Positions 1-64,000 of a stretch of DNA of 64,000 nucleotides are shown here, piece by piece. Position numbers and translations under genes: made by a program. How positions within the stretch are numbered: position 1 is the first letter of the stretch; every line of letters begins with the position of its first letter. This DNA is from Chloranthus sessilifolius. Taxonomy: Eukaryota > Streptophyta > Magnoliopsida > Chloranthales > Chloranthaceae. The DNA is taken from contig CM037586.1 in assembly GCA_021018995.1 (NCBI GenBank), positions 152,562,060 to 152,626,059 on the forward strand, read 5' to 3'. The notes beneath the pieces are model-generated. The model did no database searches. It had not been told where the DNA came from and saw nothing but the letters and a program-made list of their open reading frames with translations.

Positions 1-960
1 TGCTACCTCGTGGGCGGGTACTGTCAGCTTTTCGACGAAGAAGGTCTTGGTACTTTGTCCGATGAGTATTTAGATGATCAATGCTAACATGGTGAGGGAG
101 TCTGCGTGCTCGTTTTCTAATCTAGGGATGTGTGTGAAAGAGATTCTCTCAAATTTCTTTATCAAATATTGAGTAGTTTCTAGATATGTCATTAGTCTCC
201 TTTCCTTGGTTTTTCATTCTCTTATAACTTGTGAGAATATAAACTTGGAATCACCGATGGTTTCAACTATTTAATGCCTAATTGTAGTGTTGCTCATTGT
301 CTGGCTATAAAAGCTTCGAATTCTGCAATATTATTAGTGACAGAGAAGTCTAATTGAAAAGCCTTAGGTATGGCAACTCCTTTTGGGGTTAGCAGGACTA
401 TCCCGATACTTTTTCCTTTGTGATTTAGAGCACCGTAGAAATAAAGGGTTCATGATGTCTTATCGGGCTCTTCGTTATGAATTGTGAGTAGGTCATCATC
501 AAGAAAATCCGCACGTATGAGCTCATTGCTTGGGAGTGGGAGATCTGCGAGATAGTCGGTGATTGCTTGTCCTATGATCGACTTCTGTGTGATGTAAGTG
601 ATGTCAAATTCTTGCAATAGCATGTGCCAGCGAGCGATCTTTCCTGATGTTGTAGATTTTTCGAATACGTACTTCAAAGGGTCCATTTGGGCTAGTTTTA
701 GTATCTTATGTGCTCCTAAGTAGTACCGTAATTTGGTTGAGGTCCACACCAATGTGAGGCAGGTCTTCTCTATTGAAGAGTAATTTTATTTATACTCGAC
801 CATTGTCCTACTAAGGTAGTAGATAGCCTTTTCTCTCTTGCTGTTTTCTTTATATTGTCTCAGAATTACTCTCATTGCTTTATCGTTTGTTGAGAGGTAG
901 AGGATTAGGGGTCTCCCGGGAACTAGTGGCAATAGTATTGGCGGGTTAAGGAAGTACTTT
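1..960 (-). pseudogene. RNase H and second RNase H-like remnants
   Basis: Downstream of RT (leftward) a frame at 752-450 reads ARWHMLLQEFDITYITQKSI, the conserved end of a gypsy RNase H. Further left, around 430-290, the - strand encodes a segment with KGVAIPKAFQLDFSVTNNIA and EFEAF, which matches the archaeal-type RNase H that Ogre/Tat elements add. Integrase and the 3' LTR are beyond the window. Confidence 0.7.
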
Positions 961-986
961 TTGATGTTGTCAAAGGCTTGCTGACA

Positions 987-1775
987 CTAGTCATCCCATT
1001 TGTACTCAATTCCTCCTTTAAGTAGTCTGTAGAAAGGATCACATTTGTCTAAATGCTGGGAGATAAATCTCCTGATGAATTGCAATCTTCCTATCAGGCC
1101 TCGTAATTCTTTGATATCATCGGGAGGTGGCATCTCAAGGATGGCTTTGACTTTTACAGGGTCGAGCTTGATCCCTCGCTTGTTGACTATGAAACAAAGT
1201 AATTTTCTGGAGGTGACTCCGAAGACACATTTCTTTGGGTTCATCTTCAGCTGGTACTTATCAGCTCTTTGTAGTACCAGTTGGAGTGCTTCAACATGTC
1301 CTGCCCGCATTTGAGACTTCACTAATATTTCATCGACATAGACTTCTACACATTTATGCATCATGTCGTGGAAGATAGTCATCATGACGCGTTGGTACAT
1401 GGCTTCTGCATTCTTAAGCCCGAAAGGCATGACGACATAGCAGTAGGTTCCCCGTGGTGTGGTGAAAGAAGTCTTCTCTTGGTCAGACTCAGCTAATTTG
1501 ATTTGATTATACCCAGAGAAATGATCCATAATGGATAGCATCTCATGTCCAACGATGTTGTCGACTAGAGTGTCAATGTGCGAAAGTGGGAAGTCATCTT
1601 TTGGGCATGCTTGGTTGATGTTTTGGAAGTCCATGCAAACCCGTACTCTGCCGTCTTTCTTAGCAACAGGTACTATATTAGCGACCCATTTGGGGTAGAG
1701 GACGACTCGAATGAATTTGGCTTTGTATAACTTGTCAACTTCCCCTTTAACTTGAAGGGTTGTTTGTGGGTGCAT
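987..1775 (-). pseudogene. Reverse transcriptase remnant
   Basis: A 262-residue frame carries the Ty3-gypsy RT blocks in order: WVANIVPVAKKDGRVRVCMD near residues 30-49, a YNQIKLAESDQEKTSF block near 89-104, TTPRGTYCYVVMPFGLKNAE at about 105-124, the YVDE catalytic-loop region near 145, and a downstream KELRGLIGRLQFIRRFI connection block. It belongs to the broken element and has only distant homology to host telomerase. Confidence 0.88.
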
Positions 1776-3665
1776 CCTTCAGAGTTTCTGCTTAACAAGC
1801 TTTGTGTTGGGTTCCAAGACAAGTCGATGTTCTATTAAACTTAGGTCTAGACTAGGCATATCTTTATAGGACCATGCAAAGGAGTCGAGGTGTTTTTGTA
1901 GAACTTGTACGATTTGTTGACGTTCCTTAGAGCTGAGCGTTGCGCTAATTAGTAGCTTCCTGGGTTTCTCTTCAGCGCCAAAGTTGGTTTATTCTGTAGG
2001 TTTTGCGGCAGCTTGGGTTTGCTCGTCGAAACGCTTGATGACCCGCTGGAAATTCTGCGCCTCCTTGGCGACTGGTGTTCCTTCTTCATCTTCAATAAGC
2101 TCATATACTGTAAAATTGCTACACTGAGGATCTAATTTTGTGAAAGGTAACCCTTCATCGATACAATTTATGATTGAGAGATCTTTGGTAAGGTGAAGGT
2201 CAAGGCCATTGATTCTTTTCTCAAAGTCGCAAAGTATCTCATCTGGTATGATCACTGGCTTGTTATTTTGCCGAGATGCCCTGCGTCTTCGTGAGGGAGA
2301 GGGGATAGAAATCTTAGGAGAAAAGTCTCTCTGTTGGTCGCAAAACTGATTTGAGACAAAGGATTTTCTTTTATGAGATTTTCTTATTTTTTTGGATTTT
2401 GTATTTCTAAATTTTTAGGATTTTCTGCTTTTTCTATTTATTTTTTTAAATTTTTGATAGTAGATATGGTACAAAGTCGGTTGCCTCAGGAGGCGCCGAG
2501 GGAGCTACTTCCTCTAACTGAGGGAGCGAGACGGCTACTGAAACCGTTCGGGCAATTCTTCGAGAAATGTGAACTTATTCTGAATTTGACATTATTTTTT
2601 TAGAGTCCTCATTTGATGGGATCTTTTGAATAAACGATGTCGACGACAATGGCACTAGCGTTCGATTTCCTCTATCACATTGACTGCCTCATCTTCGAAG
2701 AAGCTCTGGAGATCGTAATCGGTTGAACTATCATCCTCTGAGTTATAATGCAATTGCTCTTTCTGTCGAGGGTGACCTCCTTGAGGATCTTTAGGGATAG
2801 TGAACTCTCTCCCTTGAACTTCATAGTATATTAGGATGAGTACACATGTTCGGCAATGAGGCTGGTAATGGTGAGAAATGTAGGGAGATTCCCAAGGATA
2901 TTCCCATCCTTCTAAGCCGGAGTCAGGGCTGGTATTGAGCTCATCTTCTTGATCTGATGCCTGAAGTTCTTGGTTGGCATGCTCTGCTAACTCGAGTGCA
3001 GGGAGGTCTATCCAGTAATCCTCATCATCGCTTGGGAGAGGTTGCCACTCTTTCTCGAGAGATTTCTAGAATATTTGGAGTTGTGGCACGTCTGGGATGG
3101 GGGAGTGTCTAGTTCGAGTTCTTCCTCGAACTCAATAAGAGCGACGTGAGTATTTTCTTTGGGGTCGACCAGATTGCTGTTGGAATTTTCTTCCTCCTGT
3201 ACCGGTAGCCAAGCTGGTAGGTCATACTTGCTTCTGTAGCTACGAGGTCGGAGTTATTCGATCCTACTATTGCTGAATGTCGGATCCAGCTAGCAAAACA
3301 TTCTAATACACTGGTGCATGCGTTGCAGCGGGGTTGGTATGGGTGAGCGATACAAGGGGAGTCCCACGGGCATTCCCATCCTTCGAGGCCAAGGTCGAGG
3401 CGGATGCTATGTGAGCTAAAATTTTCTTGTTGGGTGTCATCCTCTTCCCATATTGAGTGTAAGTACTCTTCACCATCTTGCAAGGTTTCTATGTGAAAAT
3501 CTTCGTCATCGGTGAATTTCCAATCTCCTACTCGCGGCTCGAGTTCTAGAGGTCTTTCCCTTTTTCTTCTGTAGACTCCTTAGTGTCAAACAAACATTTG
3601 ATTCCCTTAAGTGGTTTGTTGATATCGTCATTTAGATATGTTAAATCATTAAATGCTTTAGCCAT

Positions 3666-3998
3666 TCATTCAATCTCCACTTCTTGAGATTTAGTGAAAG
3701 ACACTTCCTTCTGCCTTGGTATATGGGCTTTCTCAGTGGTCCCGTAGACGAAGTGGTCATATAGAGACCACTTCGGGGAGGTAGGGAACAAGTCGGCTTG
3801 TGAGTCGTCCGATTGATAACCTAACCCTATGTGTTTGCGTATTTTCCTTGGGATGACATGCCCTAGACGTCCTTGCTTATTTTTACCGAGTCCGATGTGG
3901 GGGATGTACCCGAGCTGATACATAAGGTCCCAATCTTTTGTCGCGGTTGTGTTGATGTCGTAGAGTCTGGCGAGGTTTGGGCCAATCTCTCTTCTCAT
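3666..3998 (-). pseudogene. G-patch segment between protease and RT
   Basis: The frame contains GYIPHIGLGKNKQGRLGHVI and then HIGLGY, the glycine-rich pattern of a G-patch. Ogre/Tat retroelements are known to carry this segment directly after the protease, which supports the lineage call. In host proteins G-patches bind RNA or helicases. The role here is not known to me. Confidence 0.65.
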
Positions 3999-4007
3999 TA
4001 ATTTTTG

Positions 4008-4451
4008 TTAACGCGTTGGGGGAGAACTAGGAGGGGTAGGGGGACGGACTTGTGCAATGGTTGCCTCATCGGGCATTCCGGCCTTCTGAATATGGCCAGT
4101 GTTTAGCACAGAATCATGGGCTATTAGAATACTTATCGCGTAAGCAGTGTTCATCTCCTGGAGGGGTGCATCAGCATATATACGGACAATGGAGTCTTCA
4201 TACGGGAATTTGACGCATTGGTGGAATGTGGATGCGACGCCCTTCATAAACTCTAACCACTTCCTTCCTAAGATAAGGTTATAAGTATTGGAGGAATCGA
4301 AAACATGGAAAGTGACGTCTTTTGTTACAAGTTCAAGGTGAACCTGGAGTTTGATAGTTCCTTTGACGAAACGACGCGATCCGTCATAAGCTATAAGAGA
4401 TAGTGTTGAGGGCCTGACATCCTGCTTTGTGTACTCGAGCATCTTTAACAT
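4008..4451 (-). pseudogene. Retroelement aspartic protease remnant
   Basis: The 147-residue frame contains TLSLIAYDGSRRFVKGTIKL and, about 50 residues on, YNLILGRKWL. This spacing of a beta-strand block and an I-LGR-WL block is typical of gypsy retropepsin-like domains. It lies upstream of the G-patch and RT in the order expected for Ogre/Tat. It is part of a broken element. Confidence 0.7.
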
Positions 4452-5039
4452 TGTGATAGGACAGATATTGAGTCCTGCTCATGTATCAACCAATGCATGG
4501 GGTACGGAGAATCCTCTAATTATGATCGTAAGATATATAGGAGCTGAACTTTCGCAGAGTGACTCTTTAGGCATGTCTGCGTCCGTAAAAGTGCGTGCTG
4601 AAGGTTACGCCATGACTGAGGCGATTTGGTGTAGCTCATCCAATGTTGTGTCCTCATCCACCTGTGTGTCTTCAAGTGTCCTTATCAATAATCAATAAAG
4701 GTCAGGCAATTTCTTGATGAGTTCTAGTATTGATATCTGGGCTATAATCTTTTGGAGATGCCGCAGGAGGTTATATTCTTGTCCTGGCTCGAGTGCAATT
4801 TCTTTACCCGACCGATGAGCCTTGGGTGCGGGTGGTTAGAGTAGTTGAGATGCAGGGGTTAGTGGAGGGATAAAGTAAGGTGGAGGAGGCAAGTTAATTT
4901 CTCTTTCTCTCATATTCCCCTCCGATGGTTGTGCATTCATAAAATCCTTATTTCGAGGACAAGGCGGAGGCGGATAATTGGTTCTTGACTCAAGGATCGG
5001 GCAAGTCGATTGTTGATCGAGCCCGGTGTTGCTCAACGT

Positions 5040-6560
5040 TGATGTGTCTGTAAAGTGATTGAAATTTGAAGACGAATCGCATACTCACACTGTGCCGCTC
5101 CAAGGTGGGAGGTACTGTGTGTAATCTTCTTCTTTTAGGAAAGCAGAGACCAATGTCTTGATCAATTTTAAGTTTAACCCTTGCAAGTGCACAAGATCTA
5201 TTGTAGCACGATAAGAACAGGGGTGTCGAACCCACAGGGAAATGCGAAATTTATCTAATCCTTTCAGAGATTAAGACACCCAAGGAAGTACCAAGGGAGA
5301 AATTCAATTCACCAAACACTTTTCACACTATTTCTAAATGCAAGAAAAATAAACTAATATGAGCAAAATGATTTCTGATGAATAAAAGAATAATATTTTG
5401 GAATGATCAAGGAATATGCTACCCCAGACTTATAACTTTTTTACCATTAAGCCCACAATTTCATTAAGCATCAATCACACAATCATTTATCTAGAAGAAC
5501 GATTCGTAAGAAAACATGATCATCAATCTGGCATACCCTATCTAAAAATGATAATTCAGCCTATCATTGCAGTATGAATCATATAAAAAGCATAGCGTAT
5601 CTCAAGATGTTTAGATCACGACAATAGGCACATAATCGCTCTGCAGCCTAGATCAGCCTGCAGGTCCAGATCTAGCGATTATGGTCGTTGATACGCGCAA
5701 TCAATAGTCATAATAAAGTATTCTACATATATTCAATCAAATACACTTTTAGTAGAACGATTCCATGATGACATTAGGAACTTATGGAGTTAATCGTAAA
5801 ATATTACTTATCTGGGGATCGCATCCTCCTCGAACAACTGATTTAGCCGCTCATCCTTGGTGTACGATCTCTTTGCACATTCAAAGCCATTCTACTTTTC
5901 ATTTATCATCAAAGATCTTTTTACAATGCCTTTCCTAAATACAATCTATGATTTCATAAAATGTAAAAGAAAAACAATGCAAAAACCTAAGTATAATCTA
6001 CCCAGATAAAAAGAATGTAAGAGAAGAAGAAGAAAAGATCTCTAAGAAATTGAAAAGAAAAGTCGGAGCCAAAAATAATAAAAAGCTCTCCCAAGGCAAA
6101 GCCGTAGCTTTCTTTTTATAGGGCCGAACAAACCCTATCCCTAATAGCCTCAATCGATTGAGAATTGAATCTCAATCGATTGACTTTTGATTCGAAGTAA
6201 GTGGGGACAGAGTTGTCTTCTCCTGTCAATCGATTGACATTCATGTGTCAATCGATTGACACATAGGGGTAGAATCTTCATCCTCTTGGTGGATGTTGAG
6301 CTGCTTCATGGATTTCGATGCTTCCTTTAACCTTTTTATTCATAGCCCTTGTGTAGCCTTTAATTACCCTCTTTTATGCTCTTTAACGATCCAACAGTCA
6401 AAAATACCTGTAATCATTAAAACCTCATAACAACTATCAGATGCTTTCATCGGACAGCTAAATGTAGGGATTAAGGTGCCAAATATAGTCACATTTTGAC
6501 ACCAATCATGTCTCGCACGGGTCAGGATGTTCTTCTTGCTCACTTTCTTCTGCATTTAGC
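5040..6560. repeat. Probable noncoding insert nested in the Ogre/Tat element
   Basis: Between gag-side sequence (after about 6560) and protease-side sequence (before about 5040) lies 1.5 kb of AT-rich noncoding DNA. It opens with a block GGTGTCGAACCCACAGGGAA (5220-5239) that I associate with a common dispersed plant repeat. It carries four copies of the palindrome TCAATCGATTGA at 6150-6262. I could not fix a target duplication, so the exact ends are uncertain and family assignment is open. Confidence 0.45.
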
Positions 6561-7938
6561 GAACACTCAGTCCTTGTGTCGTCTCCTGGGCTTGGGGTCT
6601 TTCGGGTGACACTGTCTACCCATGCGGCGATTTGGGCTGCAGTTTAGAGAACATGACCTTCATACTTAGGCTCTGAATCGGACGAGGCGAGCTGCAATGG
6701 TGTCGGTTCAGGATTTGGAGGGGTTGGGGGTTTTGGTGGGCGATTATGGAGGAACGGTCTTCGAGCCCTAAAGGAGTGGACTCGTGTCTGAGTGAACTTT
6801 GGGTAAGGAGGTGGGCTCGGAGGGGAGATTCGGGTGATCAAAGCCAAGGGATGTCGGGGTGGAGGAGCTTCCACAGGGGTAGCAAAAGTGTTGGAGGGTT
6901 GGATGCGAGTGATTAAGGTAAAGGGCTAGAAAGAGGATTGACCGAGGAGGTCCACGGTGGTGACCTGGGCTGGTGTTCCTTGGTTTAGGTTAGGCATGGG
7001 GTTATTAATGATTCCTAAGTTTTGTTGGAGTTGATTATTGTTAGGGTTAAGATTCTGGAGCGCTTCCTAATCAATTTGATTATGGTCATTCATATCATAT
7101 ATTATATCTCGAAGGACCTAGCAGTCTTTCAGATTGTGTCTCGCATACCGATGAAATACGTAGTATTTACTATAGTCCAGATTCGTTGGCCAAGGTCGGG
7201 GTCTTTCCTGTGGGAATCGGAGGAGATTCTAAGTGTTAAGGAGATGGAAGATGTTGGAAATTGTGTCAAATAAAGGGGGATAGTGTTCCCACCACGGCTG
7301 GTAGGGACCTCTAGTTTGGTTAAAATTTTATGGTGGGGGTACGTTATTATAGCTCTGCGTGTGGGCCGATCGATTCTGTGTGGTATTCAGGTTCTGATAA
7401 GCGTTGGAATATTGGTTTCTATTCTGGTATTGGCCCTGATTCTAGTTCTGTCCTTAGTTCTGGTTCGTGTATCTTTGTTGATTCGCGCCTTGATTTTAGT
7501 TTGTGTATCGTTGCTGATTTTCATTCTGCCCTAAATTTCTCGGTCGAAAGTTTTCGTTCCCGGAGTTCTGTCCTTGGTTGACAACGGTGTTAACCTGCTT
7601 GGTTCCTGTGGCTTTCTTGTTATTTTTTTACTTTGATTCACTGAAAGAACTTACTCTCGATGTGACTATGGATAGGGCGAGGTCTCCACCTTTGATGTGT
7701 CGCGCTAGTCAGGATGCCCGAGAATGGAGTGTAGTGAAGTCGGGGCAGTCACTTATGACAAGCGCTCTCTTCAATGATTCTCTAGTGTTATCGATGAATA
7801 TGTCAACCGAGTCTTTCTCTTTCATTGAAGTGTCGATCCTGGCAGCGAGTTTCCTCCATCTGACGACGAAGTCGGCGAACTATTCGTCGGACCCTTGCTT
7901 TGTCACCATTAGATCGCTAAGACTAACTGTCTCTTAGA

Positions 7939-8741
7939 TCAAGTGCTTATATTGGTCCAGGAATTGGCCACTAAATCATCGAGTGTATCTATCTTATATA
8001 GCGGGAGTCCAGCAAACCAATCTAGAGCTTCTTCTGCTAATGAGCGTTGGAAATAATGGATGAGAAGTCCTTGATTATCGCGTGTGGGTCGACAATCATT
8101 GAAAAAGAGGGCCAAGTGACGGTTTGGATTTCCCGTGTCGTTGTACTTAATAAATTTTGGCGGTTTGAGCCCCGTTGGTAAATTAAATTTGACATCCTGG
8201 CAAAATTTGTTGAACCCGAATGAGTGACCAGGGCGCTCTCTCATGGCCATGTATTCATCGAGCATCTTGGGGAGATCTTCGATCTTGATGGCGCAGTCTT
8301 TTGGAATAAACCATGGCAAACCTTATCTAGAGAATCATCATTGAAGAATATGTGAGCAGGTTATCTCAATGGTGAGGCGTGGGCTGACACTGTGCTCAGG
8401 GTAGGTAGCGGCCTCTCTTGTCGTTCTTGTTCTTTTGAACATTGTCGTGCCCTAAAGGTCTCGTATGCAGCAGCTAGTCCTCGAAGCAATTCCTCAGTGT
8501 CGTCATCTCCTCTTTGTATTCTCTGAATATTGAGTTCTACAATTTGTTGAGCAGTGAGGTTTTGTCCGGTGTCACTATCTCTCCCGTTGTAGTTATTATC
8601 GGTGTGCGGGGTAGAAAAGGGATTTTCTTGATCGTCAGTCATGTTAATCTCAGGTTGTCGTAGGCTAGAATCATAAGGTAATTTTTCCTCGTATACAGGG
8701 TTGTCGTGATATCCCCACAATGACAGGTCTCCTAAACTCAC
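7939..8741 (-). pseudogene. gag remnant (Ogre/Tat retroelement)
   Basis: Two frames lie just inside the PBS. The first (8741-8361) is an acidic, glutamine-rich N-terminal segment. The second (8319-7939) contains the stretch KFNLPTGLKPPKFIKYNDTG followed by a region with LIHYFQRSLAEEALDWF, the conserved core of plant gypsy capsid proteins (a KF...YDG-TGNP block and an L--EA--WF block). Further gag-derived sequence probably continues to about 7000. It is a broken fossil. Confidence 0.75.
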
Positions 8742-9002
8742 TCTTCAAATAGCAGACATCTCGAGTCTTTGGCGAAGACTCATATATTTAAGGGAATACA
8801 AAATGATGTGATGGGAAGAAAAAAGAAAGAAAATTAAAACTATTTAAAAAAAAGAAACGTTTAGCAAAAGTGTCCCATCGCAATCGCCAGTTCCTTTTGG
8901 TCCTTGTGAATCAGTGGCCCAATTCTGTCCTAGGCGGACTCTGGCAATGCGGTGTTATGAATGTTAAAAATAAAAGGAGGATTTCTAAGAAGGTTCCTCG
9001 TT

Positions 9003-9016
9003 TGTTGCGATCGCCA
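9003..9016 (-). other. Primer-binding site of the Ogre/Tat element
   Basis: On the - strand TGGCGATCGCAACA begins two bases after the LTR terminus. A TGG start matches the complement of a tRNA CCA end. A second, similar motif (TGGCGATTGCGATGGG) lies on the same strand near 8876-8892. I cannot decide which tRNA would prime. Confidence 0.6.
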
Positions 9017-9504
9017 GCTGTAGATATTTAACGACGCTGCAACACGTCAGTGATCATGCTTTAGAGCGGGTGTGGGCTAATTCTTTATTGAGTCGTCGGC
9101 CTGCCAACATCAGCTGCACTGGCTCTACTTTGTAATTTTGATAGTTTGGTTTTCTTTTCTTGTTGCTGTAATTCTAATTGGCTTGAATTCCCGAGTTCTA
9201 TTATGAGTTTAACTGTGTGGATCTGTTGTGGTGAATTAATCTAACATTCTAATATCCTAATTCTAGTGTAAGTCTACTAGGTTTAAGTGTCCTAATCTTA
9301 TTAGAAATCTAATTAGTTTAGGTGTCCTAATTTTATTAGAATTCCATTGTGATTAGGTGTCCTTGATTCTACTGCAATTTTAAAAGGTCTCTTAATGTTA
9401 TTAGTAAGTCTAATTAATTATGTTTTAATCTTATTAGAAATCTAATTAATTAAGTTTCCTAATTTTACTAGAAGTTTAATTAAATTAGGTCTTTTATTGA
9501 AATT

Positions 9505-9670
9505 CTAATTAAAGCAAGTAAACTAATGTTACTGAAATTATAATTAAAGCAGGTAAACTAATTTTACTGAAATTATAATTAAAGCAGGTAAACTAATTTT
9601 ACTGAAATTCTAATTAGCGTAAATAAACTAATTTTACTAAAATTCTAATTAGCATGAATAAACTAACTTT
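9505..9670. repeat. Short tandem repeat of about 38 bp inside the Ogre/Tat LTR
   Basis: About four to five units share the cores AAACTAATTTTACTGAAATT and AATTAAAGCAGGT, with the later units drifting to AATTAGCGTAAATAA. This is plain tandem duplication within the LTR. Confidence 0.75.
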
Positions 9671-10890
9671 ACTAAAAAAATCAAAAATAAAAAGGATTTT
9701 GGGCCGCTATGCTAAGGAGGATTGGCCTCGTTCCCGAGTACCCTACGTAAGCTCCCTTGGGATAAATCGGTTGGCTGAGATTAAAGCAAATTAATTTTGA
9801 ATTATAAGATAGTATTTTTTGAATTTCTAAAATCGATAATTTTAGGTCATAGTTATGAATTAAATTATGAAACTAGAAATTAAAACAGAACTGTAAATTG
9901 AGATTCTAAAATTCTTAAATTGAGAGATTAAAACTAAGATTTAAAACCTAAGGACTGAATTCGGGACCGAAATCAGAAAATTAGATTGTATGATTAAGGA
10001 CTGGTTCTAGAAACTAAGAACTAAAACCAGAGATTAATAATAGGACTGGAGATTAAGATTTTAGAATATAATTAAAGTCTAGGATCGGTCATTATGCCGT
10101 CTGATTAAGGACTGATTCTAGAAACTGAGAATTGGAACCAAATATTAGAAATCACGGTCTAAAAAAAAGATGCTACGGTCTAAGACTGAAAATTTGATAA
10201 TAATAGTTAAAACTAAAAAAAACTAACTAAAACTAAGGTTGGAAACTAAAAGCTAAATTCTTACCTAAGGCCGGGACAGTAGAGAGGAATCTTGAATTTC
10301 GAAGCTTGGATGCGGGGTACTTGCGTTCCTCACTGCGTTCACTCTCTGTGTGTGCTCATGTTGTTCCTTCTCTCTGTCCCCTCTTTTTTTTTTGGTCGAA
10401 ATTAAAAAAAAGTCTTTTATAAGATTTTTTCCAATTACGCGCCCTGTTTCAGGGGTTTAACTGAATTGCACGCAGGTTATCCTGCGCTTAATCGCTTTGA
10501 GTCGGTCATCGACTCAGTGAGCGACCGGCTGACTGGGTCAGCCAAGTTCCCTAGTTCTAATCACGTTAAGACTAATTGCGTGCCTGGTTTGGAGTGCACA
10601 ATCCGATTAAGCATCTCATTTGAAGCTCTTAATCGTGGAATCTTGGGGGTCAAGGGTAGTGAGACTAGGTCAGGCGTAGGTCAATTGCGCGCCTGTGATG
10701 TGGTGCTCAATCCGATCATGTGTGCCACGTGGAGCTAGTAATCGAGTCTCGGGGTGGTCTGAAGAATGGAAGTTTGGTCTGAGAAGGGGACTGATTGCTC
10801 GCTTGTGAGTTGGCACGTAATCGAATTGCGTGTGCGGCTTTTAGTGCGGAATTCGGGGTTGTCCGGGTCAGGTCGGGTCTGAAATGTCAG

Positions 10891-11204
10891 GCTATTGTTT
10901 CAGTCGTCATTTCGACTATATACTATTGTTTCAGTAGATAGTCTCCCTACGTTGGGATATGAGCGACATAGCTATTATTTCAGCTTGCATTCAACCATGT
11001 ACTATTATTTCAGTACATGGTTTCCCAGTTAGGGTCAGGGGGCCTGAGCCACAGAGCTATTATTTCAGCCTGTGTCCAGCCATATATTATTGTTTCAACA
11101 TATGGTCCCTGTATTAGGGTTAAGGGGTCTGAGCCACATAGCTATTGTTTCAACCTGTGTTCAGCCATATACTATTGTTTCAGTATATGGTCCCCATATT
11201 AGGG
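10891..11204. repeat. Four tandem units of about 80-87 bp inside the Ogre/Tat LTR
   Basis: Units begin with GCTATT(A/G)TTTCA near 10891, 10970, 11057 and 11140. Each holds two copies of a CTATTRTTTCAG motif and a closing block like TATGGTCCCC-ATTAGGGT. The units have diverged but stay in register. Confidence 0.8.
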
Positions 11205-11314
11205 TCGTGGAACTTTCAGAGGAAGTAAGTCCTTTCCGAAAAGTCACGGGCAAGGTCAAAGGTTGACCGAACGAATTTGTATATTCCTGAGAGGGCAAAA
11301 TGGAGGTGTCTACA

Positions 11315-12600
11315 CTCGGACCCATCCTTTTAATAATAGGTGTGCACCCAATAACAAGCTTAATTAAATCCAAATACGAGCTCGAGCCCCAACATAAGGC
11401 ATGTGTGTGTGTTGCATACGACTTGAACCCTGAGACCGAGCCAAGTTCGACCCCACCTTTTCAAGCACTATAATTATAACGCATGGGCTTATTTAATTAT
11501 TATTAATAAATAATTTAAAACTAGAAGAATGGTGTGCGCGTGATCAAGTGCGATCATGTGCACCCTAGACACGAACCCAATCCTTTCGACTCTCGTACTC
11601 ATCTTACCAATGGAATATATATGCAAAAAGAGTGTAAATAAATTATATATGGATGAATGGTGTTAGATAAGGGTACCAGAATGAATCGATAATAGCACCC
11701 CACACCCAAACCAAACCCGAACCTACTATTATTTATACATATTTCTTTATATATATATATATATGTTATAACCCAAGTTTTTTTTAACCCATCTAACGGT
11801 AGTAGACGGGGTGGAGCATTGAGTTCAATATGAGTGCTCCACAACCTTAATTTTTTCAAAAGAAAAGAGAAAATTTAAAATTTAAAATTTGGTATTGCTA
11901 GCACCGATTTCCTTTCCCATCTCTTTCTCTCTCTACTAAGCAAGTAAACTCTGTTTAGAATTCTCATTTGTGGCAAGATCTCCTTACCATTTATATATTT
12001 ATATTGTATAATATTATTGATAGCTATATATATATATATATATAACCTAATGAACCTCAACCACACTTTTGTATATTCTTAACCCTTTTAGAAAGTATAT
12101 TGTATTAGAATAAATATGTCCATTTAGAAACCAATCTCTCTAATCTCATATAGGCAAGTGGACAGTTATCTATATATGGCAGTCACTAATCAAGAAGCCA
12201 ATTGCCTAATTTGTTAGCAAACGAATGCTGGAATTTTTGGTTTTGCCTCATGCCACCTCTCCTTAGTTTAGAAGGAAGTCGACCTCTTTAGGACTCTTGC
12301 CTTCTAGGGAAGTCAACTTGCCCCAATTGAAGCTCTATCCCTATATATATATATATCAATGAAGACCCACACAACAGCCAGCCCTTCCATCTTGTTCTCC
12401 ACTGCAAACGATAACAAATTCATACCTCGAACCATCCGCTTACCCCCATCTCTCACCATCAATATGCAATAATCGAATCCTTGTTTTGTCATAAGTCGCT
12501 CCATACATCGTCGGCTCCATGTAGTGCAGTGACGAGTATTGCGCACGACTCAAAGAAATTCATTGCCGATCAAACCGTAGAGGGACAAAGAGGAGGCAAC
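11315..12600. other. AT-rich spacer, no gene seen
   Basis: This stretch follows the Ogre/Tat LTR. It holds short (AT)n runs near 11750-11764, 12025-12042 and 12341-12356 but no conserved protein frame or RNA gene that I can recognise. Short frames here lack any family signature. Confidence 0.5.
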
Positions 12601-14470
12601 GAAAATAAACAAGAGTTGGAAGTACACTTTTCGCCCCGTTACCATCAACTCAAACCACATCGAACCCGCACGGACACGCCAACGAGGTCGGTGCCCTCTT
12701 ATCTTCTTCAATCTACTCGTTACACATTTAAAATGAATTTAATTTATATTTAAATTCTAAAAATATTGAAAATCGCAAAGAAATTACTTTTTGCACACTT
12801 GAAGAGGAATTGCTTTATTTTACCTTAATCCTCCTCATTTCAATCATTAAATCTAGTATAAATAGTAACTAACTAGTTTAAACTAGTTTCTTGAGTTTAC
12901 TAAATAAATGCTCATAATTGATATATTTATAGGGATTCATTTTTATATTGAACGACATAAAATAGATAGTTAGTAGCGTGAAAACATTAATATCATGAAA
13001 AAGCCTTCCTCCTTATAACATGCATTAGTATGAGATTATGTCTGTATACTAAAATGTGCTCTAATAAAGCTATTAGAGGAAGTTCTTGTTTAGAATTTTC
13101 AGTCCATGCAAAATTAATTAGATATTAATTCATTCTTTTATCATACGAATAATTCAATGATCATTGACCTGTATTCCTAATTAAGAGCTATTAGTTTTAG
13201 TATAAGAAGATTTCACTTTCACTAGTTACACATTCAACCAACTTGTATAAAAGGCTATATGAATTTAGTGGATTGTCTACATAGCGTATTGGCATTACCA
13301 TATATTTGAAAGAAAGTTTATAGTTTTATAAAAATGTGCATATAAGGCAGTTAGACTCTTGAATAAACCATAAATCTCCTTGCCCAATAAAATGGGCTTG
13401 AGACTCTTTATTTTCAATCTAAATAGGATTTGAGGCTCTTTAAATTCAATCTCATGTCTTAGCCCTTTTACCAAATTGAGTTATGCCCAAGGTCCCCCTA
13501 TGTTCTGAGTTGGGTGAAGATCCCCTTTTCCTATACAAATAGCCCAATTCCTTTTAGTCACTTGTATATACATGTGTCAGCACAAAAATCACAGGCTAAA
13601 GGCCCTTTAGTAAGTTTAGATGGGATTCAATGCTCACCTTGTTTTAAAATACTTGGGTCTCATGCCCTTGTTGTTTTTATAAGAGGCATATAATCCTTGT
13701 AACCCACATGTGACTCATATATGAAATATTTCACACGTGAGATATAAACTCATGTGCCCCACATAACTTGTGTGTCACAAGGACTCATATGATTTATATA
13801 TCATGTGGGCCATAAAACTTACGTGTCACAAGCAAACATCGAACAATCCTTGGGATATTTTAATTGGAATTGGCGTACAATCTGGACATAAAAGCTTAGG
13901 TTTATTGAATATTACAGTTACCCAAAATCTTAAATGGTCGAAAAATAAATTGGTCCGCTCATATGACCTTTTTTCTGTTCATGGACTAGTAATGGGCCTA
14001 GATACCCTAAGTAACCAAACGAGCATAGTGAGAAACAAGGTCCAACCTCCAGGGTAGGCCCAACTCACCTTTTAAGATTAGGAGAATCTTTTAAATAGAT
14101 ATTAAAATCACACCAAGATGGGGTACACCACTCGATGATCATATGATGATACGTTCTTAATCAAAATCTTGGATCATTCAGTTAATGGTCTAAATGATCA
14201 AACTAATAGTGGCAATCATATGATATATAAACATCCATTACACTTATGATATCGGTAGGATCAAATTATTCTAAACCCGATCACGTTCATCTTAAGATGT
14301 GTGTATCGAATATTCGATGATTTATAAGTGATTGAGTCATATCTAGACTAAATCTTATCGGAATCACATAAATTATCAGTCGATTTTTATCTAATCGACA
14401 AGATCTATCTGATTAGAATAGTCTAACATTACCTTGTAATACGTATTCTAGTATTCACGTACATTCGCAT
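12600..14470 (+). repeat. Noncoding LTR-like repeat, copy 1 of a three-copy family
   Basis: Blocks here recur in the same order at 16860-18460 (for example the stretch around 12680-12720 with GCCCTCTTATCTTCTTCAAT, and AATAAAATGGGCTTGAG near 13386) and, inverted, at 25380-25735 (14096-14450 matches its reverse complement at roughly 93 percent by eye). No coding frame is present. The composition and repeats suggest Ty3-gypsy LTR material, but I did not find termini. Confidence 0.5.

Positions 14471-14526
<56 letters not shown>
14471..14526. repeat. (AT)n microsatellite
   Basis: This is an uninterrupted AT dinucleotide run of about 56 bp at the right edge of the LTR-like repeat copy 1. Confidence 0.95.
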
Positions 14527-14530
<4 letters not shown>

Positions 14531-15184
14531 GTGTAACACAAACGATCTCGAATTCAACTTGAGCACCAAGTGTCCCTCCTTTCTCTAGAGTCCCAAGATT
14601 TTGGACTTTTGACCTTTCAGAAACTCACGCTTAACTTACTCCTCTCTAGGCTCTTTAAGTTATAAAGCCTTCCTTAGCTTATATGAATATTTGTGCCTAA
14701 GACCAAACTAACCACCCAATCACATGCATATGCCCTGAAATTTTACTCTCTTTAAGAAATTCGACCAACCAAAAAATTCTCACACGATCTATTATTTTAG
14801 GAAGTTTGGAAATTAGAAAGGAAGAGAATCCAAGTATTTTTGACTTTTTATTTTTGTACCTACCCAATTGGCTAAGTCCTTTCGCATGGAAATCTCACCA
14901 TCAAAGATTTTTCATAAACGCAATCCCCTAAAACTGCCTAGCCATCCCCTAAAATTGCCTAGCCCTTACTAATTAATTCTCGCACAAACTACATTAAATC
15001 TCTTTATGGACCTAATCTTCTCTTAGGGTCTATCTTTCTCGTGGTGAAGAACCTCCATAAATAGCACAACTTCCTCTTCTTCTTTTTACTTCTTCGATGC
15101 ACGACCCATCCATAACAGCTATGACGCCTATCTTCTATCATGTAGCTACCCATCCATAACAATCATGACGCCTATCTTCTATCA
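14527..15184. other. Spacer, no gene seen
   Basis: The spacer is AT-rich with no conserved frame. Two imperfect tandem copies of a block containing CATCCATAACA, then GACGCCTATCTTCTATCA, lie at about 15105-15182, directly against the small LTR-family copy that starts near 15185. Confidence 0.45.
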
Positions 15185-16413
15185 GAGTCATGTTCGATCC
15201 AGAGGCGATTATGCTATGAACAATTAGTGCGGAGGCACGCGATGTGGTGTCAAGAGGGCACGCGACATCCTTGAACAATTAGTGCGGAGGGACGCGATGT
15301 GGTATCAAGAGACACGCGACATCCCTGAGCTAGTTAACAGGTGAGGGCCTTGTGACAGCAGAACCAAGTTGACCTAACCGGGGTGACAGTGGGGAGCTAG
15401 TAGGAAGGTGCGGACCTAAGAACTAGAAATGAGATGCGAACAAGCTGGGAGGAGTTGGCGGGGTCAGTTCACTATGATCATGCATCAACGAGGACATTGA
15501 CATTTATGGGGTGGTGGAGGATGTGACGGGGTCAATACTCGAGCTTGCAGCATGGTGCGTGTGGCACGACATGTAGTGCCAGGAGGGCACGCGACATGAG
15601 GCCAAGTGGGCCTGGCGACGTGGTCGCGCTGCGAGGACACGACACGGTCGCATGAGGGTAGGACGCAGAGCGTCACGGTCGCGACACGAATGCGACATAG
15701 CCAAGGTGGGCTAGCGATGCAAGAGGCGTTGCAGTATGTCAAACCAAGGGGTTTGAGGTTCTCCTGACATTTTGGCTGAATGACTGTTTTACCCTTATAT
15801 AGGGGAAGGGAGCTAGAGAGCTATTCCCCCGCACACGGGGCCTTGCGTTGCCAGAGGGAGCGCAAGTGTCTCCTAGGCTTGAAAGGGTGGGCCTAGGACG
15901 TCGACGCAGCGATGCCGTGTGGAACCCGGGTGAGGTTGAAGTATGGCTCCGGACTACGCGTCGCGGTGCATACGGCTGGGCAACCTCGCGTGAGAACACC
16001 AGAGCGTTGTGTGGGACCCAGTTGAGCACGACAGCATGTGGGCTAAGGATGAACGTGTGCTAGTAATTCGGAACGCACACGAAGGCAAGTTGCGTGAGAC
16101 TCAGTTGGGTACGCGAGCGCGAGACACAAGGCTGTGTGCTTGGTTCGGCAAGCGAGTGAGGTACTAGTGCAGTGCACAGGGTGAAGCTTGAGCAGGCCAA
16201 GTTTAGCACAGTGGTGCAGATGGCGTGTCGTAAGGGGCACGGTACAGTTGGGTGGTAGGTCGTGAAACAGATGTAACCACATTGGGAGAGTTCCCGTCCT
16301 CTAGGCGGGTGCTATCAGAGTTGATGTGTAGATGAGTTGCCTGCACGCTGTAAGCGGGCACGCCAGTTAAAAGCTGTCAAGGACGCTCCGCCGGGTTAGT
16401 ATCAGAAGTAGGC
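15185..16413 (+). mobile_element. Small noncoding LTR element (TRIM-like), partial copy A
   Basis: The segment matches the internal-plus-LTR unit seen in array at 35736-40200. The internal part (15185-15736) opens with GTTCGATCCAGAGGCGAT, the sequence that follows the primer site in the array copies. An LTR begins at 15737 with TGTCAAACCAAGGGGTTTGA and runs to about 16413. No protein of a known retroelement family is encoded, and the GC-rich frames here are not supported. It is a fossil, incomplete at the left, and older than the array copies by its divergence. Confidence 0.65.
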
Positions 16414-16441
16414 GCCCCCCCCTCCAAAAAAAAAAAACATA

Positions 16442-16641
16442 GGGATAATTAGAGAATCATGTCTCAAAAAAAAACTTTTTAGTAAAAAAGACCTCAAACG
16501 TTAATTAGAGAAACATGTCTCAAAAACTAACTAATTTTCTGAAGTTCCAAATCCGTGAAAGCACTATTTTTCTAAAACGTTTGAGGACGAGTCTTTTTTG
16601 CTAAAAAGTTTATTTTTGAGGCATTGTTTTCTGAAGTGCCC
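16442..16641. mobile_element. Foldback MITE, GGGATAATTAGAG family, copy 1
   Basis: The left end GGGATAATTAGAGAATCATG and the right end, which is the complement of GGGCACTTCAGAAAACAATG, frame about 200 bp whose arms pair through CTCAAAAA, TTTTTAGTAAAAAAGAC and CTTT-CACGGATTTGGAACTTC blocks. The flanks share AAACATA (left ending 16441, right starting 16642). The better-preserved copy at 43789-44056 has a perfect 9-bp duplication, pointing to a Mutator-type (MULE) element. Confidence 0.7.
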
Positions 16642-16859
16642 AAACATATATAGCGGTAGTCCGTGCTTTTCTCTCTATTAGGGCGCTAAGACTCGGGAAA
16701 AAAAGCAGATCAACATGAGCCATGCAAACATGAGCCAACCGATAACACAAGGTCTATTATAAATTTCATTTCGCCGATCTCCATTTAGTTGTTGAAAAAA
16801 TTTAGAATATTATTTACAAACTTAAGATTCTATATTATAAATAAAAACCACCTTCATAG

Positions 16860-19800
16860 AATGCTAATACTTGCATGTTATTGGCGAGATCAAATGCGGC
16901 GACTCGATTTGATCATGTTCAAGAGCTAAGGATTTCGAACACACTATATCAAACTCAACCGATCAAACGCTTTTGAGGTGGGTCCCCTCTTATCTCCTTC
17001 AATCTATTCGGTTTGCACCATTGTTAAAATTGTGTTTTATCTAAATCGAACAAAGACGTTTTATGCAAAGAAAATTCAAAGTATATACCTTTCTCTAGTT
17101 TTGAGGGTCCTCTATCAAATCTTTGACTCACGGTATCACGGGCCTTTCTTGCGTTATATTATGTATGCGTATAATGTGTAAGAATATATGTGTACTAATA
17201 AAGCCAAAATATATTTCTAAAAGTCATAAGTTACACCTTGGAATATATTAGTAGAGTGTTGGTTGTGCTTGTCTGCAACCCAAGTTTGAACTAAGCGATC
17301 ATATAGGGTCGAGTGATCAAGACTTGCAATTACTAAGTATGAATTTGTGTCAGTGGATACTTGTGTGCAATTAGCAAATCTATGTGTACTTGAATGTTCA
17401 ACATCAAGCTAAGCCAAGCTACTCTATCGTTAGGACCCAATAATACCAAATCTCATTTTTTATGCTAAGCAAGAAGCCCAACTTTGCCACTAGATTAATC
17501 ACGTGCATAGAAAATTATATACTTGTTTTGTGTGTTATGTGCAACACTCAAGCTATGCCTCCAATAAGCCACATTCCCATCTAATTGGTCATGCGCACGT
17601 AATCCCCTAACCCCTTATATAGGCCTTAGCGTAATAAAATGGGCTTGAGGCTTATTTTTAATATAGTTAGGATTGAGGCCATTTAACTTCAACCCCAAAA
17701 CACTAGCCGTTCTATCGTCTTGACTTAGATCCAAGGTCCATTAAGTTGTGAGTTGGGCCTAAGAGAACTCTGTCCCTACGCAAACGGGCCCAACCGGCCA
17801 TTCTTGTCACTTTGTATGCACAAGAGCCCAAGCCCCCTTTTTTAGTTATTTGTATGTACAGGCTTAAGGCCCTTTTAGTTAAAGTTTAGATAGGACCCAA
17901 GACCCTTTATGTGAAAGTATCGGGCCGAGACCCTTATTACAGTGAAAGGGACCTTAGGCCTCATTTTAATGTGAACCTTGTTCACTATCAGTTCCCTTTT
18001 GTCAAATGGTCCACCTATAATTCATGGGTATATGGAAACTCACAAAATTAACTTCGAGAAAGCACCCAATCCAGTCTTGAATATTTGTAAACCCTGATTT
18101 ATATCAAGAACACTTTGGACATGGGGATTTGTACTCCTTGATAACTGTGTGTGCCACATTTTTTACCTAGACCGTTGACTATCGAATCAATGGTTCAAAC
18201 AAACGAAGTAGGTGTCACACAAAACGAGGACCACCAGAGTTTAGTTATCCCGAGGAAATTCGTAATGTTAGATTGATCGAATCCCAATCATGATTGCTTT
18301 GAAATTCGTGAATCTTGATCTAACAAGAATTCACGTAATTCAGTTATACCGAGACTAAATCTTATCGAAATCACACAAATAACTAGTTTATTTTCATTAG
18401 ATCGAGGATATCTATCTTATAAGAACAGTCTATCATCGTATTGTAACACATATCATAGGGGTCACGTATCGATTTAAACGTGGCCACTTCCTCTCTCTCT
18501 CCTTTAACAATAAGTAGAGCTTCTTATGAGATTGCAAATGGTATTCTAGCTTGAATAAGGCCTTAGATTTCCAACGAACGTACATGAATCAAAGTGTGAC
18601 TCACGTTGTAACTTGTAACTAACCCGTGATCAGTTCGCTAACTCTTTTATTCTTATACATTACTTGTTTGACTTTCACGTGACTTATGAATAGTATTTTT
18701 TATAATTAGGCTTCAATTATCGAGATATATTATGAATTATATAAGGTATACATTTTATTAAGTGATATCATTGGTACCGTATTACATTCATCACTGTAGG
18801 AGTACGATAGGGCATATATATGATAGGATAAAATAATAAGTAATGACACTCGACCTTTAAGCCTTCGTTATGGTGGGATTTCTTTTATGTCATGTAAAAC
18901 TTTGAATGTAGGCATATATGTAAGAATGCAACACCTCTATGGGAGTATGAGTTGCGACGCGAAGTACATACAGGTTACTATAGATGTCATCCTTTCGAAA
19001 GCGTGATTTAATAAAGCTTATCGCACCATGACTCACTCTAAATTTATGTTGTATGAAAATGATAAGAAAGAATAAGTAAGATAATATAAGATACAAATAC
19101 GATAAGATACGCTGTGAAAGTCAGCTGAATATGAAATTAAGTTTTACACGTGTCATACCTTATGAGTCACCGTAAGGGTACAACGTCTACAGCCAAGACA
19201 GGTCTTAAGGACAATACGATATGGCAGTGTTCCAAATGTAAGGAGACACTGATTTTTATGCGTGCAACCTCATCGGGGTAGATGGTGGTTTATGATTCGC
19301 TATGAAGGTTAGGTGGTTAGGTGGTTATCTACATATGGACCTCGCGTGGTAGGCTCGAGCAACGGCCCTAGCATAGGTCGTATACGTAAGACATGTATGA
19401 TGCGCAGTATGTTGTATAGACGTATGAAACTATGATAAGACATAAGATATGCCACGTAAGTTAAGTTGAGGAGATAAAAAAAAATTGATAAGCATTAGTA
19501 ATATCATATGCACTAAAATCTGTTGCGTCCTTTTAGCTTTATAGTTATGAAATATTTATGAGAATTTTTATTATATTATTTATATGGAATTGTCAAGAAT
19601 TCACTTCCACTCATGAGGTTGTACCACCCACGATCACCTGGATACGTAGATTGTGGTAGATCGATTATATAACCGATTGAGTTTACATGACTAAGCAAAC
19701 TCATCCCACGAAAAACTAACAGTTACAGGTAAAGATATGGACTACACTGCCCCTGAGAACTTGATGCACCAATGGTTAATGCAGCATATGAGAGTAAGGA

Positions 19801-20195
19801 CATCAGGGACCATTTGGGCGATGTGCAGATCATGTTAATTATTACGAGTTCTGAGAGCTCACTTAGTTTTCTATCGACTACTTGGGAGAGATACATTTCT
19901 AGTTGAGTTGGCTTTTCATATATGTTGCAAGAGCTCACTTGCAGATCATGTTGATTATTACTAGGTGTTTCGTCTCTCTTAGATGTATGGCTAGGATGCT
20001 ATAGCTATTATTGATTTTATTTTCATGTTTATCTCATGCGGATGTTTATGTTAAAGGTGATCACGAATCTTAAGGACCCACTTGGATGGTGTTTATGAGA
20101 TAGTATGTATGTCCGCTTATCGCTTTAACAAGCGTGTGGTGTCATAATACGAAATTTTAAGCCCTCAGGATTAAGATAGAATTTTGGGTCATGAC
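16860..20195 (+). repeat. Noncoding LTR-like repeat, copy 2 of the three-copy family
   Basis: It shares blocks with copy 1 (16970-17010, 17630-17800 and 18280-18450) and, inverted, with 25010-25200 (around 18860-18990). It extends further right than copy 1. It ends near 20195 with TTTTGGGTCATGACA, which resembles the closing bases of chromovirus LTRs. No coding frame is seen. I infer a Ty3-gypsy LTR or noncoding element; the left terminus is unresolved. Confidence 0.45.
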
Positions 20196-20349
20196 AACAA
20201 GTTACTTCTTGCAAAAGAACATAGGGATATCATTATTTCCACCCCTATAAAAATAATTTTATCCTAGCTGAAAAGCTCATTTCACAATTGACTATTTTGA
20301 ATCAAACGATGGAAATTATTTTTCATGTGATGAATCTTGAGATCATTAG

Positions 20350-22828
20350 TGTGACAGCCCAGATTTCGGCACCCCGAAACCCGTGCCATCAGCACGATCA
20401 TCTTGACCGTGCCCCTTAGCTATGCACGGAACGTTGGTATATCAAGCATCAAATAGAATAATAAACGAAATTGCGGAATTTAAATCTATATTAAAATAGT
20501 TCTCCAAAAGACAGTTCTACCCTCATGCCTCTGCATGAATGGAGAACCGATCCGAACCATCGACGATAGAAATCATCACGGATGGTTCGTCCGAAAAGAA
20601 TAATCCCAACTCAATATATACATGGTTAAACAAAACAAGGCTTGACATACCAAGCCGTACAATTCTCTCTCAAAAAGCCCTCAAAGTGGCACAACGGAGT
20701 CCTCTAGAAGAAGTCCTCAGGAGGTGGCTCCAACTCTTCGCCGGCCGCAAGGTCCGACTCACCGGTCGCCTCTCAAGCCTCGGCGCTAGGAGTGGACCTG
20801 CGACGTATAGTCTATAGGGTGAGCTACATCCTAGCTCAATAGGGAACAAAACACAGTTGAACATATAAATTATCACTCACATATATTCTATGATATGCCA
20901 TGCATGATGTGTCTATGCAGTTATTGATGAAAACAGTTAAAAAGCATTTCATTTTACTGTTGATTACTTATGTTTTCCTTTACTCATGAATGATGCTGAA
21001 AAGGCCTAAAGAAAACCTAAACTTTCAACTTAAGTAATCCCCGAGCAATATAGCATCGAGCCCCGATGAGATACCCTTCATCGTCATCTATATAGACACT
21101 TTTAGCGTATTCCCTGGGAATACCATATAGTACCCAAGCCCCTTTCCCGTGGGGATTGGTGGCGGGGTTTCACTTGTCTCAAATCAACACCCCTGGGGTG
21201 TGCTTACTGTGTACGGATAAACCTCCGCATTGGCCTACGGTTTTCCATGTGACGCCACGGATATCCTACCGTGGTCAAGATATCCCGCCATGTCTCAAAC
21301 CTCAAATAACAAAAATATCGGTGCCTTACATATAGTTATTCACCGTGTAAGTGTGCTATCTTATATCAGTTAGGCCCTATCAAACATGATTCAATCTTGG
21401 ATACATCCCTGGGATGTATCCATTCACTTGCATCACACCTGATGCTCTTATCTCTTTACTTCTTCATCCCCTGGGGATGGCTCATTGTAATTTCTCTTAT
21501 GGATGTCACACACACACACACTTTTCACAATTCTTAAGCAATAAAACATTTGAATTTGAATTCTATATCACTACATACATGCTCTTGCAAAATAAAGTAT
21601 ATGTTCAAGGTGTTCCCTACCTCAAGTCTTTATTTGCTCAACGCATCAAGGTCCCACGTGGCTCCTTGTGCATTAGTTCACACGTACCACTTATGGTACC
21701 ACATAACAGGTGAAACACATCACAAAGGATGCAATAAAGAAGGTCCAAGACCCTCCAAGAATCTTAAAGTCAAACTCAAAAGTTAACATAATTTATCTCA
21801 GTCGATTAATCGAACTCCAAAATCGATTAATCGAAAGTCAATATCGATTAATCGATTCTCAAATCGATTAATCGGGATTTTCATTCGATTAATCGAATCC
21901 TAATTCGATTAATCGAAATTCTCTGCTCAGCCAAGTCGATTCTCAATTCGAGTAATCGAGTTCCTAAAATCGATTAATCGATCCCAAATCGATTAATCAA
22001 AAATTGAAATCGATTAATCGAAATCTCATTTCGATCAGTCGATTTTCTACAAGTCATTTCCTCCAGCCCCTGGGGTCCACTGGAGGTTCCCAGTCGATTA
22101 ATCGATACCCAAATCGATTAATCGAAATCCAAAGTCGATTAATCGAACTCCAATTCGATTAATCGAAATCGGGGTCCACTGACTTTTCAACTTCCTGGCC
22201 AATTTCGATTAATCGAAACCCAATTTCGATTAATCAAAATTGTCAGATTCAGCCCCCTTTTGGCTGTTCTTCTCAATCTTTTTCCACACTTTTTCCTCTA
22301 TTTTTCTAAACCATTTACCTATGATTTACACCATTTTCAACTACAATCTAACCTCTACAATCTATGCATTTCATTCACAAAAGTTTACCTTGAATCAATC
22401 TCAAATTGATTTCAAATTAAGTGGTTGGAAGGCTAGGGTTCCAGCTTTGCCTCTAGCGGATCCCTCGCGTCGAATCCGACGTTTATTGCTCGAATCTCCC
22501 TTCCTCAACTAGCATTTACTCCTTGTATTAATCACCCTCTTTACTCATCTCTCTCTCTTCTTTACTTCTCTCTCAACAACCAACTATTGATTTTAGGGTT
22601 ATTAAACCCTTTTATCTCCCCCTTAGCTTGTGTGTTGAGCACATGCACCCATTGAGGTGTATGTGACTTTAAATTTTTCAACACACACCGCACAGACACT
22701 CAACCCATCACATCTCATCCGTTCATCACACCCCATGCTAACTATTGGACTTCTATTTGGTCAAACCTATGACCGATCGGGCACGGATCCCGAGGTCATA
22801 GTTTAGCGTGATTTTTTGGGTTATTACA
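20350..22828 (+). mobile_element. Solo LTR, Ty3-gypsy type, with 5-bp target duplication
   Basis: The segment begins TGTGACAGCCCAGATTTCGG and ends GGGTTATTACA, with ATTAG immediately on both sides (20345-20349 and 22829-22833). The perfect 5-bp duplication and TG...CA ends, with no internal domains, define a solo LTR of 2479 bp left by recombination between two LTRs. The opening bases resemble plant chromovirus LTRs. It carries the CGATTAATCG array at 21800-22235. Because the duplication is intact the insertion looks fairly recent, but there is no partner LTR to date it. Confidence 0.85.
21800..22235. repeat. Array of the palindrome CGATTAATCG inside the solo LTR
   Basis: About 13 exact copies of CGATTAATCG and several near copies lie in about 435 bp, separated by 6-20 bp of variable filler such as AACTCCAAAA or AAATCCAAAG. 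Only the palindrome is conserved, and the filler drifts. It does not encode a protein. Confidence 0.9.
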
Positions 22829-23138
22829 ATTAGCGTACAATCAGACAATCAATTTTTAATACCACCCGACACATCCAAAAAAGTGACTCAAAAATTACAT
22901 TATGAGAGTAATATGTGCCATGTTTTTGGGGTCACTCTCTTGGGATGTGGGCCATATGGACTCAAAAAATGTCAATATGATGATATACCTGTGATGACAA
23001 GATCCATCATATGGAAGATTGGGACGAGAAATGATGTTCATCGAATAATTTGAAAAAGTTAATAGTTTTCGGCTGTTTGAGATTATGTTTTTTTAACTCC
23101 CGAGTCTAGATCAAAATCTCGGTTTCGGTTTCATTTCG

Positions 23139-23845
23139 TTATATATATTAGTGTAGTAATATATATTTTAGTTTTTCAAAATTAAGTTTATATTATCATT
23201 AATAATTCAATAGCAAACTTGTAAAATAATTTAATGACAAACTTATAAATATTTTTTCTCCAAAGCGTCTTTTCAAATTTTGATTTATCTTTTTACTATT
23301 AGTTGAAAAGACACAAGTCTGACATCTTTTCACCGTAAATCTGAAAACACAAATGAATCGATTTTATCTCTTTACCGTTGCCATTTTCACAAGTCTTGCA
23401 TCTCTTCACCATAAATATGAAAAGACACAAGTAAATCGATTTTATCTCTTTATAGTTATCTGAAAAGATACAAATCTCTTTACGATTATCTAAAAAGATA
23501 CAATCTTTCAAGATTTTCTCTATAAATAGAGATCATATCCGAGTTAAAAAGATAACAAAAACTATAATAACATCGATTTCTCCTCTTCTCTTACGTTCTT
23601 ATTTTTTGAAGAATCTTTTTGTGTATCAGAAAAATTGTGTGACAGGTTCTTTCTCTAGAGAGTGCAATCTAGAAAAGAACATACGGTTCTTGGCAAGACC
23701 AGACTTTATTGTATCCTGAAGATAGATTCGCCGAGAACCCTATTGCATCTTCATTTATCCGACGGAGTGGGAGCGTCTATTATCGTTAAGACAGCGTAAT
23801 GAACTACGTGCCTCGGAGCTATTATCAATACCATTTTTTATCAAC
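23139..23845 (+). repeat. Left copy of a 700-bp direct repeat, likely copia LTR
   Basis: The segment matches 28551-29249 along its whole length (about 88-90 percent by eye). It holds a TATA-like CTATAAATAGAGATC near 23520, a CTCCTCTTCTCTTACG tract downstream, and a three-fold internal repeat containing GAAAAGACACAAGT. Those traits fit an LTR promoter on the + strand. Clean TG...CA termini are not visible, so the ends may be worn. Confidence 0.65.
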
Positions 23846-24169
23846 AATTTTAAGACAATAGTTCATTCTAATGGCTTAGAGCATAAAGTTTATGAATCAA
23901 GATCTCATCAATTCTTGATCGATTTAGCAGGTCAAATTTCAAAAAATGACAGTAAAATGTGTAATTTATCTTGCGATAATTCAAGATTGCTTACGTCCTC
24001 ATTACACTATGTCCACCAATTTCTGTAGCGTAAACAACGAGAAGTACGACTAGTGGAGGATCAGATACTCGAATCAAATGGCTAGAAGATGATCATGATT
24101 GTTAGGACCACATCCTCAATGCATTGAACAATAAGTTATTCAACACATTCTATAAGTGCACTACCTCCA

Positions 24170-24770
24170 AAAGATTTATGAGATTTATTAGAGAATAAGT
24201 ATCTGACTGAAGATGCAGGTACAAAGGCTTTTCTAGTCTCTAATATTTTAATTTCAAAATGGTTGTAAACAAACCGATTCTTGAACAAGTTCAAGAATTA
24301 TAATTTATCGTCACTAGATAGAAGTCTTATATATTTAATGAAGTATACTAAACAATATAACATTTATAGTGGGGGCATTGTGTAAATTAGTAACCCAGAG
24401 TTGGAACATTGGGAAGCTATTCGTAAGGTATTAAGATACTTGAAAGAAACTATGCATTATCGTTTACAATATAGTGGCAAATTTGAACTCTTAGAGGGGT
24501 TTACTGATGCTACTTGGATTACTGACTCCTCTTATTCAAAATCCACAAGCGGATGAAATTTTACTTTGGTAGGAGCAGTATCGTGAGGGTCTAGAAACAA
24601 ACATGTCTTTATGATTCAAGTATGAAATTAGAGTATATAACATTGTTTGCGGGAACAAAAGAGGTAGAGTGGCTTCGAAACTTACAAAAATAATACCCAG
24701 AGATACAGTGTTGAAAACATCGAGGGAGATTGGCCTAAGACCAATATCGAGGGAGATGGGCCACAAACAT
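24170..24770 (+). pseudogene. Ty1/copia RT-RNase H remnant
   Basis: The + strand encodes, in pieces, the copia signature blocks: a YLTKYTKQYNIY stretch, then HWEAIRKVLRYLKETMHYRL, then GFTDATWITDSSYSKSTSGW, and finally AGTKEVEWLRNL. This order is the end of copia RT/RNase H. It sits between the two 700-bp repeats in the orientation they predict. It is a broken fossil, and most of the coding region is not recognisable. Confidence 0.75.
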
Positions 24771-24839
24771 TGAATCTTGTGGTGCTATGCAAGACATGTC
24801 ACGTGTAGAAACTTAATTTATGTTTAGCTAGCCGTCATA

Positions 24840-26100
24840 GTGTATTTTAATATATCATAACATTATTCGGTTCTGGACTTAAGTCTCCGCCTCGAATTCA
24901 TATTTGTATGGGCTTAAGTCCCTACTTTCTTAACATCTCGTAGCTTAATATATTCATATTTCATATTTTCTTAAACTTAATTTAAATGAGCCACGGTGTG
25001 ATAGGCTTTACTAATCACGCTTTCCAAGGGATGGGTTCCGTAATAACCTGGATGTACTTCATGTGGCAACACATATTCCCATAGAGGTGTTACATCTGTA
25101 CATGGATGCCTACATTCCAAGTTTCGCGTGACCGTGAAAGAAAATCCCATCGTTACGAAGGCTTAAAAGTCGTGTATCGTATCTTATTCAATTTCTTAAC
25201 ATACATATGCCCCAACGTATTTCTAAGTGATGAATGTCATACAATGTAAATGAAGCATATAAGAAACATCTAATCATAAGGGAACTAATATTATTCGTAA
25301 TTTGAACGTCTCGCTCGTCATTAAGAGAGTGAAAAAAGTGACCTACAGTGAAGGTACGTGAGCACTATAATAGGTATCACAAGGTGATGTTAGACTATTC
25401 TAATCAGATAAATGTTGTCGTTCAGATAAAAATCGACTGATCATTTACGTGATTCCGATAAGATTTAGTCTCGATATGACTCAATCACTTATAAATCATC
25501 GAATATTTGATACACACATCTTAAGATGAACGTGATCGGGTTTAGAATAATCTGATCCTACCGATATCATCAGTGTAATGGATGTTTAGATACCATATGA
25601 TTGCCACTATTAGTTTGATCATTTAGACCATTAACTGAATGGTCCAGGATTTTGATTAAGAACGTATCATCGTATGATCATCGAGTGGTGTACCGCATCT
25701 TGGTGTGATTTTAATATCTATCTAGAAGATTCTCCTAATCTTAAAAGGTGGGTTTCCATTCGAGCCTCTCACTAGTTTGATTATTTTCGAGGTCAGGTAG
25801 GGAATCAAACATGTCCCTTAATATTGTGTGTCTAAGGGTATAAAGCCCTTCATTATTTTTGGAAAACTTGTATAATCGTCTAATTTAGTTAAATCTATTT
25901 TCAGACAAAACTATCCGTTAGATGGGAAGATATTCAAAATTTATGGGGGATCCTTCTTGGTGTCTCCTGCCCCAATTTGGCCTAAAACTTGAAATCTAAA
26001 GGGTCAAATCAAACCCTAGACTAAGGTTCCATAGGCATAAAGTACAGGAATTTCTATGTTTATGTTCACCACTTTAGGTGGTGCAAAGACCGAGGTTTGT
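24840..26100 (-). repeat. Noncoding LTR-like repeat, copy 3, inverted
   Basis: The reverse complement of 25380-25735 matches 14096-14450, and the reverse complement of 25010-25200 matches 18840-18990. It lies inside the copia-like element between the two 700-bp repeats, so it probably inserted after that element. No coding frame is seen. Confidence 0.5.
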
Positions 26101-26439
26101 TTATTATAATCAAAATCGGACCATCGATTTAACAGATGGCCAAATGATCTTTATTTAATTATAATCAAAATCTGACCATCAATTTAATAGATAGCTAAAT
26201 GATCTTTGTTTAGATTCATGGGCTTCGACTCATATGTCTGTAGTTCGCTTAATTTAATGGGTCAAACTGGACCCTTTGGCCAATGCATATACAAAATTTT
26301 AAAATAATTACAGGAAATATTCTAAGTGTAAAATCAATATATTCACAAGTTTTTAGAATAGTAAAATTTATGAAAATAAAGACAAGCATATCAATGTGAG
26401 CTATTAGATGTAAAAAGCATCAAATTTTATGGGAAGTCC

Positions 26440-27745
26440 AAGGTTTGACCGAGGTCAAAAATTGATCGGATCATCGAGATTGAAACACTCAAGTTAGGAC
26501 CTCCACATCGAGTGCGCAGGAAAATAAAACAGGGCATCAGCTCATTCTTGAGGTGAGATCTATTTTGCTTGCACACTTGGGTGCCATGTGGAAGGGTATA
26601 GTACACTATAGTTCTCGGCCGATGGGTTCAACCATAGGGTCAACCCTTTAACCATAACCGCCTTGTGAATCCACAGAAAACCTAAGAAATTTCAGTTTTT
26701 CTAAATTCATCATATTCATCACATATAAAAAGTGTAAATATGTAGATTTGGATGGATAGAAGGACACCCACTTGTTAAAGCGTGTCCGCGAAGTTTTGAT
26801 TGATTCAGATCGATGGGTTCACATTGACACAAATCGAATCTGACGCATTGCTTCGGTTTAGATTCGGAGTGGCATAGTTCGATTTTTCAACGCGCCGCGG
26901 CGACTCGGATTCTTCGACCGGATCAAATCGCCTCCGTTTATGCCACAACACTTAGTTGTTGAAGTTTGTTTAAACACCGCGAGAGAGGTGTTCGTAGTTG
27001 GTGTCGCGGTGGTGGTGGTGCGCCATCTTCTTATTTATGTATTAATAAGAAGGGATTTAACTAGAGAGGTGTATGGAGGCTGTACTTCATGGTTGTTCAG
27101 TGTTATACAAGAAACAAAGTGGAGCAACGGTCCGAGGATTTTATATTAATGGTGAGAGATCGAAGTGGTAATGATGTTCGGTGGTGGAGCTCGATGGAGG
27201 AGAAGATCCAAGGAACTTGGTAGTTGATTTGGTGGCTTAAGAAGAATGGTGGGTGGGTGGGTTCTCATGGGGGCCACACATGGTGTAGGGATGAATTAAG
27301 ATCAGTACCAATCCATCGTTTTCAAAGAAAAATCCATCAAATTTAAGGGAATTCAACAAAATTCCATCAAAGCATCAAAACCCAAGAAATTGCTAAAGAA
27401 ACTCTATAAAGTATATAGAAAGGTGAGAAATTTGTTGTCTCAGCTAGGTCACTTTTAACGTTATGAAATCAACATGCTTGAATCAGGCTAAGATCAAACT
27501 ATGTTGATTTAGAGGTGCTAAGAGTAAGAAAAAATATAAAATTTTCAAGTTTTAGGATCAAAATCACTAACGAACCTAGTGATCATGAGCTTCAAACAAA
27601 GCTTCAGGAAGAAGAAGAGCCAAGAGAGGGAAAGGAGATGGGACAATTGGGTTGCTGCCTCGTTAATGGGTTAGTGGTGAGAAGGAGAGAGATAGAAAGG
27701 AAGAGAGAGATCTTGAGAGTTGGGTCTCGTTTGTGTGTGTAGAAG

Positions 27746-27794
<49 letters not shown>

Positions 27795-28465
27795 TGGGCA
27801 ATTTGACTTTCTCCGTTTGGCAAGAGTAGTGCAATTTGAGGAGTTTTCTAATATTAGAATAATCAAGATATTGATTGGGGATTTGAATTGGTTGGTGAGT
27901 GATTTGAATTTGGGAAGTTGCAATCCGTGGAGTCTCCTACAAAGAAAGAGTCCATCCCTTTTGAAATTCTCCCTTATTGACACAAGCACACATAAATGTG
28001 TGGGCACATCTAGCACCACATATATACATACCTACACATTCCCACCATATATTTGCTTATTTAAGATGACCTAAATTAATAGATCCTTGGGCCCGGATTT
28101 TTGAATCGGTATCGCCTTAGGTTTGATTTTAGGGTGCATATAGTCTCACTCGGTTGTAGACACACATTATATAGTTAATTATTTATATATTTTTAAAATG
28201 GCTCAAATAAGGTCTTGGGTTCGGGTTTGGAGTCGCCCATGCTCGGCCCCATGTTTGGTTAGATTGGAGTAAGATAATGGGCTTGGGTTTTGGTACGGGT
28301 TCGAACTTGACTTTCGTGCTTGGATGCACACCCAAGAATGGTAAAGGTGGGTCTGAGGTGAGGTCACACGGGTCAAAAGTTTGACTAATGTCAAATACGT
28401 CAAAGGATCACATTCTCGTCCAAAGTCAACGATTCAATGTCAATAAAAAATAGGGTCGTTACAGT
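26440..28465 (+). repeat. Probable LTR-like noncoding segment
   Basis: The segment closes at 28458-28464 with GTCGTTACA, a usual end for plant gypsy LTRs. It contains a (GA)n tract and has no conserved protein frame; the frame at 26940-27149 has no family signature. The left end is not defined, so the call is tentative. Confidence 0.3.
27747..27791. repeat. (GA)n microsatellite
   Basis: An uninterrupted AG dinucleotide run of about 44 bp. The Ser-Leu and Arg-Glu rich frames over it are artefacts of the repeat. Confidence 0.95.
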
Positions 28466-28550
28466 ACCTCTGATAATGCTTAGTATGATCGCTCTGATAC
28501 ACAATTTATTTTATTTTATTTTAAAACAAGTGAGGAAATATTATATATAT

Positions 28551-29249
28551 TAGTGTAGTAATATATATTTTAGTGTTTCAAAATTAAGTTTATATTATCA
28601 TTAATAATTCAATGACAAATTTGTAAAATAATTCAATGATAAACTTATAAATATTTTCCCTCCAAAGTGTCTTTTCAAATTTTGATTTATCTTTCTATCG
28701 GTAGTTGAAAAGACACAAGTTTGGCATCTCTTCACCGTAAATCTTAAAAGATACAAGTGAATCAATTTTATCTCTTTACCATTGTCTTTTTCACAAGTCT
28801 TGCATCTCTTCATCGTAAATATAAAAAGATACAAGTAAATCGATTTTATCACTTTATAGTTATTTGAAAAGACACAAATCTCTTCACGATTATCTTAAAA
28901 GACACAATCTTTCAAAAAAATTTCTGTAAATAGAGATCAGAATCGGGTTAAAAAGACACAACAGAAACTATAATAACATCGATTTCTCCTCTTCTCTTGC
29001 GTTCTTATTTTTGTAAGAATTTTTTTGGGAATCAAAAAATTTGAAGTAGGGTCTTTCTCTAGAAAGTGCAATCTAGAAAAGAACATACAATTCTTGGCAA
29101 GACTGAACTCTGTTGTATCCTGAAGGCAGATTCGTTAAGAACCCTATTACACCTTCGTTTATCCAACGGAGTGAGGGCATCTATTGTCTTTAAGACAACG
29201 TAGTGAACTATGTGTCTCGGAGCCATTATCAATACAATTTTTTATCAAC
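28551..29249 (+). repeat. Right copy of the 700-bp direct repeat, likely copia LTR
   Basis: This is the partner of 23139-23845, in the same orientation and colinear throughout. The pair frames about 6.1 kb holding a copia RNase H remnant and a later inverted insert. By-eye divergence of roughly a tenth suggests an old insertion. Confidence 0.65.
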
Positions 29250-29554
29250 CGTTCATGACTTGAACCGTAAATTGGTCAAATTTTGATCAAATTATCGGTA
29301 AATTTCAGATTTTTTTGAAAATATACTCTGAACTTTACCAAACTTTGTTGAACTTTATGTTATTGGTTTTTTTAAAACTCTTTCACATTATAGTCCACAA
29401 ATTAGATGGCCTAAAACTGACTACAATGCCCTTTTTGACCATTTATGATGGCTTAAATCCCAACAATGCCTTTTTTATCTCACACCATTGAAGTTTGATT
29501 TATCAACCATTAATCTAAATTGTTAAAGTAGCAATCTATCATTAGCATAACACT

Positions 29555-30500
29555 CTCAGCCCAATAAAATATGCGGATAAGTGGACGTCAACAATCCGAT
29601 TGACGAACTTTAATATCAGCCATTAAAACAAAAGGCAATAGGTGATATTATAGTCAATGGATCAGATGGTTTAGATTTCCTTAAAATACTAATTTTAGGC
29701 ATGTTGCACTTCAATATGTGATTTGTCACTTTGATGGTTTGGATCCCCCACATCTTAAACCATTGATGGTGTAAGATAATTTAAACACCAATGACGGTGA
29801 GGAGAGTCGATCCCTTAAAAATTATGGGTTTCAATTTTTAAAAGCACAACCCATCTTAAACCAATTTTAAGATTTGTACCTTTAGGGACTATCTTAAACC
29901 ATTGAGTAATGGTCTTTAATATCAACCATTAAATTGAAGACAATAGATGATGTTAACTCCACAAATCAAATGGCTTAAATCTCTCTAAAAAAATATTTTT
30001 GGGCCTATTATGACTGTAATCAGTTGGGTTAAATCTTCCTGATTGGAATCACAATCTCAGCCCAATTAAATATGCAGATATATGGACGTCAACGATCCGA
30101 TTGACAAACTTTAATATCAGGCTTATCAACCATTAAAACAAAAGGCAACGGGTAATATTATAGTTAATGGATCGGGTGGTTTAGATATCTTTAAAATACT
30201 ATTTTTAGGCATGTTGCACTTCAATATATGATCTGTCACTTTGGTGGTTCGAATCACCCACATCTTAAACCATTGATGGTGTAAGATCATCTAAACACCA
30301 ATGATGGTCAGGAGAGTCGGTCCCTTAAAAATTATGTGTTTCAATTTTTAAAAGCACAGCTCATCTTAAACCAATTTAAAATTTGTACCTTTAGGGTCCA
30401 TCTTAAACCATTGATTAATGGTCTTTAATATCAACCATTAAATTGAAAACGATGGATGATATTAACTCCACAAATCAGATGGCTTAAATCTCCCTAAAAT
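29555..30500. repeat. Two tandem copies of a 445-bp unit, period 501 bp
   Basis: Copy 1 starts at 29555 and copy 2 at 30056, both with CTCAGCCCAAT, and they stay colinear to GGCTTAAATCTC. Each unit has several CTTAAACCATTGAT motifs. About 56 bp of unique sequence separates the copies. No coding capacity is seen. It may be an ancient dispersed repeat that was duplicated locally. Confidence 0.85.
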
Positions 30501-30585
30501 TTTTGACGTAGTTTTAAATCCCGTCCAATGAAGGTGCAACCATGAGGATATTATTGTCATTTTATAAAAATTATAATACCAATTT

Positions 30586-30985
30586 GGGAGCCATTACTTG
30601 CACACGCTTTTTAAGTGATTGCACCATCGTTAAAGAAAGACTTTGTATTTTAGGGACATGTGACATGTGAAAACACAATCTAGGTCATATGATTTTAAGT
30701 TCATGATCTATAGATCCTTAGTGGATAAGATTGGAGCAAAACATGATATTTATCATTAGATCTACTGTTGTCAACCGTTGAATCAAACAATAACCTTTGA
30801 CTATATTTAATCACATGATACAAATTATATTTCATGCCAATCTTATCCACTAAGAATCTATAGATCATGAACTTTAAATCAGACATCTCAGATTGCGCAT
30901 TCACATGTCACATGTCCCTAAAATACAAAGTCATTTTTTAACCTCGGTGCAATCACTTAAAAAACGAGTGCAAGTAATGGCTCCC
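30586..30985. mobile_element. Foldback MITE, Mutator-type, 9-bp target duplication
   Basis: A 400-bp element has ends GGGAGCCATTACTTGCAC and its inverse. The arms pair over about 180 bp each with few mismatches, leaving a short loop near 30780. TACCAATTT lies directly on both sides (30577-30585 and 30986-30994). Long inverted repeats plus a perfect 9-bp duplication mark a nonautonomous MULE. No transposase is encoded. Confidence 0.92.
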
Positions 30986-31002
30986 TACCAATTTTTTCTT
31001 TA

Positions 31003-31050
31003 AATCGGTGCAACCACTTAAAATACATGTGCAAATAATGGCTCCCCTAG
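31003..31050. repeat. Second partial terminus of the same MULE MITE
   Basis: The 48-bp stretch reads, on the - strand, TAGGGGAGCCATTATTTGCA and continues into GTGGTTGCACCGATTT, a diverged copy of the MITE terminus just to its left. It may be left from an earlier insertion or from abortive gap repair. Confidence 0.7.
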
Positions 31051-31088
31051 GTTTAAAACCACAAGCCCATCGCAGTGGGGAAAAAACT

Positions 31089-31150
31089 GAGGAGGAGAAG
31101 AAGAAAAAGAAGATAGAAGAAGAAAAGAAGAAGAAGAAGAAAGAAGAAAC
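31089..31150. repeat. (GAA)n-rich tract
   Basis: An imperfect GAA/AAG run of about 60 bp, followed by a T/C-rich tract to 31215. The Lys/Glu-rich frame over it is a composition artefact. Confidence 0.85.
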
Positions 31151-31384
31151 AGGTAGGTTCTCTTCCTTCTACTTCTTTCTTTTTTTTCTTTTTTCTTTTT
31201 TTTCCTTTCTTCTTATTCTCATGCAATTTTTTATTTTAATTTTCCTAACCTTAATACACCCGACTAAGTGTGCGGGCCGATAAGGTATACGCTTCACGCC
31301 ATCAGAATTTCGAACATCTTATTTGAAAAATGTGTAGATTAGTGTGGAAGGTTTTTATATGTAATTGTGTGAATAGTTACACAA

Positions 31385-31450
31385 GCTATGTGATGGCACA
31401 GTGATTAGAAGCTTAGGTTCTAAGTAGGAGGTCTGAGGATCAAAACCTGT
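31385..31450 (+). repeat. tRNA-like (possible SINE) segment
   Basis: GATGGCACAGTGATTAGAAG resembles a worn A box, and GGATCAAAACC about 45 bp downstream resembles a B box. I see no tail or target duplication, so this could be chance. Confidence 0.3.
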
Positions 31451-31639
31451 TGAGGGACTTTTGGACTTTATTTTAGACCATTCGATAAGGGCCTATACAC
31501 CGATTCACGGTGTACCCGCTAAACACCCAAACAACTCCATCAAATATAAGACGACCTGCGTAAATTTTGTTCCCTCATTCTCCTCGTTGTTCCCTTTTTC
31601 AAAAATCCTAACCATTGATCTCCTCTCAAATCCCTCTCC

Positions 31640-33600
31640 TAAGTTTTAGGAGCCCTTTGTTCTATTCTGCATCGCAAGAAGCCATCAGTTTCGACACCGT
31701 AAGATCGAAAAGAGGAAGAAATCGAGGCATCAGATGAACGACAAGCTTTGGCGTCAATTCCCTTCGATTTCAACCGTCGTATACTCCGCATGCATGATTT
31801 AAAAAGGCAAGATTTATGATTAGTGGGTGTGTTTTAATTTCATGCAAAGATTTATTAGGAATTCGGAGTTTAGGCGTCGATCTCTCGATATCGACAATCA
31901 TAAACTCTGCATGCACGATCTAGGAAGGTAAGATCGCTGATTTAGTAGTATGGAATTCGAATTTAGGCTTAATTTGTGTTGGTAGAGTTTGGTATTTTTT
32001 GGAATTTGAGATTTTCAGACTGAAGAAGTGTGAATTCGCACTGTCTCACTCGAGCGAGACCCCTTCAGATTCAAAGGAAATCGATAGTAAAAAATTCGCT
32101 CAAGCAAAATGCCTAAAGAAAATAGGCTAAATTTTTTGGGTGGAACTCCCTCGAGTGAGATGTATATGTGCCACACAGAATTGTGAAGGTTGCTCGAGCG
32201 ATTTTGGAAGTCGCTTGAGCGAATTGTGCAGTTTTGGCTGCCTTCAATTTCGTTTGTTAAAACCTAAAGAACTTTAGTTTCTTTTGATTCATTAGTCTCT
32301 AACACAGTGTATGAACGTAATATAGGGTTTGATACGCCATAGGTCATCAATAAAGACCACCTCTTTGACTCTTCACAACGTTTGAACAAAGGAAGGGAAA
32401 ACTCAATGCACATTTACATTTGATTGAACTCTGCATAAGAAATTTGAAATGAATGGCATCATTGAAATTTTGAATTTTGATTTGAATAGTGATAATTGTA
32501 TCGAATCTTTGGAACTGTGAATACGAATTTTGAATTTTGAACTCTGAATATGAATCCCGAACATGAACTCTGAATTTGAATATGAATATGAACTCTAAAT
32601 TCTAAATATGAACTCTGAACTCCGAATTTGAATATGATTGTGAACTTTGAAATTGAGTATGAACTCTAAATTTGACTTTGAAATTGAACTCCGAGTATGA
32701 ACTCTGAAATTGAACTTTGAAATACTTATATGAACTTTGAATCCTCTGAATTCCGAATGATTTAGCTATTAATTATGAACAAAAGACACTTACTAAGTAT
32801 TAGAACTGCATGTTGATTTAAGGTTCATATGAATGAATCCCCTAATCTTTGGACCGGTACGACGGGTTATTTGTACACTCTGAAAAATTATTCATTGAAC
32901 GACGATGATTACGAAGGGATTTCCATTGGTAATCCGTATCAACAATGCTATGCTCGCTTTGAAGTTTTTTAAATTATGATTTAAGTCATTAATTAATTAA
33001 GAAGTTGCATGTAAATGAGAAAATGAATAAGTGAATCGGAACATGTGAACATTCAAATCTAATTGAAGATGCCTTTTGAATATGATCGTTTGAATATGAA
33101 CTTTGCAAAATTCACTGAATCCGAACTCCGAATATGAACTTTGAATTTAAGATCTTTCGATTCCTGTTTGGAATTTAGCCTCTGTTTTGATATGAAACTG
33201 CCCTTGAATTTAGCCTCTATTTTGATACGAAAATGTCTTCGAGTTCGATCTGAAAAGTGCCCTTTGAGTTTGATATGAAAAAAAAAATGCTTTGAAATTG
33301 CAGTCATTGAATCTATGCATTAATTTATTAGATTTGAATTGGTATTGAAATTTTCTCTACTGAACTTAGACTGTTAGCTCATCCCGACACCTTGTGTCAC
33401 AGGTGCAGATCTTGATCAATATCCTGGATTTGAGAAGAATCCTGATTTCTTATCGGAGGTAGAAGAACTTCCGCTTGAGGATTTCTACCCATAGATTGTT
33501 GAATATTTGGACTTGGTACATCTTAGTATAGTTTTGATGTATATTTTTACTCATACCACTGTTTGGTGACGGTTGGCCGTCACTGGTGGTTTACTTTGGT
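31640..33600 (+). repeat. LTR-like noncoding segment with degenerate repeats
   Basis: Features include variants of the self-complementary TCGCTCGAGCGA at 32045-32220, and a long degenerate tract at about 32500-32760 made of GAACTCTGAAT-like units. Near 33400 lies ACACCTTGTGTCACAGGTGCAG, a block I associate with chromovirus LTRs. There are no conserved proteins. Ends are undefined. Confidence 0.35.
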
Positions 33601-34300
33601 TTAGATTATGTTTTGTAATATAATTGGATCTCTATTTACTGTCATATGATATCTGTTTTGATTTTTGTATATGTATAAGATAACAATTTGATTTCTGCAC
33701 AGTGGTTTTGATTTCTGCATATATTCAGTAATATAATGGCTTTTCCCAAAATCCATGTGGGAAAAGTCGGGTCGTACAATTGATATAGATATGATTTTAG
33801 ATCCCGTTGGGTCAACGATGACACCATATGTTACCGTTGATATCAACGCTATGGCATTAGATTCCATCGGAATATGGGCTGGATTTTCGCAATCACTTCT
33901 GACTAAAATGTTTATTCGATCATAACAGATCGTTATGGTCTCACGCGAAAGACCGAGAACTCGTCGCAAGCAAGGGGACAAAAAGAGGGGAAAAAATTGG
34001 ATGAGAGAAGAAGCAGGATGAAAGGAAAAAATTATATCATAAAAGAAATTTGAAAAAAAAAATCAAATTATTGGTGATAATCAAATTATTGGCCGATAAT
34101 ATAAATTTTCATGCTGATAATTTTAAATTTCCGCCTATAGTTTCAAATTTATGGGGGCTCTATGGGGGCTTCGATATTTAGCATTTTTCCTGAGATCGGG
34201 TATGGCCGAAACCGAGTCATCTCGAGATTTTGACCCATGCTCCCGACAGCCAATTCTCATTGATCCACTAAAATGCGCACAGAAGACCAGTTTAAACCCC
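33601..34300. other. Spacer upstream of the K+ channel gene
   Basis: No gene was found. The stretch from about 34000 to 34300 is the proximal upstream region of the channel gene and probably holds promoter elements, but I can assign none beyond the TATA box at 34319. Confidence 0.45.
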
Positions 34301-34318
34301 CTGCGTTGAGTAAACCGC

Positions 34319-34327
34319 CTATAAAAG
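34319..34327 (+). promoter_or_regulatory. TATA box of the SKOR/GORK-like gene
   Basis: CTATAAAAG lies 567 bp before the chosen ATG. It is followed about 30 bp later by the start of a pyrimidine-rich, leader-like region. Spacing puts transcription start near 34350-34360. Confidence 0.6.
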
Positions 34328-34349
34328 GGCATGAGCAAACTGTCAAAAT

Positions 34350-34885
34350 CCCCGCCCTTTGCTTGCGCTGAACATAAAATCGGAGAAAGCCATCTCATGC
34401 AACACGTCCTTATCTTCCAAACTGTCACTTTTCTCAAATCTCTCACTCGTGAACACCCGATCTTTCCTGTTTTTCCTCGTGAAACGCAAACCTAGAGCGT
34501 TCGCGATCCCCAACTGCGTTTCTTTTCTACTCAGTCGTCATTTTTTTCAAGTTCGATTTCGAGCTGTTGATGATGCATTAGAGAAGATTTATATATGGTT
34601 TTTTTCTACTGCCTCCACTATTTTTGAGCGATTCCGTTAAAAATTTGTGATTTCGAAGATCTCGATCGTTTATATCTGTTATTAGTTTTGACAGGTTCGT
34701 AATTCCCAATCTCAAAGTTCAATGCCAAATAATTTTTTTATAAGATCTAGAGGTTGTGGTTTGAAACCTTATTTGAACACCGTATTTTTTTGTTGCAGAA
34801 AGAAGATCGGTCACCGATTGGTTTTAGAAACTTACATATTTATAAAAATTGTTTTCGATTTAATTTTCGGATCGAAGTCGTTGTG
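34350..34885 (+). other. 5' UTR of the SKOR/GORK-like gene, with a probable leader intron
   Basis: The leader is C/T-rich. A plausible 104-bp leader intron runs 34695-34798: donor ACAG|GTTCGT, and a T-rich tract ending TTGTTGCAG before 34799. A 32-codon upstream frame (34397-34495) lies in it. The frame stays open upstream of the chosen ATG back to 34754, so a longer N-terminus cannot be excluded if the leader intron is not real. Confidence 0.45.
34397..34495 (+). promoter_or_regulatory. Upstream open reading frame in the leader
   Basis: An ATG at 34397 opens 32 codons and a TAG, wholly within the inferred 5' UTR. Other short ATG-stop frames occur near 34570. Upstream frames commonly reduce translation of the main frame; whether this one does is inference. 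Confidence 0.35.
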
Positions 34886-35100
34886 ATGACCTCACGAGAT
34901 GAGAAAGATATAGTGGAGTTGGAATACGAATTAGAGGGCTTGAAGGATCGGTTAAAATCTTCTCGCGAAAGCCGATTCTCTCTGATAACGAACGAGTATG
35001 GACTTGATCTGGCTCGGACAAAACTTGGTGGACAGAGAATTCTTCGAGGGCTAAAGCAAGGTTGTTATAATGGATTCTTTATTGAACCCGATACAAACAG
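34886..35100 (+). CDS. SKOR: K+ channel exon 1: cytosolic N-terminus
   Basis: The exon encodes residues 1-71 and two bases of Arg72. VELEYELEGLKDRL, ESRFSLITNEYGLDLA and the closing FFIEPDTN align with the N-terminus of Arabidopsis SKOR (VELEDYEV..., NRFNPLTNFLGLDFA, IVHPDN). The donor is ACAG|GTTCTC. The two leftover bases AG are completed by the A that opens exon 2 at 49916, restoring the conserved NRWY sequence. The start at 34886 gives a length like that of the family. This assignment rests on moderate similarity plus an exact phase match across 14.8 kb. Confidence 0.85.
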
Positions 35101-35107
35101 GTTCTCT

Positions 35108-35110
<3 letters not shown>

Positions 35111-35161
<51 letters not shown>
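35111..35161. repeat. (CT)n microsatellite at the start of intron 1
   Basis: About 25 uninterrupted CT units begin 10 bp inside the intron 1 donor and are followed by a T-run. Length variation is likely in the population. A pyrimidine tract this close to a donor could bind PTB-like proteins (inference). Confidence 0.95.
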
Positions 35162-35163
<2 letters not shown>

Positions 35164-35735
35164 TTCATTTTTTTTTTTTTTTCCATTTTCTGAGATTTAT
35201 TTTGACCAGAGATCACTTGTAAACGCATGCAGATTATGCCCGTGATATCGCACAAATTCTGGCCGGTAACCAAAAAGTGCGGAACGTATGTTTCGGTGGC
35301 CCGCCAGAATATATGCTATAAGCATGGCATATATATTATTAAATTAAAACTGCTTTACAATTAATTTGCACTTCTTTCCATCCGAAAAACAAATTGCACA
35401 CTTCTTAAGAATTCTCCTTCCTCTTCCCAATATATGGTAGCGGAAGTTTGACTTTAACCGTCGGTAAATAAAAAACTGCGGGATTTTCTAATTTTTATCA
35501 TTTTTTTACTTTTTTAAGAGCAAATTGGGTTGCCATTCAGAATTTAGTATATATATTTTTTAGAATAACTTCATTCAGAATTTAAATTTTATAATTAAAT
35601 ACGAAAAATCTATTTTTTATTTTCCTGGCACGGTGACCGGTTTTGGCACCGAGCAGGCCTGGCCTGAACACCAAGGATGGTGTTATAGTCATCCCTACCA
35701 AACTAATGAGTTTTAGGTCTACTTTTATACGTTTG
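35162..35735. other. Intron 1 sequence, nothing recognised
   Basis: No conserved frame, inverted repeat or tandem repeat was found. A stretch at 35230-35320 can be read as a short open frame but was rejected as an exon (see rejected items). Confidence 0.5.
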
Positions 35736-35949
35736 GCATTGTGTGACGGGGCCAATACTCGAGTTTGCAGCATGGTGCTTGGGGCACGACATGTGGTGCC
35801 AGGAGGGCACGCGATATGGGGGCCGAGAGGGCCTTGTGACGTGGTCGCGCTGCGGGGTCGCGACATGGTCGCATGGAGGGGGAAGATGCGGGAGCGATGC
35901 GGTCGCGACATAGCCAAGGTGGGCTAGCGATGCAGGAGGCGTTGCGGTA

Positions 35950-36734
35950 TGTCAAACCAAGGGGTTTGAGGTCCTCCCGCCATTCTGACTGAATGACTGT
36001 TTTACCTTTCTATGTGGGAGAGGAGCTGGAGAGTTGCCTTCCACCCACACGGGGCCTTGCGTTGCCAGAGGGGGCGCAAGTGTCTCTTAGGCCTGAAAGG
36101 GTGTGCATAGGATGTCGACGCAACGATGCCGTGTGGCACCCAAGGGAGGTTGATGTATGGCTCCGGACTACGCATCGCGGTGCATACGGCTGGGCAACCT
36201 CGTGAGAACACCAGGCTGCGTGGGACTCAGTTGAGCACGACAGCACGTGGGCCAAGGATAAATGAGTGCTAGTAATTCGAAACGCACACGAAGGTAGGCT
36301 GCGTGGGACTCAGTTGAGCACGCGAGCTCGAGGCACAAGGCTGTGGATTTGGTTCGGTAAGTGAGCAAGACATAATGGCATGGGGAGCTGCATGCCAAGA
36401 CTGTTGCGAAGCGAGGTACTAGTATAGTGCACAGGGTGAAGCTTGAGCATGCCAAGTTTAGCACAGTGGTGCAAGTGAGCGTGTCGTAAGGGGCACGATA
36501 CAGTTGGATGGTAGGCCGTGAAACAGAGGTAACCATGTTGGGGGAGTTCCCGTCCTCTAGGCGGGTGGTATCAGAGCTGATGTGTAGAAGGGTTGCCTTC
36601 GTTGCGCAGAAGATCATCGCGCTGGTTGAAAGCGTCGAAGGACGCCCATGATCGCTGGTATCGTAGGTCGACCTAGCGAAGCGTGCGTTAGGTGCCACAC
36701 GGGACTAAGGTTGCAGAAGTGCGACCCCGTGATA
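35950..36734 (+). repeat. LTR B of the TRIM-like array
   Basis: This 785-bp LTR starts TGTCAAACCAAGGGGTTTGA. It is followed two bases on by the primer-like TTGGTATCAGAG and GTTCGATCCAGAAGCGAT. It also holds an inner GGTATCAGAGCTGATG near 36569. Confidence 0.7.
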
Positions 36735-37238
36735 TTTTGGTATCAGAGACAAGTTCGATCCAGAAGCGATGATGCTATTGAGCAACTGGTGCGGAGGCAC
36801 GATATGTGGTGTCAAGAGGACACGCGACATCCCTGAGCTAGTTAACAGGTGAGGGCCTTGTGACAGCAGAATCAAGTTGACCCGGCCGGGGTGACAGTGG
36901 AGAGCTAGTGGGAAGGTGCGGACCTAAAGAACTAGAAATGTGATGCTAACAGGCTGGGAGGAGTTGGCGGGGTCAGTTCACTGCGATAATGCGTCAACGA
37001 GAACGTTGACATTTATAGAGTGGTGGAGGATGTGACGGGGCCAATACTCGAGCTTGCAGCATGGTGCTTGGGGCACGACATGTGGTGCCAGGAGGGCACG
37101 CGACATGGGGGCCAAGAGGGCCTTGTGACGTGGTCGCGCTGCGGGGTCACGACACGGTCGCATGGAGGGGGAAGACGCGGGAGCGATGCGGTCGCGACAT
37201 AGCCAAGGTGGGCTAGCGATGCAGGAGGCATTGCGGTA

Positions 37239-38035
37239 TGTCAAACCAAGGGGTTTGAGATCCTCCCGCCATTCTGGCTGAATGACTGTTTTACCCTTCT
37301 ATGTGGGAGAGGAGCTGGAGAGTTGCCTTCCACCCACACGGGGCCTTGCGTTGCCAGAGGGGGCGCAAGTGTCTCCTAGGCTTGAAAGGGTGGGCTTAGG
37401 ACGTCGACGCAGCGATGCCGTGTGGCACCCAAGGGAGGTTGATGTATGGCTCCGGACTACGCATCGCGGTGCATACGGCTGGGCAACCTCGTGAGAACAC
37501 CAGGCTGCGTGGGACTCAGTTGAGCACGACAGCACGTGGGTCAAGGATAAACGAGTGCTAGTAATTTGGAACGCACACGAAGGCAGGCTGCGTGGTGCTC
37601 AGTTGAGCACGCGAGCGCGAGGCACAAGGCTGTGGACTTGGTTCGGTAGGTGAGCAAGACATGATGGCATGGGGAGCTGCATGCCAAGACTGTTGCGAAG
37701 CGAGGTACTAGTGCAGTGCACAGGGTGAAGCTTGAGCAGGCCAAGTTTAGCACAGTGGTGCAAGTGAGCGTGTCGTAAGGGGCACGATACAGTTGGATGG
37801 TAGGCCGTGAAATAGAGGTAACCATGTTGGGGGAGTTCCCGTCCTCTAGGCGGGTAGTATCAGAGCTGATGTGTAGAAGGGTTGGCTTCGTTGCATGCGG
37901 AAGCGAAGCATCGCGCGGGTTAAAAGCGCGTCGAAGGACGCCCTGCGACTGTTGGTATCAGAAGTAGGCTGACCTAGCGAAGCGTGCGTTAGGTGCCACA
38001 CGGGTCTAAGGTTGCAGAAGTGCGACCTCGTGACA
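37239..38035 (+). repeat. LTR C of the TRIM-like array
   Basis: This 797-bp LTR is nearly identical to LTR B by eye, implying recent duplication or conversion. It ends CGTGACA at 38035 but is followed by an internal-tail sequence rather than a primer site, as expected of a 3' LTR-like position or a recombined array. Confidence 0.7.
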
Positions 38036-38294
38036 ATTGGCTCATTGTGACAGAGGTACGCAATGTGGCTACCTGGGCTATCCGTAGTGTCACTCGAGCC
38101 GCTTGTACTCCGTGTAGAGGCAGTGGCGACTTCGTCCCTAGGGCACGCGACATGGGGCCAGGAGGGCCTCGCGACGTGATCATGTTGTGGTAGTTGCGAC
38201 ACAGTTGTAGGGGAAGACGATGTAGAAGTAACATGACCGCAACATGGCCAGTTGGGCTAGCGATGTAGGGCGTTACGGTGTGAATAGTAAAGTA

Positions 38295-38948
38295 TGTCAA
38301 ACCAAGGGGTTTGAGGTTCTCCTGTCATTTTTGCTGAATTACTGTTTTACCCTTATATGTGGGAGAGGAGCTGGAGAGTTGCCTTCCACCCACACGGGAC
38401 CCTGCGTTGTCAGAGGGGCGCAAGTGTCTCCTAAGCCTGAAAGGGTGGGCTTAGGACACCGACGTAGCGATGCCGTGTGGCACCCAAGGCGAGGTTAAAG
38501 TATGGCTCCGGACTACGCGTCGCGGTGCATACAGCTGGGCAACTTCGCAAGAACACTTGAGCAATGTGTGGGACTCAGTAGAGCACGATAATATGAGGGC
38601 TGCGTGGGACTCTGTTGAGCACGGCAGCATGAGGTAGGCACACGACTGTGGGCTTGAAGTGAGGCGGAAGCACCGATGAACAATATAGCATGTGCAGTTT
38701 TGGCGTGTCGTAAGGGGCGCGATACAATTGATGGTAGGCCTGAAACAGAGGTAACCACAAGGGAGGGAGTTCCCGTCCTCTAGGCGGGTGGTATCAGAGC
38801 TGATGAAGAGATGCAACGAGGCACCGCGCGGGTTGATGGTGCGTTGAAGAACGCCCCTGTGACAGTTGGTATCAGAGATAGGCTGACTTAGCGCCTCGCG
38901 CGTTAGGTGTCGCACGGGTTGACATTGCTGAAGAGCGACCCCGTGACA
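38295..38948 (+). repeat. LTR D of the TRIM-like array
   Basis: This 654-bp LTR has TGTCA/TGACA inverted ends. TGGTATCAGAGC, the complement of initiator-Met tRNA's 3' end, lies at 38951-38962. It is diverged from B and C and closer to E. Confidence 0.75.
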
Positions 38949-39278
38949 TTTGGTATCAGAGCTAAGTTCGATCCAGAAGGGATGATACTAATGAGCTAAT
39001 TGGTGTCAGCTGAGCATGCAATGTGATGCCAAGAGGGCACGTGACATCCCCGAGCTAGTTAACAGGTGAAGACCTAAGAATTAGAGCAAACCGAAGGAAA
39101 GCTTGAGGTGAGGCGGAAGCGTCGATGAACAATACAACGTGTACAATTTTGGTGCCGGCAAGACATGCGATGTGGTGCCAAGAGGGCACGCGACATCCCC
39201 GAGCTATCTAGTACCGCAGAAAGGTCAGTGGCTTGCTGCTCTGTCATGATGCGACAAGGCATCAATGGAGTGTAGTAA

Positions 39279-39945
39279 TGTCATGGGGTTGCTCTTCAGC
39301 AATGTCAGCCCATGCAGCACCTAACGCACGAGGCGCTAAGTCAGCTTATCTCTGATACCAACTGTCATGGTGGCGTTCTTCAACGCACCATCAACCCAAG
39401 CGGTGCCTCGTTACCTTCTGCAATGAGGCCAACAAATCTCTTCATCAGCTCTGATACCACCCGCCTAGAGGACGGGAACTCCCTCCCTTGTGGTTACCTC
39501 TGTTTCACGGCCTACCATCAATTGTATTGTGCCCCTTACGACATGCTAAAACTGCACATGCTATATTGTTCATTGACGCTTCCACTTCACCTCAAGCCCA
39601 CAGTCGTGTGCCTACCTCATGCTGTTGTGCTCAACGAAGTCCCACGCAGCCCTCATATTGTCGTGCTCTACTGAGTCCCACGCAGCGCTCAAGTGTTCTT
39701 GCGAAGTTCCCCAGCTGTATGCACCGCGACGCGTAGTCTGGGGCCATACTTTAACCTCGCTTTGGGTGTCACACGGCGTCAACGTCCTAGGCTCACCCTT
39801 TTAGGCCTAGGAGACACTTGCGCCCCTCTGGCAATGCAAGGCCCCGTGTGGGTAGAAGGCAACTCTCCAGCTCCTCCCCACATATAAGGCTAAAACAGTA
39901 ATTCAGTCAGAATTAAAGGAGAACCTCAAACCCCTTGGTTTGACA
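39279..39945 (-). repeat. LTR E of the TRIM-like array, inverted
   Basis: This 667-bp LTR lies on the - strand with TGTCA/TGACA ends and matches LTR D as its reverse complement. Together with tails 38036-38294 and 39946-40200 the D and E arms form a head-to-head inverted repeat of about 0.9 kb per arm around a 330-bp centre. Confidence 0.75.
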
Positions 39946-40200
39946 TACTTTACTATTCACACCGCAACGCCCCACATCGCTAGCCCAGCTGGCCATGTCG
40001 CGTCCGTGTCACTCCCGCATCGTCTTCCCCTACGACCGTGTCGTGACAATTGCAGCACGACCACGTCGCGAGGCCCTCCTGGCCTTATGTCGTGTGCCCT
40101 AGGCACGAAGTCGCCACTGCCTCTACGCGGAGTACAAGCGGCTCGAGTGACACTACGGATGACCCGGGTAGCTATGTTGCGTACTTCCGTCACATCATGC

Positions 40201-41788
40201 TTATAGAATGAATTAACGGGTCGTTATTGACGTTTAAGGTTTAACCATAGAGCCCTATCAAAATTGAAGACCACACGGAGATTTAGAACCCCAATTCTTG
40301 TGAAGGCTAGCTTAATTTTGACATGAAGACATGGCTATGAAGGGAAGGGACACTTATATGGAGGACAGATTTTATGGGGACAAAGTGTAGGTGGCTGATG
40401 TGGCATGATACAATTGACTGCAAGTGCGGTTGACTCAATTAATGTAGGTCAGTACAACCAATCACATCTCGCCATATCACCTGTGTGCACTGTCTTCAAC
40501 AAATATGTGGTTTATAATTTTCCATAGGAAAGTGAATAAAAGAGGCTCCATGTGATGCTGTCTAAAATTGTGTCCTCCTTCATGTCGGTGTTGGACGTTG
40601 TTCTGGACCGCACAAGTAGTATGCACAACTTTGTCGTGAAGAAACTTGGGAATTGGGATAGATCAGACGGTGATGCTTAGAAGCACTGTTTGGTGGCAGA
40701 AGTTTGTCATATTTAGCCTGATCATGGCTGTCCAATGTGAGGCCTATAGCTGTTACTTGTTAGATCTCCTAACCGGGAGGCGATCGAGTTTCTTTTTACT
40801 TTTGAGACGTGGCATCTACGGTTCATGTACATGTTTTGCCAGGTGGCACATATTTCTTAGAGTCAGTCTACAATGAGTGTTTACCCATCATGGATATTAA
40901 AGTAATAGGCATATTTGTGGGATTGCATGATGTGCTCAAACTTTCGTGTATTAGAAGTTCGAATTTGTTAAGCAGTCACTAAGATGTGTGGACTGTCATG
41001 TCCACCCATGATAGGTGAAACCTAGTTATTGACTAACTCTAATCCTTAACCAAATTTCCTATCAAAGTTTGCAAATGAGTATCATTTGTTTTGCCACTTG
41101 GCACAAATTTTTTAACCAATCTAAACAGTCCAAGTTACCAGACAACTTGTGAGCTGTATTTTTGGGCTAAGTGAGTTCACAAGATGCACGCTGCCATGGT
41201 CGACTCTCTTGGTAAAATGTCATCAGGTACACCGCTATTGCCCTTGTCAAAACGCTTAACGACACAACACCGAAAAGCATTGATGCTTTGAATCAGAGAA
41301 TGAACATGATTTTTTTGTCCCAACTTCCACACAAAGAATTTAAATCATGGCGTTAGGGGCGCTCAATGCCAGATCACATGCCACGTGGCATGATCAATCC
41401 AAAACAAATCCCATTTTTGGATGGATCAGCCATCAGGCATGTGCTTTAAAAAAAAATTATTTTTTTAAATTTTTTGTTCTCCATTTAATAGGTTAAAAAT
41501 AAGGTTTGGTGCATTGATTTTTCTTTACTTTGACCACATTTTTAACGGTGGAAAAGTCATAAAAACCACTTTTTTTAATGCGATCTGATCGACCTTGCCT
41601 AAGTTGTCGTGACACCCGATCCTCATGATGGACGCCACATAATGGCCAACTAATGGTGGGTGTAGAGAATTCTCTACACCCGAGCGCATAGTCTCGGTCG
41701 TCTTAAATCGTAAACATACCATCAACCAATCATATTCTAATTTCACCAAGCACAAATCCTCCGAAAAGTGAACTAAGAATCATATTTG
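40201..41788. other. Intron 1 sequence, nothing recognised
   Basis: Low-complexity A/T runs occur near 41450-41475. No conserved frame or inverted-repeat element could be supported. Confidence 0.45.
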
Positions 41789-41796
41789 ATGTATGT

Positions 41797-42447
41797 GGCT
41801 CTCAACGAGCCGAGCCAGCTCAACAAAAAAAAAAAGAGCTTGCAAGTACCTTGAGTTCGACTCATGAGCCAAGCCAAGCCAAGCTATGAGTTAAGAGCTC
41901 ATTTGTAAACCGGCCGACCACGAATTGGGTAGTCTGTAGCCCAGATCGGCTTGACTCCATATGTAATATTTATTTTTAAATCCTTACATAGATTTGATTC
42001 TATGTAACGTAAATTACTAAAATATCCTAAATGCTAATCATTGGAAGCTTTTAACAGTTGAGAGTTTTGGGTATTTTACTCAACTAGAAAATAAAAATTC
42101 TAATCTACTTATAAATAGTTAGATCTATCTGCTCAAACCATAATCGCTAACTCTCATCTCCTCTCTCTTATCATGCTAATTTACCATGTAATGAAATACT
42201 TTAATTAGATACTTTTAATTAGAAGACTAGAAGTTTAACTATTTAAATATAGATAAATTTAAAATGTACTGTAGAAAGGAAGGTAATTAAAAATAAATCC
42301 AAACAAAAAAAAAATAATAACATAATATTAGGCTCGAAATTTTAAGCTCGAATATAAAAAAGCTCAGCTCAAGCTCTGTTCGAATATAAAGAGCCGACCT
42401 CAAGCTGGCCTTAGCTCGTTTCGAACTCGGCTCGCTGAGAGCCCTAG
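41797..42447. mobile_element. hAT-like nonautonomous element, GAGCTCG-rich ends
   Basis: The left end GGCTCTCAACGAGCCGAGC and the right end (on the - strand, CTAGGGCTCTCAGCGAGCCG) are inverted. ATGTATGT lies on both sides (41789-41796 and 42448-42455), an 8-bp duplication as hAT elements make. The left terminus lacks the CTAG seen at the right. The inside is AT-rich and noncoding. Confidence 0.75.
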
Positions 42448-42547
42448 ATGTATGTAATAATTGTGTTAACTTTTTTAGATATGAGTTAAGTGAAATCAAA
42501 TTTTGATCGCCTAATGTTACCACTGTGATCTCAAGATGCAATGTATG

Positions 42548-43400
42548 GTGTAGAAAATATGGTAATTAAAAAAAAACACAACAAATAAACCGCAAACAGA
42601 AGATTTACTTGGTTCGGCAATTTGCCTTCGTCCACGGGTGATGCTGAGTCCTTTCACTAATTTGTGAAAACTAGGATTACAAATCTTTCATATCTCACCT
42701 CATTCAATACAGAAATTGAGTGTACAATCCAATTTGTGAAAACTAGGTTGATTGTGGCTGGTTGTACAGTCCAACCTGTTGATCAACATCGTCAATAGAA
42801 TTCAAAGCACAATCTCACCTTATGAAAAATTGGGACGGAAAATGATCTCATCCTATAATTCAAAGTAGCCAATTGTTTTTTCTAATTTCTATTGCTCACT
42901 TTAGATAGAGTTTTATGCCACGAGAGCAGCCTTATAAGAGTCGCTAGGTAGAGAGATAAGAGTCTTTAAAAATATTGTTTTATCATTCATTTGCAACTAC
43001 TCTATTGAATTGTAAACCAACCACGTTATTTTTTAAGAGTTTGACGCCACGAGAGCTTTCTAGAGTAGACGAACTAAGGCTACCTGGGAGGTGGACGTTA
43101 TTTTTTAAGAGTTTGACGACACGAGAGCTTTCTGGAGTAGACGAACTTAGGCTACCTGGACGGTGCGTCTGAGCCACGCAATATGGATCGCGTACATTGG
43201 TTAACAATTATTTCCTGAGAGAGAATTGTTTGCGATACAAATGTATCTAAGTCATATAAAAGAGAAGCTTGGATTGTGACGGGAAGGTATTAGAATTGTT
43301 TGCGATACAAATGTATCTAAGTCATATAAAAGATAAGTGTATCTAAGTCATATAAAAGAGAAGCTTGGATTGTGACGGGAAGGTATTAGAATTTAGGAAA
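42548..43400. repeat. Repeat-derived region with two nested tandem duplications
   Basis: The left part has TGGTTCGGCAATTTGCCTTC then CGTCCACGGG, a block I associate with dispersed plant repeats. A 65-bp unit (CGTTATTTTTTAAGAGTTTG...) is repeated at 43023 and 43088, with a weaker copy before them. A second unit containing AATTGTTTGCGATACAAATG and GAAGCTTGGATTGTGACGGG is repeated over 43225-43395. No coding sequence is seen. Confidence 0.6.
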
Positions 43401-43788
43401 CTAGAAAGGAAACCATGCAGTGCACGAGATTGATCGAAAGAGGACCAATGGATTTGGCTTTTGAGGAACTTGTGTGATACACCGAAGTGATCAAAGGGGG
43501 ATTCGTGTATTAGAGGACTAGTAATTGTTTTTTTTTTTTTTTTTATTTCTCTTCTTTGGAAAAATATGTTTTTATGGGCTGAAGTTCTTTTGCCAACATC
43601 TTCGAGTTCAACCACATCTGCAGCCCTTGGATATGGTTGAATCTTGACTTTCATGATTTTCACTTTTTATAAGATGATGCACATTCAAGATTCCCTTGTT
43701 TTCAAGGGCTATAGGTTTGGTTGAACTCAAAATCCGGTTCAACCACAACTGCAGCCCACATCTTCAATATATCTTTAGTTCTTTTAAG

Positions 43789-44056
43789 GGATAATTAGAG
43801 AAACATGCCTTAAAAACAAACTTTTTAGCAAAAAAGACCCGATTTCAAACGTTTTAGAAAAAAGTGCTTTCACGGATTTTGGAACTTCAGAAAACCGTGA
43901 AAGCACTATTTTTTTTACAAACATTTTAGAAAAAACAGTGCTTTCACGTTTTTTTGAAGTTCCAAAATCCGTGAAAGCACCATTTTTCTAAAATGTTTGA
44001 AGTCAGGTCTTTTTGCTAAAAAGCTTGTTTTTGAGGCATTGTTTTCTGAAGTGCCC
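43789..44056. mobile_element. Foldback MITE, GGGATAATTAGAG family, copy 2
   Basis: The ends GGGATAATTAGAGAAACATG and the inverse of GGGCACTTCAGAAAACAATG frame arms that pair along nearly their whole length, including three GTGAAAGCAC blocks. TTCTTTTAA lies on both sides (43780-43788 and 44057-44065), a perfect 9-bp duplication as Mutator elements make. It is noncoding, and the related copy lies at 16442-16641. Confidence 0.9.
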
Positions 44057-44278
44057 TTCTTTTAAACAACTTCAGAGGTAGTTACTATTTTAACTTTTTA
44101 GGGTTTGTTTGGCGTACCAATAAAATGTCATTGTACTTCAATTTTGAAATATAAAATAAAATTATTTTTAATATAACAATTTTGTATTTTGACATATTTA
44201 TGAAAAAAAATTGATTTCTAAATTTAAACCTTAAAAGCCCTAAAATCACATTTTTTTTTAAATTCTATGCCTAATAGT

Positions 44279-44597
44279 TATAGTGACAAATTTCTCTGAA
44301 ATTCTCCAAAAAAGAGGTCAGAAGAAACTTTCGCTGAAATTTCGTTAATTTCTTTGAAATCGCCAAAATTTCATTAATTTATGTGAGATTAATAAAATTT
44401 CGCCAAAATTAATGAATTTCTTTTAACTTTAGTCATTTAAAAAATAATAGATAGAGTTTTTATAAATACTAAATATATAGTTTATACATAAATGATTTTT
44501 GTAGTCTCCGAAATTGTCGTGAAACTTTTCGAATTTTTTTCGAAATTTATCTGAAATGACTACCAAAATATTACCGAAAACAAAATTTGTCACTATG
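44279..44597. mobile_element. MITE, ATAGTGACAAATTT family, copy 1
   Basis: The ends TATAGTGACAAATTTC and GAAATTTG-like/CAAAATTTGTCACTATG are inverted. CTAATAGT lies on both sides (44271-44278 and 44598-44605). The 8-bp duplication suggests hAT. The interior is full of GAAATTTCG-like repeats. Confidence 0.75.
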
Positions 44598-44843
44598 CTA
44601 ATAGTCATAAATAGTAATTTTCAGAAAAAATATAAATAAATCTGAGTGTGTCAAGTGTTGAGCTTTTAAGACACATTTGCCCTGTAAGAGTCCTTTTTGT
44701 CGCCACCACAACAAAATTTGTCACTATGCCAATAGTCATAAACAGTAACTTTTCAGAAAAAATAAAAATAAATCTGAGTGTGTCAAGTGTTGAGCTTTGA
44801 AGACACATTTGCCCTATAAGATCCCTTTTTGTCGCCACCACAA
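44582..44843. repeat. Two tandem 131-bp units
   Basis: Units starting AAAATTTGTCACTATG at 44582 and 44713 are nearly identical through TTTTTGTCGCCACCACAA. The first unit overlaps the right end and target duplication of the MITE, so the duplication happened after that insertion. Confidence 0.85.
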
Positions 44844-45113
44844 ACGCTCTTTCCACCTTCATGTCACCCCTCCTCCTCCTCCTCCACCACTACTCTGCAC
44901 CACGACCAACACCTCTCCGCCACCACCACCTCCACATCACTGCCACCAACACTACACCTCCACTACCAGCAGCAGCAGCACCAACTCCTCTCTCTTTTTT
45001 TATAATGACTCCACCTCTTCTACAGCTACCACACCTCTCCGCTAGCATCATCACTATTAAAAAGGAGATGGTAGTTTATAAGCTTCATTAGTGAGAAGAA
45101 TCACTCTCTTTTA

Positions 45114-45357
45114 GGGGTTGTTTGGATACAAGGACTACATGATAAAATATGGCATAGTAAACGAATTACCATGGATTCAGTTGTTTGTATTACTCCTATT
45201 TACCGCAAAACATTAAAATATATTACGATCTCACCCCTCAAGAATAGGGGAGAAACGTAGTATTCCTGCATATTACTGCATATTCCTCTAAGTTAGCAAT
45301 ACATGGTAAAAATCAACAACTTTACCACATTTTATTAGGTTCTATCCAAACAGACCC
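45114..45357. mobile_element. Tourist-like (PIF/Harbinger) MITE
   Basis: The ends GGGGTTGTTTGGATA and TATCCAAACAGACCC are inverted and flanked by TTA on both sides (45111-45113 and 45358-45360), as PIF/Harbinger elements are. At 244 bp it is noncoding and AT-rich. Confidence 0.82.
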
Positions 45358-46643
45358 TTAGAAGGAACCATTTATGAAGAGGATGCTAATAACTCTCCAG
45401 ACTTCTTTCAGCCAAAGAATTCGCTTCGATACTTCCTTTAGTTCTGGCTTCTGGAATATTTTTGACTCAGCTTTTCATAGTAACTGGTGATCAAGCAGTG
45501 CTTAATTTAGGACTAAATTGTGACAAGTGCGAAGCCAAGATTTTCTTCTACATTTAAGGGGCCATAGGTAAAGAAAATGAGTAATAGGTATGTGTCACGA
45601 GCGTTAGGTGACTTAATACTTGGGGCACCTTTTGAGATGTGTGCCACGTGGAATTAGTGTGTGCTTGATAAGTGTTCTACAACTACGATGTAAAGATATT
45701 TTGTGTAAAATATTGGGGTGAATATTGATTTTCATAGTTTGATTTAAAGCAGTCAAAAATCATAAAAAATTAATGGCTACCTTGTAAATCAAATATATCA
45801 TTAATTTTAAATTCCATTTTACTACATTGAATCAGATGATGGAGGTAATTTTTTTATTTCAATATTTTACACAATAGACCTTGAGATCATGAGCGTAAAA
45901 TCATATAAAACACATAATGATTCTACATGACATACCTTCTAAAAAGTGAGTGAAGTCTTAAAAGTGTCGATGATTGAATCATGTATCTCCTATTAACTCC
46001 ATCGCGTACCTAATTCTAACTCCATTAACATTTTATAAAAGGGTTAATGAGGCATTGGATCACTCTCATCATATGATTATTAGCTTATAAAGAGCCATTT
46101 ACCTATGAATAATGTTGCAAACTTAGCTCTACAAATCTGTAAAAGGCCACTTTTAATAGGATTTTGAGGTTAAAATGTTTATGCTTCGGCTTCCTTAGCA
46201 AGTGCTTTGACTAAATTGGTTGGCGCAAAGAGAGGTACTTTTTTTTTTGATACAGCCATACGGTCGAGACAATCTCGAAAACCGAGAAGCAGACACACGT
46301 ACATATATGACAGTTGTGGAGCAGCGATAGAGAGCACCAATTATAGTGGTCAGGGTTAACGACAAAGGGAGTTTATCAACTGGACTAATGCCTCTTTAAT
46401 TTTATACTAGAGTCAAATAAATAAACAAAAGGAATGGATGCAATACAATTGAACCATAGGAAGGGGAAGACCTTCCCATGCATAAATTACTTCCATAAGA
46501 GCAAATATGATATGAAGAAGCATGGTTCAATGCCTCAGAGGTAATATTTATTTATTTATTTATTACGTTGATAGACATTTTGACAATTATGCATGAACAT
46601 ATATTGATATGAAGCATGGTTCAAAAAAAAAAAAGCCTAGAAG
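45358..46643. other. Intron 1 sequence, possible worn MITE
   Basis: Around 45730-46080, phrases such as TTGAATCAGATGATGG and CTTGAGATCATGAGCGTAAA resemble the inverted-repeat family at 20240-23080 and 50405-53800, but the ends are too worn to place. Nothing else was recognised. Confidence 0.35.
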
Positions 46644-46773
46644 CATAGTGACAAATTTCACCGAATTTCGGTGAAATTTCGCGAAATGGGGGTTAAACGA
46701 AAATTTTGGAAAAATTTCGGTTTTCAATATTTTTCGGTAAATTTCAGTATTTTTCGGTAAATTTTTTTTTTTA

Positions 46774-46822
<49 letters not shown>

Positions 46823-46928
46823 CCCCGAAACTTTCCTGAAATTTTTACGAAAGGTATCTAAATTAATCCAAAATGTACCAAAAGGACCCCCCACCGAAAA
46901 ATTCCCGAAAACAAAATTTGTCACTATG
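46644..46928. mobile_element. MITE, ATAGTGACAAATTT family, copy 2
   Basis: The ends CATAGTGACAAATTTC and AAAATTTGTCACTATG are inverted. The inside has GAAATTTCG and TTTTCGGTAAATTT repeats and a (TA)n run at about 46776-46820. The flanks CCTAGAAG and CCTACCAT are only partly alike, so the duplication has decayed. Confidence 0.7.
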
Positions 46929-47542
46929 CCTACCATTTATTTATTTATTTATATTTTTCCTATTAGTATCCTTTGTAATTTTTTTAATTATAAATTTAAT
47001 ACATGTCTTATTTAATGAGATAAGTTTAATCATCTAACGGTTACTATAAAAATCATCTAACTGTTTAAGAGAAAAATAATATACAAAACTAATCAATACA
47101 AATTCATATTGCAATGGGATGGTTTTGGGTCATCTCTGAATCGAGTCTGGTTCGCATTTGGTTCGCATTTGTTTTGAGTCTAAAACTTAAAAGAATTAGA
47201 CTCAAATTAAGTATATCTCAGGTCCGGGGATTGGGTCCAATTTGACGTTATCCATTGCCACACCATACTTTCATGTCGGTTTTGGACCTGACTTGCTCAC
47301 CGGGTCCAATTGTTTGGGTCCAAGCTTTCAAACCAGATTCAATCGATCCATCCCACTTGCACTCAATAGTCAAACCCCAATACCTACAAATATTTTGAAT
47401 TTATTAATTGGGCAATTATTTTATATTATTTATTTATAATAACTTTAAGATTTTATTGAAACAAATTAATGTGTCAATGAATATTTTTACTCTTAATAAT
47501 TTTGGACGCTTAAGAAGAGAAAATTGACCATTAATCACTCAA

Positions 47543-47544
<2 letters not shown>

Positions 47545-47586
<42 letters not shown>
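47545..47586. repeat. (ATT)n microsatellite
   Basis: About 14 uninterrupted ATT units. Confidence 0.95.
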
Positions 47587-48990
47587 GGTAATGATCCTTT
47601 GACTTGAGTATCCCAACAATACATGTTGCGCGACTCACAAGTGCCTCGAGTCATATGCCATTTTCCCCTTAATTTTATGGGACCTCAGTGCTTATTATTC
47701 AACTTCATCGAGCTACCTTGCCCAATGGTATTAACTCGATGACCTCTTTGAATGCCTAAGCCCGCGGATGGCGTACAAGTCATTTGTCGCAGACTTTGAG
47801 ATGTGCATGGATCTCCGAGATCGACTATTCAATGGTTTTGTGGACCTTGAGATCCATGTGGCTTTAATGATCATGGAGATCATAAGTGCTAGCGCCTGCA
47901 CTCCGATTAGTCTAAAACCGTGGCGTAGGCCGGTCAATAGGTCAGGCTAGCTCTAAAAGCTCTGTCGGAGCCTAAATGTTAGAGCTAAGGTCAAATTTTG
48001 AGGGCCCTAAGGTAAGGCTTATGCCATTCAATAAAAGCCCTAAAATTTTAGGGCTTGATTAGGATACGGCAAGGCCTGGCCCTATATATGTTGTTTATAT
48101 TTTTTTACACTACATTCACCCTCTTATTTAACTGGTATATATGTATAGATATATAGACAAATATATACAATAAATATATTTACCAATCAATCTTTGGCAC
48201 GCTCACTTAGTATATATATTTACTATTATACATATGTATGACTTTTATAATTTGATATTGTGCATATTTCAGTTTATATTTTAAATTAGGGTAATGATCC
48301 TCTCACTCGAGTCATGAGACATAATCCCATGACTCGAGTCATGTAACCATTTCTCTTAAAATTATCCATTACCATGTATTACATATATCTTATATAGCAT
48401 AAGAAAAAATAAAGGTATAATGTTCCAAAGCCCAAAGCTTGAACATAGCCTAGCCCCAACCACAGCCCCAGCCCTAGCCCTTCGACGACCATGTTAAAGC
48501 CCACTAGGGATAGGTCTAGGACTAGGGCCGACCAGGGACGGAGTCAAACTTTCATGGGAGGGGGCCAAAGTATGAACAAGAGATGTATAATGTTATAAAA
48601 AATAAAAATAGCATTCATTTATTGTTAACAAAATCTTAAAAAAAAAAAAATCTTTTATTTATATATATTCGTGCGCCTATCAATAGGCATGAGGGTCAAT
48701 CTGCAATAGCTGAGAGCCATATTAATTGGGCTAAGCCTCATTTTTAACTTTTAATGTCTGTTTGGATAAAATAGTAGGAAAATGACGAATTCGGATTTAT
48801 AAATATAATAAATTCACGTGATTTTTGAGGTTGTAGGAATCCACATGATCTTTTATTTTTTACGATTTCGATGGCCTAATCATGTGTCAGAGAGAGACAG
48901 AAATGTCTTAGGATATGATTTAAGAAGAGAAGTTTTAGGAGGGTGGTTGAACTATTGCTGCTAAAAATTAGGAGAGACTAAAGTAGCGTA
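47587..48990. other. Intron 1 sequence with worn repeats
   Basis: GGTAATGATCCT and a nearby CTCGAGTCAT block occur at 47588-47660 and again at 48293-48345, perhaps the worn ends of one element. A region rich in TAGGGCC/GGCCTAG-like words lies at 47930-48080 and 48430-48540. No gene was found. Confidence 0.35.
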
Positions 48991-49007
48991 TTTGGTTGAG
49001 ACGCCTA

Positions 49008-49150
49008 AAAGATAGGAGAGAGAGAGAGAGAGGAGACGCCTAAAAGATAGGAGAGAGAGAGAGAGCTCAGCTGTGCATTTATAGGAGAGAGAGAGAGAGA
49101 GGAGACGCCTAAAAGATAGGAGAGAGAGGGAGAGCTCAGCTGTGCATTTA
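49008..49150. repeat. Tandem GA-rich minisatellite
   Basis: Units containing GAGACGCCTAAAAGATAGGA, a (GA)n run and CTCAGCTGTGCATTTA recur two to three times with a period of about 70 bp. Confidence 0.8.
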
Positions 49151-49915
49151 TTTAGACGGGGCCAATCATTTTGGCGCCTAACAAATAGGTAAGATAGATA
49201 AAAGAGAAAGAAAAAAAATTAAATAAGCAGGGTGGCCGTGGCCCCTGTTAGCCCCCCCTGTGGCCGACCACAGTGGACTCCCAGCCAGGCAATGGTCCGA
49301 CCCGACCGTTTGATAGCCCTACTATGGCCATGGCAAATTTGATTGCCAAATCCATGAAAGTTAGGGGTCTCAATGGGTTGAGCGGGGCCCAATTGGTCAA
49401 TTATAAGTGGGCCCAACTTGTTTATGAATTGGGTCATATTTAAGTGGGCCCAACTTTTTTAATTAGACATTTGAAACTCACTTATATTTGGCCCGACTTA
49501 TAAATTAGTATGGTCGGGTCCAAACCATTTACATATAGACCCAGCCCGTTGAGACTCTTAACTAAAAGTTCAAAAATAGCTGTGGAGCTCGACCGTCTGG
49601 TAAAATGGAAATGGTTGTTGAGGAGAGAGATTCAATTGCCTTCATCTTTTGCCCTCCTTCTTTCGTTTTCCTTCTTTATAGAAAACAAAATGGCCAATCT
49701 CTCAGCTATCCACTGAAATCAGAATGGCCAGCCCATTAATCCATTAGGGAAGGAGCTGCCATATCATAGTGCTGAGCAGGATGATAATGTCCCGTTTTGA
49801 GATTGGCGCACTATCATCTGCTCAGCGGCATGAGAGGAGGAACAAAGATTGGAGTTCTAAAGCGAATACAAGAGGTTTTCGTTTATATAATAATGCGTTC
49901 GTGGTGATACAACAG

Positions 49916-50140
49916 ATGGTATCATGTGTGGACTCACTTCATACTGTTGTGGGCTGTGTACTCGTCTTTCTTCACCCCTCTGGAGTTCGGTTTCTTCAGG
50001 GGTTTACCGAAGGACCTTTTCTGGCTCGACATCGCGGGACAAGTGGCATTCCTTGCCGACATCATCGTCCAGTTTTTCGTTGCGTACAGGGATTCCCAGA
50101 CTTATCGGATAGTCTACAAGCGCAACTTCATTGCCCTCCG
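49916..50140 (+). CDS. SKOR: K+ channel exon 2: S1 and S2
   Basis: The acceptor is ACAACAG|A. The first base completes Arg72, then WYHVWTHFILLWAVYSSFFT begins S1. FFRGLPKDLFWLDIAGQVAF leads into S2 and FFVAYRDSQTYRIVYKR ends it. These strings are nearly diagnostic for SKOR/GORK channels. The donor is CCG|GTCTGA, leaving CG of Arg147. Residues 72-146 plus two bases. Confidence 0.95.
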
Positions 50141-50231
50141 GTCTGATCTCCTCTCACTATTTCCCCCTTTTTTTATGTTCCTTCAAAGAAAACGCCTGCC
50201 TACATTTCTGATGCTCTCCATTGAACAACAG

Positions 50232-50295
50232 TTACTTGAAATCAGGCTTCGTGTTTGATTTACTTGGTTGTCTTCCTTGGGATGCTATCTACAAG
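50232..50295 (+). CDS. SKOR: K+ channel exon 3: S3
   Basis: After a 91-bp intron (50141-50231) the acceptor AACAACAG|T completes Arg147. The 64-bp exon encodes YLKSGFVFDLLGCLPWDAIY and K168 and ends in phase 0 at AAG|GTACTC. FIIDLL-C-PWD-IYK is the conserved S3 of the family; here I-I is V-F. A CT/C-rich run follows the donor. Confidence 0.92.
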
Positions 50296-50438
50296 GTACT
50301 CTCTCTCTCTCTCCCCCCCCCCTCAAATTATCTATTTGCTTAGCTGTAGTACATTATTTTTGGTTTATTTGATTAGGGTACAGGTATTTGTAACTGAGGA
50401 TTCTACATTGGTAACCAGGGTTTTGGACCGTTAAAACC

Positions 50439-53400
50439 TGTTGAAATATCTACAAATTGTTTATGCTTGGGCTTTACTCTCTAGTTTTCTTATAATAGGC
50501 TTAATATACAACAGTTTTACTACCTGGATACCACACTAGTTGCCTCTGCTTTTCTTACCTATGTTATTCCCTTTCAGTGGCATTGTCGTTTAGGCCACCC
50601 ATCATTGTGTAGTTTGCGAAGTATTATTTCATCACTGTCATTGTCGAAACTTTAGAATGTGATGTATGTGAGCTGAGTAAGCACTATCGTGCTATCTTTC
50701 ATCCTCATACTGAGAGTCCAAGATGGAGTCCTTTTGCATTAGTACCTTTAGATGTTTGGGGCCATATTAAGGTGTTCAATATGCTTGCTTTTCAGTACTT
50801 TTTTACTTTTATGAATGATCATTCTCGAATGGCATGGCTCTATTTGAGGAAGGATCGTATTGAGGTTTTTGAGATGTTTTAAACTGTTTTATGTTGAAGT
50901 TGTTAATCAATTTAATGCTCATTTACTTACTTTGCGTACTGATAATGCCACATAATATACGTCACATGGTTTTCAGTCTTTTCTCGATTGTCATGGCATT
51001 GTTCATCTATCCTCATGCAACCATACACCTCAACAAAATAGAGTTGCTGAAATGAAGAACAGACATTTTCGTAAGGTAGTTTGTGCTTTACATTTATAAA
51101 TTTATGTTCCTAAATCGTATTGGAGTGATGCTATTCTTACTGCATATTATCTCACTAATAGGAAGCCATCATTTGTCTTAGATGGTAAGTCACCTTTTTC
51201 GATTTTATTTCCTGGCGAAAATCGTTTTTTCTACCTCCCAAAGTGTTTGGATGTCCATTTTGTTCATAATCTTAGGAGTGGACATGAGAAACTTGATGCC
51301 CGGGCCTCAAAATGTATATTTCTTGGATGTTCTAGAACCCAAAATGGATGTTGTTTTTATAGGTCCTTGTTGAAGAAACTGTTTGTTTGTGCGGATGTAG
51401 CTTTCTTCAAGTCCACTTTACCCTACTCTGATGAATGGTGTCAGTTTGAGGATCATGTGATAGAATTTGTTCCCGTTCCTATTCCTGTGATGGAATCTTT
51501 CCCCTTGCCAAATTGGACTTGGAAGGCCAAAATGACCCATAAAGGTCTTTTCCTATCAGTGCCTTCTCCACCAACCTCAGAGTCTGTGAATTCTCATGTC
51601 AGTTAGATGGAGGAGAGTGACCTTCATGTTGCTCTCGTAAAGCTAAACGCTTCTGCACCGAACAACCTATTTCCAATTTTGTTTCCCTTCACCGTTTGTC
51701 TCCTAAATTTTGGTGCTTTGCATCGTCCTTATCCGCTTCATATATTCCTGTTTCCTATGAAGAGACTCTTGCCCATAATGGCTGGAAGAAGGCCATCGAA
51801 GAAGAGATGGCATCTCTTTATTGTAGTGCTGCATGGATCATGGATGCTCACTGAACTTCCAGCTGGTAAGAAGGTTGTAGGGTGTCGATGGGTGTACCCC
51901 ATGAAGCAAAATTCGGATGGCTCGTGGAAAGAGTAAAAGCTAGATTAGTGGCTAAGGGTTACACCCGTACTTATGGGATAGATTATTCAAAGACCTTTTC
52001 ACCCATCGCCATCTTAAAATCCGTCAGGGTCGTTATCTCTCTAGCAGCTACTATATCCTGGCCATTGCTTCAGTTTGATGTGTAGAATGCTTTTCTTCAT
52101 GGAGTCTTGATAGAGGAAGCTTATATGAAACAATCACCTAGATTTGTTGCTCAAGTAGATGTGGAGAATGCTTGATGTGGAGAATGCTTTTCTTCAGTAG
52201 AGTTGTTACCACCCATGGGATGTAGAAATGTCATGGAGTTCATTTTGCGCCTTTAAAAGGACCGAAAGGGGATTATCATTCTTGTGGTATATGTTGACAA
52301 TATTGTTGTCACTAGTAGGGATGAAAAAGGTATTGAGATCTTAAAATACCAACTCCAAAGGCATTTCCATACTAGATACTTGGGTTCACTGTGATATTTT
52401 TTAGGTGTTGAAGTGACAAGATCTAAAATTGTTATTAACCTTTCACAGAGGAAATACGTGCCAAACCTTCTCGCCGAAACAAGCATGTTGGGGGCTAAGC
52501 CAGTTGATACCCCCATGGACCTAAATCGAAAGTTGATGGTCGATCAAGGAGAACTCTTGAGTGATCGAGGGGGATATATGAGACTTGTTGGGAAACTAAT
52601 TTACTTGACCATCCTTGTCCTGATATCACCTCTGTTGTTAGTGTTGTCAACCAATTCATGATGCACCAAGGGCCCCCCTTACTGAAGCAGTCATTCGGAT
52701 TCTTAGATATCTAAAGGGGGCTCTTGGTTGTCGTTTTCTATACAAGAGGAACGGTCATGTTAACGTCAAAGGATATACAAATGTTGATTGGGCTGGTTGC
52801 CCCCAAGATCGAAAATCTACTACTGGATATTACACATTCATGGATGGAATTCTCGTTTCATGGAGGAGCAAAAAGCAAAGTGTCGTTGCAAGGTCAAGTG
52901 TCTAGGCTGAGTAACTAGCTAGGGCTCACACTACGTGTGAGCTTATGTGGTTGCATACATTTCTTTGTGAGCTTGGGATACATGTGATAGAACCAATCAA
53001 GCTTCACTATGACTATCAGGCTGCCATGCATATTGCTAGTAATCATGTTTTTCATGAAAGGACAAAGCATGTTGAAGTTGACTGTCACTTCATTCATGAG
53101 AAGATTTGTAATGGTGAGATATCCACTCTGCATGTTTCATCATAGAATCAACTTGTGGACATCTTCACAAAGACTTTAGGTTGGGCTTCAAGCCGTCAAA
53201 TCTGTTTCAAGCTGGGTATGGATGATATCTATGCTCCAGCTTTAGGGGGAGTGTTGGAATATCTACATTTTCTTTATGTTTGGGCTTTAGTTTCTACTTT
53301 TCTTGTAATAGGCTTAATAAACAATAGTTTTAAGTGTAAGGGCATTCTTGTAATTTTTCATGACTCGAATATTAATATAGAGGGAGTGGGACGTGGGATT

Positions 53401-53502
53401 CACTCAACTCTCTCATCCCTCTCTTTTTCATTCTCGTCCTTTCTTTCTCTCTTCTCTTCTTTTGTTGCAAACCCTAACCCTAACCCATGAGATATCTTAA
53501 CA
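50439..53502 (+). mobile_element. Ty1/copia element in intron 3, broken
   Basis: TGTTG... starts at 50439 and ...TTAACA ends at 53502, with AAACC on both sides (50434-50438 and 53503-53507). Parts in order are a left LTR remnant (50439 to about 50520), a GAG-pre-integrase block (about 50575), integrase (50690-51190), RT (51850-52400), RNase H (52640-53140), a purine tract AGCTTTAGGGGGAG, and the right LTR (53252-53502). It is a fossil, short for the family and broken in many places. The two LTR ends differ at roughly a sixth of positions by eye, so the insertion is old. It lies in the same direction as the channel gene. Confidence 0.9.
53252..53502 (+). repeat. Right LTR of the copia element
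   Basis: The 251-bp LTR begins TGTTGGAATATCTACATTTT, just after the purine tract, and ends TATCTTAACA. Its last part includes a short AACCCTAACCCTAACCC run at about 53469-53487. Confidence 0.8.
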
Positions 53503-53859
53503 AAACCGTTGATTGCCTTGAATCTGACGATGGAGTTCGCTTTTCATCTCAATCTTCCACGATTATATTTTGAGATCATGTTCCACCTATCAAACGGTCA
53601 TATGTTGATTCCACATGGAATACATCCCTAAAAGTGACCATTCTCATGGTACACTCATGATCAAGGTCACTTTGGGGGATGTTTGTCACGCAGACTCAAC
53701 ATCTGACCGTCCGATGGGTTGGACATGATCTCCATATCTGTAGTGTAGAAGATTGGGACGAAAAATGATTCAAGGCAGTCAACGGTTTTAACGGGTGAAA
53801 ACATTGTTTGCGAAAGTAAAATCTTTAGTTGCAACCCCCAGTTGCAACTATAGATAGCC

Positions 53860-54370
53860 ATTTGATTAATAATGCTCTTGATTTTAAGGTATGGATTAGT
53901 TTGTTAGTTGTCTTTTTAACCGTGTCATACTAGATTCAAGACCCCTTGGTGGAAGATAGAATATTTAGAATCTAGATTGCCTTGTTTGTTTATTTTATAC
54001 GTTTTTTTTGTTGATCAGTGAAGTGCTAATTCTTAGCAAGAAAAAGAATAAAGTGAACTTGACATTCACCTAGGTCCATAATTGAGAAAAGGATTGAACT
54101 CGACTAGTCGACTCATAAATGAAACACCTTGGTATCCATCAAGTAGGTTGCAACTTAGTTCCATTTTGTTCATTCATTTTAGTTCTATTATTTCTTATAA
54201 CAATTCTTTTGTTCCCTCAAATAGTAGTTACAAGGAAATGATGATGATGGATTCTTTTGTCGTCCAACTGGATTGACTAATGACTCACAAAGTCAATTAT
54301 GCTCTCCTTGTGGATAATCCAGAAACCAGGCATGAATCAGCCCAAACATCACACATCAGAGGATTGGAGC
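53860..54370. other. Intron 3 sequence, nothing recognised
   Basis: No conserved frame or repeat end could be supported. Confidence 0.45.
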
Positions 54371-54374
54371 CATC

Positions 54375-54443
54375 TGATCAGAGCATTTTAATGTGAACTG
54401 CTAAGTAGATTTGAACGGTGGTCCACATTAAAGTGCTCTGATC
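54375..54443. repeat. Short inverted repeat
   Basis: GATCAGAGCATTTTAATGTG (54375-54394) pairs with CCACATTAAAGTGCTCTGATC (54423-54443) across a loop of about 28 bp. It could be the end pair of a small MITE. Confidence 0.7.
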
Positions 54444-54529
54444 TAGCACTGCCCAATTCTTCAATGTCCTCGTCCATCATCCTCTCCTATGCATGGTAGT
54501 GGTAGAGGATTCTTGGTGCTTTCTTCACT

Positions 54530-55290
54530 ACTTGGACACTTTCCCTGTGAAGTGGCACTGGAAGGAGCATAGAATGGAGTGGACTTAAAGAATGTAACAT
54601 CCATAGTGACAAAGGATGTCCCTATAGAAGGATCATAACACTTTTACCCTTTCTAAGTGACAAGTTACCCAACAAACATACACTTAAACCGCCTTCGCAG
54701 AGAGTTTATCACATTTATTGGATGGAATATGAGCAAACGAACACAACCTAAAGTCCTAGGATGTACAATAAAAACCTACTGCTAGAACATAAAACCTTGT
54801 AGGGAGACTTCCCCTCAAGTATTGGTGTAGGCATGCTATTGATGAGGTAGCTAGAGGTGAGGACAGCTTCACCCCATAAATTTTTGGGAACATTCATACA
54901 CAATAGCAAGGACCTAGCAACCTCAAGGAGGTGCCGGTTTTTTCTTTCAACCACTCCGTTTTGTTGTGGAGTGTAAGGACAAGGGGATTACCACTCAATT
55001 CCATGCATCCGTAGGTAAGATTAAAGACAGTGGGATGAGTATTCTCCCCCATTGTCATATCTCAGTATCTTGACCTCAGTATTGAATTGAGTCAGCCCAC
55101 TTGCGAAATCGCGCTAACCTCATCTTTGGTTTTCATAAGAAAAGGGGGTGTATGGAGTACACTCATCAATAAATGAGCCAAAGTAACAGTGACCACCAAC
55201 AGAAACAACTGAGGAAGGCCCCCACACATCAGCATGAACAATTTTGAAAAGAATATCACGTTTACTTGAAGAAATTGGATAAAGATCTAC
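54530..55290 (-). pseudogene. Ty1/copia integrase fragment, antisense in intron 3
   Basis: The - strand frame at 54954-54748 contains VERKNRHLLEVARSLL and WGEAVLTSSYLINSMPTP, the conserved end of copia integrase. Upstream on the same strand (55290-55110) are pieces of the preceding integrase core. No LTRs were found. It is a broken fossil fragment unrelated in orientation to the complete-ended copia element nearby. Confidence 0.8.
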
Positions 55291-56186
55291 TATGTGTACA
55301 CCCGAAATAAGAGAAGCATAAATGACTTAGGTGAACTACTACACACACAACATATCTAAGTACCACGGACATATCTAAAATATATTCTAACAACATATCT
55401 AAGTACCACCGACATATCTAAAATATATTCTAACAACAGTTTCGTTATGAATACCATTTGTGGGTTCCAATTGAAATCTGCATAAATTTTTTTTTTTTTT
55501 TTATAGTTTTGGTTATTATGTTTGGACCAAGTTGAAATCTAAGATCAAGGTGAATAACTTTTTCAAAGATGATGGTGAAAATGTTTTAACTCATTTTAAT
55601 CTTATGGTAATTTCTTTGGGTGTTCATGTTATAGAAACTGTTCCACTTGTACTCTGATTTTGACCAGTTGTGTAGCAAGTTTGATGATGTTATTCAGCTT
55701 CTACTAACTAGAAGATTCTAATAATTTATTGAATGTATTGTTTCACTCTGTTGGACTGCTTCGTCTAGCTATGCCTCACCTTTATTTCATTTAAATGCCT
55801 TTTTAGTATGGCAAATCATATTTTCCTTCTATCATAGGGATGATTTTTCGCTTTTAACAAGGAGAAACAGTGTATATATGTTAAGAGGTGCATATACTCA
55901 GATATTACAGCAGGATCCTACATGATATTTTTTTGAAGAGCTTTTAAAAAATTTAAATTATTCTTTGAAACATTGCTAAGAGGTGCCTTTCTGTAAGATA
56001 TGCCTAACATTTTTTGAGGCGTGCATTAGAATAAGTTTCAATTGTTTTATTAATATTATTCTTTTTTATGAAATTAGTAATCTTAAAGTACTATGATTCT
56101 TTCGGCGTTTTCAACATATCATGTTATATCTATCAAACTAGCTACCACTCTTGATAGAATTTTTCAACGCAATGTGCTCAAATCAG
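55291..56186. other. Intron 3 sequence before exon 4
   Basis: A 43-bp unit containing AACATATCTAAGTACCAC and ATATCTAAAATATATTCT is tandemly repeated at 55345-55440. The rest is AT-rich with no frame recognised, up to the acceptor at 56186. Confidence 0.5.
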
Positions 56187-56526
56187 GCATGTGGAAAAAA
56201 AGAGGAAGTAAGGTACCTTTTGTGGACTCGGTTAACACGAGTACGCAAAGTAACTGATTGTTTCCAGAAGCTGGAGAAGGACATCCGTATCAACTACTTG
56301 TTTACAAGGATAGTGAAACTCATTGTTGTTGAGCTCTATTGCACACATACAGCTGCCTGCATTTTTTACTATCTGGCGACCACTATGCCTCCTTCTAAGG
56401 AAGGATATACATGGATAGGAAGTTTAAAGCTTGGTGATTATAGCTATGCACACTTCAGAGAAATTGATCTTGCAAAGCGGTACTTGGTATCGCTATATTT
56501 TGCCATAGTCACCATGGCAACAGTTG
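56187..56526 (+). CDS. SKOR: K+ channel exon 4: S4, S5 and pore helix
   Basis: The acceptor is AAATCAG|G. The 340-bp exon encodes residues 169-281 and one base of Gly282. S4 carries Arg/Lys at 177, 183, 186, 188 and 189 (VRYLLWTRLTRVRKVTDCF). KLEKDIRINYLFTRIVKLI begins S5, and VELYCTHTAACIFYYLAT continues it. EGYTWIGSLKLGDYSYAHFR is the pore turret, and SLYFAIVTMATVG the pore helix and filter start. The donor is GTTG|GTAAAT. Thr185 stands where SKOR has Tyr, a mild oddity in S4. Confidence 0.97.
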
Positions 56527-57746
56527 GTAAATTTCGTTCTTTCCCCCTTACTTTACCAAATTGATCTCCAAAAGCATTACAATATTTATCAGTTTTTTCT
56601 CTGGTGTGGTCCTTGGGGGTGACCAAAACCAACTCAAGGACGTATAAAAATAACATACCAAATATAAGTTAGAATGTGAAGAATATTACCCAGAATTGTA
56701 AGTCAGAACATCAGCAATAATATAATATAAAGAATCTAACATGAATATAAATATATAAAGGGTATGCAACAAATAGTACTATAATGATTGTTTAAAAATA
56801 TGCGTACAAAAGAGAAACAAACTTGTTTTTTAGAAGTAATGAAATACTAGTGTTGAGGAGGTAATGAGTGATATAAAACATTCATCCATTGGTTATAGAG
56901 TTCTAAATAGAAGGGACTCACCATCTTGCACCCAATGGTCTCACCCTGCAGCGTTATTATAGTCATTTTCCTAGTCTCTCTGCCACTTCATTCACTTTCA
57001 TTCCCCTGAATTAGCCTTTCATCTTTGTATTGTGCTTTCTTGAGCCTTGATCGTGCTGATGTAGATCTCTGTCACGGCAGATGTGCCAATTCACCTTGTG
57101 AAGCTCCTAAAACGGTATCGACATCTAGCCAGCTGAGGCAATCACTTTCAGATACTGATTCCTCACTGTAGAAGAACCAACTTCTCCAATCAGCCAACTC
57201 AGCAAGAAAAAACTATTTCATAGTCCTTTGATTTTTCTTGCATTGCCAAAAATTGCTCTTTTAGAAGCTGATTTTACAGCACAAAAAGCAGATCACTTTG
57301 CCACCTTTGCTTGAACCTTCTTTTTTGTCCTTGGAACTGAGAGAACAACTTAACGGTATTTATTGAAAACATGCGCAAACCAGATCTGTAAGTGTGTTGT
57401 AATCATACAAGCTGGACATGTGATCTGTGGTGCATCATATGCATATGAATCTCATCGGTCAACTAGAAGTCCACACGTGAAATACTGTTATTAAGAAAAC
57501 TTATATTTGTTTTAATACAATTCTTTCAAAAGGAAAAGATAAATGACATCACATTAGATAACAAAATACACTTGTCCAATTGTTTTTTCCCTTTTCTTGA
57601 TAGTGAACCGATTCAAAATAGCCATTTTTAATGCATGCATACTTTGTCTATAGATATTTTATCTTGAATGATAGCACTTGGTATCTTTCTCTCCAAGCAA
57701 CAAAGGGATAATGCTTGAAATTTATCTTGACTAACATGTCCATGGA
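56527..57746. other. Intron 4 sequence, nothing recognised
   Basis: AT-rich, with no conserved frame, inverted repeat or tandem array that I could support. Confidence 0.45.
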
Positions 57747-57840
57747 TGGGATTGGGCATTTAGCTCAATTGCAAGGTGCATGATGACGCAACCTTGAGTT
57801 CGCAGGTTCAAACCCAACCTACCTAACCCCCCAAAAGAAA
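57747..57840 (+). repeat. tRNA-derived SINE-like segment
   Basis: GGGCATTTAGCTCAATTGCA holds an A-box-like TAGCTCAATTG, and AGGTTCAAACCC about 45 bp downstream is a good B box. An A-rich CCCAAAAGAAAA follows. It is not a tRNA gene: the acceptor and anticodon stems do not form. Confidence 0.5.
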
Positions 57841-58344
57841 AGTGCGTTCAATCGCAGGTGGGAATGGGCTTGTTGCTCAATTAGAGCAAACATTCAAGCT
57901 TTTAGGCATGTTGTCACTTGTCAAATGCATGGTAGTTGCGATAACAAATCTCATTCTCAGGGCATAATAACTGATTTGGGGTATTGTAGAGCGATACTTA
58001 GCTCTAATCTAATGTTCTTAGAAGTTTAAAACAGGTTGTTATTGTACAACAGGAAGGTGGGTTTGAAGGGGATATCTCAAACAAGATCGGTGCAAGGTGG
58101 GCAAAACAACTAGTGTAATGTGTGGCCAATAAGTGCTACTTGGACTGAAGGAGTGTTTTACTGAGGCGATGTTAAGTCCTATATTACTTGATGGTGCATG
58201 GTTCAGGGCAAAGAAGAACAAACAGGAAGACAACTACATGTAGATGGAATGTACATGCTAACATGGATGTCGAGTACTAATAAAGGACAAAATTAGGAAT
58301 GAGTACATAAAAGGAAGTTTGGGATACCCTTAAGTTCAGGGGTG

Positions 58345-59845
58345 CCCTTGGCATGGGTCAAAATTTCGGACGAAACTGATACGTATCGTCCGATTCGTAT
58401 CAGTTTCGGGGGTGCCCGGTACGAGAAATTGGATATTTCTCGGGCACCCCTAAAAAGCCTATATTATCAGACGATACGGTCAATTTATCGCCAGTATCGT
58501 CCAAGAAAACGATAACTTGAAGTTATCGTTTAGTGGGGCCCAGCTTTTAGTGACGAAGGCTCGGGTTTCCCTTCTTTTCTTCATATTTTCTCTTCTCCTC
58601 CCTCTAAGCACCAGATCTACAATCCGATAGATTTTCCACCACCGAGAATCGTTCGGGAACGTCGCCGACTCGTCGGAGACCATACAAAACGTATGTTCCC
58701 TATAATTTTGTGTGTTTTTCTTTATTTGCTTCTATTTTTTTGTGCAAAAATATAGATCTACCCATAAATATGGTATATCTATATTTTTTAGCCCCAAATT
58801 TGAGGGGCTAAATGTTTCAACTAATGGATTATATATTCACAGAGGATGATCCTTTGAATCAGTGGATTGAAGAGAGAAGCTTCGGTGCTGGATAGTGACA
58901 ACATTACATGGTTGGACAATGCAGAAAGAATAACAGAGGAACATACTTCTCAATAACCTAGGTGGAAAAGAAGGCTGAGTCGCAAATCAATGGTTGGATC
59001 AAATGAAGAAACACAGCCCGGTAGTGATAATAATATGATGATGGGGGTGGTGGTGGTGATGGTGGAGGCGATGAAACCCACGTTGGCACTAGTGGTGGAG
59101 GCGATGATGTTGGTCCCTTTTATGGAGGTATTGTCGAATGGGACGATGAACCACTAGCAATGTTTGACACTCCTACATTTAGAGGTGGAGGGGTTGAATG
59201 AAGAGGAGCTTCAGAATCTTACCAACCACCACAAGATATGAGTTATACTATATCTACCTTTGGGGGATTTAGTTTGCAAAACACCGAAGATTCAACAACC
59301 AGTAACCCATTCCCAATCCCTCAACCAACCTACTCCCAACATGAAGACTTCATTGGTCAAATTTTTGGAGGACTGACATTTCCGTATTACACTAACGCAT
59401 ACCCTAAGTTAATGCCTCAGTTTGAAAGGGGAACATATGATCATGGGTATCAATATGACCAACACTAAAGGCCAAATTGACGCACTCATGATGATGATAA
59501 CGACGACGACGAAGAACCACCAAGGAATTCAATGTGGCTTTAATGTAAGGTTTTTATGTACAATGTGCTACGATCAATAGTCTAATCATGGTGTCTTTAT
59601 TGTTTTATTCATATACAAGGCGATAACATTCTCAAAGATTGCATCAAAGAGGCCTAAAATAATCTTTAAAAATGTTGAAAATTTTAGAAAGTCATTAACA
59701 TATTTTTTCACATTTTTTGGGTATTTTATGGGATTTAAAAATAAATAAATAGTACCAGAATGTATCGGCCGATACCCGGTACGTATCGTCCAAGAGGCTT
59801 GGACGATATGTACCGGATTTCCAGATTTTTTACCCATGACCATTG
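58345..59845 (+). mobile_element. hAT-like DNA transposon remnant in intron 4
   Basis: The left end CCTTGGCATGGGTCAAAAT and the right end, on the - strand CCAATGGTCATGGGTAAAAA, are imperfect inverted repeats. Both ends hold GATAC/GTATC words with CGTATCGTCC. Between them the + strand encodes, in shifting frames, the C-terminal tail of a hAT-type transposase: a DPLNQWIEER block at about 58850-58880, LDSDNITWLDNAERITEEHT near 58889, a Gly/Asp-rich tract near 59040-59110, and a Tyr-rich end (59238-59468). The N-terminal and catalytic parts are missing. Stops and frame changes show it is inactive. The target duplication was not resolved. Confidence 0.55.
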
Positions 59846-59899
59846 GTAAAAGAGAGTCAAAGGATTCTGTTTTAAATGGTTTGAGCATGTCCATTGAAG

Positions 59900-60225
59900 A
59901 CTTGAAATTGTCCCTTTGCAAAAGGTTTTTGAGATATAGGCATTGTATCAAAACTCGGCCGATACCAATACGTATTGGTTTCGTCGAAAGTCGATACCCA
60001 TACCACCCCGATATAGGTATCGGAGTGGTATCAGACTGATACTGGTCAGCATCGGCCGATACTGACCGAGACAACAATTTTATTTTTTTGTACTTTTTTC
60101 AATATATATATATAATGATTGATATGGTATCAGCGATACTGTATCCATATTGATAGATATGTATTGGTCCAAGATTGATCGCGACCCGATACCGTTGCCG
60201 ATATTGACACCTTGGATATAAGCAC
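59900..60225. repeat. CGGCCGATAC-rich dispersed repeat
   Basis: Dense GATACC/GGTATC and CGGCCGATAC words resemble the ends of the hAT remnant just to the left. The right end reads, on the - strand, CAAGGTGTCAATATCGGCAA. It is probably a related nonautonomous copy, but the termini are not fixed. Confidence 0.45.
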
Positions 60226-60548
60226 AAGGAACTAGGAGAAGGAAAGACCAATGAAAAGTTAAAGTAGTGAGAGGCGACATAAAGGTATGAAGTGACAGTT
60301 TTACCACCATCGAAAATGAGTGGAGATAGACCTCCTTCAATTCATGATATGTGCGGGGCTTGTAAGTTTTCCTGTTCCAATCTTCTAATTATCATGTGAA
60401 AACACTTTTATTCTAATCATCATGCCAAAACTCTTCAACTTCACCGTTTTGAAGGCAGGCATTGCATGCATGATAAAAGCTGAGGGCCATGAAGGCATGA
60501 ACAAATCTCTATGCTCCTTTTCCTTTTTAAACCTGTTTGAATTGATGT

Positions 60549-60811
60549 CTACGGTCTACCGTTGACTGATAAAAAAAATAATGTACATTACATGCTAATT
60601 CTTGTCATTCTCATTCAAATTGAAACTATGATTCCATCTACGGTCTACCATTGACTGATAAAAAAATAATGTACATTACATGCTAATTCTTGTCATTCTC
60701 ATTCAAATTGAAACTATGATTCCATCTACGGTCTACCGTTGACTGATAAAAAAATAATGTACATTACATGCTAATTCTTGTCATTCTCATTCAAATTGAA
60801 ACTATGATTCC
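60549..60811. repeat. Three tandem 88-bp units in intron 4
   Basis: Units start CTACGGTCTACC at 60549, 60638 and 60726 and are almost identical through TGAAACTATGATTCCAT. The differences are one or two bases and the length of one A-run, so the expansion is recent. Confidence 0.95.
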
Positions 60812-61077
60812 ATCTTGGATCCAACAGGTAAAATGTTGAGCTTGATTGCTACTTTTCAATGCTGTGGGAAGAAATTCTGAAAACAGAAGAAAAAAAAAAT
60901 TTAAATGAATGGAAGATAAGAAGTAAACCAAAAAAGGAAAATCATAGCAAAATGAAAGGTAGATTTCCACATTAGCCTCTTGACACCATACCAACTTAAT
61001 AAAACTGTTCAATGTGGTTCATCGCAATATATTATGACTCAGTCTTCTGAAAATAGGAGAAAATTACTGACTTGAAG

Positions 61078-61420
61078 CATAGTTATCAAGTCAGAATTCG
61101 GGAAAAATCGGCAAGGCAAAAAAACGAAAAAGGGGGGAAATCGGAAAATTTGGGGAAAATCGGGAAATATTTTGGAAAAAGTAATGAAAATACTTCAAAA
61201 TAAATATTTTTTGACAAAAATAAGGAAAATCTTTGAAAAAATCATAAAAAACATGTTGATGATGCAAAAATCATGATTTTTTTTTCAAAAATACTGGCTT
61301 TTGGTTATTTTGTTGTTGGTTTTGAAAGAAAATGAGTTTTAACTTGTCACCGATGTTTTACGAGAAACCATGTTTGAGATGAGCTTTTTTTCCAAAAAAA
61401 TGCTGATTTTGGTAACTATG
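61078..61420. mobile_element. Probable MITE in intron 4
   Basis: CATAGTTATCAAGTC at the left and GGTAACTATG at the right are inverted. The inside is rich in GGGAAAATCGG-like repeats. The style resembles the ATAGTGACAAATTT family, but no target duplication is clear. Confidence 0.4.
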
Positions 61421-61794
61421 AAGAACGGATTAGAAGCATCCTGGTCAGAAAGCAGTCACCTGGCATCTTATTTGATGGCTAAGGCAGTCATTTAGAATGC
61501 TGGGACCTGGGTGATAGATTTGGCTTTAGTTGCTTGCCCAGGCAACCCTTGTCTACATGGTGGTGCCTGCTTTGGCAAGAACTCCTTTGACAAACCAGTT
61601 CTATTTATGAAACAATAGATTAGGTTCTTTGAAAATATTGCTGTCCCCTTATACTATTCATGAGACCAGACATTTTGTATCATATGCCAAGTTTATTGAC
61701 TTAGAATGCAAGAACTATCTGTAAGTTATGTGGTATTGCTCACAATTAGCATGCTCGGTGATTAATTATGTGTTTTTCATTTCTTGTGCCACAG

Positions 61795-62090
61795 GTTATG
61801 GAGATATACATGCAGTCAATCCGAGGGAAATGATATTCATCATGATTTACGTTTCTTTTGATATGATTCTCGGGGCTTATCTGATTGGTAACATGACGGC
61901 ATTGATAGTCAAGGGGTCAAAGACAGAAAGATTTAGGGACAAAATGACAGATTTGATTAAATACATGAACAGAAATAAACTTGACAAAGAAACACGTGAC
62001 CAGATCAAAGGACACGTACGATTACAGTATGAGAGCAGTTACACAGAGGCTACGGTTCTCCAAGATATTCCAGTCTCCATTCGTGCTAAA
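61795..62090 (+). CDS. SKOR: K+ channel exon 5: selectivity filter, S6, C-linker start
   Basis: The acceptor is GCCACAG|G. The first two bases complete Gly282, giving the filter GYGD, then IHAVNPREMIFIMIYVSFDM and ILGAYLIGNMTALIVKGS (S6) and KTERFRDKMTDLIKYMNRNK of the C-linker. It ends SIRAK at AAA|GTGAGA in phase 0. Residues 282-380. The next family residues (IAQTLYLPY...) are not found in the 1.9 kb that follows, so intron 5 runs past the edge. Confidence 0.97.
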
Positions 62091-62597
62091 GTGAGATAAA
62101 ACAAGCTTACAATGTATCATTTTTAATTGCTGAAATTACTGCAGGAGTGCTTAGTTAACTCGTCATTATTTTAGCCATTCGGTGTTCTTTGGAACCAGTT
62201 TTTTAGTTTGTTTGTGTTGAACTTTTTATGTTTTACCATAGTTTTTTAGTTTATCACTAGATGCACATTAGTGACATTACAACTTACCATATCACTCATT
62301 GTAACCCTATTATATTGGATACTAATAATAAAGTTATAATGGTAATATAAGATGCTAAATTTATATACTAAATAAATATAAGAGGAATTCATGAATTTTA
62401 TTTTTGAAGTTTGGTTGTAAAAATCGCTCTATACCCCTATCAGATTCTGACACTTGCACCCATTGTAATCGGTGTAATGTAGTTTCTTCCCTATTATGCC
62501 CTATCATGTCAACGAAAAATGGGTTTTCGATCTATGGGCCGCATGATTTTCAGTGTCTGGTTTATGTACATTGAAGGTTTGATACTTTATTTATTTT

Positions 62598-62666
<69 letters not shown>

Positions 62667-63560
62667 TGTCTTATTTTGATGAATTACAGTCGTAGCTATA
62701 CATGGACAATTTTCTTTTTCTGCAGACACATTGTAGTTGTAGGTGTGCCAGATGGTTTTAGTTGTAAGTTTCAGCATTTGTTAGAGCAGAATGATTTGTT
62801 TTTCTATAGAAATAATAGCTTACTCTTCGCATCAGGAACCAATCTGGAACAGGAATTTTTTTCTCTTGCTTTATGAGACCCAACTTTTACACAAACAAGT
62901 AACAAGCTGTTGATTATTTTTTTCCCCAATAATCAGCAAAAATTCATTAATGAAGAATACTGCTAACAGTGACTGAGAATGACACCAACATGGTTTTTTG
63001 TATTCCAAAGTTTTATGGATCCTCATGTTATTAAAGTTGCATTATACTACCCCCAACAAGGATCAACCAGTTCTCTGGTTCAGATGCAATTTTGGTTGCC
63101 AACATAGTGTAAACCAAGGTTACTGAAATCATGTAATTTTCTTTCAGCTTTGTTTGATTGTAGTTGGATAGTTTTATTTTTTTTAATCCTTTCTATTCCA
63201 TACTTGAAGTACGGACTATAACTCCAGGAAGCGTACCCAATGCTGTTCTTCTCTTATTTGTTGAAGAAAAATTTCTGCTTGCCATTATGCATCATTATTG
63301 TGTTGAAATCTATATTTTGCTCTTGTTTCTGCTTAGTTCCCTATTAGTGGAAACTGATGTCTAACTTAGCTGATTATTCTACTCAATTTATATCTAATTG
63401 TTGACTCGAAAATTTTGGAATTGTGAACTCTTTCTTCCTCCACTTAGCCTTAAAAATCAGATAGAATAAATTAATAGAAGGAATTAGGAAAAGAGATTAT
63501 TTATAGTTTTTTTTTTTAACAAATCCTACTCTAAATAGGATTTAAAGTCCTAAGTTATGT
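62091..63560. other. Start of intron 5, nothing recognised
   Basis: Apart from the CT/TA microsatellite no feature was found. Frames at 62676-62876 and 63164-63364 show no channel domain. Confidence 0.5.
62601..62662. repeat. (CT)n(TA)n compound microsatellite
   Basis: About 14 CT units run directly into about 16 TA units. Confidence 0.95.
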
Positions 63561-63561
63561 C

Positions 63562-64000
63562 AGACACCTAGGTGACTAGAAAAATATACGTAGCCACCTA
63601 AGTGGCTAGAAAAATATACATAGCCACCTAGGTGGCTAGAAAGTAAATTTAGCCACCTAGGTGGTTAAAAAATATATTTAGTCACCTAGGTGATTAGAAA
63701 ACATACTTAGTCACCTAAGTAACTGACAAAATATACGTAGCCACCTAGGTGGCTAGAAAAATATTTATCCACCTAGGTGGCTAGGAAAATACCTATCCAC
63801 CTAGGTGGTTAGAAAATATACGTAGCCACCTAGGTGGCTAAAAAATATATTTAGTCACCTAGGCGGCTATAAAATATACTTAGCCACCTAGGTCGCTAGA
63901 AAACATACTTAGTCACATAGGTGGCTGACAAAATATATGTGGCCACCTAGGTGGCTAAAAAAATACTTATCCACCTAGGTGGCTAGGAAAATACCTATCT
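63562..64000. repeat. Palindromic 29-bp tandem array in intron 5, continues past the edge
   Basis: At least 15 units with a period of 28-30 bp, each built of an 18-bp palindrome TAGCCACCTAGGTGGCTA and an A/T-rich link such as GAAAAATATAC. The CACCTAGGTG core is the best kept. Changes in one arm are often not matched in the other (for example TCACCTAGGTGATT). The left edge is near 63562, and the right edge is outside the window. Confidence 0.95.

Follow-up and report, generated by a model that had tools for sequence, protein, structure and literature searches.

The question raised by this locus is whether a short open reading frame at 34886 is the first exon of a potassium channel gene whose next exon lies 14.8 kb further on, as the initial annotation had proposed, or whether the gene begins elsewhere in the window, the whole stretch of 64,000 nucleotides of Chloranthus sessilifolius DNA that was analysed. 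The sequence comparisons given below strongly support 34886-35100 as the first exon of a SKOR-type channel and its separation from exon 2 by 14.8 kb, and we hold it very probable (roughly 93%) that positions 34886-62090 form the 5′ half of a single SKOR/GORK-type Shaker channel gene, to all appearances intact, with an intron 1 of about 14.8 kb. The exons, with two of the introns, are the following:

34886..35100, + strand: coding exon 1, 71 codons and two bases (phmmer, tblastn and shuffle control)
35101..49915, + strand: intron 1, 14,815 bp, GT-AG, phase 2
49916..50140, + strand: coding exon 2, beginning at NR|WY and including the first membrane helices, 57/75 residues identical to SKOR
50232..50295, + strand: coding exon 3, 16/22 residues identical to SKOR
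50296..56186, + strand: intron 3, 5,891 bp, with a degenerate Copia-like element at about 50439-53332
56187..56526, + strand: coding exon 4, which stops one base into the GYGD codons, 89/113 residues identical to SKOR
61795..62090, + strand: coding exon 5, the GYGD filter and the following residues, 83/99 residues identical to SKOR

Joined together, the five exons (34886-62090) give 380 codons free of stops, and their product finds its best match in SKOR of Arabidopsis (PDB 8jet, 8jec, 8wtz and 8wui; E 7.1e-177), with residues 5-380 corresponding to SKOR 15-388, one extra residue before NRWY and one more inside the N-terminus. The ion-channel core is recognized by Pfam (Ion_trans, E 1.3e-27; Ion_trans_2, E 2.5e-9), and the GYGD filter is present in the translation (TMATVGYGDIHAVN). 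The second-best match is GORK of Arabidopsis (PDB 8wfz and 9l9u; E ~1e-161), which aligns only from residue 64 onward and leaves most of exon 1 without a detectable match. Bit scores of 591 for SKOR, 541 for GORK, 208 for AKT1, 207 for KAT1, 193 for KAT3 and 170 for AKT5, which are similarity scores and not a tree, place the predicted product closer to SKOR/GORK than to the AKT/KAT channels, and it appears to belong to the SKOR/GORK-type outward-rectifying K+ channels. The gene runs on beyond the window: exon 5 ends at 62090, ahead of the cyclic-nucleotide-binding homology domain and the ankyrin repeats, and the C-terminal half lies beyond base 64000.

The initial annotation had aligned the 71 residues of 34886-35100 with the SKOR N-terminus, and the searches agree with it. 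When exon 1 alone was compared with 177,635 distinct PDB sequences, SKOR ranked first (phmmer E 0.0013) and was the only channel in the set to match at E up to 10. In the reverse direction, the SKOR N-terminus searched over the window by tblastn without composition adjustment gave E 2.1e-7 at exon 1 and 0.13 at the next place (9.2e-7 and 1.5 at default settings), and the true sequence scored 37.7 bits, a value that no shuffled version of it attained in 500 trials (best 32.3). Upstream of exon 2, 119 ORFs start with ATG and offer a phase-2 GT at 20 codons or more; when these were compared with the SKOR N-terminus as whole ORFs, and thus also past the donor, exon 1 scored 87 and the runner-up 33. 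The protein of exons 1 and 2 aligns with SKOR 15-155 without interruption apart from two gaps of one residue each (E 1e-46). It could be argued that the reading frame at 34886 arose by chance and has no relation to the channel, as it has only 71 codons, shows weak similarity when taken alone and contains no Pfam domain; the window-wide E of 2e-7, the shuffles, the first rank among the 119 ORFs and the exact junction with exon 2 all contradict this, and a chance ORF, rejected by the ORF-set and shuffle controls, retains practically no probability.

The junction itself is exact. As had been claimed, the two spare bases of exon 1 and the A at 49916 complete a codon, and the joined codons read D-T-N-R-W-Y with the conserved NRWY, the T being one extra codon carried by exon 1 and absent from SKOR and GORK; the separation of 14.8 kb between the two exons is likewise correct. 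The ORF that opens at 34886 reaches its donor (AG|GT) at 35100 in phase 2, and the intron has U2-type ends of consistent phase, with GT at 35101 and AG at 49914-49915. The donor and acceptor had been described as of good quality, which overrates them: they are usable rather than good, with the donor CAG|GTTCTC agreeing with the CAG|GTAAGT consensus at 5/9 positions and an acceptor tract of 47% pyrimidine. By U1 pairing energy, the donor of intron 1 ties for best among the gene's five donors in the window. An in-frame TGA (49905-49907) stands 8 bases ahead of exon 2, and the acceptor of this exon is fixed because only a single AG lies between that stop and the conserved residues; an alternative acceptor is thereby ruled out under GT-AG.

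The low conservation of exon 1, with 31% identity to SKOR (21/67) vs 73-84% for exons 2-5, could also mean that exon 1 and exons 2-5 come from different gene copies joined by an assembly error or a rearrangement, all the more as the interval is repeat-rich and assemblies can err in such regions. However, exon 1 and exons 2-5 lie on the same strand, in the right order and in exact phase, only one such exon exists in the window, and the late start of the GORK match indicates low N-terminal conservation there too, so that an origin from two copies is extremely improbable.

No in-frame Met occurs between exon 1 and residue 235, and an upstream coding exon is therefore needed. The expectation that an annotation pipeline would start the gene at exon 2 fails for the same reason, such a start being impossible; a pipeline would arrive at a partial model, a start far downstream or a false first exon. 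The needed exon might in principle be an active one nearer to exon 2, within the 14.8 kb, with 34886-35100 as a relic severed by insertions. In the region 35246-49900, 97 ORFs start with ATG and offer a phase-2 GT at 5 codons or more (four of them from 48915 on), so that formally a first exon that is short and not conserved could exist there, and a TATA-like string is found at 49884. Nevertheless, a start from this string would meet no in-frame Met before residue 235, both the scores of ORFs with a GT at 20 codons or more and the tblastn search of the whole window single out exon 1, and exon 1 still has an open frame, its ATG, a donor and the exact phase for the junction, none of which would have to survive in a relic; this alternative is thus very unlikely.

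With 34886-35100 as the first coding exon, the chief value of the result is the correction of annotation, as the channel protein here is incomplete unless coding sequence ahead of exon 2 is included, and gene models without exon 1 would give a wrong protein as well as a wrong promoter. Regarding the protein, the N-terminus of GORK is described as a gating 'safety catch' in a report cited in a passage of PMC12742848, and exon 1 would hold the segment that restrains GORK opening according to that report. The passages on SKOR structure in PMC10313817 contain nothing on the N-terminus. Regarding the promoter, one element upstream of exon 1 is a candidate:

34320..34331, + strand: TATA-like box (TATAAAAGGGCA), probable core promoter

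Transcription would most likely proceed from this TATA-box promoter, with a putative start near 34350. The transcript would pass exon 1, which encodes the cytosolic N-terminus as far as the border of the membrane domain, and the phase-2 intron of 14.8 kb would then be removed by ordinary GT-AG splicing to reach exon 2. The length of intron 1 may derive at least partly from LTR-type and foldback elements inserted into an older intron. The repeats found in it, established like the exons, the frame, the junction and the homology from the sequence, are:

35103..35161, + strand: (TC)n microsatellite directly behind the intron 1 donor GT (Tandem Repeats Finder)
35742..40194, no strand assigned: four related GC-rich LTR-like units of ~0.9-1 kb each, at 35742-36732 (+), 37031-38033 (+), 38046-38950 (+) and 39277-40194 (inverted) (self-BLASTN, repeat search, unit ends and composition)
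43786..44058, no strand assigned: MITE-like foldback, with a related copy at 16441-16641

TRIM elements are small and lack coding capacity, with TG-starting terminal direct repeats that do not exceed a few hundred bases and a primer-binding site behind the first of them. The initial annotation placed a whole TRIM-like array in intron 1; the LTR-like array is real, and two of its direct units are 94% alike, lie 298 bp apart and start with TGTGAC, but its repeats of ~0.9-1 kb are too long for a TRIM, and it is more safely called an LTR-like element of unknown type. The string TGGTATCAGAG, an initiator-Met tRNA site, stands behind the ends of two units (36738 and 38951); it is no clear mark of a primer-binding site, because five further copies occur in the array (+ strand, 36566, 38789 and 38867; - strand, 39350 and 39449).

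The intron had also been credited with at least five MITEs. A foldback search for terminal repeats of at least 20 bases (at least 60 within 35101-40200) supports one MITE-like foldback well, that at 43786-44058, and neither confirms nor excludes the number of five. Seven of the eight intron 1 ORFs of at least 110 aa (37989-38324 omitted) gave no Pfam domain, and ORFs of at least 75 aa in 40200-49915 were inspected by eye only; a nested protein-coding gene is rejected as far as tested. Intron 1 is not the only long intron of the gene, as intron 3 (5.9 kb) and intron 4 (5.3 kb) are both longer than 5 kb. Intron 3 contains an SH3_retrovirus domain at 51100-51603 and a repeat pair at 50439-50519 and 53252-53332 (self-BLASTN), and a by-eye reading of its element is Copia-like.

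Long introns of the sort of intron 1 are well known in plants, and this case is ordinary plant biology, one more long first intron bearing transposable elements (TEs). Passages of PMC8626473 describe long LTR-rich introns as prevalent in Chloranthales and magnoliids, where many genes extend over more than 20 kb and have introns filled with LTR elements; SKOR is not mentioned in those passages. In grapevine, 2,697 introns of 3-100 kb are reported in PMC3058033, more than 40% of the large introns in a comparison of 39 genes are intron 1 or 2, and TE-bearing large introns led to split or wrong gene models, as was shown there with ESTs; the gene model given here derives from sequence. In rice, TE-associated heterochromatic introns are biased to the 5′ ends of genes, according to PMC7145194. 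One combined query returned no literature on long first introns in magnoliids. Within the same channel group, the longest intron of seven peach Shaker genes is that of PpGORK, at more than 2.7 kb in a passage of PMC8926527, and intron 1 here, at 14.8 kb, is several times this longest Shaker intron found in print. The Shaker-family passages of PMC9218596, PMC8926527 and PMC11395327 give intron numbers but no intron positions.

It has also been considered that intron 1 might be a regulatory switch, tuning the full-length channel against early-terminated or differently started transcripts, an idea that we regard as a long shot. Its ingredients would be the weak donor, the adjoining (TC)n tract and the inverted pair of LTR-like units, and this pair could seed heterochromatin; exon 1 would coincide with the pre-membrane segment reported to keep GORK shut.

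Finally, the end of exon 1 (GATACAAACAG) resembles the end of the intron (GATACAACAG). Elsewhere in the window, 6 out of 565 sites ending in CAG and 9 out of 3768 ending in AG match the exon end equally well or better, both counts including the intron end itself, and the likeness is probably due to chance.

Five coding exons on the forward strand are predicted to encode the 5′ part of a SKOR/GORK-type Shaker K+ channel gene.

Coding exons of the gene model
34886–35100, forward strand, coding exon 1
49916–50140, forward strand, coding exon 2
50232–50295, forward strand, coding exon 3
56187–56526, forward strand, coding exon 4
61795–62090, forward strand, coding exon 5

Joined, they form an uninterrupted reading frame of 1,140 coding bases, or 380 codons. 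Introns 1 to 4 measure 14,815, 91, 5,891 and 5,268 bp, and intron 5 more than 1,910 bp, a lower bound because the gene continues beyond the window; the nucleotide-binding and ankyrin part falls past its end. Residues 5–380 of the product match Arabidopsis SKOR (E 7.1e-177, 591 bits), ahead of GORK (541 bits), AKT1 (208), KAT1 (207), KAT3 (193) and AKT5 (170), and Pfam Ion_trans and Ion_trans_2 are both present. At the sequence level the model is judged correct, and the biology it predicts is ordinary.

The sequence calls for a coding exon upstream of exon 2. An in-frame TGA (49905–49907) precedes exon 2 and only one AG (49914–49915) lies between it and the conserved exon 2 residues, thus fixing the acceptor, given a GT-AG intron. 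The first in-frame methionine beyond exon 1 is residue 235, in exon 4, and therefore a transcript starting just before 49916 cannot make a channel with a voltage sensor. The same stop and distant methionine exclude what the initial annotation had expected of a pipeline, namely simply starting the gene at exon 2; its choices would be an incomplete model, a start far downstream or a false first exon. ORFs with a phase-2 GT at five or more codons number four in 48915–49900 and 26 when counted from 44915. For an upstream exon, the stop, AG and methionine make a stronger case than the initial annotation's own evidence.

Exon 1 starts with the earliest in-frame ATG of an open frame spanning 34751–35245 and comprises 71 codons plus AG, with GT at 35101 directly after, while exon 2 opens with A at 49916, preceded by AG. 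The spare AG and the A yield EPDTNRWYHVW across the join, bearing out the proposed junction that creates NRWY. Searched by themselves against PDB sequences, the 71 residues hit SKOR first (E 0.0013); one other chain was listed, an unrelated one (E 0.29). Conversely, a search of the whole window with 65 residues of the SKOR N-terminus hits 34901–35092 (E 2.1e-7), with no second place below E 0.13; default statistics give 9.2e-7, and 1.5 for the runner-up. None of 500 shuffled SKOR N-terminus queries reached the observed score, and among 119 candidates (ORFs that open with ATG upstream of exon 2 and have a phase-2 GT after at least 20 codons) the exon 1 ORF scores 87 against the SKOR N-terminus and the runner-up 33. 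The initially noted SKOR likeness of 34886–35100 is thus upheld. Identity to SKOR is low in exon 1 (21 of 67 aligned residues) and reaches 57/75, 16/22, 89/113 and 83/99 in exons 2 to 5, respectively; GORK is likewise poor over the N-terminus, its match beginning no earlier than residue 64. By alignment, exon 1 covers about the GORK segment ahead of the membrane domain, which PMC12742848 gives as residues 1–57. A 2025 study cited there reportedly found that this N-terminus restrains channel opening.

The splice sites of intron 1 are ordinary for this gene, not of the good quality first ascribed to them. The donor CAG/GTTCTC matches 5 of 9 consensus positions, and the acceptor tract is 47% pyrimidine, equal to that of intron 3, with introns 2 and 4 higher. 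Its U1 pairing energy (-5.6) places the donor within the top 7% of the strand's 3,590 GT sites, level with the best of the gene's five donors seen. A (TC)n microsatellite (35103–35161) begins immediately after the donor GT. Exon 1 is longer by one codon here than in SKOR or GORK, and its end, GATACAAACAG (35090–35100), resembles the end of intron 1, GATACAACAG (49906–49915); this likeness, equalled or surpassed at 6 of 565 CAG-ended sites besides exon 1's own (intron end counted), is possibly chance.

Five upstream ATGs lie in 34350–34885, including that of a 54-codon ORF (34722–34886) whose TGA overlaps the main ATG. Splicing of a possible 5′-UTR intron (34695–34798, CAG/GTTCGT to TTGTTGCAG) would remove the start codon of this ORF, and therefore its retention could damp translation.

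Intron 1 holds four related GC-rich, LTR-like units of 0.9–1 kb each (35742–40194), three direct and one inverted, starting with TGTGAC. Units 1 and 2 are 94% alike (298 bp apart, K2P 0.055), and unit 3 and inverted unit 4 differ by K2P 0.114. Two unit ends (36738, 38951) are followed by TGGTATCAGAG, a motif that commonly serves initiator tRNA as a primer-binding site; the array carries five further copies, and the rest of the window none, so that the motif is no more than a candidate for this role here. Another relative of the units, at 15180–16413 outside the gene, shows that the family extends beyond intron 1. The array initially called TRIM-like is present, but its repeats, about 1 kb each, exceed those of a classic TRIM. 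Of the at least five MITEs proposed, one MITE-like foldback (43786–44058, related copy 16441–16641) was found, and five were not confirmed among elements with ends of at least 20 bases in 40200–49915 and at least 60 bases in 35101–40200; every other inverted repeat found in 40200–49915 is short, diverged or a simple TA run. Of the eight ORFs of at least 110 aa inside intron 1, the seven searched contained no Pfam domain.

The literature passages covered did not say where intron 1 sits in SKOR genes. We infer that intron 1 of the present gene is ancestral and was enlarged later. Published work describes long genes and LTR-rich long introns as prevalent in Chloranthales and magnoliids, with 876 Chloranthus spicatus genes above 20 kb among 2,184 orthologues compared (PMC8626473). 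In grapevine, 2,697 introns of 3–100 kb are counted; in a 39-gene comparison the large introns lie mostly toward the 5′ end, with introns 1 and 2 making up over 40% of them, and genes are shown to have been split wrongly at large introns (PMC3058033). Rice has TE-associated, 5′-biased heterochromatic introns (PMC7145194). The longest intron among seven peach Shaker genes exceeds 2.7 kb, in PpGORK (PMC8926527), and in millet the group that includes SKOR/GORK-type channels, group V as classified in PMC9218596, has 8–11 introns.

Other repeats occur in the window. Intron 3 contains a degenerate element, Copia-like by eye (50439–53332), in which two 81-bp repeats are 86% alike and a retroviral polymerase domain of SH3-like type is present; intron 4 contains an 88-bp tandem in three copies (60548–60815, 98% alike); and intron 5, near the window end, contains a minisatellite (63565–63993) of about 15 copies of the 29-bp unit CACCTAGGTGGCTAGAAAATATACTTAGC, with palindromic core CACCTAGGTG. 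A run of long minus-strand ORFs (450–4478), with a reverse transcriptase domain at 990–1778, is probably an LTR retroelement, Ty3-like by eye. Upstream of the gene, a 405-bp pair in opposite orientation (14062–14466 and 25350–25754, 94% identical) is likely a mobile element.
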